Of a stretch of 64,000 nt of DNA, positions 1 to 64,000 are shown in pieces. Below the pieces are notes generated by a model that saw only the letters and a list, made by a program, of their open reading frames with translations, did no database searches and was not told where the DNA came from. The translations under genes and the position numbers were made by a program. Each line of letters opens with the position of its first letter. Position 1 is the first letter of the stretch. This DNA is from Eubacteriales bacterium (GTDB lineage: Bacteria > Bacillota > Clostridia > Lachnospirales > Lachnospiraceae): assembly GCA_030536575.1 (NCBI GenBank), contig JAUNPS010000002.1:62001-126000 (forward strand), given 5' to 3'.

Positions 1-1
1 A

Positions 2-1393
2 TACTGCGTCATCTCCTCCGGCGGCGTCCTTGCCGCGGATAAAGCCGTCACCATCGGCACAAATACCTATTGCTTCAGCAAATCCGCTGTCATGTACACG
101 AATGGCCTGCGCACCGTAAACGGTAAAAAATACCTTCTGAAAACCCTGAGCGTAAACGGTCAGGCCGAAGGCGAAACGTACTCCGTGGGCGTAGCCCAGA
201 CCGGCTGGCAGACCTATAAAGGCAAGACCTATTACTTCACCGCAAAAGGCGTCATGAAAACCGGACTCATCAAATACGACAACAGCCTGTACTACGCCAC
301 GGAAAAAGGCTCCCTCAAAACAGGCGCTTTCCGCTCCGGCACGAAGCTTTACTACGCCGACGCCGACGGCAAGCTGATGGTCGGCTGGGTTTTGCGCAGC
401 GACAAAGGGAACAAATGGTATTACTATCACAAAACCACCGGCGCGATGGTCACAGGAAAATTTGTGAAAGACAATGGCTTCTATTATTATCTTGGCAAGG
501 ACGGCGCGATGAAAACCGGATGGTTCACCGTAAACGGAAAAACCTACTACGGAAAAACCACGTCTCCGAATCTGGGCGCAAGGGCCAAAAGCTGGCAAAC
601 CATTGACGGCAAAACCTATTACTTTAACACGAAGGGCGTCCTGCAAACCGGCTGGCTGAAGACGAAAAAAAGCGGCGTCTATTACCTGCATCCTGAGGCA
701 GGCTATGTCATGACCGAATGGCAGACCATTGACAATAACTGGTTCTATTTCGATCCTGTCACAGGCCAGATGAAAACCGGATGGTTCACCGAAAACGGCA
801 AGACCTATTACTTCCGCCCCGTGGACACGGAGAAAGGCCCCATGGGCTCCATGGTCACCGGAAAAGTCAAGATCAACGGAACCGTCTACAACTTCCTGAC
901 CACCGGAGTCCTGGAAGAAAAGGAAGAACCAAGCGGCAGTTTGAGCGTTACCGTAAATACAAAGAAAAACATTGTCACCATTTATAAAGGAAAAACTCCC
1001 ATTAAAGCAATGTACTGCTCCACCGGAGCCGGGGATGCGACCCCGCTTGGTGACTACCAGATCCTGGATAAGCTTCCGACCCATGTGCTGGACGGCCCCT
1101 CCTACGGGTTCTATTGTTCCCACATTACCTCGGAAATCCTGTTCCATTCGATCCCGTATAACCGGCCGAACGACCACTACTCTATGTCGCCGGGAGCCTT
1201 TAATCTTCTGGGCACCCAGGCTTCTCACGGGTGCATCCGTCTGGCCTTTGCCGACGCGAAATGGCTGTATTACAATGTGCCTAAGAACACTCCGGTCAAG
1301 GTGAGCGCCACCTGTGAGACGCCACTGACTCCGGTTTCTTATGGAACCATTCCGTGGAGCCAGACCTATGACCCGACGGACGATGAGCTTTAA
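2..1393 (+). CDS. L,D-transpeptidase with cell-wall-binding repeats (5' partial)
   Basis: The reading frame is open to the left edge, so the N-terminus, including any signal peptide, lies outside the window; 463 residues are visible. The first 290 or so residues are about ten glucan/choline-binding-type repeats of the form W-x-x-x-x-G-K-x-Y-Y-F and M-x-T-G-W. The C-terminal part is a YkuD (L,D-transpeptidase) domain with the active-site motif SHGCIRL; Cys in that motif is the nucleophile. In this family the enzyme makes 3-3 cross-links in peptidoglycan or attaches proteins to it, outside the membrane, and the repeats would tether it to the wall. The gene ends just before a strong bidirectional terminator. 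Domain calls are secure; the exact substrate is not. Confidence 0.93.
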   Translation, partial: YCVISSGGVLAADKAVTIGTNTYCFSKSAVMYTNGLRTVNGKKYLLKTLSVNGQAEGETYSVGVAQTGWQTYKGKTYYFTAKGVMKTGLIKYDNSLYYATEKGSLKTGAFRSGTKLYYADADGKLMVGWVLRSDKGNKWYYYHKTTGAMVTGKFVKDNGFYYYLGKDGAMKTGWFTVNGKTYYGKTTSPNLGARAKSWQTIDGKTYYFNTKGVLQTGWLKTKKSGVYYLHPEAGYVMTEWQTIDNNWFYFDPVTGQMKTGWFTENGKTYYFRPVDTEKGPMGSMVTGKVKINGTVYNFLTTGVLEEKEEPSGSLSVTVNTKKNIVTIYKGKTPIKAMYCSTGAGDATPLGDYQILDKLPTHVLDGPSYGFYCSHITSEILFHSIPYNRPNDHYSMSPGAFNLLGTQASHGCIRLAFADAKWLYYNVPKNTPVKVSATCETPLTPVSYGTIPWSQTYDPTDDEL

Positions 1394-1420
1394 TCCGCAT
1401 AACTTTAAAAAAATGCTAAA

Positions 1421-1455
1421 AGGCGTTCGATCTGTAGACCGAACGCCTATTTTTT
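1421..1455. terminator. Bidirectional intrinsic terminator
   Basis: A 9-bp perfect stem (AGGCGTTCG at 1421-1429 with CGAACGCCT at 1440-1448) is followed by ATTTTTT on the plus strand and by a T-rich run (1407-1421 complement) on the minus strand. It separates the convergent transpeptidase and rhamnosidase genes and can serve both. Confidence 0.85.
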
Positions 1456-4400
1456 ATGACGCGGTGACTCCTGTCTTCGAAATTTCAAACCGGAATTTCC
1501 CGCTCGAAAGCAGATATTTCGCCGTCAAAATGCCATTTCTCGTCTCCTGTCCGGCGTAAACCGCGCCTTCCGTCTCTCCAAACTCCGAAACGCCCTCTTC
1601 CACCGGCAGATACAGAACCGCCTCCGTATTCGCCGGAACCGTCGCGCAGTAGGATGTCATCACACCCTCTTCCGCCGTCCACGCACTCTCGATGACGCCA
1701 TAATTCGAGGTATAGCTTCCTTCCAGCGCACGGTAATTCGAACCTGCCTGGGGCTGCAGAACAAAGCTCTGATACCCTGCTTTTCCAGCTTCATGATCAG
1801 TAGTAATACCGAGCTGGAATTCATACATCCAGGAACCCACCGACCCCAGCGCAAAGTGGTTAAAGGAGTTCATCGCACTGTTTCCGCCATCCTGGAAGGC
1901 CAGTTCATAAGAATTCCACCGCTCCCAGGAGGTCGTCGCCCCCAGCGTCACCGGGTATAACCAGGACGCATATTCTGTGCAGGCAATCATCCGATAAGCC
2001 GTCTCAGCCTGGCCGTTTCTGGTCAGCGCCGGAAGCAGGTTCGGCGTGCCGGAAAAGCCTGTGGTAATCGAATAAGCCGGGCAATCGAGTTTTCCGCCGC
2101 CGGTGCCTCCAAAGGTAAAGCCCTCGATCACACCCGCGCCGCCGTCGCTCTGGTTCGGGTCCGCCGCCAGCTCCGCCAGCCGTTTCGCCGCAAAGGCGCG
2201 ATTTTCTTCTGAAAAGCAATTAAAATTCAGCGGCGTCGCATAGGAGCTCTGGGAATCCATCCGTTTTCCGTCCGCGCTTCTCGTCATGCCCGTTTCCGGG
2301 TCAATGTAAACGGCGTTCCACTCCGCTTTTGCTCTCGCATGGCGGGCGCGAAGCGTTTCGGCGTAAGCGGTTTCGCCGATGGCATCTGCCATGATCGCCG
2401 ACACTTCCAGCATATAAATATAGATCGCATTGTTCACAATGTCCGGCGTCGTATTTCCGTCCAGGGACAGCCAGTCCGCCAGTCCCATGGTCATGCCGGA
2501 AAGTCCGGTGTAAACCGTTCCATTTGCTTCGAAGGGGCTCTTCGCCATCCCTTCCAGCCATGCTTTCATCGTCTCAAAGTTTTCCCGGATAATTCCCGTA
2601 TCTCCATACTGGGTGTAAAGCTGCCACGGCACCATGCAGACTGCTGCTGCCCAGGTGGTACTGTTGTCGAAAGGTTCGTCGGTGGTGTGGCTGTAGGTGG
2701 GTACGGTCGTTCCGATTCCGCCGTTGTCGGCCTGGTCGTTGCGCAGGGCTACCATCCACTGACGGAAGAAGTTCTGTACATCCGCATTGTAGGTGGCGGT
2801 GCGGCAGAAGGCCTGGGCGTCGCCGGTCCAGCCCATACGCTCGTTGCGCTGGGGACAATCGGTAGGGATGGACATAAAGTTGCCGATCTGACTGCGCTGG
2901 ATGTTCAAAAAGAGCTGGTTTAAATAGGCGGTGATCGTCTCGTCCGTCGTTGTCGCATGGTAGGTTCCGGTGATCTCCTGGACGGAGGACAGCACAATGC
3001 CTTTTACGTTTTCCAGCGGAAGCGCTTTCCCGGCGGACGGGAGTGTGATCTGGATGTAGCGGTAGCCGCGGTAGGTCAGATGCGGCTGAATCGTCACTTC
3101 GCGCGTTTCATCTTCTTTGGATGCAATGTAGAAATCCGTTGCCAGGGCGGCGCGGTAGGTGTCATGGAGGACACGCCCGGCTACGTTTGCGTGATAAGTT
3201 CCGTTTTCGCCGTAGAGTCCGGTGTAGTAGTCATTCGTATTGCAGGAATCCGCATTGCCCGGATAAATGTCCTCGCCGAAACGGAACAGGACGGTGTCGC
3301 CTTCTTTCAGCCAGCCGGCCGGAATCGTGACAGAGGGGACACCTGCCATCGCAATTCCCATATCATAGGTGTAGGTCGCGCCATCGTCGCTGTGGGTTTT
3401 CAGCACGCGTTTCGCCGTCAGGGTTTCCAGCGCGCGAATCGGTTCGTCGTAACGCGCCACAATGTCAAAATGAATCCAATCCCGCACTTCGATCACTTCA
3501 CAGGTTTCCCATGCGGAAGCATCATAGCCTGCTTTTGTCCAGTCGGCGACTGCGTTTGCCTTGGCCGCGTTATAGCGCTCTCCCTGGAAGAAACTGCTGT
3601 ATTCGATGGGGCCGTTCTGATAAACCTGCCAGGTGGACGGATTTGTGACAATGGTTTCTTTCGTTCCGTCCTCGTAGGTAAGCACGAGCTTCGCCAACAG
3701 GGCCGGATGATCGCCGAAGAAGTTATAATTTCCCGGTGTGAAGGTCATGTAGCCGACATACCAGCCGCCGCCCAGGAGCGCACCGACGGCGTTTTCTCCT
3801 TCAGAGAGCATGGCAGTCACGTCGTAGGCGTGGTAACAGAGGGTGTCGCGGTACTGGCTGTCCGCCGGGTTGAACCAGTCTTCACCCATGCGTGCGCCGT
3901 TGATGTACATTTCGTAGATTCCCATGGCGGTTACGTACATTTTAGCGGATTTCAGCGGTTTGGATACCGTGAATTCTGTCCGAAGCATTGGCATGGAACC
4001 GAAACTTGGGTCTGCATAGCCGAACGCTTCGCCGCTTACTTCGATTCCGTTTTCCGTAAGCTGAACGCCTTTCATGCCTTCGAAAATGCGGTAGGTCGCG
4101 CCGGTTGTCCGGTCGAAGAGCACTTCTTTGGCACTCTGGCCTACATCCAGAATTTTGTAGTTCGAGAAACGGGCTTTCGCACCTTTTCGGGAGGCGAAGC
4201 CGATGGAGTTCAGGTTCGGGAAGGTGTTAAAGTTATTTCCGGCAGGCATGGTGCTGACGGTGATGGCCGGGCGGACTTTCATGCGGCCCCAGACCAGTTC
4301 TTCCGGCCCGATGTAGAGTTCCTGGCCGTCTACGTGGATGGTGATGTTGCCGGTTTCGCAGAAAATATCGATGTTATGTACGGCGTCCGCATTTTCCGGG

Positions 4401-5083
4401 GTAAAAAGTTCGTCGATATTTACCGCATCGTTATCCTTGGCGGAGATGGTTCGGTAGGGTTTTTCGTCGGTGTCGCCCTGGGCGTAGCCGATGCGGTAAA
4501 TGTTCAGTTTTGCGCCTTCTCCGGTTTTTACGCCGCTTAGGTCAAATTCGATGCGGATGTAGTTTTCGCCTGCAATGTTTTCGACGTTTTGGAATTTGTC
4601 GTTCAGGCGGAAGTCGTTTGCGCCGACGATCAGGGAAGCGGTTCCGCCTTCCAGGATCTGCATGTCGGTGTTCATGTGCCAGGCGCAGGCGCTTGCCGCG
4701 TCCAGGACGACGCTTTTGGTTCCGATGAATTCCGCGCCGTCCCAGGCTTCCTGTTTCGGGTTCATCAGGCCGGTTTCGAAGCGGGATGCGCTGGTGCAGG
4801 TCTGGCCGTCTTTGTCCCATACGGTCAGTTCAAAGCTGTAGGCGCTTTCGGCTTCCAGGGCGGTTCCTTCGTAGGAAATGTCTGTGGAACGGGCGCTTTC
4901 GATTTTGCCGGTGTTCCAGAGGGTTTCCTGGGTTACTTCATTTTTTACGAGGATTTGGTATGCGGTCTGTTTTTGGCCCTTTTGGTCGGATGACATGGCC
5001 CAGCTGAAGACGGGGGTGGGGTCTTCGACGGCGAGGGGCGAAAGGGTATTGCAGACTCTTAGGTTTTTGAGTTCCGTTGTCAT
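1454..5083 (-). CDS. GH78 family alpha-L-rhamnosidase
   Basis: A 1209-residue protein that hydrolyses terminal alpha-L-rhamnose from glycans or plant glycosides. It starts with the N-terminal Bac_rhamnosid Ig-like region (PVFSW, AYQILV). The (alpha/alpha)6 catalytic barrel carries the hallmark IPTDCPQRNERMGWTGDAQ segment, in which acidic residues of the DxxxRxERxGWxGD type act as catalytic groups, and it ends with the usual C-terminal beta domain. No signal peptide is visible, so it is probably cytoplasmic and acts on imported oligosaccharides. It is longer than many family members: residues of about 110-310 look like an inserted beta-rich (lectin- or laminin-G-like) domain. The start has a good site (CGGAGG, 8 nt upstream). 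It stands alone, downstream of the ATPase gene. Confidence 0.93.
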   Translation of the reverse strand: MTTELKNLRVCNTLSPLAVEDPTPVFSWAMSSDQKGQKQTAYQILVKNEVTQETLWNTGKIESARSTDISYEGTALEAESAYSFELTVWDKDGQTCTSASRFETGLMNPKQEAWDGAEFIGTKSVVLDAASACAWHMNTDMQILEGGTASLIVGANDFRLNDKFQNVENIAGENYIRIEFDLSGVKTGEGAKLNIYRIGYAQGDTDEKPYRTISAKDNDAVNIDELFTPENADAVHNIDIFCETGNITIHVDGQELYIGPEELVWGRMKVRPAITVSTMPAGNNFNTFPNLNSIGFASRKGAKARFSNYKILDVGQSAKEVLFDRTTGATYRIFEGMKGVQLTENGIEVSGEAFGYADPSFGSMPMLRTEFTVSKPLKSAKMYVTAMGIYEMYINGARMGEDWFNPADSQYRDTLCYHAYDVTAMLSEGENAVGALLGGGWYVGYMTFTPGNYNFFGDHPALLAKLVLTYEDGTKETIVTNPSTWQVYQNGPIEYSSFFQGERYNAAKANAVADWTKAGYDASAWETCEVIEVRDWIHFDIVARYDEPIRALETLTAKRVLKTHSDDGATYTYDMGIAMAGVPSVTIPAGWLKEGDTVLFRFGEDIYPGNADSCNTNDYYTGLYGENGTYHANVAGRVLHDTYRAALATDFYIASKEDETREVTIQPHLTYRGYRYIQITLPSAGKALPLENVKGIVLSSVQEITGTYHATTTDETITAYLNQLFLNIQRSQIGNFMSIPTDCPQRNERMGWTGDAQAFCRTATYNADVQNFFRQWMVALRNDQADNGGIGTTVPTYSHTTDEPFDNSTTWAAAVCMVPWQLYTQYGDTGIIRENFETMKAWLEGMAKSPFEANGTVYTGLSGMTMGLADWLSLDGNTTPDIVNNAIYIYMLEVSAIMADAIGETAYAETLRARHARAKAEWNAVYIDPETGMTRSADGKRMDSQSSYATPLNFNCFSEENRAFAAKRLAELAADPNQSDGGAGVIEGFTFGGTGGGKLDCPAYSITTGFSGTPNLLPALTRNGQAETAYRMIACTEYASWLYPVTLGATTSWERWNSYELAFQDGGNSAMNSFNHFALGSVGSWMYEFQLGITTDHEAGKAGYQSFVLQPQAGSNYRALEGSYTSNYGVIESAWTAEEGVMTSYCATVPANTEAVLYLPVEEGVSEFGETEGAVYAGQETRNGILTAKYLLSSGKFRFEISKTGVTAS

Positions 5084-5175
5084 ATGGTTACCTCCGATAT
5101 TTTTCGTTAGTTTTATCTTATCAAATTCTGGGGAGTTTTTAAAGGGTAAAATGTTGGGGGAGTGCCAGATACTGG

Positions 5176-6495
5176 TCAGTATTCCCTCAGCAGAAACGCC
5201 ATATAAAGCGGAAGCGTAAGAATCTTCCCCGATCTTCCAACATTATAATCGCCCAATTTAATCGCAAGATTTACATGGTATTTCTCCGGATGCTGCAGAA
5301 TTGTTTTTGTACTTTTGGTATTCCCGGTGGACGCCTTTACCTCAACCAGCGTACATTCCCCTTTGTAGCGGATCACAAAATCCACTTCCAGGCCGCTGTC
5401 CTTGTGGAAATAATATAATTTGCGTCCCATTTTTGCAAAAATATCCGCAATCAGATTTTCAAAGATTGCCCCTTTATATCCATAAAGATTGCCCTGCAAA
5501 ATGTCGTATTGCATACCATCCTCCAGCATACTGACAAATAACCCGCAGTCCCTCATATACACCTTAAATACATCTTCCTCTGCATTCCCATCCAGTGGAA
5601 GCTCCGGAATAGATCGGTTATAGCAACGGGAAATCATCCCAGCGTCCTCGATCCACTGTAAGCTGCCTGCATACTTGGAAGCCGTAGAGCCTTTCTTCAC
5701 AACGGAATACTGGAATTTTTTATTTTTCTTACTGAGCTGTTTCGGAATCGATTGGAAACATTCTTTGATACGGGATTTGTCTTTTTTCTCCGCATATTTT
5801 ACCATATCATCCTCATAGGAACGGACAATATCTCTCTGGATACGCAAAACTTCATCCATCTGCTTCGTATCCACAAAAGTCTGCACCACGTCCGGCATAC
5901 CGCCCACCGCCACGTACTGTAAGAGCAATTGCTTCATACGATTATGCAGTACCTCTGGAACCGGCTTTTCCTCTTCCAAACTTTTTTTCAGCATTTCGAT
6001 AATTGGCATCTCAATCCCGTTTGCCCATAAAAATTCCTCAAAATCCAACGGATACATATCGATCACGGTTTCCGAACCGACCGGAATGGATTTCGGTTCT
6101 TTCCCGTACCCTTTCACACCCAACAAAGAACCTGTCCCGATTACATCGTACCGCCCGTCGATCCGGAAAAATTTCAAGGCGGTTCGGGCATCCGGGCAAT
6201 CCTGGATTTCATCCAGCACAAGAACAGTCTCTCCGGCTTCAAAGGTAGCCGCGCTGCCCAACAATGCAGACAGCATCATAACAATATGATCAATCTCCAA
6301 AGAGCCGGAAAACACAGCGGCGTAATCCGGATTTTCAAAAAAATTGAGGTACACAACTCTTTTATAATTTTTCTTTGCAAAGTCCAGGACGGAAAAGGTC
6401 TTTCCGCATTGTCTGCACCCTTTTATAATCAATGGTTTGTGGTTCGGGGTGTTTTTCCATTCCAGCAAACTCTGCTCAATTTTCCTTTTCAGCAT
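5176..6495 (-). CDS. AAA_14 / DUF4143 ATP-binding protein
   Basis: A 439-residue P-loop ATPase of the widespread AAA_14-DUF4143 family. Visible are a Walker A motif (GCRQCGKTF, residues 25-33), a Walker B motif (VLVLDEIQD, about residue 92), and a C-terminal DUF4143 region with a PDDEXK-nuclease-like EVDFVI...LVEVKAS signature. The biochemical role of the family is not settled; members occur in many copies in Firmicutes genomes and are often linked to accessory DNA. It has its own consensus promoter and ribosome site (AAGGAGG). Three AT-rich direct repeats upstream are described separately. It is monocistronic apart from the rhamnosidase gene 92 bp downstream. Confidence 0.9.
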   Translation of the reverse strand: MLKRKIEQSLLEWKNTPNHKPLIIKGCRQCGKTFSVLDFAKKNYKRVVYLNFFENPDYAAVFSGSLEIDHIVMMLSALLGSAATFEAGETVLVLDEIQDCPDARTALKFFRIDGRYDVIGTGSLLGVKGYGKEPKSIPVGSETVIDMYPLDFEEFLWANGIEMPIIEMLKKSLEEEKPVPEVLHNRMKQLLLQYVAVGGMPDVVQTFVDTKQMDEVLRIQRDIVRSYEDDMVKYAEKKDKSRIKECFQSIPKQLSKKNKKFQYSVVKKGSTASKYAGSLQWIEDAGMISRCYNRSIPELPLDGNAEEDVFKVYMRDCGLFVSMLEDGMQYDILQGNLYGYKGAIFENLIADIFAKMGRKLYYFHKDSGLEVDFVIRYKGECTLVEVKASTGNTKSTKTILQHPEKYHVNLAIKLGDYNVGRSGKILTLPLYMAFLLREY

Positions 6496-6529
6496 ATCAA
6501 TTCAGCCTCCTTAACCTGCCATTGCTTTC

Positions 6530-6558
6530 ATTATATTAAGTGCTATCAACTTTTTCAA
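6530..6558 (-). promoter_or_regulatory. Promoter of the AAA_14 ATPase gene
   Basis: On the minus strand TTGAAA (6558-6553) and TATAAT (6535-6530) are separated by exactly 17 bp, a near-consensus sigma-A promoter 34 bp upstream of the ATPase start. The -35 box is itself part of the first of three direct repeats. Confidence 0.75.
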
Positions 6559-6623
6559 GGGACTTTTGTATTAAAAATCAATTTTTTCAAGGAACTTTTT
6601 TTCAAAAGTATCAACTTTTTTCA
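6545..6623. repeat. Three spaced AT-rich direct repeats upstream of the ATPase gene
   Basis: ATCAACTTTTTCA (6545-6558), ATCAATTTTTTCA (6577-6590) and ATCAACTTTTTTCA (6610-6623) recur with 32- and 33-bp spacing, about three helical turns. The first two continue with similar AAGG(G)ACTTTT sequence. The copy nearest the gene contains the -35 element, which suggests cooperative protein binding at the promoter. Confidence 0.7.
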
Positions 6624-6629
6624 CACACA

Positions 6630-6663
6630 GAAAATGCAGATGCCCTTATCCGAACACCTGCAT
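6630..6663 (-). terminator. Terminator of the urease operon
   Basis: Downstream of ureD the minus strand folds ATGCAGGTG (6663-6655) with CATCTGCAT (6642-6634), a 9-bp stem with one G-T pair, followed by a short T-rich tract (TTTTCTG). It is a moderate intrinsic terminator. Confidence 0.55.
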
Positions 6664-6681
6664 GCGGCTGTATCCATTTTT

Positions 6682-7458
6682 CTATAACTCCCTCACCACT
6701 TCCAACAAATCTTCCAACTTCTGCGCCGGGCCTCCCAGCATCCTCACCACCACATCTCCCTCCGCCAGCCTGCTCGCCCCTCCAAAAACCCCTTCCGTCC
6801 CATCCACAAGCTCCCGCACCTTCCGAAACCACTCCTCATCCCTCTCATACCCAAACAAAACCAGGTTCGCCAAATGCGTAGCCCCTTCATACATCCCGGT
6901 TTCTTCCATAGAAAAGCGCTCCGGTTCAAAGCGCGTATTATCCAGATAAATCAGCCGCCCTTCCCGCCGCACCTCCACCAGATTATAATAAAACCGATAG
7001 GCAAACCGCTCCCCGGAAGCCGCCCTCCCGCAGGAAAGCACCTCCTGAAGCATCATCTTCGCCCCCGTCCCTCCCAACTCAACCTGTAACCGGCTCTCAA
7101 ACGCCGACTGCGCAAACGGAATCGTCGGCAAAGGCCGATAAATCAGCTCCCCGCCATCCTCCACCCGGATTTTCGCCATCCTTTTCGCACATCCCTCGTT
7201 CATTTTATGGATTTTCTCATAAGACTGGGAAAAAAATTCCATGCTCGCGCCCTTTTTCACCCAAATGTGAAATTCCTGGCAATCTCCCGCCAGAATCCCG
7301 GCGGAAGCGGACATCAGCATCACCCGCATCCGCTCCTCATAAAACGGCTGCATAATCTTAAAAGGCGCGGTAAACCCCACATCCTCCAAAATCGTCCGTC
7401 CCTCTTTCGGGCCTGCCGTCAGGCTGACCCTCGAAACCTTCCCAAACGGATTTTCCAT
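6682..7458 (-). CDS. ureD: Urease accessory protein UreD (UreH)
   Basis: This 258-residue protein is the UreD/UreH scaffold that binds apo-urease and, with UreF and UreG, delivers nickel and CO2 to the active site in the cytoplasm. Family features visible are the N-terminal ...KVSRVSLTAGPKEGRT stretch, the SQSYEKIHKM-like central motif (usually TQSATKVYR) and PLPTIPFAQSAF. I place the start at ATG 7458 (MENPFGK), 4 nt after the ureG stop; a longer frame to 7548 would overlap ureG by 86 nt and adds residues without family similarity. It is the last gene of ureABCIEFGD. Confidence 0.9.
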   Translation of the reverse strand: MENPFGKVSRVSLTAGPKEGRTILEDVGFTAPFKIMQPFYEERMRVMLMSASAGILAGDCQEFHIWVKKGASMEFFSQSYEKIHKMNEGCAKRMAKIRVEDGGELIYRPLPTIPFAQSAFESRLQVELGGTGAKMMLQEVLSCGRAASGERFAYRFYYNLVEVRREGRLIYLDNTRFEPERFSMEETGMYEGATHLANLVLFGYERDEEWFRKVRELVDGTEGVFGGASRLAEGDVVVRMLGGPAQKLEDLLEVVREL

Positions 7459-7462
7459 TTTC

Positions 7463-8071
7463 TCAGCATCCTTCCAGCAGGACATTTTTCCGAATCCATT
7501 CCACCACAGCCTGGACTCCTTCCAAATCCCGAATATTCGTAAAAACAAAGGGCCGCCCGCCCCGCATCTTTTTCGAATCCCGCTCCATCACATCCAGGCT
7601 CGCCCCCACGTAGGGCGCCAGATCAATTTTATTGATCACCAAAAGATCCGACCGCGTAATCCCAGGGCCGCCTTTTCGGGGAATCTTATCCCCTTCCGCC
7701 ACATCAATGACAAAAATCGTCGCATCCACCAGCTCCGGACTAAAGGTCGCCGACAGATTGTCGCCGCCGCTCTCAATAAACAAAATCTGAATATCCGGAA
7801 ATTTTTCCATCATTTCGTCCACAGCTTCCAGATTCATGGAGGCATCCTCCCGAATGGCCGTATGCGGGCAGCCCCCGGTTTCCACGCCAATGATCCGTTC
7901 CCGCGGAAGCACACTGTTTTTGCTCAGAAATTCCGCGTCTTCCTTCGTATAAATGTCATTGGTAATGACTCCAATGCTGTATTCTTTTGCCATGATTCGC
8001 GTCAGGCACTCAATGAGCGCGGTTTTTCCCGAACCCACCGGGCCCGCCACGCCGATTTTCACATAGGACAT
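7463..8071 (-). CDS. ureG: Urease accessory GTPase UreG
   Basis: A SIMIBI-class GTPase of 202 residues that powers nickel insertion into urease. The P-loop [10 protein letters not shown] lies at residues 10-19, and the nickel-binding Cys-Pro-His motif is present in [15 protein letters not shown], followed by ESGGDNL and the guanine-specificity motif NKIDLA. It begins 12 nt downstream of ureF with a good site (AGAGGAG). Length and motifs are typical, with no abnormality. Confidence 0.97.
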
Positions 8072-8083
8072 ATTCTTTCTCCT

Positions 8084-8776
8084 CTACGACATATAAATTC
8101 TGGAATACAGACCCTCGTGCTGCATGCACCGAATGTCAAACCCTGGCGTGCCCGCGCCAAACATTTCCTCCGAAAGTGTCCGCACCCGTTCCAAAAGCTC
8201 CTCCAAAAGCCCGTAAGTCCCGCACAAAATCTGCTGCCCCGCCGACTGGCTCAATGGAATGCTCTTCACGCAATTCGTAACCATCGCCGACGTCTGTGTA
8301 TAAAGGTAATGGCGCAGAAGCTCCTCTTCTTCCAGGCCCACCGCCGCGCAGAATGTTCCATAGGCAATGGCATGCGACGCCTGCCGTCCCTTCCGCCTAT
8401 CCACATACTGTAAAAATACCGGACTTTTGTAATCCACCGGAAGTCCCCCAAGAGTCTTCAGGAAACGGGACCCCATTTTGTCGGAAGCCTCCCGAATCTC
8501 TCTTGGACTTTTTCCGGCACGAATCCGCTCTTCCAGTTCCTCCAGCTTCGCCAGGTCTCCGGCTTTGGCCGCCAGAAAGGTCAGCCGGACACCCAGCAAA
8601 TCGGTGTAAAGGATACTGTATTCCAACTTTTTCTTTATAAATTCCGCCGCTTCCTGCGCATTCGTGACCAGCCCCTTCTGAATGTACGTCTCCAGACCGT
8701 AGGAATGGGAATACCCGCCAATGGGGAACAGGGCGTCGTTGACCTGAAGCAGCAAAAATTCGTTTTGATGGCTCAT
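8084..8776 (-). CDS. ureF: Urease accessory protein UreF
   Basis: A 230-residue all-helical UreF that bridges UreD and UreG during nickel loading. The N-terminal motif DALFPIGGYSHSYGLE (about residues 14-29) is the family signature. The C-terminal half carries the usual AxTNCVKSIPLSQSAGQ stretch, which contacts UreG. The gene is 8 nt downstream of ureE with the site GGAGAGACG. Nothing unusual was seen. Confidence 0.95.
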   Translation of the reverse strand: MSHQNEFLLLQVNDALFPIGGYSHSYGLETYIQKGLVTNAQEAAEFIKKKLEYSILYTDLLGVRLTFLAAKAGDLAKLEELEERIRAGKSPREIREASDKMGSRFLKTLGGLPVDYKSPVFLQYVDRRKGRQASHAIAYGTFCAAVGLEEEELLRHYLYTQTSAMVTNCVKSIPLSQSAGQQILCGTYGLLEELLERVRTLSEEMFGAGTPGFDIRCMQHEGLYSRIYMS

Positions 8777-8784
8777 CGTCTCTC

Positions 8785-9264
8785 CTAATGGGTATGCGCG
8801 TTGATGGAAGCGGAAATGCGTCTGTCAAAATCCAGTTTCACTTCCCGCACCTGTGCTTCCACGCCGGGCAGCTTACTCAGCATCAGCAACATCGGCTCAT
8901 TGTAGGGCGTAATAAACGAATTTTCTTTTTCGCCCCAGAACAGCGATGCGTGGCGATTCCCGATTTCATAGCAGACTTTCGCAGCCATCTGCGGATGAAA
9001 GGGATCCACCCAGATCAAAATTGCCTTACACGGAGGGATATTGACCGCAATCACCGTGTCTCCTTCCACGCCCAGCACGTCCCCCTGAGAAAGTCCCCTT
9101 GTCAAAATGCTGTCGTCCAGCCGAATCCCAACTTCCCGGCCCGCGGCGCTTACCTTCCTGTGAATTTTCTTAAAAGCTTCATCCCACGGGATGTCCACGT
9201 AGTCCACCGTTTTCCCGGAAAACCCATCGTCCGCGCAGTTTCCTAAAATTTTTTCACAAAGCAT
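8785..9264 (-). CDS. ureE: Urease accessory nickel metallochaperone UreE
   Basis: A 159-residue nickel chaperone that hands nickel to UreG. The C-terminal metal-binding domain has the conserved GNRHASLFW motif, whose His binds nickel at the dimer interface. The histidine-rich tail of some UreE proteins is reduced here to a final His-Thr-His, so storage capacity is probably low and delivery is the main role. The gene lies between ureI and ureF with short spacers, consistent with a single transcript. Confidence 0.94.
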   Translation of the reverse strand: MLCEKILGNCADDGFSGKTVDYVDIPWDEAFKKIHRKVSAAGREVGIRLDDSILTRGLSQGDVLGVEGDTVIAVNIPPCKAILIWVDPFHPQMAAKVCYEIGNRHASLFWGEKENSFITPYNEPMLLMLSKLPGVEAQVREVKLDFDRRISASINAHTH

Positions 9265-9279
9265 TGCATTTCTCCCACT

Positions 9280-9786
9280 TTACCATTTTCCAATCAGCAT
9301 CAGGACGCCCGGAATCCAGGCCGTCGCCACGCCTTCAAATACCTGAAGCGCCGGGACGAATTTCCCCAGCTTCTTTCCCAGAATGTCCTCCACAAAAGCC
9401 GTGCCCCACAGGATTCCCCATAAGTACCAGATCACAGCCCAGCGGATGTCCGGCGTGATGCCAAGGGACGGAATTCCCACAAAGCCTTCCAATGTTCCGA
9501 AAATGAACGCATTGACCGCAACGAATGTGGAAAACCACGCAAACGGAATCCCGCTCAGGTTAAAAATATTATTGATCGCCACAAACAGATACGTAAAGCA
9601 GAACAGCAGCCCGGTTCCTGCCGCGTAATAATTTCCCTGTACCAGATTTACGAAATTAATAAACAGGGAAAGGCCGCCGGTAAAGAGGTTCATGACCGCC
9701 GCTGATTTTTTGTCGACCTTGCTCAGATTGCAAATGCCGTTGTTGATCAGGACGATTCCTACGAACAGTAAACACACACCTAACAT
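9280..9786 (-). CDS. ureI: UreI/AmiS family urea channel
   Basis: A membrane protein of 168 residues with six predicted helices, beginning MLGVCLLFVGIVLINNGI, very close to the N-terminus of proton-gated urea channels of the UreI/AmiS family. It carries the family segments VDKKSAAVMN and WAVIWYLWGILWGTAF. It should admit urea to the cytoplasmic urease. I chose ATG 9786, preceded by AGAGGAG; the longer frame to 9864 adds 26 residues unlike the family. Its place between ureC and ureE matches its role. Whether it is acid-gated cannot be told from sequence. Confidence 0.92.
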   Translation of the reverse strand: MLGVCLLFVGIVLINNGICNLSKVDKKSAAVMNLFTGGLSLFINFVNLVQGNYYAAGTGLLFCFTYLFVAINNIFNLSGIPFAWFSTFVAVNAFIFGTLEGFVGIPSLGITPDIRWAVIWYLWGILWGTAFVEDILGKKLGKFVPALQVFEGVATAWIPGVLMLIGKW

Positions 9787-9874
9787 TTTTTCACTCCTCT
9801 GAAGTTTTTCTGAAAAGCTCCTTCCCGTAATGGCAAACGCTGCGCTGCCGCGAATATGGGACATGGAGGTTTTC

Positions 9875-11596
9875 TTAGAATAAGTTATACAACTGGGTCA
9901 GCGGAAGCTTTTGGGCCGGCTTGGAAGTGATGCTTTCGCCGTCTGCACGGACTTCGTAGGTCTCCGGATCTACCGTGATTTCCGGGGTCTTGTCGTTCAG
10001 CTTCATATCCTTTTTCCCAATATTCCGGCAGTTTTCCACCGGAACCACCGTTTTTTCCAACCCATATTTTGCCTTTACATCTTCCGCCATAGCTGCCTTG
10101 GATACGAAAGTCAGGCACGCGGCATTTTTTGCCTTTCCGTGCGCCGCGAACATTGGCTGATACAGAACCGGCTGCGTCGTCGGGATCGAAGCGTTCGCAT
10201 CTCCCATTTTCGAGGCAATGATCATCCCGCCCTTAATCACCATATCCGGTTTTACGCCGAAAAACGCCGGATTCCACAGCACCAGATCCGCATACTTTCC
10301 TTCCTCCACCGAGCCGACATATTTGGAAATGCCATGGGTAATCGCCGGATTGATCGTATATTTTGCAATGTAGCGTTTTACGCGGAAGTTATCATTTCCC
10401 GCGCCCTCGTCTTCCGGAAGCGCGCCGCGTTCGTCTTTCATCTTGCTGGCGGTCTGCCAGGTGCGGGTGATGACTTCACCAATGCGGCCCATTGCCTGGG
10501 AATCCGAACTCATCATGCTGAAAACGCCCATATCATGGAGCACATCCTCCGCCGCAATCGTTTCCGGCCGGATACGAGAATCCGCAAAAGCCACATCCTC
10601 CGGAATCTTTTTGTCCAAATGATGACAAACCATCAGCATATCCAGGTGTTCGTCCAACGTATTGACCGTAAAAGGCATGGTCGGGTTCGTCGAAGAGGGG
10701 AGGATATTCGGAGTCGACGCCGCTTTGATGATATCCGGGGCATGGCCGCCGCCAGCGCCTTCCGTGTGATAAGTGTGAATGGTACGGCCGCCGATGGCGT
10801 GAATCGTGTCCTCCACGCAGCCGCCTTCATTTAAGGTATCGGTATGAATCGCAACCTGGACGTCGTATTCATCTGCCACATTCAGGCAATGGTCGATGGC
10901 CGCCGGCGTGGAACCCCAGTCTTCGTGAAGCTTCAGCCCCATTGCTCCGGCTTTCACCTGTTCAATCAGTGCACGCTCATCGGAGCAATTTCCCTTTCCA
11001 AGGAATCCCAGGTTCATCGGGTATTCTTCAGCGGCTTTCAGCATCATTTCCATGTTCCATGGGCCGGGTGTGCAGGTGGTTGCATTGGTTCCGTCAGCCG
11101 GGCCCGTGCCGCCGCCGATCATCGTGGTCACGCCGGAGTACAGCGCGCAGTCAATCTGCTGGGGACAAATAAAATGAATATGCGTATCAATGCCGCCTGC
11201 GGTAACAATCAGATTTTCTCCCGCCAACGCCTCCGTCGACGCCCCCACGGTCATGCCCGGCGTAACGCCATCCATGATACTGGGGTTCCCCGCCTTTCCG
11301 ATTCCCTTAATCTTGCCGTCTTTGATTCCGATATCCGCTTTCACGATCCCGCTGTAATCGACGATCAGCGCATTGGTAATCACCAGATCCAGATCGCCGT
11401 CCGCGCTTGTAGTCTTTACCGACTGCCCGCAGCCGTCCCGGATTGTTTTTCCGCCCCCGAATTTGATTTCGTCGCCGTAGGTGGTGTAGTCTTTTTCCAC
11501 TTCAATTACCAGGCTGGTATCGGCCAGTCTTATTTTGTCCCCGGTAGTGGGGCCGTACATCATTGCATATTTTTCGCCGGAAATTTTTACGCTCAT
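9875..11596 (-). CDS. ureC: Urease alpha (catalytic) subunit UreC
   Basis: A full-length 573-residue catalytic subunit that hydrolyses urea to ammonia and carbamate at a binuclear nickel centre. Visible are the metal-ligand pair in [10 protein letters not shown], the lysine to be carbamylated in GLKLHEDWG (near residue 220), the His ligands in HTDTLNEGG and [15 protein letters not shown], the mobile flap Cys in MVCHHLDK, and the late signature [13 protein letters not shown]. All catalytic residues appear intact. It starts 10 nt after ureB with GGAGG and is followed by ureI. Confidence 0.98.
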
Positions 11597-11606
11597 TGTC
11601 TGCCTC

Positions 11607-11969
11607 CTATTCCATAAAGCCTTTTAACCTTGCGCGCTCCAGGGCGGCGGGTTTGGCCGTCTCGGAAATCTGGCCGCAGGTCAGGTCATTGCAGCCGAAA
11701 ACCCGCTTTGTGCCGCCCATCTGGGTCAGGGTCACTTCCTTCTGCTCGCCCGGCTCGAACCGAACCGAGGTTCCGGAGGGAATGTCCAGATGATAGCCAT
11801 AGGCCTGGGCGCGGTCAAATTTCAGGCAGCGGTTGACTTCGAAGAAATGAAAATGGGAGCCTACCTGAACAGGTCGGTCTCCCACGTTGGATACCATAAT
11901 TTTTACGACGGGTTTTCCGGCGTTTAGTTCGATTTCTCTCGCCTTGGGGATGATTTCGCCGATTTTCAT
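11607..11969 (-). CDS. ureB: Urease beta subunit UreB
   Basis: A 120-residue structural subunit of the (alpha-beta-gamma)3 urease. Conserved segments include [36 protein letters not shown] and KRVFGCNDL. It is encoded separately from ureA, as in most bacteria and unlike the fused Helicobacter subunit. The start has an AGGAGG site; the spacer from ureA is 15 nt. Confidence 0.96.
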
Positions 11970-11984
11970 TTTGCGCTCCTCCTT

Positions 11985-12287
11985 TTACTGAATCGGGTTA
12001 TGAACGGTCACGAGTTTGGTTCCGTCTGGGAAGGTCGCTTCTACCTGAACTTCCGCTACCATGTCGGCGACGCCGTCCATGACTTCCTCTTTAGTCAGCA
12101 GTTTCGTGCCGAGCTGCATCAGTTCGGTTACGGCTTTTCCGTCTCTGGCGAGTTCCAGGAGTTCGGAGCTGATATAGGCGACTGCTTCGACGTAGTTTAG
12201 TTTCAGGCCGCGGTCTTTGCGTTCTTTCGCAAGGTTGCCGGCCATGTGGAGCATAAGTTTTTCCTGCTCCTTTGGGGTTAATCTCAT
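11985..12287 (-). CDS. ureA: Urease gamma subunit UreA
   Basis: A 100-residue gamma subunit starting [14 protein letters not shown], the standard N-terminus, with ARKERKDRG-like and [11 protein letters not shown] segments and the C-terminal [15 protein letters not shown]. The start at 12287 is set by an AAAGGAGG site 8 nt upstream; a longer frame to 12335 would run back into the leader hairpin and is rejected. It is the first gene of the urease operon. Confidence 0.96.
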
Positions 12288-12325
12288 ATTAGGGGCCTCC
12301 TTTGCTTGTGGAATTTGGGGAATAG

Positions 12326-12359
12326 AAAAAGGCAACGGTGCCGTGCAGCGCCGTTGCCT
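12326..12359 (-). terminator. Terminator/attenuator hairpin in the urease leader
   Basis: Minus-strand AGGCAACGG (12359-12351) pairs with CCGTTGCCT (12338-12330), 9 bp perfect, followed by TTTTTCT. It lies between the urease promoter and ureA, so transcripts from that promoter must pass it. It may end transcription from the ABC transporter operon upstream, attenuate urease, or do both. Confidence 0.75.
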
Positions 12360-12386
12360 GGATTCCTCTTCAGGAATATGTGGACT

Positions 12387-12415
12387 ATATTAGCATCTTT
12401 TTTGGTGATTGTCAA
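12387..12415 (-). promoter_or_regulatory. Urease operon promoter
   Basis: TTGACA (12415-12410) and TAATAT (12392-12387) are separated by 17 bp on the minus strand, a strong sigma-A-type promoter. It starts 21 bp after the stop of the upstream permease gene and about 100 bp before ureA. Confidence 0.75.
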
Positions 12416-12435
12416 AAGTTTTTTTGGGACACCTT

Positions 12436-13455
12436 TTATTTCTTCTTTGTCCTGCTCAGCACAACGCTCTGAATCAGAAGGAACAGACACAGCATCGCCG
12501 CGATGGTGATACCCGTCCACCACGCTTCGTCAAGTCCGATTGATGAAACGATGTTCTGGATCGTGTTCAGCGAAAGCACGCCAAAGAATGTGCCGATGAT
12601 ATTTCCGACGCCTCCCGTCAGGAGCGTGCCTCCGATAATCGAGGAAGCGATCGCATTCATCTCCATGCCGCTTGCGTTCGAGGTAGCGGCGCTTCCGAGG
12701 TGCATGAAATAAATATATCCGCCGATTCCTGCCAGCAGACTGCAGATCAGGTGCGCCAGGAATTTCGTCTTTTTTACGTTGATGCCGAGCATCAGCGCGC
12801 TCTGTTTGTTTCCGCCGACCGCATAGAAATTACGTCCGAATTTCGTCCAGCGCAGCATGCAGAACATCAGAATGACGATCACAATGGCGATGACCGAGCC
12901 AAGCTCAACCGTCGTGTCGATATAAATTCCTTTCTTGTTCACGTAGCCAAGTCCGGGCAGGATGAATTTGATTTTGCGCAGCGCCTTGAACGCCTCGTTC
13001 GATACGCTGATCGGATTCGTATGTATAATCGTCGTCAGGCCGCGGGCAAAAAACATTCCTGCCAGGGAAACGATGAACGGCTGGATATCCAGGTACGCCA
13101 CCAGAAAGCCCTGCACGACGCCGAAAGCGAGTCCGATACCAACCGCGATCAGAAATGCCGTAAACGGATTGCCGCCCTGCAGCTCAAGGTGTACGGCACA
13201 GCTCATGCAGACCAGACCGACTACGCCGCCGATCGAAATATCGATTCCCTGGGTAATCATGACAAGGCTCATTCCGCACGAGGTGATGATCAGTCCCGCG
13301 TTGGCATCGAGGATGTTGAAAAACATCTGCGCCTTCAAAAATCCGCCCTTCAGGAAGAGAATCGCGCCGATATACATCACAAAGAAGGCGACGATTGTAA
13401 TCACCAGCAGAAGGTTCGCATCAGAAAGTCCTTTTTTCTTTTTCATTTCCGGCAT
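12436..13455 (-). CDS. yjfF: Sugar ABC transporter permease, YjfF-like
   Basis: A BPD_transp_2-type permease of 339 residues with eight to ten hydrophobic segments and the family motifs GIDISIGGVVGL and GGTLLTGGVGNIIGTFFG. With the neighbouring permease it would form the membrane channel of a galactofuranose-type importer, as in the E. coli ytfQRT-yjfF operon. I start it at ATG 13455, one base after the ytfT stop, because AGGAGG lies 9 nt upstream; the longer frame to 13521 overlaps ytfT. Substrate assignment is inferred from operon structure. Confidence 0.88.
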   Translation of the reverse strand: MPEMKKKKGLSDANLLLVITIVAFFVMYIGAILFLKGGFLKAQMFFNILDANAGLIITSCGMSLVMITQGIDISIGGVVGLVCMSCAVHLELQGGNPFTAFLIAVGIGLAFGVVQGFLVAYLDIQPFIVSLAGMFFARGLTTIIHTNPISVSNEAFKALRKIKFILPGLGYVNKKGIYIDTTVELGSVIAIVIVILMFCMLRWTKFGRNFYAVGGNKQSALMLGINVKKTKFLAHLICSLLAGIGGYIYFMHLGSAATSNASGMEMNAIASSIIGGTLLTGGVGNIIGTFFGVLSLNTIQNIVSSIGLDEAWWTGITIAAMLCLFLLIQSVVLSRTKKK

Positions 13456-13456
13456 A

Positions 13457-14539
13457 TCAGCCCACCTCCTTTGTCGGAGTTTTGAAACGCTTGCCAAGCT
13501 CAGACATCTTCTCGCGTACAACCGGAGCGCTCATGACTACCAGAATAATGACCACGACCGCCTTGTATGCGGGAAGTGCGTCCGAAGATACTTTGAACTT
13601 ATAAAGTGTGGTCGTAAGAAGCTGAATGACATACGCCGCCAGGACAGACGCCCAGATGTTGAATTTACCGCCGCCGAGCGAATTGCCGCCGAGCGCTACC
13701 GCGAGGATCGCGTCCATCTCGATGTTCTGCGCGATGACGGAGTAGTTGATCGATGAAATGCGGCTTACCTTGATCAGCGCCGCAACCGATACGCACACAC
13801 CGAGAATGACGAACGACAGAATCTTGATCGCCGCCGGCTTCAGGCCGTTCAGTCGGGCTGCGCTCTCATTGATACCTACTGCCTGCGTATAGATTCCCAG
13901 GTTGGTGAATTTCAGCACCAGGGCGATCACAATGAAACAGAGTACCGCGATCAAAAACGGCGTCGGCATGGCAATTCCTGGGATAAATCCGCCGAAATAC
14001 GTGAATTTCTCGCCCGGAACGATCGGCAGCGTGTTGTTATTCACCCACGCGGCAATCGAACGTCCTGCTGTGTACAGAATCAGCGTCGCAATCATCGGCT
14101 GAATCTTAAAACCTGCCACAAGAATACCATTAAAGGCGCCGCACAGCATTGCCGCCGCGCAGGCTGCCAGAAAACCCACAAAAACCGGAGCAGCCAGCTC
14201 AGCCGGTTTGGCCTCCCCGCCGCAGATGACGCGCAGCAGAACGCTTCCACTGATGGCAATCGTCGCACCTACCGAAATATCCTGCCCGCCGGTCGCCGCC
14301 GTCACCAGTGTCATTCCGATCGCAAGGATCGCAAGCTCGGAACCATTGTTCAGCACAGAAATCAGGTTTCCGGAAAGCACCGGATCCCCGGCGCTGTTCG
14401 TGCCGAGCGTGATCTTAAAGAATGTCGGATCCATAATGAGGTTGAAGACCAGAAGAAGCAGCAGCGCAACAACCGGTATCACCATCTGTGAATGGAAAAA
14501 AGCACTCACCGGATTCATCTTTTTCGCTGTCTTTTCCAT
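13457..14539 (-). CDS. ytfT: Sugar ABC transporter permease, YtfT-like
   Basis: A 360-residue multi-spanning permease of the RbsC/YtfT group. Family motifs include GGQDISVGATIAISG in the middle and ALGGNSLGGGKFNIWASVLA near the end. It pairs with the YjfF-like protein. Its ATG overlaps the stop of the ATPase gene (TAATG), so translation is probably coupled. The cytoplasmic N-terminus (MEKTAKKMNP) is short and charged. Confidence 0.9.
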   Translation of the reverse strand: MEKTAKKMNPVSAFFHSQMVIPVVALLLLLVFNLIMDPTFFKITLGTNSAGDPVLSGNLISVLNNGSELAILAIGMTLVTAATGGQDISVGATIAISGSVLLRVICGGEAKPAELAAPVFVGFLAACAAAMLCGAFNGILVAGFKIQPMIATLILYTAGRSIAAWVNNNTLPIVPGEKFTYFGGFIPGIAMPTPFLIAVLCFIVIALVLKFTNLGIYTQAVGINESAARLNGLKPAAIKILSFVILGVCVSVAALIKVSRISSINYSVIAQNIEMDAILAVALGGNSLGGGKFNIWASVLAAYVIQLLTTTLYKFKVSSDALPAYKAVVVIILVVMSAPVVREKMSELGKRFKTPTKEVG

Positions 14540-16056
14540 TATACGCTCTCACCTCCCGCAATTGTGCTCATAATCTTATTCTGATTCAGATCTGCTCCGG
14601 TCAGCTCGCCGACCACCTTGCGGTCGCGCATTACGATCAGTCTGGAGCAGGTGCGCAGCATTTCGTCCGTCTCCGAAGAAATAAACGTCACGCTCATTCC
14701 CTCTGACGCAAGCTTCAGCACGAGTTTCTGAATCTCTGTCTTTGTACCGATGTCAATTCCGCGTGTCGGCTCATCCAGAATCAGGTACTCCGGATGCGCA
14801 AACAGCCAGCGCGCCAGAATGACCTTCTGCTGATTTCCGCCCGACAGTGATTTGATCGGCGTATCCGCGGAAGCTGTCTTGATTTCGAGAAGCTTGATGT
14901 ACTCCTCCGCCGCCTTCTGCGCTTCTGCCTTTGAGAACGGCCGGAAGAAGCCCCGGAGTACCTGCGCCGCCAGAATAATATTGTCCCGCACGGAAAGGTC
15001 GCCGATGATACCGTCCACCTTACGATCCTCCGGCAGATACGCGATTCCGTTCTTCATCGCATCCAGCGGGTTTTTGATCTTTACATCTTTTCCTTTTACC
15101 TTTACTTTTCCGGCAACTACATGATCGGCTCCGAAGATCGCACGGACGCACTCGCTTCGTCCGGATCCAAGAAGACCGGTAAATCCGTTTACCTCGCCCT
15201 TATTGATATGGAAATCAAACGGATAAATTCCGGCATTGCTTTGCAGTCCCTTCGCCTCAAATACAGGCGTACCCGCATCTGCCGCGCTGTATTCTTCACT
15301 TTCTCCGCGAATCTCCGCCATGTCGTCGAACTCCTTACCGAGCATCTTCGCCACAAGCTTCAGGCGCGGAAGATCCTTTATCTCATACTGGCCGACCAGT
15401 TTTCCGTCGCGCAGCACCGTAATCTTATCGCACACCTCGTAAACCTGATCCAGGAAATGCGTGACAAAAATAATTCCCACGCCCTTCGCACGCAGATCCC
15501 GCATCAGCTTAAACAGCTTCTCAACCTCACTCTCATCAAGCGACGAGGTCGGCTCATCCAGAATCAGCACCTTACACTCCATGTCTACCGCACGCGCGAT
15601 CGCGACCATCTGCTGAATCGCAATGGAGCAGCTCGAAAGCTGCTGCGTCGCCTTCGCCGGTATCCCAAGAGACTGTAAAATACGATCCGTATCCGCATTG
15701 ATCTTCTTCCAGTTCTGCTTCCAGCCCTTTCCTCTGCCGATGTACATATTCTCTGCCACCGTCAGATTCGGACAGAGCGTAATTTCCTGGTATACCGTGC
15801 TGATTCCAAGCTTCTGCGCGCCCTGCGGAGAGTGGATATTTACCGCACCGTTCTCGCCTTTCAGGTAAATCTCTCCGCTGTCCTTTCCGTAAACGCCTGT
15901 CAGAACCTTGATCAGCGTGGATTTTCCAGCTCCGTTTTCTCCCATCAGCGCGTGGATTTCACCCTCGCACAGTGAAAAATCCACATTCTGCAGCGCACGT
16001 ACACCGGGAAAGCTTTTTGAAATGTTTTTCATTTCCAATACAACGTTCTCTTTCAC
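14539..16056 (-). CDS. ytfR: Sugar ABC transporter ATPase, YtfR-like
   Basis: A 505-residue protein with two fused nucleotide-binding domains that energises the sugar importer. Domain 1 has Walker A GENGAGKST (about 37-45), a degenerate signature LSSCSIAIQQ and Walker B LILDEPTSSLD. Domain 2 has a degenerate Walker A (GLLGSGRSE), an intact signature LSGGNQQK and Walker B LILDEPTRGID. This asymmetry is usual for RbsA/MglA/YtfR proteins. A strong hairpin separates it from the upstream binding-protein gene, which probably lowers its expression relative to that gene. Confidence 0.94.
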   Translation of the reverse strand: MKENVVLEMKNISKSFPGVRALQNVDFSLCEGEIHALMGENGAGKSTLIKVLTGVYGKDSGEIYLKGENGAVNIHSPQGAQKLGISTVYQEITLCPNLTVAENMYIGRGKGWKQNWKKINADTDRILQSLGIPAKATQQLSSCSIAIQQMVAIARAVDMECKVLILDEPTSSLDESEVEKLFKLMRDLRAKGVGIIFVTHFLDQVYEVCDKITVLRDGKLVGQYEIKDLPRLKLVAKMLGKEFDDMAEIRGESEEYSAADAGTPVFEAKGLQSNAGIYPFDFHINKGEVNGFTGLLGSGRSECVRAIFGADHVVAGKVKVKGKDVKIKNPLDAMKNGIAYLPEDRKVDGIIGDLSVRDNIILAAQVLRGFFRPFSKAEAQKAAEEYIKLLEIKTASADTPIKSLSGGNQQKVILARWLFAHPEYLILDEPTRGIDIGTKTEIQKLVLKLASEGMSVTFISSETDEMLRTCSRLIVMRDRKVVGELTGADLNQNKIMSTIAGGESV

Positions 16057-16085
16057 CAGAGTATCACCTCTTCCTGCCTTCTTTC

Positions 16086-16118
16086 AAAAAGCGCGGCGTG
16101 GGTTCGCCACACCGCGCT
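16086..16118 (-). terminator. Intercistronic hairpin/partial terminator between ytfQ and ytfR
   Basis: A 12-bp stem with one G-T pair (arms 16118-16107 and 16101-16090, 5-nt loop) is followed by TTTTT on the minus strand. Placed between the binding-protein gene and the ATPase gene, it would allow more binding protein than transporter by partial termination or mRNA protection. Confidence 0.8.
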
Positions 16119-16164
16119 TCGCCTTTTCATAAAACGGCTGTCTTATGATTGTTCACTGTGAGGA

Positions 16165-17136
16165 TCAGATTCCGTAATTGTCTACGTCTTCCTGTGTGAT
16201 CGTGGTAGCGTCAAAGCCAACTTCTACAGAGTAGATTACCTTCTCTTCGATCTCCTCGCCAGCCTCAAGCTTCTGGATGATCTCGTCGATCGTGTCTGCC
16301 TGGAACGGGTTGCACTGTCCGTCATAGTTCCAGTTTCCTGCAAGCAGCTCTTCCAGAGCCCAGGAGTTGCAGTCAAAGCCCATGATGATGACATCGCCGT
16401 CAACGCCGTGAGAGATGCCGCTTGCATCGAGAGCTGCCACAGCGCCCTTTGCCATATCGTCGTTCTCAGCGTAGATTACGTTGAAGGATTCGCCGGAATC
16501 GATAACGGACTGAACGATCTGCTGTGCCGTCTCTGCGTTCCAGTCAGCGCCCTGCTGTACTACGTAGTTCCAGCTGTCGTTTGCTTCTACTGCTTCGTCA
16601 AGAGCGGTTGTACGTCCGATCTGTGCGTCTGAACCAAGCGTACCCTGAATATGGATGATATTGTACTCGTCAAGTCCCTGCTCTTCCATCCATGAAACGG
16701 CCGTTACGCCTTCTTCTGCCATGTCGGATACAACTGCCGCTGCATACAGTTCCTCGTCAGCATCCAGCATACGGTCAAACAGGATTACCGTAATGCCCTG
16801 GTTTGCTGCAGATTCCAGAACGTCGTCCCAACCGGTCGTATCAGCCGCTGAAATCAGAAGATAATCTACCTCATCCGTGATGAATCCTTCTGCTGCCTGG
16901 ATCTGCTCTTCATTCGTCAGGCTGTAGAAGAAGGAAGTCTCGTATCTGCCGCCATTGTCTTCGCCCTCTGCGCCAAACACTCTCTCGAAGTCCGCTACAT
17001 TCGCCGTGCGGTATCCGGACTCGTTCGGGTCGTTGTTGATGATGCCAACCTTAATCGTATCCTCTTCTGCAGATGCTGCCGTGCATGCTGACAGAGCCAT
17101 TCCAGCCGCTAATAAAACCACTAATTTCTTGTTCAT
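16165..17136 (-). CDS. ytfQ: Galactofuranose-type sugar-binding lipoprotein, YtfQ-like
   Basis: A 323-residue type I periplasmic-binding-fold protein. It has a lipoprotein signal peptide with lipobox LSAC, giving an acylated Cys at about residue 18, so it sits on the outer face of the membrane. Family features include the paired-lobe segments ISAADTTGWDDVL, VILFDRMLD, IHIQGTLGSDAQIGRT and NVIYAENDDMA, which match YtfQ-like proteins for galactofuranose or related sugars. It is the first gene of the transport cluster and has its own promoter. The exact sugar is inferred. Confidence 0.9.
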   Translation of the reverse strand: MNKKLVVLLAAGMALSACTAASAEEDTIKVGIINNDPNESGYRTANVADFERVFGAEGEDNGGRYETSFFYSLTNEEQIQAAEGFITDEVDYLLISAADTTGWDDVLESAANQGITVILFDRMLDADEELYAAAVVSDMAEEGVTAVSWMEEQGLDEYNIIHIQGTLGSDAQIGRTTALDEAVEANDSWNYVVQQGADWNAETAQQIVQSVIDSGESFNVIYAENDDMAKGAVAALDASGISHGVDGDVIIMGFDCNSWALEELLAGNWNYDGQCNPFQADTIDEIIQKLEAGEEIEEKVIYSVEVGFDATTITQEDVDNYGI

Positions 17137-17170
17137 GTTCGATTCCTCGCTTTCTTGATTTGATAGTATC

Positions 17171-17199
17171 AGTTTAAATTAGAAAATGAAAAATGTCAA
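17171..17199 (-). promoter_or_regulatory. Promoter of ytfQ
   Basis: Minus-strand TTGACA (17199-17194), a 17-bp spacer, then TAAACT (17176-17171), a perfect -35 with a poor -10. The weak -10 suits activation, plausibly by the AraC-type response regulator encoded upstream. Confidence 0.6.
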
Positions 17200-17363
17200 T
17201 CGCTTTTATGCATTTTCACGAAATTCAGCTAAATTTACAATCATTTTTTGTACTATTCATTGGATTTCTTCCGAATTTTTATCACCTCGCATGAAATAGT
17301 CTCCAAAAAAGTTAATAATTTTACAGTAACCTCGGTATTGTGTTTGATTTTTTCCGGTCGCGC

Positions 17364-17392
17364 AAAAAAAGACAGGCTCCAAACCTGTCTTT
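17364..17392 (-). terminator. Terminator after the sensory binding-protein operon
   Basis: AAAGACAGG pairs with CCTGTCTTT (9 bp, 7-nt loop), followed on the minus strand by TTTTTTT. It lies 130 bp downstream of the second binding-protein gene. The 386-bp gap between the two binding-protein genes otherwise holds only the ytfQ promoter; a short ORF here crosses the terminator and was rejected. Confidence 0.85.
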
Positions 17393-17522
17393 TTCTTATG
17401 TGCAAACTGACCAATGACACCTCGAAAGGCGGCTTCCGCGCCCCGGAAAGTTAAAAATTTTACGATTGCCATGCGAATACCGCAGCATAGTATGCCGCTT
17501 ACGATATCGGACAGCCCGCGCA

Positions 17523-18539
17523 TCAGTATTCCCGCGACGCGATCAGATCCTCCGTCAGATCCTCCGGCACAAAGTACGTCTCGTCCACATAGCTGTACTT
17601 TTCCGGCGTCTCGCCATTCTCAAGCTGCTGAATAATCATCTCGACACGCGGGCCGTTCAGGGGATTGCATTCCACGTCAAGATTAATCTGGCCGTTCATG
17701 CAGGCGGTCAGCCCCGCCTCCGTCGCGTCAAAGGAGATAATAATAACGTCCCCGTCGACGCCGTAGCTGATACCGGCTTCCTCAAGCGCCTGAATCGCCC
17801 CGAACGCGGAATTGTCGTTTTCACAGTAGATCACGTCGATATCCGTATCCGTCTCAAGATATTCCGCTACGACCTCATACGTCTTTGCCTGCGTATATTC
17901 TCCCTCGAGACAGGCCGCAATCTCCCAGTTTTCATGGGCCGCGACGCCGTTCTCAAGCCCTTCCGTCCGGCCGATCTGGGATGTGGCTCCCACCGTCCCC
18001 TTCACATGAAGAATGGAAATCTCCTCATCCGCCCGGCCCTGCTCCTCCAGATATTCTTCGAGCCATTCCATGGCCGTCACGCCCTCCGCGTAGAAATCAG
18101 ACCCTTCCCATGCGGTAAACAGGCTCTCGTCCTCCGTATTGATCATCCGATCCATAATAATGACCGGAATCCCGGCGTCCTTCGCCTCCTGAAGCACCTC
18201 GTCCCAGCCTTCCTCGACCGCCGGGGCAAAGACAATGTAATCGACCGCCTGGAGGATGTAATTGCGGATCGCCGAAATCTGGTTCTCCTGCTTCTGCTTC
18301 GCGTCATTGAACATCAGCTCGTAGCCTTTCTCTTCTGTGAAGGTATTGCGCATTGATTCCGTGTTCGCCACACGCCAGTCAGACTCCGCTCCCACCTCGG
18401 AAAAGCCGATCACGATATTCTCATTCTCCGCCTCTGTCTGAACCGCCTCTCTGCTGCCGCCTGTACAACCTGTGCTCCCAAGCGCAGCCAGGATAACCGC
18501 AGTCAGGAATCCGTATTTTTTTCCGCAGCTTTTCTTCAT
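17523..18539 (-). CDS. Sensor-linked sugar-binding lipoprotein, YtfQ-like paralogue
   Basis: A 338-residue lipoprotein (lipobox STGC, Cys about residue 25) with the same periplasmic-binding fold as YtfQ. Shared segments are DYIVFAPAVEEGWDEVL, VIIMDRMI, HVKGTVGATSQIGRT and DVIYCENDNSA. It is encoded 12 nt downstream of the histidine kinase rather than in the transporter operon. I infer that it presents sugar to the kinase as a sensing partner, in the manner known for Firmicutes three-component sugar systems. It could instead be a second importer receptor. Confidence 0.85.
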   Translation of the reverse strand: MKKSCGKKYGFLTAVILAALGSTGCTGGSREAVQTEAENENIVIGFSEVGAESDWRVANTESMRNTFTEEKGYELMFNDAKQKQENQISAIRNYILQAVDYIVFAPAVEEGWDEVLQEAKDAGIPVIIMDRMINTEDESLFTAWEGSDFYAEGVTAMEWLEEYLEEQGRADEEISILHVKGTVGATSQIGRTEGLENGVAAHENWEIAACLEGEYTQAKTYEVVAEYLETDTDIDVIYCENDNSAFGAIQALEEAGISYGVDGDVIIISFDATEAGLTACMNGQINLDVECNPLNGPRVEMIIQQLENGETPEKYSYVDETYFVPEDLTEDLIASREY

Positions 18540-18551
18540 AGAGCCCTCCTT

Positions 18552-20009
18552 TTAATCCTCCCCGGAATCCGGCCTGCCGGGCAGCCGTTTCGGAATCCGG
18601 ACGCAGACTCTTGTCCCTACGCCCACCCTGCTGTCAACCGTAAGCCCATACGGCGCTCCAAACAGCAGCTCCAGCCGCTCGTGCACCGTCGTAAGGCCAA
18701 AGCCGACCTGGTGTCCGTGCGCAATCGACTCGCGCACCTGCTCCAGACGCTCCGGCGTCATGCCCGCTCCATCGTCCTCGACGGACAGAAAGATATCGCC
18801 GTCTTTCTCAGAACCCGCGATAAAAATATGCCCTTCCCCGCGCTTCTGCTTGATTCCGTGGTACAATGCGTTTTCCACGAGCGGCTGAAGCGTCAGCTTC
18901 GGTATCTCGTACTGTCCAAACTCCGGCGCAATGTAAATCTGGTACGCAAGAATATCCCGATACCGCACATGCTGAATCTCAAGATAGCTGCGGACGTGCT
19001 GTTCCTCCTCCCGCAGCGTGATCACGTCCCGGCCATTGCTCAGAGAGGTTCGGAAAAAGGACGACAGACTTGTCACCATCTCGACGGCCTGTTCATTTTT
19101 CTCCATCTCGATCAGCCAGACGATGGCGTCCAGCGTGTTATACAGAAAGTGCGGGCTGATCTGAGCCTGCAGAAGCGCCAGCTCCGCGTTGCGCAGGCTG
19201 ATCTGCTCCTGGCGGTTCTGCTCGATGAGCTGATTCAGTCTGCCGACCATGTTCTCGACGCCGTCGTTCAGCGTCTGTATCTCATACTCCTGCGCCTGCA
19301 CCGGCATTCTGGCCGTAAGATCGCCGTTTCCGATCGCTTGTACCCTCTGGCACAGATCGCTGATCGGCTTCGTAATCGATCTGCCGAATTTCAGAGAGCG
19401 ATAAATCATCCCCACCATCAGCAGTACCATAAGCACGACAATCAGCGAAACTTCCACATAAAGATTCTTCTGCATCTCTGTCTGCAGGTCGTCCAGACGG
19501 GCCGCCTCATAATATAAATAATTGTACATATACTCCTGGATCAGCTTGGTCAGAATATAGATATTATTCTCAAGCTGAAGCACCCGGTCGTCATAATTGT
19601 CCGTCTCTTCAATCTGATAAATCTTTTCCTCGAGGTTCAGGCAGAGATTTAGCACACCGTTGATCGCCTTCCAGCTCTCCTTATCGGTCGTCGTCTCAAG
19701 AAGACTGCGCGCAAGCTCCTGCGCCGACTGCACCTCCTCAACGGGAAGCCCCTCGGAATAATGACTCTGCACGACGTAATAATACATTTTCAGATCGATA
19801 TCGTCTTTGAAATCCTGGTTAAACTCTGACGCTGTCGTCACATTATGAAGTACCTCAGAGTATTTGCTGACATAGGAAATCAGCAGCAAAAACGTAGCCA
19901 GCACCATAACAAGCACTGGAACGAAGAAAAAAAGCACGAGCTTGCGCAGCCTGTCCTCAAGCATCACATGCCCCTGTTTTTCCCGGCGGAGTCCAAACGG
20001 CAGCTTCAT
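18552..20009 (-). CDS. YesM/LytS-type sensor histidine kinase
   Basis: A 485-residue membrane kinase. A first membrane helix (about residues 29-50) is followed by an extracellular helical domain of about 140 residues and a second helix (about 190-205). A HAMP domain (SITKPISDLCQRV), a His_kinase domain with the phosphoacceptor in ISPHFLYNTLDAI, and a C-terminal HATPase with QPLVENALYHGI and DDGAGM complete it. It phosphorylates the adjacent response regulator. Its start overlaps the regulator stop by 4 nt (ATGA). The extracellular domain is small, consistent with sensing through the neighbouring binding protein. Confidence 0.94.
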   Translation of the reverse strand: MKLPFGLRREKQGHVMLEDRLRKLVLFFFVPVLVMVLATFLLLISYVSKYSEVLHNVTTASEFNQDFKDDIDLKMYYYVVQSHYSEGLPVEEVQSAQELARSLLETTTDKESWKAINGVLNLCLNLEEKIYQIEETDNYDDRVLQLENNIYILTKLIQEYMYNYLYYEAARLDDLQTEMQKNLYVEVSLIVVLMVLLMVGMIYRSLKFGRSITKPISDLCQRVQAIGNGDLTARMPVQAQEYEIQTLNDGVENMVGRLNQLIEQNRQEQISLRNAELALLQAQISPHFLYNTLDAIVWLIEMEKNEQAVEMVTSLSSFFRTSLSNGRDVITLREEEQHVRSYLEIQHVRYRDILAYQIYIAPEFGQYEIPKLTLQPLVENALYHGIKQKRGEGHIFIAGSEKDGDIFLSVEDDGAGMTPERLEQVRESIAHGHQVGFGLTTVHERLELLFGAPYGLTVDSRVGVGTRVCVRIPKRLPGRPDSGED

Positions 20010-21202
20010 CCGCGTTTCCCTCCTGTCCGGTAATCTCTTGGGGTGCAGCCCTGGGTTTTACGGAATACGTAGCTGAAATAATGCGAATCCTTATACCCCA
20101 CCTCGGCGGCAATCTCCGAAGCCCGCCGATCCGTCCCGCGCAGAAGCTCCTTCGCCCTCTCCATCCGCTTCTGCGTCAGGTACTCCACAAAGGTCTGCCC
20201 CATTTCCTGGCTGAACACCGCGCTGAAATAATTCGCGGTAACGTTCGTATAGCCCGCCACCTCTTTCAGCGAAATCGCTTCATCCGCAAAATTCCGGTCG
20301 ATGTATTCCAGCGCCTGCCGTATGATCGCGCTGCCGCTTCCCTGCTCTTCCTTATCCCGCAGCTCCAGCGCGCACCGCAGTACAGCGCACATGTATTCCT
20401 TTAATATAGAAACGGAAATATTCTGTCCTCTGGGAAGCGCTGGGAGCGTATCAATGAAATCCTCCTGTGGATATCCCAGAGATTCGATATACGCCGTCAC
20501 CGTAAACCGCACGTTCAGCATCAGATACTGACAGAACAGCCGGGAACCTGCCGCGTCGTATACGCTGCCTATGTACTCCTCCACGAAAGCCTCCACCTGC
20601 TCCGCCGTTCCGTCCTTAAGAAAGCCCTGCAGAATCTGCGGGTCAATCTTTGCCATATCTACATTTTTCAGGCTGCTCTCATCATCCTGCCCGGCCGGTT
20701 CTCCGGTATGCTCCGCAGCTTCACGCTCTCCCGCCAGATGACGGCTGGAAAAAATCTGGCTGACCTCGTCAAAACGCGCCGTCAGCTCGTTTCGGAACTG
20801 TTCCAGATAATTCTTCTGTTCCCGCTCGCTGTCGATCTTTTCCCGCACCTCGTTCAGCGTCCGAATCAGCATCGTTTTCGTGATCGGCTTCAAAAGATAC
20901 TGCTCCACGCCGATGCGGATCGCCTGTCTCGCGTATTCAAAATCATCATATCCGCTGATGATAATGATCTTCGTGCCGGGAAACTCCCGGCTGACATGGC
21001 TGCTCAGCGCCAGGCCGTCCATAAACGGCATCTTGATGTCTGTAATCAGAACGTCCGGCTGCAGCTTCCGGATCATCGGAAGCGCCTGCTCCCCGTCGCC
21101 TGCATCGCCCACCAGGATATAGCCGTACTGCTGCCACGGAATGATGTCGCGCAGCCCCTCGCGGATCAGTGTCTCGTCCTCCACCAAAAATACCTTCAGC
21201 AT
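20006..21202 (-). CDS. YesN-type response regulator (REC + AraC HTH)
   Basis: A 398-residue response regulator. The receiver domain (1-125) has acidic pocket VEDE, phosphoacceptor Asp in DVLITDIKMPFMDG and Lys in YLLKPI. A variable linker of about 150 residues follows. The C-terminal AraC-type double HTH begins about residue 300 (ISLKEVAGYTNVTANYFS) and ends DSHYFSYVFRKTQGCTPRDYR. It probably activates the ytfQ operon and its own operon. It is first in a three-gene unit with the kinase and the binding lipoprotein. Confidence 0.94.
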   Translation of the reverse strand: MLKVFLVEDETLIREGLRDIIPWQQYGYILVGDAGDGEQALPMIRKLQPDVLITDIKMPFMDGLALSSHVSREFPGTKIIIISGYDDFEYARQAIRIGVEQYLLKPITKTMLIRTLNEVREKIDSEREQKNYLEQFRNELTARFDEVSQIFSSRHLAGEREAAEHTGEPAGQDDESSLKNVDMAKIDPQILQGFLKDGTAEQVEAFVEEYIGSVYDAAGSRLFCQYLMLNVRFTVTAYIESLGYPQEDFIDTLPALPRGQNISVSILKEYMCAVLRCALELRDKEEQGSGSAIIRQALEYIDRNFADEAISLKEVAGYTNVTANYFSAVFSQEMGQTFVEYLTQKRMERAKELLRGTDRRASEIAAEVGYKDSHYFSYVFRKTQGCTPRDYRTGGKRG

Positions 21203-21206
21203 CGTA

Positions 21207-21486
21207 TTATTCCTCTTCCATTATTTTCAGATCAGTTACCTCGTTCGAGCTGCGGAAGATCGTCTTCATCTCCGTATAGATGAACGGCGAAACGCGCTTA
21301 GCCAGAATACAGCCGTTGATCGTCCCGCGGAACAGCCAGAACGCACAGATAGTAGTACAGCATCAACGCTCTTCTCTTCACTATGTACACCAGCATCAGC
21401 GAGTTGTACAGAAACGCGGGGTTCCGGTCAACGACGAAACAGCACGCCTCTATAAAAGAATGACGCAAAATCCATTCGAAATTCAA
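21207..21486 (-). pseudogene. Frameshifted ORF remnant upstream of the response regulator
   Basis: Two minus-strand frames join into one plausible protein. The first runs from a TTG near 21486 through LYNSLMLVYIVKRRALMLYY. After a shift near 21350 a second frame continues AFWLFRGTINGCILAKRV and ends VTDLKIMEEE at a TAA (21207-21209), 4 nt before the response-regulator ATG. I do not recognise the protein. The end position just before the regulator is typical of a coupled upstream gene, which is why I read it as a decayed operon member. Similarity searches are needed to confirm. Confidence 0.35.
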
Positions 21487-21767
21487 CCTTCGTGTGCTGA
21501 AAGAACAGGCCGTTCAAAAGGAACGCAGATCGGAAGGTTTTAAAAAGCAAAGCCGTTTTCGGAATGGGGCGGAGACAATACCATCCGTCCTTCGCCGAAA
21601 ATGCGGAATTGATAAAATACAAATACCCTTTTGACTACCTAATCATTCTATATCTTATTATACTTACGAAAGCCAGAACCGTCAACGCAGTTCTATCCAG
21701 TATCCATAGCAAGGCAGAGGAACGCAAACAGCAGCAGATACCGCTGCCTGTTGCCCCTCAAATGTCT

Positions 21768-21799
21768 GCTCGTGCAGGCATGGCAGCCGCCTGCCGAGC
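21768..21799. other. Imperfect hairpin in a 340-bp stretch without genes
   Basis: GCTCG-T-GCAGGC pairs with GCCTGC-CGAGC, 11 bp with one bulged base, downstream of the YccF gene. It lacks a clear T-run, so its role as terminator is uncertain. The rest of 21487-21825 shows no convincing gene. Confidence 0.35.
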
Positions 21800-21825
21800 T
21801 TATCACACAAAACTTTTAACTCTTT

Positions 21826-22182
21826 TTAATAAACCGTCGAGCCAAAGGGCATCAGCGCCAGCTTCGCCAGTTTAAAATGCTGCTTTCCAAAGGGAATTCC
21901 CACAATGGTACAGCAAAGGATCACGCCCATCACGGTGGATTCCAGTGCCAGCGGAAGTCCCGAAACCAGCAGCCAGATCACATTCAGCAGAAAGGAAACC
22001 GTTCCGCCGCCATAATGCACTTCCTTTCCAAATGGGAAGAAGGAAAGTCCCGCAAATTTAAAACATTGTTTCCCAATTGGGATTCCGACGATCGTGATGC
22101 ACCACAAAACGCCCGCGAAAGCCCAGCTAAGTCCGCTTAAAAATCCTCCACAGAGGAACCATAAAAAATTTCCAAGGCATCC
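21826..22182 (-). CDS. YccF-domain inner-membrane protein
   Basis: A 118-residue membrane protein made of two copies of the YccF domain: GGFLSGLSWAFAGVLWC..TIVGIPIGKQCFKFA near the N-terminus and ALESTVMGVILCCTIVGIPFGKQHFKLA near the C-terminus. The repeated T-I-V-G-I-P-x-G-K-Q motif is diagnostic. Its function is unknown in general. I start it at ATG 22182 because GGAGG lies 8 nt upstream and the preceding gene stops 4 nt before it; a longer frame reaches 22200. It shares a transcript with the coiled-coil gene and therefore with the manganese riboswitch upstream. Confidence 0.88.
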   Translation of the reverse strand, partial: GCLGNFLWFLCGGFLSGLSWAFAGVLWCITIVGIPIGKQCFKFAGLSFFPFGKEVHYGGGTVSFLLNVIWLLVSGLPLALESTVMGVILCCTIVGIPFGKQHFKLAKLALMPFGSTVY

Positions 22183-22186
22183 CATA

Positions 22187-22636
22187 CTACTGTCCTCCAT
22201 TCTGTAAAAGCCTGTTCTCCCAGTTATGCAGGTCTGCTAAGATTTCCAAAACTCTTGCTTTTGCCGTGATGACCTGTTCTCTGGCTTCTCCGATTCTGGA
22301 CTGCACCAGCCAGTCCGCGATCACGCCGTCAAAGAAGAAGTCCGCAAAGGTTAAAAAGGAACTTACTTCTACCCGGATATCCATGGGAACGTCGATATCG
22401 CGGAGTTCTTTCTGGAGCTGGCGCAGATAGTAGCGCGCTTCTTCCATTTCCATTTTGGCATCGTCGAGACGGCTGTGTTTCATCATGCTGACGAACATTC
22501 CGCCTCCGAACAAATCCCAGAGTCCCCAGTTTCGGGCGCCGTTCAGGCTTCTTTCTACTCGTTCGAGACTGTCCAGGGAGAGGTTGGCTGCTTGGATCGC
22601 TTCTCTGATTTCTTTTTGGTTTTCTTGGTTGGTCAT
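22187..22636 (-). CDS. Conserved hypothetical coiled-coil protein
   Basis: A 149-residue soluble protein, almost entirely helical and charged, with heptad-like stretches at residues 5-35 and 55-80, a glycine-rich GLWDLFGGGMFVSMMKHSRL segment near residues 37-56, and an aromatic FLTFADFFFDG segment about residue 95. I cannot name a function. It is the first gene after a yybP-ykoY-like riboswitch and is translationally close to the YccF gene, suggesting a shared membrane-associated role tied to metal status. Start has AAAGGAG 7 nt upstream. Confidence 0.75.
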   Translation of the reverse strand: MTNQENQKEIREAIQAANLSLDSLERVERSLNGARNWGLWDLFGGGMFVSMMKHSRLDDAKMEMEEARYYLRQLQKELRDIDVPMDIRVEVSSFLTFADFFFDGVIADWLVQSRIGEAREQVITAKARVLEILADLHNWENRLLQNGGQ

Positions 22637-22697
22637 GATTTTCTCCTTTCCGCGCGTCTTTTTCAGCGCATTGAGGTAGCCCCTGGCGGGGTTTTCT

Positions 22698-22841
22698 CGT
22701 TACTGTTCACTCGTACCTCGTTCCAGTAACGATTCACAGGCTCATTTTAAGTTTTGCTTCGCAAAAGAGCCTGCTCACACCTGAATCACGTTCTTACGTA
22801 CCTGAGCAGCTAAGTGCTCAGGTACTGTCTGAACAGTAACG
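22698..22841. mobile_element. 144-bp inverted-repeat element (MITE-like)
   Basis: Ends CGTTACTGTTCA (22698-22709) and TGAACAGTAACG (22830-22841) are perfect 12-bp inverted repeats. The 8 bp before GTTAC (GTTTTCTC, 22691-22698) and after GTAAC (GTTTCCTC, 22841-22848) match at 7 of 8 positions, like an aged target duplication. Inside are further hairpins, including a 9-bp stem at 22800-22823. It separates the riboswitch from the gene it should control, and its tips resemble those of the element at 48116-48407. Confidence 0.65.
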
Positions 22842-22902
22842 TTTCCTCTCTTTCTTTTCCCTTTTTTGTGTGCGCGGCAGGGACGAATGGGTTTCGGATA
22901 TG

Positions 22903-23033
22903 AAAAAAGACCTTTACCGTGGTCCCTGCCACAATAAAAGTCTTGCACATCTCATTTTATACGGATATCCTGCGGATATCGAAGTGACGATTTAAAATCC
23001 ACCTTGCGGTGATCGGCTACTCCCTTTTATTGG
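22903..23033 (-). promoter_or_regulatory. yybP-ykoY-like manganese riboswitch with terminator
   Basis: The minus-strand RNA begins AAAAGGGAGTAGC, continues with ATCGTCACTTCG and ends GCAAGACTTTT, matching in order the conserved blocks of the yybP-ykoY (Mn2+-sensing) aptamer as I remember them from Rfam RF00080. The aptamer is followed by a 16-bp stem (arms 22944-22929 and 22922-22907) and TTTTTT, an intrinsic terminator as expression platform. Downstream GTCCCTGCC (22884-22876) can pair with GGCAGGGAC at 22930-22922 in the terminator, a possible alternative fold. Gene assignment downstream is unusual: a coiled-coil and a YccF gene. Confidence 0.8.
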
Positions 23034-23037
23034 GATG

Positions 23038-23066
23038 ATTATAGCATGCGTGTGGGGAAATGTCAA
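23038..23066 (-). promoter_or_regulatory. Consensus promoter of the riboswitch transcript
   Basis: TTGACA (23066-23061), 17 bp, TATAAT (23043-23038) on the minus strand: a perfect sigma-A promoter placing the transcript start at the beginning of the aptamer. Confidence 0.85.
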
Positions 23067-23116
23067 GAAATTTCATGCGCTTCGTCTATAAAATTTCTAC
23101 CGTTTTTCCGGACGCT

Positions 23117-23659
23117 TTAACTCCAAAAATCCACCGGCTCAAAGTTTCTCAGCGGCGCCAGAAACCCTTTCTGATTCAGTGTCTCCTGGATCAAGTCCAG
23201 AGTTTTTTCAGAGTCCGCCACCACGGTATGATAGTGATAGCCATCTGTAATCTTCATCAAGGGGCTGGAAATCCCATTTTCCAGATCCGTCAGATACTCT
23301 TTCACTTCCCGGCGGGACTTGATTTTCAGCGCTACTTTCACGACTCCATAAATCTTATGATAGACGAAAGCGTCCTGAACCTGCCCGCCCAGGTCAACAA
23401 TGCTGTTCAGTTCCTCTTCAATCTGTTCGACGGTATGCTGAACCTTAAAAATACGGACGGCCTCCTGTTGTTTTTTCTGAAGAAGATATCCTCTGTTTGT
23501 AGAAAGGATCTCTTCATTTCCGGCACGCAGCAGGGCGATATCCTGCACGATCACCTGTCGGCTCACCTGAAGCTCTTTGGCCAGTTCCACACCGGGCACT
23601 GGTTTCTGGCTTCTGGAGAGTATGTTCAAAAGCTCCTGTCGGCGCGCTGCTCCATCCAT
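23117..23659 (-). CDS. niaR: NiaR-type transcriptional repressor of NAD synthesis
   Basis: A 180-residue regulator with an N-terminal HTH_11 domain (residues 1-60, GVELAKELQVSRQVIVQDIALLR) and a C-terminal 3H domain with conserved histidines in VYHKIYG and DGYHYHTVV, which bind metal. NiaR (YrxA) proteins repress nad and niacin-uptake genes when nicotinic acid is present. It lies 352 bp downstream of nadC in the same direction, behind a terminator, so it probably has its own promoter, though I could not see a clear one. The gap also holds a 7-bp hairpin and a repeat element. Confidence 0.93.
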   Translation of the reverse strand: MDGAARRQELLNILSRSQKPVPGVELAKELQVSRQVIVQDIALLRAGNEEILSTNRGYLLQKKQQEAVRIFKVQHTVEQIEEELNSIVDLGGQVQDAFVYHKIYGVVKVALKIKSRREVKEYLTDLENGISSPLMKITDGYHYHTVVADSEKTLDLIQETLNQKGFLAPLRNFEPVDFWS

Positions 23660-23858
23660 AATAAATCCTATCCTTTCTGTTTTTTCTCTTTCATTCCGGC
23701 CAGGCCTCCGCTGTCCAAACCTTTCCAGGCATGTAAAGAGGACATTCTTCTTCCGCTCCGCGGCATATCAGCGGAAACTTTTACTCCCGCTGACCTAAGC
23801 ATCCCCATACCCGCCGCTTCGTACTTTACACACTTGGATCGTAGAAATGCTTACCCGC

Positions 23859-23960
23859 GTTCAATCCACGCTCGGTAGTTTAACAGAGTGCGGCTTGCCG
23901 AATTGATTCGTATGAATTGATATGGCGTCGGAATGAGACATCGATTTCTCTCTGTCCATC
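23859..23960. repeat. Dispersed repeat, copy B
   Basis: This stretch shares TTCAATYCAYGYTCGG, AGTTTAACAGAG, GAATTGAT and further scattered bases in the same order with 27277-27370. The two copies flank the nad operon. No ORF or known RNA is seen in it. Confidence 0.5.
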
Positions 23961-23965
23961 CCGAC

Positions 23966-24001
23966 AAAAATTTCTGAAACCGCGCACCGGAAACTGCGCG
24001 G
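23966..24001 (-). terminator. Terminator of the nadABC operon
   Basis: CCGCGCA (24001-23995 on the minus strand) pairs with TGCGCGG (23986-23980), 7 bp, followed by a T-rich tail ending ATTTTT, 11 bp after the nadC stop. Confidence 0.7.
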
Positions 24002-24011
24002 ACCTCTTTCT

Positions 24012-24866
24012 TTAAATCCGATGCAGATTTTTCAAGGAGAGATCCATAATGGGCGCAGAGTGGGTAAGTGCGCCGCTGGAAACGTAGTCCACGCCCAGAT
24101 CAATCAGGCCCGGTATCTTCTCCAGTGTCACATTTCCAGAAATTTCGATCTCTGCTTTTCCGTTAATCAGGGCTGTGGCTTCTTTCATCTCTTCATGGGT
24201 CATATTATCCAGCATGATGATATCGGCGCCTGCTTCCAGGGCCTCTTTTACCATCTCCAGATTTTCCACTTCCACTTCGATTTTCCGTACAAAGGGCGCG
24301 TATTCTTTTGCCATACGGACAGCTTCACGGACACCGCCTGCGGCGCCGATATGATTATCCTTCAGAAGAACGCCGTCGGTCAGGTTATAACGGTGATTAT
24401 TCCCGCCGCCGGTACGAACGGCATATTTTTCGAAGATCCGGTTATTCGGGGTTGTTTTTCTGGTGTCCAGGAGTTTGATCTTCGTTCCGGCGAGCAATGC
24501 CGCGACGGAATGAGTGTAGGTGGCAATTCCGCTCATCCGCTGAAGGTAATTCAAAGCGGTGCGCTCCCCGCAGAGCAGCGTCCGGATATCTCCTGTGATT
24601 TTCGCCGCCAACTGGCCCTTCTTTACCTCATCGCCATCCTGGCAATAAAACTGAAACTCCATCTTGTCATCCATCAGTTCAAAAACTCTGCGGAAAACCT
24701 GAAGGCCGCAGATGATTCCGTCCTGCTTACAGATCAGGTCGACTTCTCCTTTCGCGGCGGCGGGCATCACGGAATTCGTGGTCACGTCCTCGCTGGTAAT
24801 ATCCTCTCTTAAAGCGCTTAAAATTAAGGGATCTACGTTTAATTTCATGGTAACCGGATCAAACAT
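24012..24866 (-). CDS. nadC: Nicotinate-nucleotide pyrophosphorylase (carboxylating)
   Basis: A 284-residue quinolinate phosphoribosyltransferase that converts quinolinate and PRPP to nicotinate mononucleotide with loss of CO2. Motifs present include EDITSEDVTT near the start, CGERTALNYLQRMSGIAT, LDTRKTTPNNR (PRPP-binding Arg/Lys), NHRYNLTDGVLLKDNH and the late EISGNV and GVDYVSSGALTHS. Its start overlaps the nadB stop by 8 nt, so the two are probably coupled. A shorter start at 24848 is possible. Confidence 0.96.
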   Translation of the reverse strand: MFDPVTMKLNVDPLILSALREDITSEDVTTNSVMPAAAKGEVDLICKQDGIICGLQVFRRVFELMDDKMEFQFYCQDGDEVKKGQLAAKITGDIRTLLCGERTALNYLQRMSGIATYTHSVAALLAGTKIKLLDTRKTTPNNRIFEKYAVRTGGGNNHRYNLTDGVLLKDNHIGAAGGVREAVRMAKEYAPFVRKIEVEVENLEMVKEALEAGADIIMLDNMTHEEMKEATALINGKAEIEISGNVTLEKIPGLIDLGVDYVSSGALTHSAPIMDLSLKNLHRI

Positions 24867-26154
24867 GTGCTTTATTCATCCTTTCAATTTCGTTTAAAAT
24901 ACTTGTTTTGTACTCTTCGGCCAATCTTTCGGCGTCCAGATAGGGGGTAAAATCCAGCTCTTCCGGCCGATATTCCCGCTTTTTGGTTACGGCATAGGTT
25001 TCGGTGATGTCTTTTGCAGATCTGCCGGCGAATACGAGACTTTCCAGCAGGGAGTTGCTGGCCAGACGGTTTTTTCCGTGTACGCCGTTACAAGCGGTTT
25101 CGCCGATGGCGTAGAGCTGGTTCATGGATGTTTTGCTGTTTAGATTTACTTTAATTCCTCCCATAAAATAGTGCTGAGCCGGCACAACCGGAATGCATTC
25201 TTTAGAAACATCATACCCTGATTTTTTGCACTGGTCAACAATATTCGGGAAATGTTCCGTCAGCTCCCGCGGTTCCAGAACGGAAAGATCTTCCCATACG
25301 TAGTCGGTGCCGTCCGCTTCCATCTGGTGTAAAATCTCTTTTGTCAGGAGATCCCGCGGTAACAGTTCGTTTACAAAGCGTTCTTTTTTCGAATTATACA
25401 GATGCGCTCCCTCGCCGCGGACAGATTCGGAGATCAGGAAGCTTCGTTCTCCCTTCTTTTCCGAAAACAGCGTCGTAGGATGAATCTGAATATAGTTGAT
25501 ATTCTTCAGCTCGATTCCATGTTTTAGCGCGATCGCTAAGGCATCCCCGGTCAGGTGCGGGAAATTCGTGGAATGACGGTACAAGCCGCCGATTCCGCCA
25601 GTCGCCAGAACGGTTTCCTTGGCCATGATCGGCTCCAGCATTCCGTCTTCCATCCGTGCAATGACGCCGTAACAGGTATTTTCCTCTTCCAAGATATCGA
25701 CCATGCAGCATTTTTCGATGAGCGTCACATTCGGACATTTTTTTACCTGCTCGTAAAGCTTGCTGGTAATTTCTTTTCCGGTAATGTCTTCGTGAAACAG
25801 GATTCTTTTCTGGGAATGAGCGCCTTCTCTGGTAAACTTAAAGGAGCCGTCTTCTTCCCGCTGAAAATCGACGCCAAAGCTGACCAGATCCTGAATGAGT
25901 TCCTGTGAGGAACGAATCATCACTTCCACGCTTTTCGGGTCATTTTCGTAGTGGCCTGCGCGCATGGTGTCTTCGTAAAAGCTTTCGTAATCTTCTTCAT
26001 CGCGGAGCATACAGATTCCGCCCTGGGCCAGAAAAGAATCGCTGTTTTCTACCCGGTCTTTTGTAATAATGAGAATATTTTTGTCCTTCGGCAGTTTCAG
26101 CGCGCAGTAAAGGCCTGCACAACCGCTTCCTACGATCAGAATATCCGTATTCAT
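24859..26154 (-). CDS. nadB: L-aspartate oxidase
   Basis: A 431-residue FAD enzyme that oxidises L-aspartate to iminoaspartate for quinolinate synthesis. The N-terminal dinucleotide fold is DILIVGSGCAGLYCALKL (residues 4-21). The SFLAQGGICM, HSQKRILFHEDITG, ATGGIGGLYRHSTNF and HPTTLF segments follow the family, and HYFMGGIKV with ACNGVHGKNRLASNSLLE near the end carries the active-site and flavin contacts. At 431 residues it is shorter than the E. coli enzyme, lacking much of the C-terminal helical domain, as in many clostridia. It lies 12 nt downstream of nadA. Confidence 0.95.
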   Translation of the reverse strand: MNTDILIVGSGCAGLYCALKLPKDKNILIITKDRVENSDSFLAQGGICMLRDEEDYESFYEDTMRAGHYENDPKSVEVMIRSSQELIQDLVSFGVDFQREEDGSFKFTREGAHSQKRILFHEDITGKEITSKLYEQVKKCPNVTLIEKCCMVDILEEENTCYGVIARMEDGMLEPIMAKETVLATGGIGGLYRHSTNFPHLTGDALAIALKHGIELKNINYIQIHPTTLFSEKKGERSFLISESVRGEGAHLYNSKKERFVNELLPRDLLTKEILHQMEADGTDYVWEDLSVLEPRELTEHFPNIVDQCKKSGYDVSKECIPVVPAQHYFMGGIKVNLNSKTSMNQLYAIGETACNGVHGKNRLASNSLLESLVFAGRSAKDITETYAVTKKREYRPEELDFTPYLDAERLAEEYKTSILNEIERMNKAHV

Positions 26155-26166
26155 TTTCTGCGCCTT

Positions 26167-27087
26167 TCACTTTGCCAGTCTGAGCATTTCTTCCAGAGGT
26201 TTCCTGGCGTCTTCCATGATTTTTTCCGGAAGGATTACCTGCTCCGGCTCATGGTCGCTGCCGATGGATTCCAGGACTTTCAGCACCTGATCAATGGTAT
26301 TTTTCTTCATATCCGGGCAAATCTGACACTCTTTGACCGGGTAGAATGTTTTGCCGGGGTTCTGCCGCTCCAATTCGTAAAAAACGCCGGTTTCCGTGGC
26401 AATGAGAAATTCTTTTTCTTCGCTTTCTGCCGCATAGGCAATAATCTCTGCCGTACTTCCCACAAAATCCGAACAGTCCAGAACCTCTTGGGGGCATTCC
26501 GGATGGGTCAGAACCGGAAGGCCCGGATGCTTTTCGCGGGCGGATACGATATCCTTTTTCGAAATCTGTGCATGCAGCGGACAGAAGCCGTCATGGAAGA
26601 TAAAGTGTTTTTCCGGAACCTGTCTGGCGACGAAACGTGCAAGATGCTGATCCGGAATGAAGTAAATCTTCTGGTTTTCAAGGCGCTTTACGATTCGCAC
26701 GGCATTGGAGGAGGTAACGCATACGTCGGATGCTGCCTTGATCTCTGCGGTCGAGTTTACGTAACAGACCACGGCAACGTCCGGATATTCTGCGCGGACG
26801 CGGGCAATCTTCTCAAGATCCGCCATATGGGCCATGGGGCAGTCTGCGGTGGGTTCTGCCATGTATACGTTTTTATCCGGGTTCAGGAGCTTCGCGCTTT
26901 CTCCCATGAAGGATACGCCGCAGAAGAGGATGTTTTTCTGCTCGACCTGGGTGGCTTTGCGGGCGAGCGCGTAGGAGTCTCCTACGTAGTCGGCGGCGGC
27001 CTGGACGTCGCCGTCCGCATAGTAGTGGGCGAGGATCACTACGTCTTTTTGCTTCTTTTGTTCTCTGACCTGTTCCAGTTTTTTCAT
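26167..27087 (-). CDS. nadA: Quinolinate synthase
   Basis: A 306-residue quinolinate synthase that condenses iminoaspartate with dihydroxyacetone phosphate. The three cysteines expected to bind the 4Fe-4S cluster are seen in FCGVSFMGES, CPQEVLD or nearby, and KECQICPDMKKNT. HYYADGDVQAAADYVGDSYALA and CYVNSTAEIKAASDVCVTSSNA match the family. It leads the nadABC operon behind a promoter overlapped by a palindrome. Length is normal. Confidence 0.96.
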   Translation of the reverse strand: MKKLEQVREQKKQKDVVILAHYYADGDVQAAADYVGDSYALARKATQVEQKNILFCGVSFMGESAKLLNPDKNVYMAEPTADCPMAHMADLEKIARVRAEYPDVAVVCYVNSTAEIKAASDVCVTSSNAVRIVKRLENQKIYFIPDQHLARFVARQVPEKHFIFHDGFCPLHAQISKKDIVSAREKHPGLPVLTHPECPQEVLDCSDFVGSTAEIIAYAAESEEKEFLIATETGVFYELERQNPGKTFYPVKECQICPDMKKNTIDQVLKVLESIGSDHEPEQVILPEKIMEDARKPLEEMLRLAK

Positions 27088-27161
27088 AATCTTGTCTCCT
27101 CTGGTGGGAGTACCGGGCGGTTCGGGCGTTTTCCAGGTACTCTTTCTATGTAATCCATGGC

Positions 27162-27191
27162 ATTATAACACACTTCTTGTCAGGTGACAAG
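27162..27191 (-). promoter_or_regulatory. nadA promoter with palindromic (likely NiaR) operator
   Basis: TTGTCA (27190-27185), 17 bp, TATAAT (27167-27162) on the minus strand. The perfect inverted repeat CTTGTCA-CC-TGACAAG (27176-27191) covers the -35 box, an ideal place for repression. NiaR encoded nearby is the obvious candidate; its exact consensus was not checked. Confidence 0.75.
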
Positions 27192-27276
27192 ACAGATATC
27201 TTTACAAATATACAGGGCGGCGCATTGAATTTTAGGGCGCTTTTCTTGTTTCGATATCGATTCTTTTTATTTTTTT

Positions 27277-27370
27277 CAATTCATGTTCGGCAGTTTAACA
27301 GAGCATACTATGCAGAATTGATCTGTACAAGCGGCGGTCACGTTAGAATGGAATGGTGATTTTTCCCTTA
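27277..27370. repeat. Dispersed repeat, copy A
   Basis: The second copy of the repeat at 23859-23960, upstream of the nadA promoter. Similarity is about 60-70 percent by eye, strongest in the first 45 bp. No gene is seen here. Confidence 0.5.
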
Positions 27371-27387
27371 TATGGATTCCTTTATAA

Positions 27388-27450
27388 AGAACGAAAAAGG
27401 ACTTTGTATTCGTGATTTTCTCATTTCGTACAATAGTCCTTTTTCGTTCT
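27388..27450. terminator. Large inverted repeat, probable bidirectional terminator
   Basis: AGAACGAAAAAGGACT (27388-27403) and its exact complement (27435-27450) form a 16-bp stem, extended inward by TTGTA/TACAA with one bulged T. GC-poor arms with A5 and T5 tracts at the stem base give terminator character on both strands. It lies between the seven-gene ATPase cluster and the nad operon. Confidence 0.6.
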
Positions 27451-27458
27451 ACGGTCAG

Positions 27459-27574
27459 ATACTGTCTGGAAGCTAATAGGTTATCCGGCTCTTGCGGCAT
27501 TTACCATAGCGGCTGCTTCCAGCGCCATACCGGCAAAAGGCTGACAGATTATCCGACTCTTGCAGCATTTACCA
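27459..27574. repeat. Degenerate 68-bp direct repeat
   Basis: TTATCCGGCTCTTGCGGCAT at 27481 recurs as TTATCCGACTCTTGCAGCAT at 27549, followed in both by TTACCA. Sequence before the block is loosely similar. It falls in the gene-free gap 27192-27644, which otherwise holds the dispersed repeat and inverted repeat listed here. Confidence 0.5.
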
Positions 27575-27644
27575 AGAATCTATCTGTATAAGCTTTTGGT
27601 TTTATGCTTCGCAGGAATGAAGGATGCGGGCACAGAGGTTCTCT

Positions 27645-29135
27645 TCAGATCTCCCACAGCGGTTCTTCGTCGTCGCTGTCCCAGAGTTCCTCGCATACCT
27701 GGTCATATTCATCGTAGTCCGTATTTTTCATTTGTTCTTCTTCCTTGCGGTTTTTCATCTTTTCCCGGATATTCCGATATACTTCTCTGGCTTTTGGTAG
27801 CGCTTTTTCTTCTGCGAAGGTCTGCATTTTTTCCATCGCTGCGGCTGCGCCGAAGACAGCTGCCGTGGCTGCGCCGGTGCCGATGATACAGGCACCCACG
27901 CTAAACAGTACAAGAAGCGGCGTGGACACCGTTTCGCCCATCAGGAAAGTATAGAGGAGCTCGGAGAATTCGATGATGCCGAATCCACAGGCGTAAAACA
28001 GGATCAGCATTACCAGGATCTCTACCACAAGCATGATCGTCTCCAGGACGGTTTCGGAAGTCGCAGCGTCTTCGTCGGAAACACGGGCGATTTCGTCGGC
28101 GGCCTGGGCCTGGGCTCCTACGTCCTGGCCAATGACTTCCGGGAAGAGGGCGAGCTGGCTGTGGATCGTGCCGTTGGCGCTGGCGATGTAGATGCTGGCG
28201 GCAGTGACGAGCCAGTGTTCTTCTTTCGTCCAGTTCACGGTTTGAGCTTCTTCCGTTTGGTCGGATTCTGCTTGGGCCGCTTCGGATTCCGCAGATTCTG
28301 CTTGGGCCGCCCCGGTTAGGTCGGACTCCGTCTGTCCGGCTTCGGCATGAGTCCCTTCTGTCTGCTCCGCCTCAAACTCTTCCGCTTCGATTTCCTCGGA
28401 CTCCATCTGTCTGGCTTCGGCATGAGTCCCTTCTGTCTGCTCCGCCTCAAACTCTTCCGCTTCGATTTCCTCGGACTCCATCTGCCTGGATTCGGCCTGG
28501 GTTCTTTCTGCCTGGACTCTTTCTGCCTGCTCCTCGGCGCTCTGTGCATTCGCGGGCTGTATCGGCTGCCCCTCTGCATTTTCCACACCGGCTCCGGCTA
28601 CCTCGGCTTCCGGCTGTCTTCGTTCACTGAACGCTTCCTCCGTCAGCTCCTCCTCGGCCGCCTTCAAAAACTGGGTCATCTCCCGTACTGCCAAAATGCA
28701 GGTCTCTCCATACAGTATTTGGTAAAGTCCTTCCTTCAGATCCTCCTCCGGAAGTTCGGCTAAAAATCGAGCCATCTCCCCGGTCATGTCGGCATATTCC
28801 AGGTCTTTATGCATGATCTGGTAAAGGCTCATGAGGAAGCCCTTTTTCTGGGCTGTGGTCATGTTCTTCGTGCATTCTTCGATCTTATCCTGGAGGAGGA
28901 TATCCACATCCCCCATCTCTTTATAATATTTGACTTCAGCGGCCCCCTGCCGGATGCCTGCCTGCATCTTCCGACAGGCCCGCTTCAGCTCCTCCGGACT
29001 CCGATCCGGGCAGATCTGATGCATCGCCTGAATCAGGTCTTCTTCCTCCACCTTTTCCCCGTCTAACAGAGAGACGAGCTGTTTTCGGATCGCTTTGATC
29101 TTTTCCATCTGTTCTTTCACTTTATCTTCTGCCAT
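27645..29135 (-). CDS. Acidic repeat protein with C-terminal membrane helices (unknown function)
   Basis: A 496-residue protein I cannot assign to a family. Residues 1-165 are helical and charged. Residues 170-300 are a low-complexity Glu/Ala/Gln/Ser segment holding two near-identical 25-residue units (core QMESEEIEAEEFEAEQTEG, DNA period 75 bp, 28343-28492). Residues of about 360-435 hold two hydrophobic helices (MLVVEILVMLILFYACGFGI and LLVLFSVGACIIGTGAATA). The C-terminus is very acidic (YDEYDQVCEELWDSDDEE). It is the last gene of the Hsp70/AAA+ cluster, 117 bp after the AAA+ gene, with an extended -10 promoter in that gap. It may be a membrane tether or client-binding component. Confidence 0.7.
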   Translation of the reverse strand: MAEDKVKEQMEKIKAIRKQLVSLLDGEKVEEEDLIQAMHQICPDRSPEELKRACRKMQAGIRQGAAEVKYYKEMGDVDILLQDKIEECTKNMTTAQKKGFLMSLYQIMHKDLEYADMTGEMARFLAELPEEDLKEGLYQILYGETCILAVREMTQFLKAAEEELTEEAFSERRQPEAEVAGAGVENAEGQPIQPANAQSAEEQAERVQAERTQAESRQMESEEIEAEEFEAEQTEGTHAEARQMESEEIEAEEFEAEQTEGTHAEAGQTESDLTGAAQAESAESEAAQAESDQTEEAQTVNWTKEEHWLVTAASIYIASANGTIHSQLALFPEVIGQDVGAQAQAADEIARVSDEDAATSETVLETIMLVVEILVMLILFYACGFGIIEFSELLYTFLMGETVSTPLLVLFSVGACIIGTGAATAAVFGAAAAMEKMQTFAEEKALPKAREVYRNIREKMKNRKEEEQMKNTDYDEYDQVCEELWDSDDEEPLWEI

Positions 29136-29197
29136 CTTTCCGCCTCCTGGTTATTCTTCAAGATAAGAGCTTCTTTCCACCCTTTGATCTTATCCTG

Positions 29198-29206
29198 ATT
29201 ATACCA
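29198..29206 (-). promoter_or_regulatory. Extended -10 promoter before the acidic repeat gene
   Basis: TGGTATAAT on the minus strand (29206-29198) is an extended -10 without a good -35. It lies 63 bp upstream of the start, in the longest gap of the cluster, so the last gene may be made separately. Confidence 0.5.
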
Positions 29207-29252
29207 GACCTTTTTTTCAAAAGTGCACCTACTCGTAAGACAATTTCAAAAA

Positions 29253-31085
29253 TCAGCGCTTTTCATTCATCTTTTTCTGCTTCTCAATAATCCTGGCACT
29301 GATCACGTCGAACAGGTAGCGGTCATAAGGGCTGTCCTCGCAGGCTTCCCGGCACTCCGGCGCGAACGCCGCACGCTCCTCATCAAATCCGGAGAACGCC
29401 AGAAAATCCTCTTCTGACGCGGAAAGATACCGGTTCTCCCGCGCTTCGAACCACATTTCTACGATATCACGCATATTTGTCTGGCCGTGGGGACGCATGT
29501 TCATCGCACACCGAATGAGCCGTTCCTCATACACTTCACAGGAATAGGGTCTTGAAACACCGGAATCCAATCTTAGTTCATTATTTACCGTGGCAACCAG
29601 CTTCGTCACATTGGCCCCGGTGAAAAACGGCCATTTCCCCGTCTTTTCGCCCAGTTCCCCGATTTGCCGTACCACCTTTCTTCCCAGTTCCCGGCTCCGA
29701 ATCTGTTCCTGAAGTTCTTCCTCGAAAAGCCGCCCTCCCGTTTCTTCATTAATGCACCAAAGCTTCTCGCACAAAATCCTGGACAATTCCGCCCCTGTCG
29801 GCATAAAAACAAAAAACCGCTCGCTGAGTCTTCCGTCTCTTAAAAGCTCCGGCGGAATCTTTCGGATACTATTTGCCGTAATAAAGGTAAAAACGGAGGC
29901 TGTCCGCTTCTGCATCCAGTCTAAAAGCTGGCCCAGCAGATTCAGTTTCACCTCATGGGTATGGTCATCGACCCGGAAAATCTTCTCCACCTCGTCGATC
30001 AGGAGAACACAGGGCGCCATGGCTTCGATTCGTTCCAGGCAACGCCGCATATTGGATTCAGATTCCCCGAAGCTGTTCGACTGAATCCTGTCAATCTGAA
30101 ATTTAATCAGCGTCGCACCATCCAGCGTCCTGGCAGCTTCCTCCGCCATAAGAGACTTTCCGGTTCCGGGTATCCCGGTGAGCAAAACGCCCTTTGGCGC
30201 TTCCACACCGTCCAAATAACGCCCCTGCTCCGGCTTCAGAAAAATGTCCCTCTGGTCTTCCAACCAGCTCTGGATTCCATCAAGTCCGACTGCCCGCTCC
30301 GCCCTGTGTTCCCTTCCGGACTTCTCATAGTCCATCATGACAATCGTGGGGTCTTTCTGCGCCGCAGTTTCCTTCTCGACGCGGATCAGCTCTTTCATCC
30401 GTTCTTCGCAGATGCGTCTGGTTTCCGGCAGGCTTGCATCCAATTCACAGCTTACGCCATATTCCCGCCGGATCGACTCCAGGATCGTGTCAATCTGATA
30501 CTCCGACAGACCTTTCAGCCTCTTCGCCACTTTCTGAAGATCCTGGTTTGACGGTTCTTTTTCCAGACGCTCCCGAACAATCTTCTGAATGTCTTCCAGA
30601 TCGATGGGGCGCATGCGGATCAGCTCGATTTCGTCTCCAAATCCATCCGGAATCAATATATGTGGAGTGGAAATCAACAGAAACGCATTTTCCGCCCACT
30701 CAGCGTCCAGAAATGCCTTAATCATCCGCTCCTGCTGCTTTTTCTCCCATATGTGAAAATCCCGCAGTGTAAAAAAGCACGCATAGCGGTAATTTCCCGG
30801 TATTTCCTCCGGCTCCCTGCGGCTTTCCGGACAGCAATACCGAAAGTAGATCTCGCTGAAGTCAAAAAAGCGTTTTTGTTCTTTTAAATAGGCATACCGA
30901 CAGCCTTTTTCTTTTTGGGACTGCAGGGGCCATTTCCCCTCCCGCTGTCTCCGGACAAACAGCTCCCAGAGCACTGCGGACTGGTTCACCGCCTGCTCGA
31001 TGATGTGTCTGTCCTCAGACTGAAAATACAAAATCCGTTTCCTTGTGTGGGAAATTGGGACGTCGATATCGTGAATGACTGTCAT
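29253..31085 (-). CDS. Ycf46-like AAA+ ATPase
   Basis: A 610-residue AAA+ protein. The N-terminal 260 residues resemble the degenerate first domain of Ycf46-type proteins (LLISTPHILIPDGFGDEIE, then LKGLSEYQIDTIL). The active module has Walker A GIPGTGKS (304-311), the FGESESNMRR segment (339-348), Walker B CVLLIDEVEK (359-368), sensor 1 FITANS (401-406) and arginines in GRLSERF (418-424). A C-terminal helical region follows. Such ATPases use ATP hydrolysis to remodel proteins, probably as a ring. It overlaps the Hsp70-like gene by ATGA, suggesting that the two proteins work together. Client unknown. Confidence 0.9.
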   Translation of the reverse strand: MTVIHDIDVPISHTRKRILYFQSEDRHIIEQAVNQSAVLWELFVRRQREGKWPLQSQKEKGCRYAYLKEQKRFFDFSEIYFRYCCPESRREPEEIPGNYRYACFFTLRDFHIWEKKQQERMIKAFLDAEWAENAFLLISTPHILIPDGFGDEIELIRMRPIDLEDIQKIVRERLEKEPSNQDLQKVAKRLKGLSEYQIDTILESIRREYGVSCELDASLPETRRICEERMKELIRVEKETAAQKDPTIVMMDYEKSGREHRAERAVGLDGIQSWLEDQRDIFLKPEQGRYLDGVEAPKGVLLTGIPGTGKSLMAEEAARTLDGATLIKFQIDRIQSNSFGESESNMRRCLERIEAMAPCVLLIDEVEKIFRVDDHTHEVKLNLLGQLLDWMQKRTASVFTFITANSIRKIPPELLRDGRLSERFFVFMPTGAELSRILCEKLWCINEETGGRLFEEELQEQIRSRELGRKVVRQIGELGEKTGKWPFFTGANVTKLVATVNNELRLDSGVSRPYSCEVYEERLIRCAMNMRPHGQTNMRDIVEMWFEARENRYLSASEEDFLAFSGFDEERAAFAPECREACEDSPYDRYLFDVISARIIEKQKKMNEKR

Positions 31086-33100
31086 AAAGGTTTCCCTCCG
31101 ATTCTGGTATCTTTTTCCTGAATCATGTGAAAATAGGGCGTCATATGCTCAACATGTTCTTTTAGGGACGGTTCCAGCGCCGTCAGAAGCTGGTCTTTGA
31201 TTTTCCCTCTGATGTTAAGCTGGCTCTGATAATCCGCTGTCAGCTCCCGGAGGATTCTGCCTGACCGGCTCCTGGCTTTTTCGAAGCAATAGGCTTTCTC
31301 GGCTAAATTTCTTGGCCTCCCCGGTCTCCACCCGTTCAAAAACCCGAATATTCTCCGCATGTGAAGATGAAGCGTCACTTCAGTTCCCAGAAAGGCATGT
31401 TTCACTGCTTCCTCGTCGATCCGAAAACAAAAGCGATCCTCAAATCCTGGGAAAAGGCTGTCAAAACGTTCCTTCAGGCATTGATTAATTTTCTCGCCGA
31501 TCCGGTCTTTCAGATACCACAATTCCAGCCCTTCCCGCACTTCTTTCCCAAGCTCCAGGTCTGCGGTGCGCTCTTTCTCAAATGCCTGTTTCCATTCCAG
31601 CAGACTGCGGTCTTTCGGATCTTTCTGCCAGGATTCCATGGTGCGTACCATCATCTGATAGGTTTCAAGAGCAACATATTTCGCCACAGTCACTTCCATG
31701 CTCCGGGCTCCTTCCGTCAGGATCTCCCGTACACACATCAAAAGTTCCTGAAACTCTCTGTTTTTCAGGACTTCGACTGCCGCCACATAAGCCAGCCCTT
31801 CCACCACCGAATAATTCGGCAGCTCTGCCATCACCGGTTCCCTTCCGAAACATTCTTTCGCCAGTCTGCGCACCTCCGGCATGGCGGAAACGCCCCCCGT
31901 GAGAATCACTTTGTCTGGAATCCGGCCATGCAGATATTTCTCCATCTGCCTTTTCGCTTCCTGAAAAATGCTTCGCCCCGCAAGATACCAGGAAGGAAAT
32001 ACCCGGACAGAGTCTTCGGAATCTGACAGGGAAGCGCTTCCTACGCGTATCGGCATCCGGTAAAGCACCTGTCCCATGAATGGCTTTTTGATAAACCAGC
32101 TTACGTACTCCTGATTTGGATCGCCGCCGGATTCCGGTTCAAAAAAGACGGCATAAAGGCCTGTATCCGTTCCATCTGTTCCTGTTTTTCCGTAGTAATC
32201 TTCTTTTTTCTTTCGAAGTTCCAGTTTATTGTAGGTGCAGACCATGGTTTCCGGCGCATGGCGGCCTTCTCCGCAATACTGCCGCAGTTTTAGGAGACGC
32301 CTGGGCCATTCCTGTTCGGGCGGTTCTTTTTCCAGGCAGAAGCATTTCAGCATCAGTTCTTCAATGCTTCCTCCACCGAAGGGGCGGCTGTATTCGCCGT
32401 CCGGAGGAATCCGGTCTTCGGTCACTAAGGTCACGTCAAAAGTGCTGGAACCACAGTCTACAATCAGGACGGTTTCGCCCCGCTGAATTCTTTTTTCGGC
32501 TTCGATCCCAGGATTTGTTTCCCGCGCAAAAGCGGCCAGCGATTCCGAAACAATCACAAGATCAATCGGCTTATCGTAACCTTCCACTTCCAATCCGTCT
32601 TTCAGAAGGTTCGCATATTCGATTTCCCGTTTTTTCCATTTTGAGCCAGCCGGACGGCCTACTACCAGAATGGTTCTTTTTTCTCTGCTGATCGCATGAG
32701 CATTATAGGCAAACAGCAGGCGGATGAACTCCTGAAAAGCCATCCGCATAATTTCTTCATAGGTATATTCATCCGGTCTTCCGTCGTCCCTTCGGTATTT
32801 TGTCCGCGCTTCATTGGTGCCGGGGCATTTTTTGAAATTGTAGTATGCCCTTCCATTCTGGAAATTCCCGATTCCCATCTTTCGGGGAAGGCTTTTATCC
32901 GTAGGAATGAACAGGACATTCGGGCATTTGTAGCCGACTCTGGTGCTGTCCGGGAACAGCGGGTCATTGGCAATCCTGCCGTCTTTCTGCCTTGCCAGAA
33001 CCGCGCTCACCTCTCCATCTCCGAAGTCCACGCCGATCAGGTTTACATCCTCGATCCGTTCCGGAATCTCCACGCCAAAACGTTCAAATAAACTTTCCAT
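31082..33100 (-). CDS. Diverged Hsp70/actin-fold ATPase
   Basis: A 672-residue protein with a DnaK-like nucleotide-binding fold: phosphate-1 loop LIGVDFGDGE (21-30), a VGRPAGSKW segment (147-154), phosphate-2 loop VLIVDCGSSTFDVTLV (211-226) and adenosine motif VILTGGVSAMPEVRRL (398-413). The residues after 430 do not look like the DnaK substrate-binding beta-sandwich; they are helical and charged with several Arg/Lys-rich stretches. So the ATPase clamp is kept but the partner-binding part is new. The start at 33100 has GGGGAGG 6 nt upstream; an ORF extension to 33265 overlaps the preceding gene. It lies between the charged helical gene and the AAA+ gene. Confidence 0.88.
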   Translation of the reverse strand: MESLFERFGVEIPERIEDVNLIGVDFGDGEVSAVLARQKDGRIANDPLFPDSTRVGYKCPNVLFIPTDKSLPRKMGIGNFQNGRAYYNFKKCPGTNEARTKYRRDDGRPDEYTYEEIMRMAFQEFIRLLFAYNAHAISREKRTILVVGRPAGSKWKKREIEYANLLKDGLEVEGYDKPIDLVIVSESLAAFARETNPGIEAEKRIQRGETVLIVDCGSSTFDVTLVTEDRIPPDGEYSRPFGGGSIEELMLKCFCLEKEPPEQEWPRRLLKLRQYCGEGRHAPETMVCTYNKLELRKKKEDYYGKTGTDGTDTGLYAVFFEPESGGDPNQEYVSWFIKKPFMGQVLYRMPIRVGSASLSDSEDSVRVFPSWYLAGRSIFQEAKRQMEKYLHGRIPDKVILTGGVSAMPEVRRLAKECFGREPVMAELPNYSVVEGLAYVAAVEVLKNREFQELLMCVREILTEGARSMEVTVAKYVALETYQMMVRTMESWQKDPKDRSLLEWKQAFEKERTADLELGKEVREGLELWYLKDRIGEKINQCLKERFDSLFPGFEDRFCFRIDEEAVKHAFLGTEVTLHLHMRRIFGFLNGWRPGRPRNLAEKAYCFEKARSRSGRILRELTADYQSQLNIRGKIKDQLLTALEPSLKEHVEHMTPYFHMIQEKDTRIGGKPL

Positions 33101-33119
33101 GATTCCTCCCCTGTCAAAT

Positions 33120-34046
33120 TCAGCGATACCAGCCTGGAAAAATCCGGCCGTAAACGGTTCTCCCCTCCTGCACATCCCGCCAGTACAGGCCGGGGTACAA
33201 GAGCTGGTAATTTCCGGCCTTTTTAAACTCCATGCGAATTTCCTCCGGAAGCTCCTTTTCTTCATACGGGAGCAGACAGAGCCTGTTCTTCGGCGTGTTT
33301 TCCCATAACCTCAGCAGCTTTTTCCCCTGTTCGATCCCAATTCGCCAGTCTTCCGTTCGAACGATCTCCGTTACCATCGGCCAGACATCCTGAACTGCCT
33401 GTTTCATGATAAAGTGCTTTTCCCGGTCTGCCAGTTTTCTTTTCAGATAGTCCTCCTGTTTCCGAAAATGCGTCTTTTTTTCCCGCAGCCACAGAAGATT
33501 TCCTTTCTGCTCCTGTCGGAAGCGCCGGATGATTTCCCGTAGTTCCTCCTGTCTGGCTTTCGAAACGGAACGGTTCCTGGCCCGCACCAGAATTTCCAAT
33601 TCCTCTCCGGTCAGTTCCGGTGTGTGAAGTTCCGAAAGATGGAACTCTTCTGCTTTTTCAAAGTCCTTTGAGTCGGTGATTCTGGGAAGAGTGAAACGGC
33701 CATGCTCCACGCTTCCGGCGCTTTGACGAAATACCTGGGTCAGTGTGTTTCTGGCATTCATGAGCTGGGAAGCATACTTTTCCGCTTCCTGTTCATGGTA
33801 AAGGGCAAATCCGGCGAACATGCTTAAAGCTTCCGCAATCTTTGGGAACAGCTCTGCGTAAGCCATCGTATCGGCTACGTAAGCGTTCCAGTCCGAAACT
33901 GCTTTCTGGTAATCGGCATAGGCGAAAAGACTCTTTTCCGCTTCCCACAAAACCTTTTCCGAATCGGCTGTTTTCCTTTTCAGAAAATCTTCGTAGTAAT
34001 CCGGCAGTGCCTGTTCTTTTTTCGCATCTTTCTGTACGGCTGTCAT
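33120..34046 (-). CDS. Charged helical protein of the Hsp70/AAA+ cluster
   Basis: A 308-residue soluble protein with no family I recognise. Residues 10-110 and 160-240 are strongly helical, with coiled-coil-like RARNRSVSKARQEELREII and KTHFRKQEDYLKRKLADRE stretches. The C-terminus ends LLYPGLYWRD...FPGWYR. The YPGLY motif recurs in the neighbouring membrane protein, which hints at a shared C-terminal fold. ATG 34046 overlaps the preceding stop by 4 nt; a longer frame to 34076 is disfavoured. It could be an adaptor for the Hsp70-like protein encoded 19 nt downstream. Confidence 0.75.
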   Translation of the reverse strand: MTAVQKDAKKEQALPDYYEDFLKRKTADSEKVLWEAEKSLFAYADYQKAVSDWNAYVADTMAYAELFPKIAEALSMFAGFALYHEQEAEKYASQLMNARNTLTQVFRQSAGSVEHGRFTLPRITDSKDFEKAEEFHLSELHTPELTGEELEILVRARNRSVSKARQEELREIIRRFRQEQKGNLLWLREKKTHFRKQEDYLKRKLADREKHFIMKQAVQDVWPMVTEIVRTEDWRIGIEQGKKLLRLWENTPKNRLCLLPYEEKELPEEIRMEFKKAGNYQLLYPGLYWRDVQEGRTVYGRIFPGWYR

Positions 34047-34819
34047 GCTCTTTCCCCCTTCCGGACTCCCCAGCATTCTTCTAAAAGACAGAAGGTCTCT
34101 CCCTGCTTTTGATACAGTCCGGGATAGACGGTGGCATAAGGGCTTCCGATCTCAAATTCCTGCTGTCTCGCGGAATTTCCCCTGAAATCCTCGTAAAACA
34201 TGGGATAAATCCCTGCATTGCAGAAAATCCGATAAATTTCCCGAATATTTTTTCGGGCGTCTCTGGCCCTGGCCTGTTCATCCATGCCAGCGGGATCTCT
34301 GTCCATATAACTTGCGGTTTCCTGAACGATTCGGTACAGCAGGGTTCCGGTCTGTTCCAGAATTTCTTTAAAAATCCGTCGGTTCTCCCATTCGCGGATC
34401 CCTTCCTGAACCGTGTGGAGCTCTTCTTCCAGTTCTTTCGGCTCCAAGGCCGCCTTTCGGGTGATAAATGCCTGCCGGTTCATGGAAACGGCCGGGAGCG
34501 AAACGGCAAAACCTTCGCAGGTCAGGCTCTTCGTTCCCAGAAGGCTGAGAAATTCGGTCTGTAAACGCCGCAGAAAACCCGCATCGTCGGGATATTCCCG
34601 TTCGATTCCGATCAATGCCTGGAAGGCCCTTGCATTTCGCATAAAAAGCCCGGCATAAACGTCATAGCTTTTCAATTCCTGAAATTCTTTTTCCAGTTCG
34701 TAGAGCTGCCCCGCCTTTTTTTTCTTCCGGCGGCGGCAAAGAACCAGCGCCAGGCACAGGACTCCGGCGAACACGGCCAACGCAATGATTCCGTTTATGA
34801 TCTGTGGTTCATTCTCCAT
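34043..34819 (-). CDS. Single-pass membrane protein of the Hsp70/AAA+ cluster
   Basis: A 258-residue protein with one N-terminal helix (IIALAVFAGVLCLALVLC, about residues 10-27) followed by RRRKKKK, so the remainder is cytoplasmic by the positive-inside rule. The cytoplasmic part is helical, with a YPMFYEDF segment and a C-terminal ATVYPGLYQKQ motif similar to the next protein's. Function unknown; it would anchor the system to the membrane. Stop overlaps the next start (ATGA). A hairpin precedes its ribosome site. Confidence 0.78.
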   Translation of the reverse strand: MENEPQIINGIIALAVFAGVLCLALVLCRRRKKKKAGQLYELEKEFQELKSYDVYAGLFMRNARAFQALIGIEREYPDDAGFLRRLQTEFLSLLGTKSLTCEGFAVSLPAVSMNRQAFITRKAALEPKELEEELHTVQEGIREWENRRIFKEILEQTGTLLYRIVQETASYMDRDPAGMDEQARARDARKNIREIYRIFCNAGIYPMFYEDFRGNSARQQEFEIGSPYATVYPGLYQKQGETFCLLEECWGVRKGERA

Positions 34820-34836
34820 GTCTTTCCCCGCTCCTT

Positions 34837-34854
34837 CCTGGCCATCTGGCCAGG
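34837..34854 (-). promoter_or_regulatory. Hairpin abutting a ribosome binding site
   Basis: CCTGGCC-AGAT-GGCCAGG (7-bp stem) is immediately followed by AAGGAGCGG, the site for the 34043-34819 gene. It may expose or protect that site in the 55-nt gap of the operon. Confidence 0.45.
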
Positions 34855-34874
34855 TCTTCGTCTGATTTGGCCTT

Positions 34875-36371
34875 TCATGATTCTATGAGGAAGCTATGTA
34901 ATGCGCAGTCGTCCAGTGTCCGATAAACCAGAAGTGTGTCCGACGCGGCCATTTCTGTGATCTTTCGGTTTTCTTTTACAAGAGGCGTCTCTTCCTCGCC
35001 TTTCCCCTCTCCGTTTCCAAAAGGAATCCGGTAGATTCCTTTTTCCCAGGCAATGAGGTAGCCGCTCTGACAAACCTCAACTGCCGCAGCTCCGGGAAAG
35101 CTCTTCCAGGCTCTTCCCTTTTTCTGCTCGGTGTGGATACTGCCTCTGGTATCCAGCCAGATCACATGCTCTTCGTAAACGCGGACACTGGCAGCCTTAC
35201 AATCGCCGGATGCTTCCGGTATGCTCCCCCTGGTAAGTGCCAGGCTCCGGTCTTCCCGGATAGCGGCGGCATGATTCAGGCCCAGGGTAAAGGCCAGCAT
35301 CCCTGACCAGCCCTGCATGTCCCAGCAATTACTCCGGATGCTTCCATCTTCGAGAAGCAGCCCGTATGTATGGCTGAACAAAGAGGCAAAAACTGCTCTT
35401 TTTTCAGGCGGTTCCATTGGATCGAGACTCCGGATCGAAAGCTCTCCCTGCTCTCCGACTGCCAAAATGCCGAATGCTTCGTCAAAGGCCCAGGATGCGG
35501 GCGGTTCCGCAAATTTCATCGAAACGGGAATCTCCTTCCCGCCGCTCTCGTAAGCGGTAAGCTTGCCGTCCCGTAGCGTCAGACAGGTATCCTCCGATAC
35601 GGTAAACCTTGGGAGAAAGTCTACATAGCAGGAGCCTTTTCGGATGGCGTAAATCCATTCTTCCGGAAATAACTGCCGGGTGAGACTGGTTCCTTCCAAT
35701 ATCAGAAGAAGCGGTGTCTTCCCATGGTGAACCAGCTTCACCAGCTCCAGAGGGGCATCTGGCTGTCCGGTGCCCTTCCAGTAAGGTAAGGTAAATTCGG
35801 GGGATTCTTCCGTCAGGTTCCATATTCCCCATTTTTGACGGCCGCTTTGTTCCAGGAGATTTTCCCGGAGAAGGCGCCTTTTCATAAATTCTATCGCGGT
35901 AAAATGGTTTAATTCTTCCAGATCCCAGTTTCCGGAAGAAAGCCGGTCTGCTTCCGGCTCGCCAATCTCCCTTCCGGCCTGGATATGCAGGAGAAGGAAA
36001 AGGCAGAGTAATGCGGTAGCTCTGGGAGAGAACGGACGGCCTCCCGACTGGATAAGTTCCCGGATCGCCTGCTGGTTCTTTTCCCAGAAGTCCGCTTTTT
36101 TCAGGCTGCCTAGCCAGGTTTTTAGTGCGTGCTCGTCAACCGTCCCGTCTTTTCGAAGGTTTCTGACCCAGGCCGGACAGGTCCAGGTTTTCGGATTCTC
36201 CAAGTAGTTCAGCAGGGCGTGAATCTGAAGCGTTTCTATGGATTTTGGGAAATCTTTCAGGGTTTCCCGGTAGGGCGCAGAAACCGGCTCAATGGCCTGC
36301 CACACACCTTTAAAGGAAAAATGGTCATACAGTACCTCTTTTCCTATGACGATAATGCCGTCCAGTTTCAT
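34875..36371 (-). CDS. RCC1-like propeller protein of the Hsp70/AAA+ cluster
   Basis: A 498-residue protein. The N-terminal 190 residues are mostly helical and unfamiliar (CPAWVRNLRKDGTVDEHALK). The C-terminal 300 residues show spaced beta-blade repeats of the type ...YGLLLEDGSIRS, HAAAIREDRSLAL and HVIWLDTRGSIHTE, which resemble RCC1/beta-propeller blades. Such propellers usually bind proteins. No signal peptide. It is joined to the upstream HTH gene by ATGA (start 36371). I infer a scaffold or sensing role; family membership is a low-similarity judgement. Confidence 0.7.
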   Translation of the reverse strand: MKLDGIIVIGKEVLYDHFSFKGVWQAIEPVSAPYRETLKDFPKSIETLQIHALLNYLENPKTWTCPAWVRNLRKDGTVDEHALKTWLGSLKKADFWEKNQQAIRELIQSGGRPFSPRATALLCLFLLLHIQAGREIGEPEADRLSSGNWDLEELNHFTAIEFMKRRLLRENLLEQSGRQKWGIWNLTEESPEFTLPYWKGTGQPDAPLELVKLVHHGKTPLLLILEGTSLTRQLFPEEWIYAIRKGSCYVDFLPRFTVSEDTCLTLRDGKLTAYESGGKEIPVSMKFAEPPASWAFDEAFGILAVGEQGELSIRSLDPMEPPEKRAVFASLFSHTYGLLLEDGSIRSNCWDMQGWSGMLAFTLGLNHAAAIREDRSLALTRGSIPEASGDCKAASVRVYEEHVIWLDTRGSIHTEQKKGRAWKSFPGAAAVEVCQSGYLIAWEKGIYRIPFGNGEGKGEEETPLVKENRKITEMAASDTLLVYRTLDDCALHSFLIES

Positions 36372-36946
36372 GGATCTTCCTCCTGGTCGTCTTCACTGAA
36401 TAAGGGCTCCTCATCCTGGGAGAGCAGCAGGGTGTCTATGCTGCAAGGGTCATAGTTCTTCTCCCGCAGGCATTTACAGATTACGTAGTCTCTCCTGTCG
36501 TCCGGTACGAAGGTGTAACCGGCGAGGGCCATCAAGTAGTTCGCCTCGTACAGATCCAGCTTCAAAACAATGCACAGCTTCAGGATAAAGGTCTTACTCG
36601 TGCGCTTTCCTTTCTGTTTAATGCGGGACCACTGATTCCGATGCATGCCGATGGCGCGGTAGACTTCGGGGTCTTTCATGTGGGCACGGTCGGTAAATTC
36701 TCCGAGGACGGTGCAGAAGTTTCGGGAGAGAGGGTGGTATTCTTCCAGTTCTTCGGTGATCTCTCTGGCAAGACTTTGGGTGCTTTTATAGGGGTGTTTT
36801 CTTTTTTCAAGTTTTTCCAGAAAAGCGTGATAGCTGGCCTGGTCAGTCTCCAGGCGGGCAGCAATGCTTTTCTGTTCTTCTTCGGTGAGGACGTCCAGAA
36901 TACGTTCCAGTAAAATCTCTTCGGTCGTTTTCAAATTTTCTTTCAC
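36368..36946 (-). CDS. Helix-turn-helix protein heading the Hsp70/AAA+ cluster
   Basis: A 192-residue acidic protein. A central XRE-like HTH is suggested by DPEVYRAIGMHRNQWSRIKQ and KTFILKLCIVLKLDLYEANYLMALAGYTF, followed by a DDRRDYVICKCLREKNYDPCSIDTLL tail, an arrangement I recall from small Firmicutes regulators linked to signalling operons. It may regulate the cluster through the palindrome in its promoter. The start is uncertain: GTG at 36946 has no spacer to a ribosome site, whereas TTG at 36934 lies about 9 nt after AAGAGGTG, so the shorter form is quite possible. Confidence 0.7.
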   Translation of the reverse strand: MKENLKTTEEILLERILDVLTEEEQKSIAARLETDQASYHAFLEKLEKRKHPYKSTQSLAREITEELEEYHPLSRNFCTVLGEFTDRAHMKDPEVYRAIGMHRNQWSRIKQKGKRTSKTFILKLCIVLKLDLYEANYLMALAGYTFVPDDRRDYVICKCLREKNYDPCSIDTLLLSQDEEPLFSEDDQEEDP

Positions 36947-36969
36947 CTCTTATCGCATCTGTGCTTTTT

Positions 36970-36998
36970 ATTATACCCGTTTTCGGACGGGCAGGCAA
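36970..36998 (-). promoter_or_regulatory. Promoter of the Hsp70/AAA+ cluster with spacer palindrome
   Basis: TTGCCT (36998-36993), 17 bp, TATAAT (36975-36970) on the minus strand. The spacer contains CCCGT-CCGAAA-ACGGG, an inverted repeat between the boxes where a repressor would block polymerase. Confidence 0.65.
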
Positions 36999-37217
36999 CT
37001 TGCGAAATATGACTGTTTCCAGTATAGCAGATTTTCGGAACGGTTTTGCCATACGCCGTGAGACATTTTGCGAATTCTGCCAAAAAACCACCCCCCGGCA
37101 GTCGTCAAGTATCCGTATAAATGGGGCCGCCTGACTCGTTGCTCGCGGGAATAAATGCTGGAAACTTTGTGCCGCAAACCGCCAATCGGCGATACGGGCA
37201 GCAGAGTATTCAGATAC

Positions 37218-37256
37218 AAAAAGGGCCGCCGCACAGCATATCACAGGCGGCAGCCC
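37218..37256 (-). terminator. Terminator of the blaI-blaR1 operon
   Basis: GCCGCC pairs with GGCGGC, extended by GG/CC past a bulge, then TTTTTG on the minus strand, 23 bp after the blaR1-like stop. It insulates the Hsp70/AAA+ cluster. The stretch 36999-37217 shows no gene. Confidence 0.65.
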
Positions 37257-37278
37257 AAGATTATTTCAACAAAACACT

Positions 37279-39555
37279 TTACTGCAGCTTCCCAGCCAGA
37301 AAAATCGCAGTCGGACCATCCGCCCCGCCAATAATCGCAAGCGTATCGTTCGAAAGCCCTTCTTCCCGAAGCTTCAGAAGCTCACAGAACATTTCCAGGG
37401 AACTCCCGTATTCTTTTACGTTTTTCCCATCTGTGTGTATTTCTCTGGCCGCATCGGTGTCCCAGTAGACGGTCACCGGCTTTCCTTCATGCTCGGCTCC
37501 GCCCCACTGACCGTCATCCGGAAAGCTCCAACGGACTTCTGAAAGATTGTCAACCAGCGCCAGCAGAATCGTTCCCGCCCAGGACAATCGATTCGCATAA
37601 CCCGCCGTCCATTCTTCCGACAGTTCCTCGAACTTTACTTCCAGATAATAGGGTGCTTCTTCTGTCCCCAGCTCCATCGTAAAATCTCCCGACAGGAATC
37701 CGGCGTATTTCATCGCCCCAAGCAGCGAGCCGACCGCCGGAGCGTCTCCGATATAAGGTGTCCGGGCCTCATAAACTGCCTGCTCTTCGTCGCTGATGGC
37801 TGTTTCGGTTTCGGATTGGGAGCCGTAAGGTTCTTCTGAGAACCAGACGCTTAATACTACAGCCAATTCGGTGTTTTGTACAGCCTGGGGATTTTCCAGC
37901 AGCTCTTCGCATGTGGACGGAGCGGCCGGAAGCACGCCGTCGCCCTGCCGCCAGAAGACCAGCGGAATGTTTTGTTCCAGCGAAATGGAAAGCGTCTGGC
38001 CGTCTGCGCCGTTTCCATTTACACTGTAGTCCATGGTATCGAAAGTCAGGTTTTCCGGGAGTTTTGTGAAATATTCGGAGGTAATGCTGTATCCGCCAAT
38101 TTCAATCTCTCCCTGAAGATCCCGATGTTCTCCCAGATCCATCGCAAGCTTCAGACGGCCGCTCCCTTTCCGTGCGATTCCGCCCTGGGCAACCTGGACG
38201 GAGGCCGTCCATTCGCTTCCCATGCTTTCAGCGCCGCCTTCTTCAATCCCTCCGGCGAAAAATTTCCGTTCTTCCAGGAGCGAACCTGAGAGATAGGTCT
38301 GAATCAGAAATCCGAAGGAGCGGGCGCTTTCCGGCGCTTCGTAAGTAAATTCTGCGCCTGTGTCTCCGGCCAGGGCAGTCAAAAGGGCTTCCTGGCTGTC
38401 GGTGTTCCACTTCCATGTCACGCTTTCGGCATTTTCGGCGGCCATCGTGTTCGTGGCGCAGACGGCGAAAAGGCCGGCGCAGAAAATGCACAGAAATGCT
38501 TTCTCCCAGCGGCCGGGATTCCGGCAGTCTAATGCGTTCTGAATGCGTTTTTTGGTATTCCCTTCCCCGAAAGCCAACGCAGCCAGGTCAGGGAATCGCC
38601 TGTTTACAGCAAAGCTGTACAAGGTCTTTCCGTATTCTTTCCGCTCGTCTGCTTCCATGCTGCGGACAACATTTTCGTCACAGCTCAGTTCCATATCCCG
38701 GCTCATGCAAAAGTAGGCAGCCCAGACAAGAGGATGGCACCAGTAGATACACAGAAGCAGGAAGGCAAAGGGACGGATCAGGAAGTCCCCTCTGCGGATA
38801 TGACAGCGCTCATGAGCCAGGATCATGCGTTTCTGGTGATCCGAAAGCCGGAAAGGAATGTAGATTCTGGGACGCAGAATCCCGAAGACGAAGGGGCTTC
38901 GGATCTGATCGCATTCGAATACATTTCCTTCCAGGCGTACAGCGGCCCGAATCTTCTCCCTGGTTCTCCGGTAAGACCGGAAGGCAAGAAAAAGCATCAC
39001 AAAAATGCCTGCTGCCCACAGGATGACAACGGCGTCATAGACCGCGAAAACAGCGGCTCCCTGAAATCCATGGCCAAAAATCCAGAGACTTCGGTCGTTC
39101 TGTACATTTCCCTGGCTGATCTGAATGAAGTTCCCCATCTGGGTCAGTTTCCAGATACTCTGAAGCTTGGAAAGAGCGGTCGGAGCCGCAACAGATGAGA
39201 CGGACTCTGATTCCTGGACGGATGCGGCCGTACTCTGCACGGCGGTGTCAGAACGCTTCCCGGACAGCTCCGCGTCAGTGGCTGCACCGGATTCTTCGGA
39301 TGACGCATTTGAAACGGTTTGTTCTGTGAGACGGACTTCCTGGCTGCCGAGTCTGGTTTGATTAAAAATACTGAACGGCGTGCTGGCCGCTACCGGGCAG
39401 ACCAGCCGGAAGGCTACCGCCGCCCACAGGACATAAGAGAACACCTTCGGCGCCCTGCGAAGCAAAACCCTGGCAATCAGCACCAGCAGAATCACCAAAC
39501 TTGCGATCAGCCCCATATTCCATACATTGGCAAAAATAGTTTCGAACCCCTTCAT
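37279..39555 (-). CDS. BlaR1/MecR1-like M56 metallopeptidase receptor
   Basis: A 758-residue membrane protease-receptor. The N-terminal region has membrane helices (GLIASLVILLVLIARVLL, YVLWAAVAFRLVCPVAA, then two more) and the M56 zinc site HERCH (LAHERCHIRRGD). A further helix (FLCIFCAGLFAVCAT) precedes an extracellular domain of about 350 residues that does not resemble the beta-lactam-binding domain of true BlaR1. On signal, M56 proteins cleave or inactivate the partner repressor. Unusually, the C-terminus carries IIGGADGPTAIFLAGK, a motif familiar from sodium-pump decarboxylase beta subunits. It is 3 nt downstream of the blaI-like gene. Confidence 0.88.
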   Translation of the reverse strand: MKGFETIFANVWNMGLIASLVILLVLIARVLLRRAPKVFSYVLWAAVAFRLVCPVAASTPFSIFNQTRLGSQEVRLTEQTVSNASSEESGAATDAELSGKRSDTAVQSTAASVQESESVSSVAAPTALSKLQSIWKLTQMGNFIQISQGNVQNDRSLWIFGHGFQGAAVFAVYDAVVILWAAGIFVMLFLAFRSYRRTREKIRAAVRLEGNVFECDQIRSPFVFGILRPRIYIPFRLSDHQKRMILAHERCHIRRGDFLIRPFAFLLLCIYWCHPLVWAAYFCMSRDMELSCDENVVRSMEADERKEYGKTLYSFAVNRRFPDLAALAFGEGNTKKRIQNALDCRNPGRWEKAFLCIFCAGLFAVCATNTMAAENAESVTWKWNTDSQEALLTALAGDTGAEFTYEAPESARSFGFLIQTYLSGSLLEERKFFAGGIEEGGAESMGSEWTASVQVAQGGIARKGSGRLKLAMDLGEHRDLQGEIEIGGYSITSEYFTKLPENLTFDTMDYSVNGNGADGQTLSISLEQNIPLVFWRQGDGVLPAAPSTCEELLENPQAVQNTELAVVLSVWFSEEPYGSQSETETAISDEEQAVYEARTPYIGDAPAVGSLLGAMKYAGFLSGDFTMELGTEEAPYYLEVKFEELSEEWTAGYANRLSWAGTILLALVDNLSEVRWSFPDDGQWGGAEHEGKPVTVYWDTDAAREIHTDGKNVKEYGSSLEMFCELLKLREEGLSNDTLAIIGGADGPTAIFLAGKLQ

Positions 39556-39557
39556 AC

Positions 39558-39920
39558 TTACCCCTCCTCGTGTTCGTCAATCAGACGTCTGATCTGCTCG
39601 GCCTCCTGTCTGGAAATGGTCTTGCCCCCCAGGAACGCATTCAGGAACAGGGGCAGGGAACCGTCAAAGGTACGCTCTACAAAGTAATCGGTCTCCTGGG
39701 CCTGCACCTGGTCTTTCGGAATTCGGACACGGACGGTGGCGTCGATGTTTTCGATGTAGCCTTTTTCCGAAAGTTTTTTGATCACGGTGTAGGTAGTGGA
39801 CTTCTTCCAGCCAAGCCGTTCGCGGCAGAGTTTTACCAGTTCGCCGGAACTGACCGGGGCGTTTTCCCAGACAATCAGCATAAAACGATAATCGCTGTCA
39901 CATAGCTTTAGATACTCCAT
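39558..39920 (-). CDS. BlaI/MecI family repressor
   Basis: A 120-residue winged-helix repressor of the Penicillinase_R family: SDYRFMLIVWENAPVSSGELVKL, GWKKSTTYTVIKKLSEKGYI (recognition helix), then the dimerisation tail with FVERTFDGSLPLFLNAFLG. It should repress its own operon until cleaved through the M56 receptor. ATG 39920 follows GAAGGAGG; the longer frame to 40061 has no family similarity. Confidence 0.93.
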   Translation of the reverse strand: MEYLKLCDSDYRFMLIVWENAPVSSGELVKLCRERLGWKKSTTYTVIKKLSEKGYIENIDATVRVRIPKDQVQAQETDYFVERTFDGSLPLFLNAFLGGKTISRQEAEQIRRLIDEHEEG

Positions 39921-40014
39921 GTGTTTCCTCCTTCGTAATGTACAGTGTGCTTCGCGGGTTCCCGCGGCTGAAAGAGCCACAGGCATTTTCAAGCGCGGAA
40001 CAGTTCTATAGTCA

Positions 40015-40038
40015 TAGACTTTTTCTAAGTTTAGTCTA
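40015..40038. promoter_or_regulatory. Candidate BlaI operator dyad
   Basis: TAGACT (40015-40020) and AGTCTA (40033-40038) form a 6-12-6 inverted repeat about 100 bp upstream of the blaI-like start, in an AT-rich promoter-like zone. BlaI operators usually contain TACA/TGTA dyads, and a TCTACAACA run abuts the site. Confidence 0.4.
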
Positions 40039-40087
40039 CAACAATCGACCTGTTTTTTCAAGCTCTTTATTCTTAATATTTTCTTAG

Positions 40088-40279
40088 TTTCTCACGGTAT
40101 TAGAACAGGTGCAGAACAGATTGCAGCGGATTATTCGGCAGATGCAGAAAGCTGAGTCTGTGACTGAGGAATTGAAAGAGAATGACCAGTGGTTATGGAT
40201 TCAAAGGATGAATAGTATTTATAACAGAGCAGAGGAAATCATCCTTCGGGAATTGGTCTGCGGAGTAAAAGAAGGATAA
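40088..40279 (+). pseudogene. tnpV: TnpV-type transposon protein, C-terminal remnant
   Basis: A plus-strand frame of about 63 residues without a start codon reads NRLQRIIRQMQKAESVTEE, LKENDQWLWIQRMNSIYNRA and EEIILRELV, matching the C-terminal end of TnpV-type proteins found on Firmicutes mobile elements. The N-terminal part is missing and a stop lies just upstream. It marks an old insertion next to the Fic gene. Confidence 0.75.
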
Positions 40280-40291
40280 AAGCATAGAACG

Positions 40292-40332
40292 AGACTGGAT
40301 GTTGCTTTACAAGAGGTGGCATCCAGTCTTTT
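40292..40332 (+). terminator. Terminator after the TnpV remnant
   Basis: AGACTGGATG (40292-40301) pairs with CATCCAGTCT (40320-40329), 10 bp, followed by TTTT. It is probably left over from the transposon gene. Confidence 0.7.
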
Positions 40333-40481
40333 ATCATATGGAGTTCAAATAACAATCGCATTTTTATATTGATGGAAGTCCATTCGGCTGTGATGACAAC
40401 GGAACAATCAGAAAATAACTTCCTGTATCGGCAAAAACGAATTAATAAAGCTAAAAATTGACTGGTATTTTGCCGATGACG

Positions 40482-40490
40482 TGATATAAT
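40482..40490 (+). promoter_or_regulatory. Extended -10 promoter of the fic gene
   Basis: TGATATAAT (40482-40490) is an extended -10. A TTGACT box is present but 21 bp away. The fic ATG follows 52 bp later with AGGA-type spacing (GGAGGATAGCAA). Confidence 0.55.
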
Positions 40491-40542
40491 ATACAGTAGA
40501 TTAGCGTAGTTTTTTGATTCGATTTATGACGGAGGATAGCAA

Positions 40543-41433
40543 ATGCGATACCTTTCAGTTGCAGAAATAGCACAAAAATGGAATGTGTCAGAGCGCAGCG
40601 TAAGAAATTACTGCGCCCAAGGGCGTGTGATTGGTGCGTTCCTTACCGGTAAGACCTGGAACATTCCCGAAAATGCAGAGAAACCGGAGCGTACTAACAA
40701 GAAAAAAGAAGAACCCGTTACTCTGCTGGATATTTTGAAAGAACAGAAAGCAAGCAAATATTCTGGCGGAATTTATCATAAGACACAGATTGATTTGACA
40801 TACAACTCCAATCACATAGAAGGCAGCCGTTTGACCCATGACCAGACCAGATATATTTTTGAAACCAACACCATTGGCGTAGAGAATGAAGTGCTCAATG
40901 TGGATGATATCATCGAAACAGCAAATCACTTTCGCTGTATTGATATGATTATTGACAATGCAAAAGCGACGCTGACAGAAAAGTTTATCAAAGAGCTTCA
41001 CCTGATCCTGAAGAACGGCACCAGCGATTCCAGAAAAGATTGGTTTGCTGTCGGTGATTACAAGAAATTACCGAATGAGGTGGGCGGGATGGATACCGTC
41101 CTTCCAGAAGAAGTTGCCGATAAAATGAAAGCGTTGCTGACAAAGTATAACAGAAAAGAGGAAAAAAACTTTGAGAATATTCTGGATTTCCATGTGAAGT
41201 TTGAGCGAATCCATCCGTTCCAAGATGGCAACGGTCGTGTAGGCAGACTGATTATGTTTAAGGAATGCCTGAAATACAATATCGTTCCGTTCATCATTGA
41301 TGAGAATTTGAAAATGTTTTATTATCGTGGATTAAAGGAATGGGATCATGAGAAAGGATATCTGACAGATACCTGTCTGACGGCGCAGGATAAATATAAG
41401 GCATATTTGGATTATTTTAGGATTGCTTATTAA
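40543..41433 (+). CDS. Fic family AMPylase with N-terminal HTH
   Basis: A 296-residue protein. Residues 1-45 are an HTH (MerR/helix_turn_helix-type, SVAEIAQKWNVSERSVRNY). The Fic core has the catalytic HPFQDGNGRVGR motif (about residues 225-236), whose His is needed for transfer of AMP from ATP to a target hydroxyl. The inhibitory motif NSNHIEGSRL (about residues 88-97, S/T-x-x-x-E-G) lies N-terminal to the core, as in class II self-inhibited Fic enzymes. Target unknown. AT-richer than its neighbours and flanked by TnpV and IS200 remnants, so probably acquired. Confidence 0.93.
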   Translation: MRYLSVAEIAQKWNVSERSVRNYCAQGRVIGAFLTGKTWNIPENAEKPERTNKKKEEPVTLLDILKEQKASKYSGGIYHKTQIDLTYNSNHIEGSRLTHDQTRYIFETNTIGVENEVLNVDDIIETANHFRCIDMIIDNAKATLTEKFIKELHLILKNGTSDSRKDWFAVGDYKKLPNEVGGMDTVLPEEVADKMKALLTKYNRKEEKNFENILDFHVKFERIHPFQDGNGRVGRLIMFKECLKYNIVPFIIDENLKMFYYRGLKEWDHEKGYLTDTCLTAQDKYKAYLDYFRIAY

Positions 41434-41554
41434 AAAGTGCTTCCCAAAGTGTCAAATTAATACTTTAGATATGTTCAAAGGTCAAAGTCCAAAATCCAAA
41501 GTGCTAATGTTACTGCTCGTCCCATAGGGCGGTGTCGCAAGCATCGTTACTGGG

Positions 41555-42012
41555 CCGCTTATAAAGCGGTACTTCTCAAATCTTCTCTTCTTGATTCCTC
41601 TGCCGGCTCGTTAATATATTTCTGTACTGCTTCATCGGTTATATTACCAATTGTCTCCACGTAATATCCCCTTGCCCAGAATGCTTTATCCCACTTGCTC
41701 TGCTGTTCTGGGTATCTGTCATAAATCATCAGCGTACTCTTCCCCTTCAGGTATCTCATAAAATTGGATACACTGAGTTTGGGCGGAATCGCTACGCTCA
41801 GATGTACATGACCTACACACACTGCGCCTGCAATAATCTCCACATCTTTGTATTTGCAAAATGTACTGATTATTTTTTTACGTCTTCTCTCAGCTTCCCA
41901 TACAATACTTTCTTCTGATATTTCGGAATGAAAACGATATGGTACTGGCATTTCCATCGGGTAGATATCCTCACCGTTTCCAACTACCCTATTTTCCCCA
42001 GCATAGCTGGGG
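41555..42012 (-). mobile_element. IS200/IS605-like element (tnpA only)
   Basis: The frameshifted IS200 transposase gene is bracketed by small hairpins: CCCCAGC-ATA-GCTGGGG (41996-42012) at the 5' side and CCGCTT-ATA-AAGCGG (41555-41569) at the 3' side, as expected for the subterminal structures recognised by HUH transposases. True ends may extend a little beyond; 41434-41554 shows no gene. Confidence 0.7.
41559..41983 (-). pseudogene. tnpA: IS200-type HUH transposase, frameshifted
   Basis: The C-terminal frame (stop at 41559) holds the HUH motif GHVHLSV, PPKLSVSNFMRYLKGKS and the catalytic Tyr in GYYVETIGN. The normal N-terminus (WKCQYHIVFIPKYQKKVLY) is in another frame, entered from about 41983. 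The frames meet at a run of seven A on the minus strand (41874-41880); a -1 shift there restores KKIISTF. Either one A was lost, killing the gene, or slippage makes some full protein. The unaided C-terminal ORF (41559-41957) lacks the true N-terminus. Confidence 0.8.
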
Positions 42013-42027
42013 GATTAGGCTTTTCAT

Positions 42028-42612
42028 TTATTTCAGCATACTCCAGATGCACTCGCCCAGCGTCAATGCAAGAATAATATTGATGACTCTATAATGCTTC
42101 AGATATACTTTCTGAATTAGAATCCCTACCCCGATCCAGGTCATTGTAGCAATTGTTCCAATGGTAGCAATCAACAGTTCAAATCCGATCAGCACCACAA
42201 GCGCTGTGCTGTACGGAGCAATGAATCCAGTCAATGCCGTTATTCCGAACATATAAATTTTCACATTTATAAACTGAAGAAGAAACCCTTTCATAAAAGA
42301 CGCTGAACCGGTATCTGCGGCTGGTTCCGGCTTACTGACAGCAATATGAATTGCAAGCCACAGAATATATGCAGCGCCAATATATTTCATAACATTCAAT
42401 GCGTTTGGCAGAAAAGTCCCCACTCCATACACAAATACAGCGCAGATAATCTGAACTGCATAATAACCTGTAAAAATGCCGAAGAACAGGCGCTTTCCGT
42501 TTTTCCAGCCGTAGTTTGTTACCGTATTAAGAGCCAGTATATTTCCGGGACCAGGCGTAAAAGCGTTCACTATGGCATATATGAAGAAATTGGTTAATAC
42601 ATATCCAGGCAT
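42028..42612 (-). CDS. LysE/RhtB family amino-acid exporter
   Basis: A 194-residue membrane protein of about six helices. NAFTPGPGNILALNTVTNYGWKNGKR near the N-terminus is the LysE/RhtB signature, and FLLQFINVKIYMFGITAL matches the second conserved part. It probably exports an amino acid such as cysteine, O-acetylserine, threonine or homoserine; the substrate is not readable. It lies 90 bp downstream of a LysR gene in the same direction and has a TATAAT at 42644-42639 without a good -35, consistent with LysR activation. Confidence 0.88.
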   Translation of the reverse strand: MPGYVLTNFFIYAIVNAFTPGPGNILALNTVTNYGWKNGKRLFFGIFTGYYAVQIICAVFVYGVGTFLPNALNVMKYIGAAYILWLAIHIAVSKPEPAADTGSASFMKGFLLQFINVKIYMFGITALTGFIAPYSTALVVLIGFELLIATIGTIATMTWIGVGILIQKVYLKHYRVINIILALTLGECIWSMLK

Positions 42613-42702
42613 AAAAAATCTCCTCCGTTTGCTGTACGATTATAGCACGCAGAGAAGATTCATAGATAATATTAATTTTATATGGAATAGCATAGTGTAA
42701 AA

Positions 42703-43611
42703 CTATGTTTCTCGCGGATCGAATTTCTTTAGTGCTTCCACATAGATTGCTGCAAGTTCTGATAAAACCTGGCCTTTACAAAGGACATAGCCGATGCGCA
42801 TGACTTCCTCTTCTTTCAATGGAACAGAAACGATGGATTCTCCCTGCAGAAATTTAGGGAAGATTCCGCTGGAAATTGTATATCCGTCCAGCCCAATCAT
42901 AAGGTTCACAACCGCCGCACGGTCGCTGACACGGATTATTTTCTCCGATGCTTCCGTACTGAATAGTTCCTCAGAATAGTCTGCCGATTCGTAACTGCCT
43001 TGCAGGTAATTCAATCGTGGATATGGCGTCAAATCTTTCAGTGTAACACACTCTTTTTCTGCAAGCGGGTGCTCTGCCCGCAAAAAGACATGGGGCCTGG
43101 CCCGAAACAGCTCCGTAAACACAAGCCCCATTTCGTCCATCGTCTTACGGAGAAATGTCTCGTTTTTGTTGCACAGATAGAGAATCCCAAGATCACAGAA
43201 ACGATTTTTTACATCCTCCAGAATTTGATGGGTCTGTGTTTCGTTAATGATAAATTCAAACCGCTCCTGCCCGAAATTTTTCACCATTTCCACGAAAGCG
43301 TTTGCTGTAAAAGTATAATGCTGCGTGGATACACAAAAACGATGTTTTTCCGATTTGTTTGAAATGAAACGGTCTTCCAGAAGATCCATCTCCTGTATGA
43401 CCTGCCTCGCATAGCCGAGAAACTCTACGCCTTCCTTTGTCAGGGCAATGCCGTTTCGGCTTCTTTTGAACAATTCAAAGCCTATTTCATTCTCTGTCTC
43501 CTTGATGGCGACAGACAGGCTCGGCTGCGAAATGTGGAGCTGCCTGGCTGCTTCGGTGATTGAACCGATTTCTGCAACGGCTACAATGTATTTTAAAAGT
43601 TGAATGGTCAT
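42703..43611 (-). CDS. LysR family regulator
   Basis: A 302-residue LysR protein: N-terminal winged HTH (AEIGSITEAARQLHISQPSLSVAIKETENEIGFELFKR) and C-terminal effector domain of about 200 residues. It probably controls the LysE exporter gene downstream. I start it at ATG 43611 (MTIQLLKY), the usual LysR beginning, although the frame is open to 43635. Confidence 0.92.
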   Translation of the reverse strand: MTIQLLKYIVAVAEIGSITEAARQLHISQPSLSVAIKETENEIGFELFKRSRNGIALTKEGVEFLGYARQVIQEMDLLEDRFISNKSEKHRFCVSTQHYTFTANAFVEMVKNFGQERFEFIINETQTHQILEDVKNRFCDLGILYLCNKNETFLRKTMDEMGLVFTELFRARPHVFLRAEHPLAEKECVTLKDLTPYPRLNYLQGSYESADYSEELFSTEASEKIIRVSDRAAVVNLMIGLDGYTISSGIFPKFLQGESIVSVPLKEEEVMRIGYVLCKGQVLSELAAIYVEALKKFDPRET

Positions 43612-43685
43612 AAGCCATCGGCACCACCTTTCCATAGCCTATTAAGGCAAAAACCATAGGTATTTGGAGGATTTTAATCATTTCA

Positions 43686-44075
43686 TCAAAGCTCTTCCTG
43701 TGGAAGCAGCGTCTCCGCCAGCCCCAAAAATCCATACATTTCCGCCGCATTCCGAATCCCATCCAGAATCTCCTGCCTGCTGAACTGGTGCTCTTTCAGA
43801 AATTCGTCGGTGTATTCATTAATATGCTCGTAAAAGAGAAGGGCAATGTGAAGTTTCGCCGTGTCCTTTCCATCCAGCATTTCGGAGAGCCTGTTTTCTG
43901 CCTCGTTGATTTTCCCGCTGTCCGCCAGGGCAAACAGTTCATTTTCGGTTTTGCCGCCCGGTACGTTCTGGTCTTTCGGAGACTCGATCTCTTCCCGTTT
44001 ATTGAAGATCACCATCAGCAGGGCGCGGATCATCTGTTTGATCAGGCGCATGATATAATCTTTTTCGTATTCCAT
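43686..44075 (-). CDS. DUF6483-like hypothetical protein
   Basis: A 129-residue soluble helical protein beginning MEYEKDYIMRLIKQMIRALLMVIF, an N-terminus I recall from DUF6483 proteins of Lachnospiraceae. It has an FKR-like acidic centre and TPR-like helices (IALLFYEHINEYTDEFLKEHQF). Function unknown. It lies 40 bp downstream of the SRAP gene. Confidence 0.75.
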   Translation of the reverse strand: MEYEKDYIMRLIKQMIRALLMVIFNKREEIESPKDQNVPGGKTENELFALADSGKINEAENRLSEMLDGKDTAKLHIALLFYEHINEYTDEFLKEHQFSRQEILDGIRNAAEMYGFLGLAETLLPQEEL

Positions 44076-44115
44076 AAATCATTCCTCTTTTCTTATGTGA
44101 CTTTGAAAAAAATCC

Positions 44116-44955
44116 TCAGCAGAATGGAAGCGTCTGCTGCTCGTATTCCCGGTAGGGTTCCAGTTCGCCCGGCGTCTTTTTCAGCAGCCCGGCCGTGGCT
44201 TCGCCTTCCAGGAGCCATCGGCGGACTTCTTCTTTTTCCAGGATGAGGGGCATGCGGTCGTGTACGCGGATTACGGACGGATTGGCCGCTGTCGTCAGGA
44301 TGACAAACCGTGGCTCTTCCTGAAACCATTCGTAAAAACCGGCCATATACAGGGCTGGTTCCTGTTTTTTCCGGAAGGAAACTTTGTTCTTTCTTTTGTC
44401 CCATTCGTAGAAGCCTGCGGCGGGAATTACGCATCTGCGGCTGCGGATATCTTCCCGGAACCAGCCTTTGTTCAGGATGGTTTCACAGCGGACGTTAAAG
44501 AGGAGGCCGCGGGTTTTTGTTCCAGGGAAACTCCAAGCCATCGTTCCTGCGTGGATGTGTCCGTCTGTCACGTATAGAACATGGGCTTTTTCCGAGGGAT
44601 GGATATCCCTGACAGAGTCTTCTTTTTCCGAAAGACCACCACCCCGGACAACGCCTGCTCTTTCCGAAAGACCGCTATCCCGAATGGAGCCTGTTTTTTC
44701 CAAAAAACCGCTATCCCAGACGAATCCTGCTTTTCCCGAAATATCGATATCTCGAATGGAGCTTGCTCTTTCCGAAAAACCGCCACTCCGGACAGCGCCT
44801 GCTCTTTCCGAAAGGCCGCTGTCCCAGACGGATTCTGCTTTTTCCGAAAGACCACCACCCCGGACAGCGCCTGCCCTTTCCAAAGACTGTCCGATTTCTG
44901 CGAATTTTACCGCTTCTGCGAGGGCTGTCCCGTCAATATAGTATCTGCCGCACAT
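44116..44955 (-). CDS. SRAP-domain (YedK/HMCES-type) protein with repeat insertion
   Basis: A 279-residue SRAP protein. Cys2 (MCGRYY) is the residue that cross-links to abasic sites in single-stranded DNA in this family, protecting them during replication. Also conserved are FNVRCETI, the Glu in IPAAGFYEW, and the His in RVHDRMPLIL. Between residues of about 22 and 125, normally a short loop, lie eight and a half 12-residue repeats of the type LSERAGAVRGGG. The last repeat runs into the family motif DIHPSEKAHVL, so the array seems to have grown from that motif. The core is intact, so the protein may still work. Start overlaps the preceding gene by 49 nt. Confidence 0.9.
   Translation of the reverse strand: MCGRYYIDGTALAEAVKFAEIGQSLERAGAVRGGGLSEKAESVWDSGLSERAGAVRSGGFSERASSIRDIDISGKAGFVWDSGFLEKTGSIRDSGLSERAGVVRGGGLSEKEDSVRDIHPSEKAHVLYVTDGHIHAGTMAWSFPGTKTRGLLFNVRCETILNKGWFREDIRSRRCVIPAAGFYEWDKRKNKVSFRKKQEPALYMAGFYEWFQEEPRFVILTTAANPSVIRVHDRMPLILEKEEVRRWLLEGEATAGLLKKTPGELEPYREYEQQTLPFC
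44585..44889. repeat. 36-bp minisatellite inside the SRAP gene
   Basis: Eight full copies plus part of a ninth, starting at 44585, 44621, 44657, 44693, 44729, 44765, 44801, 44837 and 44873. The unit contains GCTCTTTCCGAAAGACCGC or close variants. The length is a multiple of three, so the frame is kept. Confidence 0.9.
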
Positions 44956-45584
44956 AAATTTTCCCCTTTCTGTCTTTCCCGCCTTTTCCGGTCGTTTTCA
45001 ATCCATTCATCCAGAGTCAGCGGCTCATAGTCTGAGTATTTGCAAAAACAGTTAATCATATGACAGGGAATCGGGCGTGTCTCGCCGTCGAAGCCGGTGC
45101 GCTGTGTTTCTCTTGTGATTTGCTGGAAGGTTTCCAGGAGGCGCTGGTCAATCGTATCGTGGACGTGACCGTAAAGCATGTAAGTTTTGGGATTGCCCTG
45201 AGCGTCCAGGCGATACTGGCCGTTGTAGCACAGGATCGGGTAATGGCACAAAACGACTTTCCGTTTCTGGTCGTGGAGTTCCTCATAAGGTTTAATCCAG
45301 ACGAAACGGGCCGCGTCATAGGCATTGTTTTTCAGGAAACGGTCATGATTTCCCTGGATCAGGTAGAGTTTTCCGTGGAGTTTTTTCAGGAGTTCGTTGG
45401 TTTCTTCCGCCTTTCCCCAGGAGAGATCGCCCAGAATGACGACTTCATCCTGTGGACGGACTTTCTGATTCCATTTTTGAAGCATGTATTGGTTCATTTC
45501 TTCGGGGGTGGAAAAGCCGCGGCAGTCCATTTTGTCATTCAGGCTGCCGTGGAAGAAATGGGAGTCTGCAATGTAATAGCGCAT
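44907..45584 (-). CDS. Calcineurin-like metallophosphoesterase
   Basis: A 225-residue phosphoesterase with the metal-binding motifs in order: IADSHFFH (D-x-H), LGDLSWG (G-D), QGNHDR (G-N-H-D), CHYPI and YGHVHD (G-H-x-H). The substrate is unknown; similar stand-alone proteins act on nucleotides or phosphodiesters. ATG 45584 follows CAAGGAGG, and a small GGCAG/CTGCC hairpin precedes it. The longer frame to 45707 runs into the upstream gene and has no family similarity. Its 3' end overlaps the SRAP start. Confidence 0.92.
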   Translation of the reverse strand: MRYYIADSHFFHGSLNDKMDCRGFSTPEEMNQYMLQKWNQKVRPQDEVVILGDLSWGKAEETNELLKKLHGKLYLIQGNHDRFLKNNAYDAARFVWIKPYEELHDQKRKVVLCHYPILCYNGQYRLDAQGNPKTYMLYGHVHDTIDQRLLETFQQITRETQRTGFDGETRPIPCHMINCFCKYSDYEPLTLDEWIENDRKRRERQKGENLCAADTILTGQPSQKR

Positions 45585-45678
45585 GGATACCTCCTTGGGG
45601 CAGTTTTGCTGCCGTTTCCATTCTATCATAGAACAGAGGAGTTTTCCATGCGCTTTTTCTATCTTACGCCTTTTTATC

Positions 45679-46668
45679 TTACGCCTTTTTCGCTCCTGAA
45701 CCACCAAACACTTCCGACATCTGCATATGGTTCAGCTTCTCATCAATCATCCCAACCTCTTCCTGCGTCAGCACGATCTCTCCCGCCTCCGCATTCTCCC
45801 GAATCCTCTCCACTTTCCTGGAACCCGGAATCGACACAATGTACGGCTTTTTGTTAATCATCCATGCCAGGGAAATCTGAGCCGGAGTCGCCTGCTTTTC
45901 CGCCGCCATTCCTTCCACCAGTTCCAGCAGCTCGCGGTTCGCCTCGTAAGCCTCATCCTGATACTGCGGCATCGTATTGCGGTAATCACCTTCCGCGAAT
46001 TTGCTTCCTTTTCCGAACGCCCCGGTCAGAATCCCGTTCGCCAGTGGGCTGAACGCCACATAGCCAACATTCAGTTCCTCCAAAGTCGGGAACAGCTTTT
46101 CATGCCAGCGGGCCATCATCGAATAACGGTTCTGCACACAGGTAACCGGGCATACCGCATGCGCTTTCCGCAGATATTCTTCCGTTACTTCGGAAATGCC
46201 CCAGTGGAGGATCTTACCGGCCTGAATCAGCTCCGCCATCACGCCCGCCACCTCTTCGGCCGGAACCTGCGGGTCAATCCGATGCTGATAATACAAATCC
46301 ACGTGGTCTGTCTGCAATTTTCTTAAACTTTCATCGATGGATTTCCGGATCGTCTCCGGTTTGGAATCCATCACCAGCATCCTGCCGTCATGTCTGACGC
46401 CGAATTTGGTTGCAATTTTCACCTGATTCCGGTAAGGTTTCAGGGCTTCGCCCACCAGGTCTTCATTGTAAGCCGTCGTACCGTCCGCGCGCTGGCCAAT
46501 GTAGCATTCCGCCGTATCAAAAAACGTATAGCCCATCTCCACAGCATCCGCAATGGCTTTCGCCGCTTCCGTCTCATCCACCGCCGTTCCATACGCATGG
46601 GTAAATCCCATACATCCCAGGCCAACCGCAGTAACTTCCAGATCTTTTCCTAAAATTCTTTTCTTCAT
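45679..46668 (-). CDS. Aldo/keto reductase
   Basis: A 329-residue NADPH-dependent oxidoreductase of the YajO/IolS-like group. The catalytic tetrad is visible: Asp and Tyr in FFDTAECYIG, Lys in IATKFG and His in LYYQHRIDP. The C-terminal SIPGSRKVERIRENAEA segment binds NADPH phosphate. It is at the end of a run with the SDR gene and the flavodoxin gene, a redox cluster under a LysR-type gene. The physiological carbonyl substrate is unknown. Confidence 0.95.
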   Translation of the reverse strand: MKKRILGKDLEVTAVGLGCMGFTHAYGTAVDETEAAKAIADAVEMGYTFFDTAECYIGQRADGTTAYNEDLVGEALKPYRNQVKIATKFGVRHDGRMLVMDSKPETIRKSIDESLRKLQTDHVDLYYQHRIDPQVPAEEVAGVMAELIQAGKILHWGISEVTEEYLRKAHAVCPVTCVQNRYSMMARWHEKLFPTLEELNVGYVAFSPLANGILTGAFGKGSKFAEGDYRNTMPQYQDEAYEANRELLELVEGMAAEKQATPAQISLAWMINKKPYIVSIPGSRKVERIRENAEAGEIVLTQEEVGMIDEKLNHMQMSEVFGGSGAKKA

Positions 46669-46723
46669 TTCGAATCCTCTCTTTCTGAAATTCCTTGTTT
46701 TTATTCTTATTTTTTCTGCGCCT

Positions 46724-47560
46724 TTATGCCTGCGGTTTCAGCGGCCCGTAAAAATAGCTGGCCGTCGCGCCGCCGTCCACGAGAAACGTGGAACCGGTAA
46801 TAAACGCGCCTTTCTCACTCATCAAAAGTTCCGCAACATTTGCGACTTCGTCCGCCGTACCCGGACGCCCGGCCGGACAGTTTGCAAACATATTTTTGTA
46901 GAAATCCCCCCGCGGCCCGTTAAATTCATCGATGGCCAGCGGCGTTACGATAATTCCGGGAGCAATGGCGTTCAGCCGCGCGCCGCGTTTACTCCACGCA
47001 ATGGCCTGGGCCATCACCCGTTTTTCGTTGCAGCGTTTCGCGAGCTAGTACGCGTGAAGCGTATCTTTGATGTTCTCCGGCTGCAGAATCGTAAGGTTTA
47101 AAAGGTCTTCCGTGGGCGTACATGCGAGCAGTTCGTCTTCCTTCGCATCCAGCGCAGGCATCCGGAATCCGGACTGGCTGGAGATTGTCACGCCCACGCC
47201 TCCTTCGCAGATCACTTTCCCGACTTCTTCCAGCAGAACCGCTGTCCCGTACAAATCCACTTTTAATATGGTTTCGATGGGCGCCTGGCTTGGGGAAACC
47301 CCGGCTGCGTTGACCAGCATCTGGATGTCGCCGTATTTCTGCCCTTCCGCGATCATGGCCAGAATCGACTCCCGCGAGGACAAATCCATTTCCACCGGAA
47401 CAACGTCGAAACCTGCTTCTGTCATAATCTTTGCGGTTGTCTGCGCGTGCTCGATTTTCTTATCTCCGACAATGATTTTCATTCCGTGGCCCATGCGTCT
47501 GGCAATTGCCATTCCGATCTGTCCCGCGCCGGCCCAAAGCATGACTTTTTTTCTGCTCAT
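46724..47560 (-). pseudogene. Short-chain dehydrogenase with in-frame amber codon
   Basis: One continuous 278-codon frame encodes an SDR: nucleotide motif WAGAGQIGMAIARRMG near the start, NAAGVSP, SSQSG (catalytic Ser), the YxxxK catalytic pair, then LNAIAPGIIVTPLA and the C-terminal GSTFLVDGGA. A TAG (47047-47045, codon 172) immediately follows the catalytic Tyr171; Lys175 comes three codons later. Similar proteins usually have a residue such as Gln there, so a single CAG to TAG change explains it. Without suppression the product lacks the catalytic Lys. Start 47560 has AGGAGG 7 nt upstream. No other decay is visible. Confidence 0.88.
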
Positions 47561-47578
47561 TGCTTCTCCTCCTGACAT

Positions 47579-48079
47579 TTAAACCCATTTTTCAATTTCT
47601 TTTTCTGCTCTGCCTACGCTGCCGCCGTGGATGGGAAGGCCTTTTTCAAGCTTTGCCGTGGGGCACAGTTTGCGGATATCTTTTTCGCTGTTTCCCATGC
47701 CGCTGCCTTCGTGGGTGCAGAATGGCTTGATGGTTTTTCCTGTGAAATCGAAGTGTTCCAGGAAGGTGAAGACTGCCATTGGCATGGTGCCCCAGTAGTT
47801 GGGAAAGCCGAGGTAGATCGTGTCGTAGGCGTCCAGGCTTTCGGGGTAGGCTTTCAGTTCCGGGCGGGCGTTGCGCTTCTGGTCGGACTGGGCCTGGGCG
47901 ATGCAGGTGTTATAATCTTTGGCGTATTCCTGGAGGGGCTCGATCTGGAAGAGGTCTGCGCCTGTCAACTTTTGGATTATGCCTGCCGCTCTTTCTGTGT
48001 TTCCGATTTCCAGTGTTTTGATTACGCCGTTTACGTAATTTTCGTCTCTTCGTGAGAAAAATGCGATTAGTTTTGCCAT
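47579..48079 (-). CDS. Flavodoxin-like protein
   Basis: A 166-residue flavodoxin-fold protein of the Flavodoxin_4 type seen in Clostridia: FFSRRDENYVNG near the start for FMN phosphate, YDTIYLGFPNYWGTMPMAVFTFLE in the middle, and FCTHEGSGMGNSEKDI for the flavin ring. It probably shuttles electrons or reduces quinone-like substrates. ATG 48079 follows AAAGGAG; the frame extends to 48127 without family similarity. It is the first gene of the flavodoxin-SDR-AKR set, and an inverted-repeat element lies just 36 bp upstream. Confidence 0.93.
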   Translation of the reverse strand: MAKLIAFFSRRDENYVNGVIKTLEIGNTERAAGIIQKLTGADLFQIEPLQEYAKDYNTCIAQAQSDQKRNARPELKAYPESLDAYDTIYLGFPNYWGTMPMAVFTFLEHFDFTGKTIKPFCTHEGSGMGNSEKDIRKLCPTAKLEKGLPIHGGSVGRAEKEIEKWV

Positions 48080-48115
48080 GTTCCGGCTCCTTTCTCTGGT
48101 TTGTTCCGTATTTCT

Positions 48116-48407
48116 GTTACAGTTCACGCATCGCCAGCCTTTCTAGTTATTAACCACTGTGGGATAATCGAACGTCACCGTGCCGTCGAAAACCTTCCGG
48201 GGAACGGGGCAACGTCATCGTCAAACTTCCCCTAACTGCGACTAAGACGCTCATGAGAGCATTCGCGCCTAAGTCTTAGTAAGGGGTGATTTCGACTCTT
48301 CCTAAAACCGCCCCTCGAAACACGTCCCCGTAAGCTTTCCGCCTTCCCGGTAACTGTATATAGTAAACTGGAAAGTATGCAAAAGCTGGCGATGTGTGAA
48401 CTGTAAC
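48116..48407. mobile_element. 292-bp MITE-like element with 8-bp target duplication
   Basis: Terminal inverted repeats of 23 bp (48116-48138 and 48385-48407, one mismatch) begin GTTACAGTTCA and end TGAACTGTAAC. CGTATTTC flanks both sides (48107-48114 and 48408-48415), a target duplication. The interior has no ORF but has an 8-bp stem ACTAAGAC/GTCTTAGT. It sits between the divergent flavodoxin and LysR genes. Confidence 0.8.
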
Positions 48408-48447
48408 CGTATTTCGTTTTGTTGACCTTATTATAATGCGGATTCCG

Positions 48448-48476
48448 TTGACTGAGAATCTCCGAAGTGTTATAAT
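48448..48476 (+). promoter_or_regulatory. Promoter of the LysR gene
   Basis: TTGACT (48448-48453), 17 bp, TATAAT (48471-48476) on the plus strand, 53 bp upstream of the ATG. The gene has an AGAGGAGG site. Confidence 0.8.
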
Positions 48477-48529
48477 CGTATTAACTTAAAGTTTATGCTT
48501 ATTGATCCGACGATCAAGAGGAGGAACCC

Positions 48530-49435
48530 ATGTACAATCCCCTGCTCGACACCTTCCTGGCCGTAGCCGACTGCGGCAGCTTCGCAAAAGCATCCGAACG
48601 CCTATATATTTCCCCCACCGCCGTCATGAAACAGATGAACGCCCTGGAAGACCATCTGAACGTACAGCTGGTAGAGCGCACCTCTTCCGGCATCCGCCTG
48701 ACCAAAGCCGGCGAAATCATCTATCAGGACACCCATTTCCTGATGGACTATTCTCAGAAATCCCTCGCCAACGCCAAAGCCGCCATGCACCAGAAAGATA
48801 CGACCTTCTGCGTCGGCACCTCGCTTTTAAATCCCGCGAAGCCTTTTATGGATCTCTGGTATAAAGTAAACCGGGATTTTCCGGAATACAAGCTCCACCT
48901 GGTAAATTTTGAGGATAATCAGAAGGGAATTCTGCATGAAATTGAACAATTGGGAATTAAATTTGACTTTTTGCTCGGCGTCTGCAATTCAAACGCCTGG
49001 CTTTCCAGATGTAATTTTCTCCCGCTGGGGCGGTATCGGAAAATGATCGCCGTTTCCAGAGAACACCGCCTGGCCGGAAAAGAACGCCTGGATTTGGAAG
49101 ATTTGCATGGAGAAACGCTGATGATGGTCAAGCGAGGAGATTCGGTAATCAATGACCGCCTGCGGGATGACCTGGAACAGAATCACCCGCAGATCCGGAT
49201 TGAAGATACCGCCTATTTTTATGATCTGACGACGTTTAACCGCTGTTCGATGACGGACAATGCGCTGCTTTCGATTGAATGCTGGACAGAAGTGCATCCG
49301 GGCCTGGTAACGCTCCCGGTGAATTGGAATTACAGCATTCCTTATGGGCTGCTGTACAGTTTTGACGCGCCAGACGATGTTCTGCGATTTGTAGAGACAG
49401 TGCGGGAGCTGGTAGAGCCAGTGGACATTTCCTGA
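48530..49435 (+). CDS. LysR family regulator (divergent from the flavodoxin set)
   Basis: A 301-residue LysR protein: HTH FLAVADCGSFAKASERLYISPTAVMKQMNALEDHL..., with a C-terminal effector domain. The divergent arrangement suggests that it controls the flavodoxin, SDR and aldo/keto reductase genes. The inverted-repeat element now separates the two start sites by about 450 bp, which may have altered that control. Confidence 0.92.
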   Translation: MYNPLLDTFLAVADCGSFAKASERLYISPTAVMKQMNALEDHLNVQLVERTSSGIRLTKAGEIIYQDTHFLMDYSQKSLANAKAAMHQKDTTFCVGTSLLNPAKPFMDLWYKVNRDFPEYKLHLVNFEDNQKGILHEIEQLGIKFDFLLGVCNSNAWLSRCNFLPLGRYRKMIAVSREHRLAGKERLDLEDLHGETLMMVKRGDSVINDRLRDDLEQNHPQIRIEDTAYFYDLTTFNRCSMTDNALLSIECWTEVHPGLVTLPVNWNYSIPYGLLYSFDAPDDVLRFVETVRELVEPVDIS

Positions 49436-49464
49436 AACGTGCGCCGCGCTGGCCCATAGCGCCA

Positions 49465-49558
49465 TTTCAGCATTTCACGCCCCTGACACGCAGCGCCCGG
49501 TTTCAGCATCTTACGCCCCTGGCTCGCAGCGCCCGTTTTCAGCATTTCACGCTTTCGG
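49465..49558. repeat. 36-bp tandem repeat at the 3' end of the GH20 gene
   Basis: TTTCAGCATTTCACGCCCCT at 49465 recurs at 49501 (two changes) and partly at 49537, period 36 bp. The last copy covers the GH20 stop codon, and the first lies 30 bp past the LysR stop. Confidence 0.75.
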
Positions 49559-51121
49559 ATTCCCCATCAAAACCGGAAGATCCTCCGGTTCGAAAAACCG
49601 CCCAATAAATTTCTTCTGAAAATCCTCCCCCACATCCGAAGGATCCACCACCTCTCCCTTCTCCGCCTCCGCCAATCCCGCATGCATCGCCGCCAAATAC
49701 CCAAACGCCTCCCTCTGCCGCCTCTCTCCCTCCGGATTCCATTCCTCAAAGGCCGTCACCGAAATCCCGGCCTTTTTCACTTCCTCCATCTCCTCCTTCA
49801 GCCTCTCCTCAAATTCTTCATAGTCCCCGGCGCCATACCACGCCAGTTCCGCCAAAACCAAAACCCGCGGGAAAAGATGCTGCTCCAATTCCTCCTTCGT
49901 CCGAATCTGCTCCGTCCAGATACACGCCTCATATCCATAAGGCTCCATGCCCTCATCATAGGGACAGCTTCCCAGATCGATCCGGTTCTCATAGAGCTTT
50001 TTCACAGAAATCATTGCATGCGGATAATCCAAATACATTTCAAACATATCGGAATAAATCCACTGGCCGCCCCGTTTCATCCACGCCGCCGAAGGTTCAT
50101 TGTACGTCACAGACCAATACTGCATCTGCATATTCTCCGGAAGGAGCGCGCTCTCCAGACTGTCATTCCACAGAATTGGCCTCTTCCCATATTTTTTCAG
50201 AATCTCAGCCACCCGCACGGAAAAATATCCCTGCAAATCCTCATAGCGCGTCAACTTTTGCTCCGCCATCCTTGCGGCACATACCGGGCATTCCTGCCAT
50301 TCCGCCTTCGGCGCCTCGTCGCCCCCGATATGAAACCGTTCCGACGGAAACAACGGGCAAACCTCCTCCAGCAATTCTTCTAAAAACGCATACGTTTTCT
50401 CCGCCCCCGCACAGAAAATCACACGATAAATCCCGCCTGCTTTTGCCAGCTTTACAGTCCTGCCGCTGCAGCTATATTCCGGATACGCCGCCAGAATCCC
50501 CCTTGTATGCCCTGGCAGATCAATTTCCGGAATCACCTCCACACCACGGGTCCTGGCAAACGCCACTACCTCCCGGATTTCTTCCTGCGTATAATACTGC
50601 CCGCTGCAAGTATGCAGCTTTGGATACTTCTTGCTTTCAATCCTCCATCCCTGGTCATCCGCAAGGTGCCAATGCAGCACATTCATTTTAGCAAGGGAAA
50701 TCTGCTCCAGAATCCGTTCCACTTCCCCGGCAGAAAAGAAATGCCTTGCCACATCCAGATGCAGCCCTCTATGCCGGAATTTCGGCGCATCCTGTATCAT
50801 CCCGGCCTGCACGCTCCCGTCCGGATTTATTTTTTTCAGCAATGTCGTCAGCGCCCAGATTACCCCTGTCTCATCAGCCGCTTCGATCTCAATCCGTTCT
50901 CTTCGCACGGAAAGAAAATACGCTTCCTTTTCCATAGCTTCCTGTTTCCGTATCCGAAGAAACCCGCCGTCAGCCGCCGTTACCTGGAATCCTTTCCTCC
51001 CCATCCGTTCCCGGAATGCCGCTGTCGCAGTATCCGAAAATTCATTTTGCACGGTAAGCGGATTTGGCAACACGGCCATTTCCTCCCGTATGGTTTCGTT
51101 TCCATTTATTTTCGGTATCAT
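49547..51121 (-). CDS. GH20 beta-N-acetylhexosaminidase
   Basis: A 524-residue cytoplasmic glycoside hydrolase that removes terminal GlcNAc or GalNAc. An N-terminal GH20b domain is followed by the catalytic barrel: DAPKFRHRGLHLDVARHF, NVLHWHLADDQGWRIE, EIDLPGHTRG and HIGGDEAPK. The Asp-Glu pair in HIGGDE positions the substrate acetamido group and acts as acid/base. No signal peptide. I start it at ATG 51121 because AGGAGG is 8 nt upstream; ATG 51127 is too close to that site. It is 12 nt after the GH43 stop. Confidence 0.95.
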   Translation of the reverse strand: MIPKINGNETIREEMAVLPNPLTVQNEFSDTATAAFRERMGRKGFQVTAADGGFLRIRKQEAMEKEAYFLSVRRERIEIEAADETGVIWALTTLLKKINPDGSVQAGMIQDAPKFRHRGLHLDVARHFFSAGEVERILEQISLAKMNVLHWHLADDQGWRIESKKYPKLHTCSGQYYTQEEIREVVAFARTRGVEVIPEIDLPGHTRGILAAYPEYSCSGRTVKLAKAGGIYRVIFCAGAEKTYAFLEELLEEVCPLFPSERFHIGGDEAPKAEWQECPVCAARMAEQKLTRYEDLQGYFSVRVAEILKKYGKRPILWNDSLESALLPENMQMQYWSVTYNEPSAAWMKRGGQWIYSDMFEMYLDYPHAMISVKKLYENRIDLGSCPYDEGMEPYGYEACIWTEQIRTKEELEQHLFPRVLVLAELAWYGAGDYEEFEERLKEEMEEVKKAGISVTAFEEWNPEGERRQREAFGYLAAMHAGLAEAEKGEVVDPSDVGEDFQKKFIGRFFEPEDLPVLMGNPKA

Positions 51122-51133
51122 CCGCATTTCCTC

Positions 51134-52606
51134 CTATTCCCATCCAATCTGTTCGATCTCCAACAGGCCTTCGCCTTCAAAAATCAGAAAAAGCCCATGG
51201 ACGCCTGTCTCCTCAACCGTTTCCGCATACTCCCGCCAATCTTTGGACGGCTCGATACGCATTTTCCCAATCTCCTTTTCATCCGCGCACACATGCAGGA
51301 AACCGGACGCATTCCCTCTGCATTTTACAAGAAATGTTTTTCTTCCGGCAAAGGAAAAATATTTATAACCGATTCTCGTACCGCTGCCGATTTCCGCCAG
51401 AAAACGTTCTTCTCCCCTGTGGGTCACATGCGGAAGCGGCTCCGTAATCGTTTCTCTTCCCTGATGCGGCATATGGCCATTCGTGAGATTGCAGCAAATG
51501 ACTGCCGGATACCTGCCCTCTGTCTCCAACGGCCCGCCATTTAACCCGCTGCTTGTCATCTCCGCCTGGGCAATCCGGCCGTCCGGCCCCAGAAAGACCT
51601 TCTCCGCGCATCCCTGCCTGCTAAAAGTCGTCTTATGCGTATGCCTGTGATAAAAAATATACCAGCCATCCAAAAGCTGCACCAGGCTTCCGTGGTTATT
51701 TCCGGTAATGTACAGCCGATCCTCTGGCTTTCTTCCGTTTCTGCCAATGTCGCCGTTCGAAATAATGGTTCCGCCATATACGAAATCCCGATCCGGGTAA
51801 CGGCTGACCGCATAACAAAGCTCATGCTGGTATTGCGAAGAATAGATAAAATAATACCGATCCCCGATTTTCCGCATGGAGCTGGCCTCGAAAAACGCAT
51901 GGCCTTCAAAATCCGTACCGCCGGACTCAAATTGCCCCGGAACAATTCTGGACGGCTCCGACAGAACAGTCAGCATATCATCCTGAAGCTGCACCGCGTT
52001 CGCCCCCATATAAGGATGCGCCCCGGCTTCGATTTCTTCCCGTGTCTTGCCAAACAGCATCATTTCCGCCTGAATCAGCTTCTCCCTGGGAAACGAACAG
52101 CCCGCTCCAGCCAGTTCAAGGCTCCAGCCATAGTACAGCCAGATGTTTCCATTGTCATTCAAGACCGCCGGGTCAAAAGTAATATAGCGGTCAAGGGGCT
52201 TTCCATCCGGTGTCTGGACTGTCCCATAATACGTATAGCGCCCGCCCGGCGTATCGCTTACCGCCACCCGGATCGGCCCGGTAAAGCACCCCTCGCCCGC
52301 CATGGCATAATACAGGTAAAAACGGCCGTCATTGCCCTGAACCACATCCGGCGCATACAGATATTTCTGCCTGTCCGAATAGGCCGGATCCTGCCGCGCT
52401 TCGTAGATCGTCCCTTCGCATCGGAAATCAGACAAATCCGAAAGCGGCGCACTCCAGCACTCATAAGGAAGCATACAGAATTCCGTCCCCCCTTCTTGAT
52501 CATGGGAACCAAAAATGTAAAGCCGGTCGCCGAATACATGGGGTTCCCCATCCGGAATGTAAGTATTTAACGGCAGATACGGATTCCATAACTGTTTTTT
52601 CTTCAT
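51134..52606 (-). CDS. GH43 family glycoside hydrolase
   Basis: A 490-residue protein with a five-bladed propeller of the GH43 type (arabinofuranosidase or xylosidase-like). The N-terminal DGEPHVFGDRLYIFGSHD places the general base, followed by YAPDVVQGNDGRFYLYYA, ITFDPAVLNDNGNIWLYYGW and FFEASSMRKIGDRYYFIYSS, which should carry the other acidic residues. The C-terminal 100 residues look like a beta-sandwich (CBM6-like), ending FLIFEGEGLLEIEQIGW. Start 52606 has AGGAGG; an upstream extension to 52771 overlaps the divergent AraC gene. Cytoplasmic, coupled to GH20. Confidence 0.92.
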   Translation of the reverse strand: MKKKQLWNPYLPLNTYIPDGEPHVFGDRLYIFGSHDQEGGTEFCMLPYECWSAPLSDLSDFRCEGTIYEARQDPAYSDRQKYLYAPDVVQGNDGRFYLYYAMAGEGCFTGPIRVAVSDTPGGRYTYYGTVQTPDGKPLDRYITFDPAVLNDNGNIWLYYGWSLELAGAGCSFPREKLIQAEMMLFGKTREEIEAGAHPYMGANAVQLQDDMLTVLSEPSRIVPGQFESGGTDFEGHAFFEASSMRKIGDRYYFIYSSQYQHELCYAVSRYPDRDFVYGGTIISNGDIGRNGRKPEDRLYITGNNHGSLVQLLDGWYIFYHRHTHKTTFSRQGCAEKVFLGPDGRIAQAEMTSSGLNGGPLETEGRYPAVICCNLTNGHMPHQGRETITEPLPHVTHRGEERFLAEIGSGTRIGYKYFSFAGRKTFLVKCRGNASGFLHVCADEKEIGKMRIEPSKDWREYAETVEETGVHGLFLIFEGEGLLEIEQIGWE

Positions 52607-52624
52607 TGCGTTCGTCTCCTCCTC

Positions 52625-52653
52625 TTGTTTTTCTCCAAAATTTTTCTTATAAT
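52625..52653 (+). promoter_or_regulatory. Promoter of the AraC regulator gene
   Basis: TTGTTT (52625-52630), 17 bp, TATAAT (52648-52653) on the plus strand, within the 88-bp gap shared with the divergent GH43 gene. No strong minus-strand promoter is seen, consistent with activation. Confidence 0.6.
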
Positions 52654-52694
52654 AAAATCCAAACCTTTGACCGCATGTTGAAATGGAGGTTCCT

Positions 52695-53549
52695 ATGAGT
52701 AATGTTCCCTCACCTGACCAGGAAGTCCGCATCGGCATCTCAGACCCCAAACGGACGCATCGGGAAGACAACGTCCGAAAGCGCTATGCAGAGCTGGTCT
52801 TCCACAATCAGGAATACCAAAACGCCCATAATTCCTACGAAAACGAACTTCGCGAAATGGAATGCATCGAAAACGGCACACCGGAAAAGCTGAAAGCCTG
52901 CTGGGACAATGCCTCCCGGCAAGTCAGCGCGCCCTCCGTCTCCTTCGGCACCCTGGCCGACAACTGGCTGCGGAACGTGAAAAACCTCTGCCTTTCCGTT
53001 ATCATCCTGTCCAGCCGCGCGGCCATCCGCGGCGGAATGCTGCCCGAAGCCGCCTTTTGCCTCTGCGACTGTTATTCTCAGGAAATCGAGTCCTGCAACG
53101 ACATTCCGCAGCTCGCCGACCTGACCCTCCGCGCGGAAGTCCACTTTGCCGAACTGGTGCGGGATGTCAAAAACGGCGTCCCCCTCTCCGGGAAAAGCTT
53201 AGGCTCTCCGCACATCAGCCGCTGTAAAAACTACATTTTTGCCCACCTGCATGAAAAGCTTACCGTTCAGGACATTGCCGACGCCCTCCACTTAAATCCG
53301 AATTACCTCTCCGATCTCTTTAAGCAGCACGAAGGCCAGAGCATCCTCCAGTACATCCTCTGCGAAAAGATCAAGCTCGTGCAGAATATGCTGACCTATT
53401 CTGAATATACCTACAGCGAAATTGCTTCCTACCTGGGCTTTGCCTCCCAAAGCCACATGGGAACCCATTTCAAAAAGATCACCGGCATGACGCTGCGGGA
53501 ATACCGGAACCAGTACCACATCTCAAACGCGCCCTTTTCGGATTCTTAA
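52695..53549 (+). CDS. AraC family regulator of the glycan locus
   Basis: A 284-residue regulator. The N-terminal 180 residues are a helical ligand or dimer domain without a clear cupin. The C-terminal AraC HTH runs ISRCKNYIFAHLHEKLTVQDIADALHLN... to ...SHMGTHFKKITGMTLREYRNQY. It probably activates the divergent GH43-GH20 pair and the convergent transporter locus. ATG 52695 has GGAGG 5 nt upstream; 52683 is an alternative. Confidence 0.9.
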   Translation: MSNVPSPDQEVRIGISDPKRTHREDNVRKRYAELVFHNQEYQNAHNSYENELREMECIENGTPEKLKACWDNASRQVSAPSVSFGTLADNWLRNVKNLCLSVIILSSRAAIRGGMLPEAAFCLCDCYSQEIESCNDIPQLADLTLRAEVHFAELVRDVKNGVPLSGKSLGSPHISRCKNYIFAHLHEKLTVQDIADALHLNPNYLSDLFKQHEGQSILQYILCEKIKLVQNMLTYSEYTYSEIASYLGFASQSHMGTHFKKITGMTLREYRNQYHISNAPFSDS

Positions 53550-53577
53550 AAAGCAGGCGAGCCGTCCCGCCTGCTTT
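53550..53577. terminator. Bidirectional terminator between AraC and permease genes
   Basis: AAAGCAGGCG (53550-53559) pairs with CGCCTGCTTT (53568-53577), 10 bp perfect. It lies between convergent genes and overlaps neither stop. Confidence 0.75.
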
Positions 53578-53579
53578 CC

Positions 53580-54533
53580 TCAACCCTTCACGCCGCCCAT
53601 GACCATGCCCTTTTCCAGCCGTTTGATGAAGAACGGCAGCGCCAGCAGAATCGGCGCCGTCGCGATGACCACGACCGTATACTGGGTCAGGTACTGGTTA
53701 TAATCGGGGTTGCGCACTTTCAGGAAATTCTCCGTATTCTGGGTGAGTTCCTTCACCCAAAGCTGCAGCGGCCAGATGTCTTTCTGGGTCGGCACGTAAA
53801 TAGACGCTTCGAACCAGGAATTCCATTTCATGATCGCCGTGTTGATGGCCGTTACCATCACCATCCCCTTGCATTGGGGCAGCATCACCTGAAACATAAT
53901 GTGCCGGTGTCCCGCGCCGTCGAGCTGCGCCGCCTCCACATAGGACTTGTCCACAGAGGCAAACGCGTTCATGACCAGAAGAATAAACATTGCGTTCGTC
54001 GCCCCCGGAATGATCAGCGACCAGCGGGTTCCCGTCAGCCCAAGCGCACGCACCACCATATACGTCGGCACCGTCCCGCCGTTAAACATGGTCGTGATCA
54101 CAAAGAACAGGATCATGAACGGTTTCCACCTCGTTTCCCGCGAAAGCACATAGCCCGCAACGACATTCATCAATACGCCCAGCGCCGTTCCGCCTGCCAC
54201 ATAAAGAATCGTATTGAGATAGCCAGTCAGCAGCCCCGTGTTCTTCGTCAGAAGCTGATAGCCGCCCAGGTTCAGCCCGCCCACTGGAAGCCATGCTACG
54301 CCGGAATGTCCAAGCAATGCCTTGCCTTCTGACAGGGAACACATCAGCACATGCCACATCGGCACGACACAGATGATTATGATTACTACAAGGAATGCAT
54401 ACAGGAACCCATTTGCGATTTTTCCTCCGATTCCCCCATTGACCACCATGGACGGCTTGTCTGCCTCTTCCGCCTTCCGTATTTTCCTCATCCGGCGGCG
54501 TTCCTCTTGTTTGCTCATTTTTTTCTTTTCCAT
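53580..54533 (-). CDS. CUT1 sugar ABC permease, LplC/YtcP-like
   Basis: A 317-residue permease with six helices, starting with a charged cytoplasmic tail and ending PFFIKRLEKGMVMGGVKG, the typical C-terminus. The EAA-type loop is YVEAAQLDGAGHRHIMFQVMLP. It pairs with the LplB-like protein to import an oligosaccharide. No ATPase gene lies here; such systems commonly use a shared MsmX-like ATPase elsewhere. Third gene of the transporter set. Confidence 0.93.
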   Translation of the reverse strand: MEKKKMSKQEERRRMRKIRKAEEADKPSMVVNGGIGGKIANGFLYAFLVVIIIICVVPMWHVLMCSLSEGKALLGHSGVAWLPVGGLNLGGYQLLTKNTGLLTGYLNTILYVAGGTALGVLMNVVAGYVLSRETRWKPFMILFFVITTMFNGGTVPTYMVVRALGLTGTRWSLIIPGATNAMFILLVMNAFASVDKSYVEAAQLDGAGHRHIMFQVMLPQCKGMVMVTAINTAIMKWNSWFEASIYVPTQKDIWPLQLWVKELTQNTENFLKVRNPDYNQYLTQYTVVVIATAPILLALPFFIKRLEKGMVMGGVKG

Positions 54534-54548
54534 CCCGTTACCTCCAGC

Positions 54549-55481
54549 TCAGAACAGGGAATACGAAGTTGCTTTTTTGTTCAGTTTATTCGAGACGACC
54601 AGCAGAATCGTGCCAACAACCGACTGGAACAGGCCCGATGCCGTGGACAGGCCGTAGTTGACCGTCTGTCCGAATGCCATCCGGTAAGTATACGTATAGA
54701 GTACATCGGCCACGTCATAGGTTTTCGGCATATACAGGATCAGGATTTTATCCCAGCCTACCATGAATACCGTGCCGACGGATAATGTCAGCATCATCAT
54801 GGCCAGGGGCAGAATGGACGGAATCACAATATACCGCACCCGCTGCCAGCGGTTGGCCCCGTCCAGGGCCGCCGCTTCTTTCAGGTCATTGTTTACATTC
54901 GAAATCGCTGTGGTATAGACGATGGAACCGTAGCCCATGCCAACCCAGACGCCGATCAGCGCATTGATAATCCAGAAAACCGGGATGTTCGGATTCGCAA
55001 GCCAGTTCTGCCGTTCGAATCCAAGCCAGGTCAGAAACTCCGTCACCGCTCCCGTACTTTTTAAAAATTCCGTTACCAGGGCGCATACGACCACGGCCGA
55101 TACGAAGTTCGGGAGATACGAACAGATCTGGGCGAACCGCCGGAATACCCGGTTCTGGCATTCGGAAAATACGATTGCCAGGATGATAGGCGGGAAGAAA
55201 CCAAATACCAGATTAATCACCGCCATACACACCGTATTGCGCAGCGCCGTGGTGAACGCCTGTCCCGTAAACAGATCGACAAAGTTTTTCAGCCCGACCC
55301 ATTCGCTCCCCAGGATTCCTTTCGATGGAGAAAATTTTTCAAAAGCCATCAAAATGCCGCCCATTGGTATGTAATTAAAAATGATGAAGTAAATGGCCAG
55401 CGGCAGGAACATCAGATAAACCGGCCAGTTTTTTCGAAAATCCTGCTTCCAGGACTTTTTCCCGTTCTTCGTTTTTTGCAT
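54549..55481 (-). CDS. CUT1 sugar ABC permease, LplB/YteP-like
   Basis: A 310-residue six-helix permease. The N-terminal WPVYLMFLPLAIYFIIFNYIPMGGILMAF and GLKNFVDLF are typical of LplB/YteP. The EAA loop is LKEAAALDGANRWQRVRYIVIPS, and the protein ends LNKKATSYSLF. It lies between the binding-protein gene and the second permease gene. Confidence 0.94.
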   Translation of the reverse strand: MQKTKNGKKSWKQDFRKNWPVYLMFLPLAIYFIIFNYIPMGGILMAFEKFSPSKGILGSEWVGLKNFVDLFTGQAFTTALRNTVCMAVINLVFGFFPPIILAIVFSECQNRVFRRFAQICSYLPNFVSAVVVCALVTEFLKSTGAVTEFLTWLGFERQNWLANPNIPVFWIINALIGVWVGMGYGSIVYTTAISNVNNDLKEAAALDGANRWQRVRYIVIPSILPLAMMMLTLSVGTVFMVGWDKILILYMPKTYDVADVLYTYTYRMAFGQTVNYGLSTASGLFQSVVGTILLVVSNKLNKKATSYSLF

Positions 55482-55513
55482 AATCTCGCCCTTTTCCTTC
55501 CGTCTTTCCGCAG

Positions 55514-57247
55514 CTACCTGCCAAGAGCCTCGTTCAGGTATCCAACCCAGGTATCGATCCCGTATGCCGCAATCTCATCGCAGTAGCTCTGCCACTGTGC
55601 ATCGTCGTCGATTTCCGTTCTGCCGATAATAAAGCTCGGAATCGCCTGGGCAGTATAGGTCATCAGGTTTGCACTGATTGTCGACACCTCCGCAGACTGG
55701 TCGGAAGTCATCTGGTTGATCACCGTACTACCCACGGCTGCCGTGGCGGTATATTTCTTCTGTTCATCAATGCTGTGCTGCATCACCTGGTCGCGTCCCC
55801 AGTCAATGTTGTCATTGGCCGCCATACCGATCATCCGAAAGCCGTTCAGCGGGATTGCCATATTCAGCGCGTCCCGGTTCGGGTCGATCTGGTAGACCGT
55901 CTTTCCGTCTTCCTCAACTGCCGTATAAACGCCGTTTTCAAATCCATTTTCATTGTAATATGCATCCTGGATTTCCGCCTGCTGCTCGTCGGAGAAGCCA
56001 TAAGTACGCAAAAGTGCGCCTTCTGATCCATAGAAATAATCCAATGCGGTGCAAAGGGTCGCCAGATCTTTCTCCGCCGCCTTTTCGGTGATGCAGATTC
56101 CCGTGCTCACAATGTCCGTCTCAAAGAAACAGTTCGGCTCTTTTCCTTTGCAGGAATCATCGCCGTAGACGTCATTGATCGGCTGCGCCGCGCCATAGAC
56201 GCAGATATCTTCCATGCCCTCTCCGGCCATTCCGTTTCCGATCTGCCCGGTCAGGCCATACCAGCATCCGACTTTCCCGGAATAGGTTCCCGCCATATCG
56301 ACCATAAAAAAGGTATCGCTTACGTTTTCTTCAAAATCCTGGTTGATCCATCCGTTTTCATACCAGGTGTTCATGCATTGCAAGTAGGCCCGCGCGCCTT
56401 CGGAGGTCAGCCCGTTTTTCACAACGCCGTCTTCGTCAAGGTAATTGCACATCGGCGTCCCGAAGCCGCTGTTAAAGTCCCCGGTGCTCAGAAAGCCCGT
56501 ATAATACAGTTGAAATGCGTAGCCGCCCTCGATTCCTTCTCTTTCAATCGCTTCGTTTAAAATTCCCAGCATCCATTCCCAATCGCTGATATAAACCGGA
56601 TCGCTTCCGCCGCTTGGGAATACCACATTGTCCGTCCATTCCGTCTTGTCCTCGTTCCAACCTCCGGTAAAGGCTTCGCCTGTCTCCGGATTTGTCCCGT
56701 ACTGAACCAGCCAATCCCGGCGGTACATATAGCCGCCCCAGGGATCTTCCGGCACATCCGCCACATTATACAGCATCAGATATTTCCCGTCGTTCGTCAT
56801 GGATGCCGCTTTCTCCGGATGTTCCTCCATCCATGCCAGATAGTTCGGCATATACTTCTCCACGTATTCCGTCAGATCCAGGATCACGCCGTCTTCATAG
56901 AGGGACTGGGCGTTCTGGGAACTGTAGCTCATGGAAACGATCTCCGGGAGTTCTCCCGTTCCCAGGAGGGTGTTAAAATTATCGCCCTGGGCTCCTGCCG
57001 GAGGAACCTGATAGGTAATTGCAATCTTTTCGCCCGCGCCGTCTCCGTCGGCGTCCCATTCCATACTCTGCCAGTATTTTGCCACCGGGTTTTCGTCATA
57101 GCTGTCATAATAAATGCTTTCTACGCCGTCGTCCAGAAGCCAGGTAAAGGTGCACTCCTCCGCTGCTTCGGAAGCATAAGCTGAAAACGGTACGGCCAGG
57201 GCCGCCGCGCATGTCAGTGCCATCAGTTTCTTCATTTGCCTTTTCAT
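55514..57247 (-). CDS. Extracellular oligosaccharide-binding protein (LplA/YtcQ-like)
   Basis: A 577-residue solute-binding protein of the large LplA/YtcQ type. The N-terminus is a signal peptide (MKKLMALTCAAALAVPFSAYAS) without an obvious lipobox, so it is perhaps released or held at the wall rather than lipid-anchored. The mature part has the usual two-lobe regions and a GYMYRRDWLVQYG segment typical of the group. It binds the glycan fragment and hands it to the two permeases. Its promoter has a good -10 and no clear -35. Confidence 0.9.
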   Translation of the reverse strand: MKRQMKKLMALTCAAALAVPFSAYASEAAEECTFTWLLDDGVESIYYDSYDENPVAKYWQSMEWDADGDGAGEKIAITYQVPPAGAQGDNFNTLLGTGELPEIVSMSYSSQNAQSLYEDGVILDLTEYVEKYMPNYLAWMEEHPEKAASMTNDGKYLMLYNVADVPEDPWGGYMYRRDWLVQYGTNPETGEAFTGGWNEDKTEWTDNVVFPSGGSDPVYISDWEWMLGILNEAIEREGIEGGYAFQLYYTGFLSTGDFNSGFGTPMCNYLDEDGVVKNGLTSEGARAYLQCMNTWYENGWINQDFEENVSDTFFMVDMAGTYSGKVGCWYGLTGQIGNGMAGEGMEDICVYGAAQPINDVYGDDSCKGKEPNCFFETDIVSTGICITEKAAEKDLATLCTALDYFYGSEGALLRTYGFSDEQQAEIQDAYYNENGFENGVYTAVEEDGKTVYQIDPNRDALNMAIPLNGFRMIGMAANDNIDWGRDQVMQHSIDEQKKYTATAAVGSTVINQMTSDQSAEVSTISANLMTYTAQAIPSFIIGRTEIDDDAQWQSYCDEIAAYGIDTWVGYLNEALGR

Positions 57248-57283
57248 TCAAAAATCCCCTTTCTTTTTGTTCTTTCTGCCCAC

Positions 57284-57289
57284 ATTATA
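57284..57289 (-). promoter_or_regulatory. -10 box of the binding-protein/permease operon
   Basis: TATAAT on the minus strand, 37 bp upstream of the ATG. No acceptable -35 lies 16-18 bp upstream, which suits an AraC-activated promoter. The gap 57248-57348 is AT-rich and could hold the activator site. Confidence 0.45.
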
Positions 57290-57348
57290 ACGGTGTGGTT
57301 GGATAAAATATATCAAATTTCGCATATTTTTCTTCTATTTCTCATATA

Positions 57349-59367
57349 TTATTCCTCTACAATGACTCGCACTCTGCTCAGATTGCGCAGCCTGGCAAAG
57401 GAATCCTCCGGATTGCGGCTCGTTGTCACCCGTACAACGGCAAAATAGGTTCCCGGCTTTTGGTATACATGCTCCGCCTCCGCCGAAGTACCGCCGCAGG
57501 CATAATCCGTTTCCCCCTCAAAGCTCCATTCGACGCTCTTTAACACCCCTGCGCCTTTCGGAAGTTCGATCTCCGCTTTAAAAGAAACCTTCTGGCCTGC
57601 CTTTACACGTGCGCACGTGCCGCCCTGGGCCAACAACCGCACCATTGGCTGGATACCTCCCCGTTTCTCCGAGGTTTCTTCCAGAACCACCTGATTCTCC
57701 ACCAGCCTGTACCCGCTGGAAGCGACAGGCGCAATTCCCTTTTCCGCCCATTTTGCCACATCCAAAAGCGCCTGCTGAAGCATCCCCAAATAAGAAACCA
57801 CCCGCAGGGGATCGCCGCCCTCGCTCACATCGCCATGAGGACAGTTATCATTGTACCAGAGCCGGAAGCAGTCTTCCGCCTGCGTCCCATAGATTTCCGC
57901 TACCTTTTTCCGATACCAGTCCGCCTGCCACGGGAAATCGCCGTCCATCAGACTGTTCATCACGATCACTTTTCCCTGGATTCGGCCGTCCTGCACGGAA
58001 CCGCAGCCGCCCTCCGTAAAGCCGAACGCAATGACTGAATCGCGCTGAGGATACCGCGGCTTTCCCGACTCGTCCCGGTACTGATCCCATGCATGAAAGC
58101 TCCTGTCTTCCGGCACCTGATGCCGGTGGTAGGTTTGAATCGCAAGGTAATCGGAATTGTCCAGTAAAATCTTATCTCCCTTTTTCACCATGCGGATCAC
58201 CTCCCCGAAATCATCTGCTCCATAGCTCATCCCCGGAATCAGGCGGTTCCCAACGATTTTTTTCAGCCGCAGTTTTTTGCCTGCCGCATTGCCAGTTTCA
58301 AATAGAATATCCACGCCCCGCAGGAATAAATCCTCCCCCTGAGGGACTTCCTCCACTTCCAGAAAGGAGCTTCCCGCGTCCGTCAGCATTTTCTGCCATG
58401 CGTCGTCCGTTCCGTTTCGCCCGTCCATTGTTTCCGGCTCTTTTTGCGCCTCCTGGATTCCAAAGCCTGTGATCGTCGTATGCAGGTGAATCCGGTCACG
58501 GGCCGCGCTGCTGCCCGGTTCGGTTCCAAGATACCCCGGCTTCGTCCAGAAGTCCGTAAAATAGGTGGGGTCAAGCCGCTGCACCACCGGCGTCAGAACC
58601 GGGAGCGAACCGTCATCCTCCACTTCGAAGGCTGCGCATACACGCGGCGGAAATCCCATCCGGCAAATTTCCTGCAAAGCTTCCTTCTCTTCTTCGTTCA
58701 GCCCTTCATAGATATCCCCGCTTCCGCCCGGCTCCAACGCATCGACAATCTGTTTCCAGCAATGGCGCAGAAGCCTGCTTCCATGGGCCGCAACCGTCAG
58801 GCAGTTCGGAAGCGACATTGGGGAACCGATCACAAACGGAACCGCCCCGTCCCACGCCGCCGTATTTTCGATACAGCTCATTGTCTTATAACCGCCGCCG
58901 CTTCCGCCGAATACATAGCCGTATACCCGGTGCGCCCCGTATAATTCCTGTACAAAATCCCGGAAATACTCTGCTACCGCCGCCGAAGACCGATAGAAAA
59001 TCCGGCTGTCCGAAACTGTTTCGAAGATCTGCGCCGCCCCCATATTCGACTCCACATAGGCTGCCCCATGGGTCAGGGAAAAAGCAATGAAATCCTCCTC
59101 TCCCGTCTTTTCCAGCGCCGCGTTTTCCTCATCCGGCCCTGGAAAAGGGGACAGATGCTGGAAAAAACGTCCCTCGTATGCTTCCTTTTGCGGAATGCAG
59201 AAAAGGAATTTCACCCCTGTTTCCGCAAAGCTTCCATGCACATGATGATAAGAAAGCTTTTGACCGCCGGCTGTCTCTCTTACCCGGATTTCCTGGCTGT
59301 CAATCTGCGGCTTCCGATACTTTTCATCCTGTCTGGGGTCGTACAGGTTCTTTTCTGCATATTTCAT
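57349..59367 (-). CDS. Alpha/beta-hydrolase-fold esterase with PKD-like domain
   Basis: A 672-residue protein. The nucleophile elbow GYVFGGSGGGYKT (about residues 150-162, GxSxG) and the later HGDVSEGGDP (His) suggest an alpha/beta-hydrolase. The C-terminal 90 residues (WSFEGETDYACGG ... HVYQKPGTYFAVVRVTT) look like a PKD or Ig-like domain. No signal peptide is seen. In this locus it may remove acyl or feruloyl-type groups from imported glycans, but the family is not one I can name firmly. Start overlaps the GH3 stop (ATGA). Confidence 0.72.
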   Translation of the reverse strand: MKYAEKNLYDPRQDEKYRKPQIDSQEIRVRETAGGQKLSYHHVHGSFAETGVKFLFCIPQKEAYEGRFFQHLSPFPGPDEENAALEKTGEEDFIAFSLTHGAAYVESNMGAAQIFETVSDSRIFYRSSAAVAEYFRDFVQELYGAHRVYGYVFGGSGGGYKTMSCIENTAAWDGAVPFVIGSPMSLPNCLTVAAHGSRLLRHCWKQIVDALEPGGSGDIYEGLNEEEKEALQEICRMGFPPRVCAAFEVEDDGSLPVLTPVVQRLDPTYFTDFWTKPGYLGTEPGSSAARDRIHLHTTITGFGIQEAQKEPETMDGRNGTDDAWQKMLTDAGSSFLEVEEVPQGEDLFLRGVDILFETGNAAGKKLRLKKIVGNRLIPGMSYGADDFGEVIRMVKKGDKILLDNSDYLAIQTYHRHQVPEDRSFHAWDQYRDESGKPRYPQRDSVIAFGFTEGGCGSVQDGRIQGKVIVMNSLMDGDFPWQADWYRKKVAEIYGTQAEDCFRLWYNDNCPHGDVSEGGDPLRVVSYLGMLQQALLDVAKWAEKGIAPVASSGYRLVENQVVLEETSEKRGGIQPMVRLLAQGGTCARVKAGQKVSFKAEIELPKGAGVLKSVEWSFEGETDYACGGTSAEAEHVYQKPGTYFAVVRVTTSRNPEDSFARLRNLSRVRVIVEE

Positions 59368-62030
59368 AATGTGCTCCTTTCCAGTTTGATCATCATTTTT
59401 AAAATCCGTCTGGCACAGAGGCGAACTTCTTCCATTGTTACCTCGCCCTTGTCCATAGCTGCGCGCAATGCTTTTTTATCGGATCGGGAACCTGGCATAA
59501 TCAAATCGTTCCCGGCGCGCATACAACCGGCGCAGGTGGGTGCCGGATATTTTCTTTCTTCGCTTCCGCTCTGGGATGTGGTTCCCCAATCCGTCATTAC
59601 AATTCCGTCAAAGCCCCATTCTTCCCTGGCGATCCCGGTCAGCAGTTCCTCATGGTTTGCACTGTGAATCCCATTAATCAGGTTATAGGACGACATGATT
59701 GCGGCCGGGCGGGCCTTTTTTACGGCAATTTCATAGCCTTTCAAATAGATTTCGCGGAGCGCCCGTTCCGAAATATGGACATTTGTTCCATGCCGGTTGG
59801 TCTCCTGATTATTGCATGCAAAATGCTTCAGGGTCGCTCCGACTCCCCGGAATCTTTGAAGTGCCGCTGTCACGGCTGCCGCGCATTCCCCAGTCAGGTA
59901 TGGATCTTCGGAGTAATATTCAAAGTTTCGGCCGCAGAGAGGATTTCTGTGGATGTTCATGGAGGGCGCGAGCCACAGCTCCACATGGAAATCCTGCATT
60001 TCTTTTGCTTCAATTTCACCGCACATGCGCCAGCAGTCGGTTTCCCAGGTCTGCGCCAAAAGCGTTGCCATCGGAAGCCCGGTCGTGTATTGTTCGTAGA
60101 CGGTGTGATGCACGGGATCTTGGATCACCGGTCCCTCCAGCAGCCTGCTTACTCCGCGCACGGAAAGGATTCCGTCGGTGAGCAGCCTTCCGTCCGAATC
60201 GACTTCGTACTGGGGCAACAGACGCAGGCCGCTTCCGCCGTCTGACAGATGCAGGTTCCGGATTCCGCGGCTCTCATACAGTTCCCGCGTCGTGTCGCAG
60301 GTTCCGGGCGCCATGGGTAGCCGTGCATCGGCCTGCGGATTGGCACCGTCCATACAGATAATGGCTCCTTCTTCCTTTTCCCCTATATTGCCTACACACA
60401 AACAGGCTAATTCTTCCTTCTTCAGAGAATTCACGAACGCGTCGAGGTTGACCCGTCCCTCCAGGACTTCCTCAAACCGTAGAAGCTCCCCGGATTCCTC
60501 TTGTATACTGGATACGGCACGCTTCTGTTCTTGCGTTTGGCGGTAGCTATGGGAAATGCATGGGATCTCTTCTTGTATACTGGATACGGCACATTTCTGT
60601 TCTTGCGTTCGCCGGTAGCTATGGGAAATGCACGGAATGTCTTCCTGAGTAACCGAAATGACCTTTTCCGCTGATTCTTCCCTCCGCTCCCCACCGCATG
60701 GCGAAAATTCCTTCATTTCCACATCGATCCTGCAAAGGTTTCGGCACTGTTCGGCGCACAGTTCCTCTTCCGCCCGGAGGATTCCCGCAATCTTGGTATT
60801 TCGGGATGAATTTCCCACACGCACAAGATAGTCTCCCGCTTCCAGAATCCACGCCGCCTGTTCCTCGCTGTAGCACGCCAAATTCCGCAGCTCGATTTCC
60901 ACAAAAACCTCCTGCGTCTCGCCCGGCCGCAGCAGCTTCGTCTTTGCAAAACCCTTCAATTCCTGATAGGCCTTTTTCAGCTTTCCGTCCGGTGCGGACA
61001 CATAAACCTGCATCACTTCCCTGCCGCTGTAACATTTCCCGGTATTCGTGACTGCTGCCCCGACCAAAAGCTTCCCATTTTCTTTCGAAAACTGCGTTGC
61101 CCGCACGGAAAATTCCGTATAGGAAAGCCCATACCCAAAAGGATACGCGGGCCGGATGCCAAAGGAGTCAAAATAGCGGTATCCCACGTAAATGCCCTCC
61201 GAATAATATTCCTCATCCAGATTTCCGTTTAGCGCCGCAAAATTCTCCGCATTGGGATAATCTTCATAGTTCTGCGCCCAGGTATCCGCAAGCTTCCCTT
61301 CCGGAACAACCTTTCCAGTCAGAACGTCCGCCGCGGAAAGCCCCGTCACACCTGCCGCCTGGCCGACGAAGAGCAACGCCGCCAGATTCGGAAGCGAGCG
61401 CAGAAACGCCGTATCCATCGGCGCGCCCACATTCAGCAAAACAATTACCTTTCTGAAATTCTCAGACAGAATGCGCAGATTTTCCTTCTCACATGCCGAT
61501 AAATAATAATCCCCTTCCGTCAAACTGCGATCTGCGTCCTCTCCGGACACGCGCGAAATGACAAAAATCGCAGTTTCCGCTTCCGCGGCTTCCCGGATAT
61601 CCTGCGCGGTAAGCAAGGGCTGCGCCATCGGCACATACGGTTCTTTATACATTTTCAGCACGCCGTCCAGCAAAGAATGTTTTGCCGCCGCCCGCATTGT
61701 ACGGTAATAAGCCTCTTCTTCCTTCTTGATGAGCGCATCGTAACGTTCCAGATATTTTTTCGACGTTATGGAAATGCCCGCGCGCTCCAGACCTTCCTCA
61801 ATGCTGATCTCTTCACGGCTCGTAAAGCTCGCGGCTCCCAGTCCGCAGAAAATGGTATTTCTTGCACCATAGCCGTAGAGCGCCGCCTTTGTTCCTTTTT
61901 TCAGCGGAAGCGTTATCCCGTCATGCTCCAAAAGTACCATGCCCCTGGCTGCGATCTCGCGCACAATGTTTGTGTGCGCCTGTTCCTGACGCGTAATCGT
62001 TCCTGGCCGTAATCCAAAATATTGCTTCAT
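59364..62030 (-). CDS. GH3 beta-glycosidase with permuted domain order
   Basis: An 888-residue GH3 enzyme in which the usual order is reversed. The GH3 C-terminal domain (VIVLLNVGAPMDTAFL, GVTGLSAADVLTGK) and the Fn3-like domain (GYGLSYTEFSV...) come first. A linker of residues 460-512 with two 24-residue repeats (core EIPCISHSYRQTQEQK) follows, and the (beta/alpha)8 domain is last, with KHFACNNQETNRHG (about 736) and the nucleophile Asp in GIVMTDWG (about 812). This order is known in some Butyrivibrio and Ruminococcus enzymes. It probably releases terminal beta-glucose, xylose or GlcNAc. ATG 62030 overlaps the GH2 stop by 4 nt. Confidence 0.92.
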   Translation of the reverse strand: MKQYFGLRPGTITRQEQAHTNIVREIAARGMVLLEHDGITLPLKKGTKAALYGYGARNTIFCGLGAASFTSREEISIEEGLERAGISITSKKYLERYDALIKKEEEAYYRTMRAAAKHSLLDGVLKMYKEPYVPMAQPLLTAQDIREAAEAETAIFVISRVSGEDADRSLTEGDYYLSACEKENLRILSENFRKVIVLLNVGAPMDTAFLRSLPNLAALLFVGQAAGVTGLSAADVLTGKVVPEGKLADTWAQNYEDYPNAENFAALNGNLDEEYYSEGIYVGYRYFDSFGIRPAYPFGYGLSYTEFSVRATQFSKENGKLLVGAAVTNTGKCYSGREVMQVYVSAPDGKLKKAYQELKGFAKTKLLRPGETQEVFVEIELRNLACYSEEQAAWILEAGDYLVRVGNSSRNTKIAGILRAEEELCAEQCRNLCRIDVEMKEFSPCGGERREESAEKVISVTQEDIPCISHSYRRTQEQKCAVSSIQEEIPCISHSYRQTQEQKRAVSSIQEESGELLRFEEVLEGRVNLDAFVNSLKKEELACLCVGNIGEKEEGAIICMDGANPQADARLPMAPGTCDTTRELYESRGIRNLHLSDGGSGLRLLPQYEVDSDGRLLTDGILSVRGVSRLLEGPVIQDPVHHTVYEQYTTGLPMATLLAQTWETDCWRMCGEIEAKEMQDFHVELWLAPSMNIHRNPLCGRNFEYYSEDPYLTGECAAAVTAALQRFRGVGATLKHFACNNQETNRHGTNVHISERALREIYLKGYEIAVKKARPAAIMSSYNLINGIHSANHEELLTGIAREEWGFDGIVMTDWGTTSQSGSEERKYPAPTCAGCMRAGNDLIMPGSRSDKKALRAAMDKGEVTMEEVRLCARRILKMMIKLERSTL

Positions 62031-64000
62031 CTTACTTTCCTTCCCACTGTAATTTCCGCCGGTTCCATCCCTTCTCCCGACACTCGGACGGTCAGTTGTT
62101 CCTCCCCGGCTCTTACCACCGCCTGGCACTGTCCGTAGTAAGTCGTATAGGTTCCCGTAAGAAAACTTTCCTCTGTCTTCGGATTCGCGCTGCCAAAGGC
62201 AAGCAGCTCTCCGCCCGTTACGGAAATATGCAGAGTCGTATCGCTATGGCATTCGATTTCTCCGTTTTCTCCGGTCAAAAGGATCTTCAGATACAGAATA
62301 CAGTCTTGCCCTGCATATCCTTCCTCCGGCACAATGCGAATCTGCGTGTGTTCGTCCGCTGACCGCAGGATACTCTCCGAAACATTGCATCCATTGCTGT
62401 CATAAGCGACTGCCCTTAATTCCCCCGGTTCATAAACGGTCTGAAAATCTGCCCGGCAGTCAACCGTTTCTTTTCTTCCGATGCTTTTCCCGTTTTGGAA
62501 CAGCTCTACCTCTTTCTGGTTGCTGTAAACTTCAATGTGCGCACATTCTCCCGCGCATTGCTTCCATGACCAGGACGGAACCGCATTGCTTCCGCGCCAG
62601 ATCGCCCTGTTCGGCTCCTCTCCCGGATGTCCCAGCGGCCGCACGCCGATATAGGGCGTCTTTCTCTTTCCCCACACCACTGCCGCCAATCCGGCCTCCG
62701 CATTGTCATTTCCAAGAATGTCAAAGGCTCCGGTATCCGCGAGCAGCCATGGATACGCTTTCTGAAAGCCCCGCTCTTCCTCTCCATATGTCCAGCTCCC
62801 GATGCCCGTCTCTCCGAGATAGTCCCATGCAGTCCACATGAAATCCCCAATCACGTAGGGGAGGGCTTCCACCTGTTTCCAGGTTTTTGCCAATTCATAC
62901 GCATACGTTTCGCTGCCTACGATGATGCGGTTCGGGTGAAGCTCTCCTTCTTTTTCATAACGGCTGACCGCATAGTTATACCCGGCAATGTCAAGCAAAT
63001 CCAGCACCGGAGAAGAGATTTTATCTGCGGGCTCGGTTGCGGCGGCTAAGGTCATCTGCATTCCCATTTCCGATACCATCTGATTATAGGCGGTACTGTC
63101 CATTTGACCGGAAACCGCCGGTGCTTCCCCCGATTCCAACGGATTTTTTTCCATGGATGCCAGCAGGAGCAGCGTCAGGTTCATCCCCGCCGTGACGGGC
63201 CGGGTGGGGTCAAGCCGGTGCATCTTTTCCACGAGATCTGCCGCGAGCCGCACGCCTTCCGGTTTTCTCGGCTCGGTTACTTCATTTCCTATGGAATAGA
63301 GGATGACTGACGGATGGTTGTAATCTTTTGCCGCAATGGAGCGGCAGTCCTCTTCATAATGCTCTGGAAATTCACGCGCGTAATCATATGGATTTTTGGC
63401 TTCGTTCCACATGTCCCACAGCTCGTCCATCACGTAGACTCCAAGTGCGTCGCAGGCTTCCAGCATTGCACGGCAGGCCGGATTGTGGGCGGAACGGATG
63501 GCGTTAAAGCCCCAGTCTTTCAGGCGGCGGATGCGGCGCCATTCGGAAGCGTCATAGCTTCGCGCGCCTAAGATTCCGTTGTCGTGATGGATGCAGCCGC
63601 CTTTTAACAGTACGGATTTCCCGTTTACGAAAAATCCCCTGGGCGACCACTCCAGCTTACGGATACCAAATGTTGTCTGGGTGGTATCTGTGGTTTCGCC
63701 GCACCGCAGGCTTACCCGGCATTGGTAGAGGTAAGGGTGGTCGTCGCTCCAGAGCTTCGCGTCCGGAATCTGAAGCTCTACGCTGCTTCCGGTTCCCTCC
63801 GCTATTTTTTCCTCGCCATCAAAGATTTCTATGCTGATTTCCACTGGCTGGTCTTCTTTTGCGGTGTGCTTTACCTCGATGGAAATCCTGGCTGGGTCAT
63901 AGGAAAGGGTCGTAATTCGGACGCCGTCCGGCTCGATATGGGCTTTGGGGGCTGTAAGGAGCCACACGGGGCGGTAGATACCCGCTCCTGTATACCAGCG
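62027..64000 (-). CDS. GH2 family glycoside hydrolase (5' partial)
   Basis: The frame is open to the right edge; 657 residues are visible, beginning with the GH2 motif RWYTGAGIYRPVWL. So only the N-terminal jelly-roll domain is cut. The barrel has the acid/base Glu in YSIGNEVTEP (about visible residue 239) and the nucleophile Glu in IIVGSETYAYE (about 363). The C-terminal Ig-like domains follow. Beta-galactosidase or related activity is likely; the GNEVTEPRKP environment does not decide the sugar. Coupled to the GH3 gene by ATGA overlap. Confidence 0.92.
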   Translation of the reverse strand, partial: RWYTGAGIYRPVWLLTAPKAHIEPDGVRITTLSYDPARISIEVKHTAKEDQPVEISIEIFDGEEKIAEGTGSSVELQIPDAKLWSDDHPYLYQCRVSLRCGETTDTTQTTFGIRKLEWSPRGFFVNGKSVLLKGGCIHHDNGILGARSYDASEWRRIRRLKDWGFNAIRSAHNPACRAMLEACDALGVYVMDELWDMWNEAKNPYDYAREFPEHYEEDCRSIAAKDYNHPSVILYSIGNEVTEPRKPEGVRLAADLVEKMHRLDPTRPVTAGMNLTLLLLASMEKNPLESGEAPAVSGQMDSTAYNQMVSEMGMQMTLAAATEPADKISSPVLDLLDIAGYNYAVSRYEKEGELHPNRIIVGSETYAYELAKTWKQVEALPYVIGDFMWTAWDYLGETGIGSWTYGEEERGFQKAYPWLLADTGAFDILGNDNAEAGLAAVVWGKRKTPYIGVRPLGHPGEEPNRAIWRGSNAVPSWSWKQCAGECAHIEVYSNQKEVELFQNGKSIGRKETVDCRADFQTVYEPGELRAVAYDSNGCNVSESILRSADEHTQIRIVPEEGYAGQDCILYLKILLTGENGEIECHSDTTLHISVTGGELLAFGSANPKTEESFLTGTYTTYYGQCQAVVRAGEEQLTVRVSGEGMEPAEITVGRKVR

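Follow-up and report, generated by a model that had tools for sequence, protein, structure and literature searches.

A Lachnospiraceae operon that pairs an Hsp70-like with a Ycf46-like AAA+ ATPase, a candidate membrane-proximal switch

What might an operon do that combines an Hsp70-fold ATPase, a AAA+ ATPase and membrane proteins? The question is raised by seven genes (w1–w7) in a stretch of 64,000 nucleotides, called the window, whose positions are used throughout. The initial annotation described these genes as lying on the minus strand with three ATGA overlaps, and this is what we found: the seven ORFs are open, and the overlaps are visible in the sequence at 36368/36371, 34043/34046 and 31082/31085. 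It also knew of no system with this exact set, in agreement with our searches of Pfam, NCBIfam, PADLOC and the literature, the last covered in part, none of which yielded an operon with this gene set. The features are as follows.

Promoter-like site before w1, 36970..36998, minus strand: TTGCCT-17-TATAAT, 10/12
w1, 36368..36946, minus strand: 192 aa; regulator-like, Cro/C1-type HTH (match below cut-off)
w2, 34875..36371, minus strand: 498 aa; N-terminal AAA-partner domain of ~40 residues and a long C-terminal part; presumed sensor or adaptor
w3, 34043..34819, minus strand: 258 aa; single-pass membrane protein of a cofactor pair
w4, 33120..34046, minus strand: 308 aa; soluble, helical, paralogue-like partner of w3
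w5, 31082..33100, minus strand: 672 aa; Hsp70-fold ATPase, C-terminal half matching no family
w6, 29253..31085, minus strand: 610 aa; classical AAA+ ATPase (Ycf46-like)
w7, 27645..29135, minus strand: 496 aa; acidic, helical, two membrane segments near the C terminus; presumed output
75-base tandem repeat, 28321..28514, strand not given: 2.6 copies, inside the acidic stretch of w7

We favor, with a probability of about 0.43, a reading of the operon as a membrane-proximal, nucleotide-driven response switch that would most likely serve accessory protection. Conservation bears out the proposal of an operon that combines a pair of ATPases with membrane components and a probable regulator: the order w2–w3–w4–w5–w6 is identical in two other genera (loci L013 and L109), and because five genes keep their order there, the arrangement appears to be more than chance. 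The genes w2–w6 are thus not carried apart in these relatives, and the flanks of the three loci differ on reading. Co-occurrence across Lachnospiraceae, as envisaged by the initial annotation, holds in this form for L013 and L109 but is not wide, since the w6-type AAA+ clade was found in 7 of the 397 genomes of the family. Its occurrence is patchy in the genus of G105 (one of three genomes with a match), and the genus of G600 gives no sign of patchiness (two of two).

The assignment of w5 as an Hsp70-fold ATPase with a new C-terminal half was confirmed. The protein matches PF00012 above the Pfam cut-off (23.3 bits; cut-off 20.6), its profile matches the ATPase domains of DnaK/Hsc70 in the PDB, and its counterparts in L013 and L109 share 26% (E 7e-56) and 23% (E 6e-23) identity, respectively. 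The Hsp70 Asp, Glu, Asp, Gly, Thr and Gly-Gly positions, which we take to be the phosphate and adenosine motifs, are intact in all six aligned sequences (w5 and five relatives; the alignment left out the degenerate protein of L108 and two broken L149 copies). The Pfam match stops at position 377 of 599 of PF00012 and the PDB profile match near DnaK residue 381, and no peptide-binding domain was detected with either, a point that bears on the client remodelling which the initial annotation put forward as a possible role; the C-terminal half alone matched no family above cut-off. No GrpE (PF01025) was matched on the window's contig at E values up to 10, and no DnaJ among the seven proteins at E values up to 1; the same PF01025 search found one strong GrpE in genome G000, adjoining a DnaK-like gene on contig C47. 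The protein w5 resembles DnaK-type chaperones in its nucleotide-binding domain and motif residues, but differs from them by the undetected peptide-binding domain and by an operon in which neither GrpE nor DnaJ is matched.

No relative of w5 was found on phages or plasmids at E 1e-5, nor in one viral scan, nor in a scan of genome contigs with w5 alone; with w5 and its relative, the contig scan gave one locus, L088, which is the same stretch as L013. A gene-order search gave an Hsp70 match in 107 of 392 genomes, that of the window included; the matches listed besides w5 were themselves partial, and those in the eight inspected loci belonged to other Hsp70-like families or to DnaK.

The identification of w6 as a Ycf46-like AAA+ ATPase is well supported (PF00004, E 2.9e-26), with intact motifs (Walker A GIPGTGKS, Walker B LLIDEVEK and RDGR). 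The name Ycf46-like is our presumed label for this type; the similarity itself comes from the search. The counterpart in L013 is 32% identical over 660 columns (E 8e-92). All nine proteins of the clade and L149 contain the Walker A and B patterns, and seven of them the R.GR pattern, which is absent from L047 and L048. Relatives of w6 appear in 106 phage and 978 plasmid records, every one below 60% identity, and 80% of w6 is covered in four of the plasmid records and none of the phage records. Ycf46-like proteins of other Lachnospiraceae, plasmids and phages share the AAA+ module of w6, and some of their neighbors share the N-terminal domain of w2 (four proteins compared). They differ in that the w6 clade is separate in the tree from 15 other Ycf46-like proteins (support 100/99) and that no w5 relative adjoined those inspected with blastp.

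Two ATPases from remodelling families, together with the membrane segments in w3 and w7, could also point to membrane protein quality control, in which w5 and w6 would pull damaged membrane proteins out or refold them, w3 and w7 would act as anchors and w1 would induce the operon under envelope stress. The AAA+ profile fits this idea, as its best-scoring PDB chains are Cdc48/p97-type extractors (among the best 60 of 279). We nevertheless consider this role somewhat unlikely: a peptide-binding domain was not detected in w5, no peptidase family scored above cut-off in the window operon, and a presence in so few genomes of the family would be unusual for such a function.

The Hsp70-like proteins suggest another possibility at their C-terminal ends. 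In five of six, the most hydrophobic stretch past residue 400 falls in the same aligned region, and in two it is strongly membrane-like (mean hydropathy 3.04 in the L123 protein and 2.34 in one L149 protein, whose C-terminal half also gives a weak match to DUF445, E 3.8e-4, below cut-off). Such a protein might use its C-terminal half to work at the bilayer while a AAA+ ring recycles the assembly, with a logic like that of dynamin or ESCRT/Vps4; passages of one study describe bacterial AAA+ proteins with PspA/Snf7 (PMC11237479). Membrane remodelling of this kind is improbable for the window operon, however, since w5 itself has no membrane-like stretch (its maximum of 1.15, at 428, lies within the ATPase domain), the three other Hsp70-like proteins are weak in this region (0.95, 1.06 and 1.42), and the dynamin and Snf7 families were unmatched.

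The single-pass nature of w3 was upheld by one hydrophobic segment (residues 10–28, mean hydropathy 2.88). Its neighbor w4, taken by the initial annotation as a stand-alone charged helical protein, is helical but resembles a soluble paralogue of w3: the two families align with hhalign (E 2e-4, probability 47%), w4 holds the equivalent position in L013 and L109, and in the relatives the two members are clearly paralogous (E 4e-7 for the L013 pair, E 3e-5 for that of L109), although this is not evident between w3 and w4 of the window by blastp (E 0.31). The alignments suggest a duplication behind w3 and w4, with one copy membrane-anchored. The AlphaFold model of w4 has a mean pLDDT of 38 and was set aside. 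A GrpE-like nature of the pair was suggested by C-terminal motifs read by eye and, with no match to PF01025, remains no more than an idea. When the pair was compared with the family that partners another Hsp70-like gene, the signal was weak (E 0.0062, probability 6%) and none of 60 column controls equaled it, other versions of the comparison giving E 0.008–0.6; real GrpE, represented by only two sequences, gave E 0.18 with w3/w4 and 0.4 with that partner family.

Loci of the w6 clade are of three kinds: those with an Hsp70-like gene, those with a GTPase of the DO-GTPase2 type that has a membrane/soluble pair of its own, and those with neither of the two. In L108, a DO-GTPase2 (PF19993, 29.2 bits; cut-off 27) lies near the same AAA+ type, together with a w2-like protein and a two-helix membrane protein, and L047 and L048 are versions with related GTPases, the DO-GTPase2 match in L048 being below cut-off. 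A further L108 protein may, on weak grounds, be a degenerate Hsp70-like protein; it has no Pfam match and the Hsp70-like profile misses it at E 0.1. The GTPase with its pair adjoins the same-clade AAA+ gene in these relatives. Homology between w3/w4 and the GTPase-locus pairs found no support (E 0.59 and 0.12), and therefore only the arrangement is shared.

GTPase-centred conflict systems are described in passages of Kaur et al. 2020 (PMC7159879), according to which ~14% of one system type carry HSP70 and GrpE, and a subset has an HSP70 domain without a peptide-binding domain. The DO-GTPase/GAP1 systems of this work resemble the window operon in combining NTP-driven switch genes with membrane parts and in some of them containing HSP70, and L108, with its DO-GTPase2, provides a link. 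They differ in that the window operon is centred on a classical AAA+ ATPase, and neither DO-GTPase nor GAP1 was matched by Pfam in its seven proteins. It is thus quite unlikely that the operon is a direct member of these systems that lost its GTPase, even with GTPases near the same AAA+ type in L108, L047 and L048: GAP1 was unmatched among the 6, 3 and 3 proteins scanned from these loci, and the AAA+-type proteins named in the passages of Kaur et al. are MoxR and FtsH, the w6 type not being among them. The MoxR-vWA ternary systems with beta-propellers in the same passages likewise combine a AAA+ protein, a presumed sensor and a membrane segment, whereas the window AAA+ is of the PF00004 type, w2 is not a confirmed propeller, and neither a vWA nor an above-cut-off MoxR-type match was found in the window proteins with Pfam. 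PADLOC gave AAA+ similarities only for the window proteins, the best for w6 being IetA (E 1e-13, over the AAA+ core); unlike the IetAS anti-phage system, the operon has no matched protease partner, IetS or other. Among 10 proteins of relatives, PADLOC gave a single weak match (PDC-S51, E 0.021).

The component facing the trigger would be w2. Its family comparison with the L013, L109 and L108 proteins is strong (probability 96.6%, E 5e-10), and the N termini of w2-type proteins align in hhalign with four AAA-adjacent proteins at a probability of 90.6% and E 1.3e-6, against 0.037 for the best of 50 shuffles. The RCC1-like propeller first proposed for w2 was dropped as a claim: no Pfam or NCBIfam profile matched, RCC1 included, and blastp found no internal repeats. 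WG repeats are present in the mini-loci L045 and L046, whose WG proteins align with the w2 family at a probability of 1–2% and are both missed by the w2-family profile at E 0.1. For w1, the earlier HTH call stands as a likeness only, the match to PF13443 being weak (E 0.0013, 19.4 bits; cut-off 22). It has a counterpart in L013 (39% identity, E 1.6e-27), and in L109 a different HTH-like protein directly precedes the w2-like gene (HTH_17, E 0.018, below cut-off).

The initial description of w7 as an acidic repeat protein with membrane helices agrees with its net charge of −67, its tandem repeat and its hydrophobic segments near 367–385 and 407–434. Its kinship with the membrane proteins of relatives appears weak: blastp against two L013 proteins in the same place gave E 0.002 and 0.005, and a profile built from five relatives' two-helix membrane proteins, which recovers its own five, misses w7 as well as the L045, L047 and L048 proteins and the second L013 one at E 0.1. 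SLATT was unmatched in w7, and its match to one protein of L013 was weak, staying below cut-off at E 0.0038. Pfam matched none of the seven window proteins to a nuclease, a protease or any other standard effector family.

An energy-driven membrane switch is suggested because relatives keep the core order or swap the Hsp70-like part for a GTPase. In such a switch, w1 would control the operon and w2 would sense the trigger and use its N-terminal domain to dock onto the AAA+ ring. The Hsp70-like w5 would pass from its ATP to its ADP state and back, with the anchored w3 and the soluble w4 as its cofactors, w6 would pull on or remodel a partner, and w7 would be the membrane output, released or assembled when the switch fires. 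On our best reading, this logic would resemble that of the conflict systems in the passages of Kaur et al. 2020, without their defining genes. Given that the genes occur rarely and patchily and that the logic is like that of described conflict systems, they would most likely serve in accessory protection, such as against phages or attacks on the envelope. A defence role is thus proposed by analogy; nearness to defence genes, which the initial annotation had raised, was not seen, none being recognised when the flanks were read by eye. This, the PADLOC results, the unmatched effector families, the weak links of w7, the weak Hsp70-like reading of the L108 protein, the two of two genomes in the genus of G600 and a G+C content like that of the surroundings count against the favored reading.

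A bolder version, which we regard as unlikely, would place the w6-type AAA+ clade, as an unchanging core, at the centre of a modular system of membrane immunity, with Hsp70-fold ATPase and DO-GTPase as interchangeable switches, each with a duplicated anchored and soluble cofactor pair; in some family members, the Hsp70-fold protein would enter the membrane via its new C-terminal half and act as a mechanoenzyme. Should the favored switch reading hold, an Hsp70-type ATPase would be a dedicated membrane switch rather than a general chaperone, swappable with a GTPase around a AAA+ core. It would also allow a direct test, in Lachnospiraceae, of the proposal by Kaur et al. 2020 that the threshold of bacterial conflict systems is set by chaperone-like NTPases.

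That the seven genes are unrelated neighbors is hardly credible, even with overlaps at just three of the six junctions and a weakly related w7 lying 117 bases away, as a five-gene order kept in three genera despite low protein identity contradicts chance for w2–w6. The gap upstream of w7 holds no sigma-70-like site in the promoter scan, and promoter-like sites over the region are not in excess (6 found, 6.9 expected by chance). For w1, TTG 36934, downstream of AGAGGTGA, may be the start instead of GTG 36946. The longest ORF of w5 starts at 33265 and overlaps w4; its ATG at 33100 is directly preceded by GGGGAGGA and leaves no overlap, and the w5 query in the Pfam, NCBIfam and PADLOC searches and in the contig scan with w5 alone began at 33103, with one additional front residue. 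The G+C content of the operon equals that of its surroundings.

The seven minus-strand genes of the operon (w1–w7) and their three ATGA overlaps, proposed from the sequence in the initial annotation of this window (G000:C8:62001-126000), are borne out by the open reading frames and by the sequence itself. The positions in the window are:

36946-27645, minus strand: w1 to w7, seven genes with three ATGA overlaps
28321-28514: tandem repeat in the acidic stretch of w7, with 75 bases (25 codons) per unit, 2.6 copies and 92% matches

The G+C content of the operon (0.49–0.53) is the same as that of its surroundings, and by reading the flanks look ordinary. Downstream lies what we take, by reading, to be a nadA/nadB/nadC-like set, and directly upstream, on the same strand (37279-40061), are genes presumably encoding a BlaR1-like membrane peptidase and a BlaI-like repressor. 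The G+C content drops to 0.40 at 40001-42000, the remaining 2-kb steps of the window being at 0.44–0.57, and a gene that we read as Fic-like (40543-41433) lies inside this step.

Only w5 and w6 exceeded a Pfam cut-off, and nothing in NCBIfam did so for any of the seven proteins. The assignment of w6 as a Ycf46-like AAA+ ATPase is upheld by PF00004 (E 2.9e-26), and that of w5 as an Hsp70-fold ATPase by PF00012 (23.3 bits versus a cut-off of 20.6) and by PDB matches. A profile of w5 and its relative from locus L013 matched Hsp70 ATPase domains in the PDB (best 60 of 116 sequences); among the matches listed, the best was DnaK (E 4e-8), with an alignment ending near DnaK residue 381. The ATPase domain is thus present in w5, with no peptide-binding domain detected. 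The Hsp70 motif residues are conserved in all six aligned sequences (w5 and five relatives). In five of six Hsp70-like proteins, the 19-residue stretch of highest hydrophobicity beyond residue 400 falls in the same aligned region; it is membrane-like in the L123 protein and one L149 protein, weaker in three, and absent from w5. Membrane segments were called by a simple hydropathy window rather than a trained predictor. The proposed HTH protein, w1, has an HTH match in Pfam, under the cut-off. The predicted structure of w4 has a mean pLDDT of 38. PADLOC yielded AAA+ similarities only, all for w6 (best IetA, E 1e-13).

Relatives were drawn evenly rather than from all species, and many source genomes are incomplete. 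Using w5 as query (E 0.001), 7 of 250 Lachnospiraceae genomes were matched, including its own, and in one other (G105) the match covered most of the length of w5. In the G105 locus, L013, counterparts of w1–w6 keep the order seen in the window, and two membrane-segment proteins come after them. Identities to the window are 39% for w1 (E 1.6e-27), 26% for w5 (E 7e-56), and 32% for w6 (E 8e-92), and matches to w2, w3, w4, and w7 in blastp are weak (E 0.002 to 0.013). The other five genomes were opened as L014–L018: L014 has an Hsp70-like match (profile search, E 1.5e-52), and the remaining four have a different Hsp70-like gene adjoining its own membrane partner. This other clostridial gene, with a GFDLGDAESAV-like start, is spread over two families of the order, in L015–L018 and L090–L092 (e.g., L091 6585-9418), and the membrane partner upstream of it ends in an RPA..KGLA-type motif.

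An AAA+ profile (E 1e-45) matched 20 of 397 family genomes, adding, among others, L109 (G600) and L108 (G623). L109 encodes two membrane-segment proteins, an HTH-like protein, w2–w6-like genes in order (w5 relative, E 6e-23), and an HExxH protein; its w2- and w3/w4-like genes were assigned via profile, paralogy, and position, not via pairwise blastp with the window. Gene order is conserved for w1–w6 in L013 and for w2–w6 in L109; the kinship of w7 is weak. In a sister species of G600, L149 contains two Hsp70-like genes, both preceded by the gene of a membrane protein; it further has two truncated copies of the Hsp70-like gene, an AAA+ gene, and an HExxH protein. The truncated copies lie between the intact ones (13195-14584; E 1e-31 and 3e-25 to the Hsp70-like profile), which suggests duplication and decay. 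An EcsC-family membrane protein (7228-8031; PF12787, E 5.7e-35) is encoded near the AAA+ gene. The HExxH protein of L149 is related to those of L109 (E 1e-9) and L108 (E 7e-11), and is absent from the other 8 stretches searched, including L013 and the whole window. The members of this one family are:

L149 8621-9250: HExxH protein
L109 11000-11689: HExxH protein
L108 16170-16931: HExxH protein

At class level, the Hsp70-like profile (E 1e-12) matched 2 of 321 genomes, our own and G907, where L123 has a membrane protein ahead of the Hsp70-like gene and the contig ends after it.

Other loci have a GTPase or lack the Hsp70-like gene. L108 encodes the AAA+ protein, a two-helix membrane protein, a DO-GTPase2, a w2-like protein (E 1.5e-6), and a paralogous pair (E 6e-27) with a membrane segment in one member. 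Its 345-residue protein might tentatively be a degenerate Hsp70 ATPase domain: hhalign gave E 1.3e-4 (probability 54%) in one run and E 4e-4 (34%; best of 50 shuffles 0.15) in a second, the two aligning different stretches, and neither Pfam nor, at E 0.1, the Hsp70-like profile matched the protein. L047 and L048 encode the AAA+ protein, two membrane-segment proteins, an HTH-like protein (by reading; nothing in Pfam for that of L048), GTPases related to that of L108 (hhalign, E 4e-9), and a paralogous pair, again with a membrane segment in one member. The L048 GTPase is under the DO-GTPase2 cut-off (of these two GTPases, the Pfam scan covered that of L048). L045 and L046 combine the AAA+ protein with a membrane-segment protein and a protein containing WG repeats (8 stretches and 1). 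The Hsp70-like profile found nothing at E 0.1 in the retrieved stretches of L045–L048, and no homology was detected between the w3/w4 pair and the pairs of the GTPase loci.

Among the two-helix membrane proteins, those of L109, L108, and L046 and one of the two in L013 are related: of the nine cross-locus pairs listed, eight have E 3e-6 to 3e-25 and the ninth 0.002. For the L045 protein there was no pair at 0.01, and a protein of L047 reached only 0.004. For w7, similarity to the L013 membrane proteins is weak (E 0.002–0.005), profile comparison with the relatives' membrane proteins gave E 0.0012 (probability 19%), and a five-protein profile of the two-helix proteins missed it at E 0.1. Neighbors of other AAA+ genes have a short N-terminal domain in common with w2-type proteins (probability 90.6%, E 1.3e-6; best of 50 shuffles 0.037); the four neighbors compared were chosen with a motif pattern drawn up after AAA-adjacent proteins had been read.

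The arrangement common to the loci is a switch NTPase with anchored and soluble partners, an AAA+ ring, membrane proteins, and an HTH-like protein. We read the operon as an NTP-driven membrane response switch, in which the HTH-like protein would stand over the switch NTPase with its anchored and soluble partner, the AAA+ ring, and the membrane proteins. Defense would be the likeliest use of such a switch, at somewhat under even odds. Kaur et al. 2020 (PMC7159879) describe conflict systems with similar switch logic, including, in actinobacteria and firmicutes, GTPase-centered systems in which HSP70 occurs, as does an HSP70 domain missing its peptide-binding domain. The window lacks the genes that define those systems, and the operon is therefore not filed among them. 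Against defense, no effector family was matched, PADLOC on 10 proteins of relatives gave one match (E 0.021), and none of the flanking genes was recognized, by reading, as a defense gene.

The AAA+ tree has 23 rows, 15 of them other Ycf46-like proteins, and leaves out the L149 protein, G087, G614, and one G693 locus. A branch with support 100/99 sets six core proteins (window, L013, L109, L108, L046, and L045) and the two of L047/L048 apart from the 15 others, and w6 groups with the L108 protein and with its own relative in L013 (99/98); long branches are flagged for w6 and for the rows of L109 and L046. Taken by themselves, the six core proteins do not make up one side of a branch (2 changes; of 200 bootstrap trees, 0% had 1). 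By this tree, the clade is present in 7 of 397 family genomes (G000, G105, G133, G161, G194, G600, and G623), at odds with a wide occurrence in Lachnospiraceae. Within the window's own genus (three genomes), G250, left out of the w5 search, has the GTPase form, and G204 has weak AAA+ matches only; a match is found in 1 of 3 genomes in the genus of G105 and in 2 of 2 in that of G600. Elsewhere, L049 and L111 have tandem Ycf46-like AAA+ genes, one L049 neighbor having the short w2 N-terminal domain. The Ycf46-like AAA+ genes of L055–L058 are nearly identical, and the start of one L057 neighbor presumably resembles that of a tubulin-type GTPase, judging by its motif. The w1 regulator also has a relative in a different family of the phylum (L124 6476-7009; E 2e-8 to the L013 regulator and 2e-6 to w1), located close to a Ycf46-like AAA+ gene.
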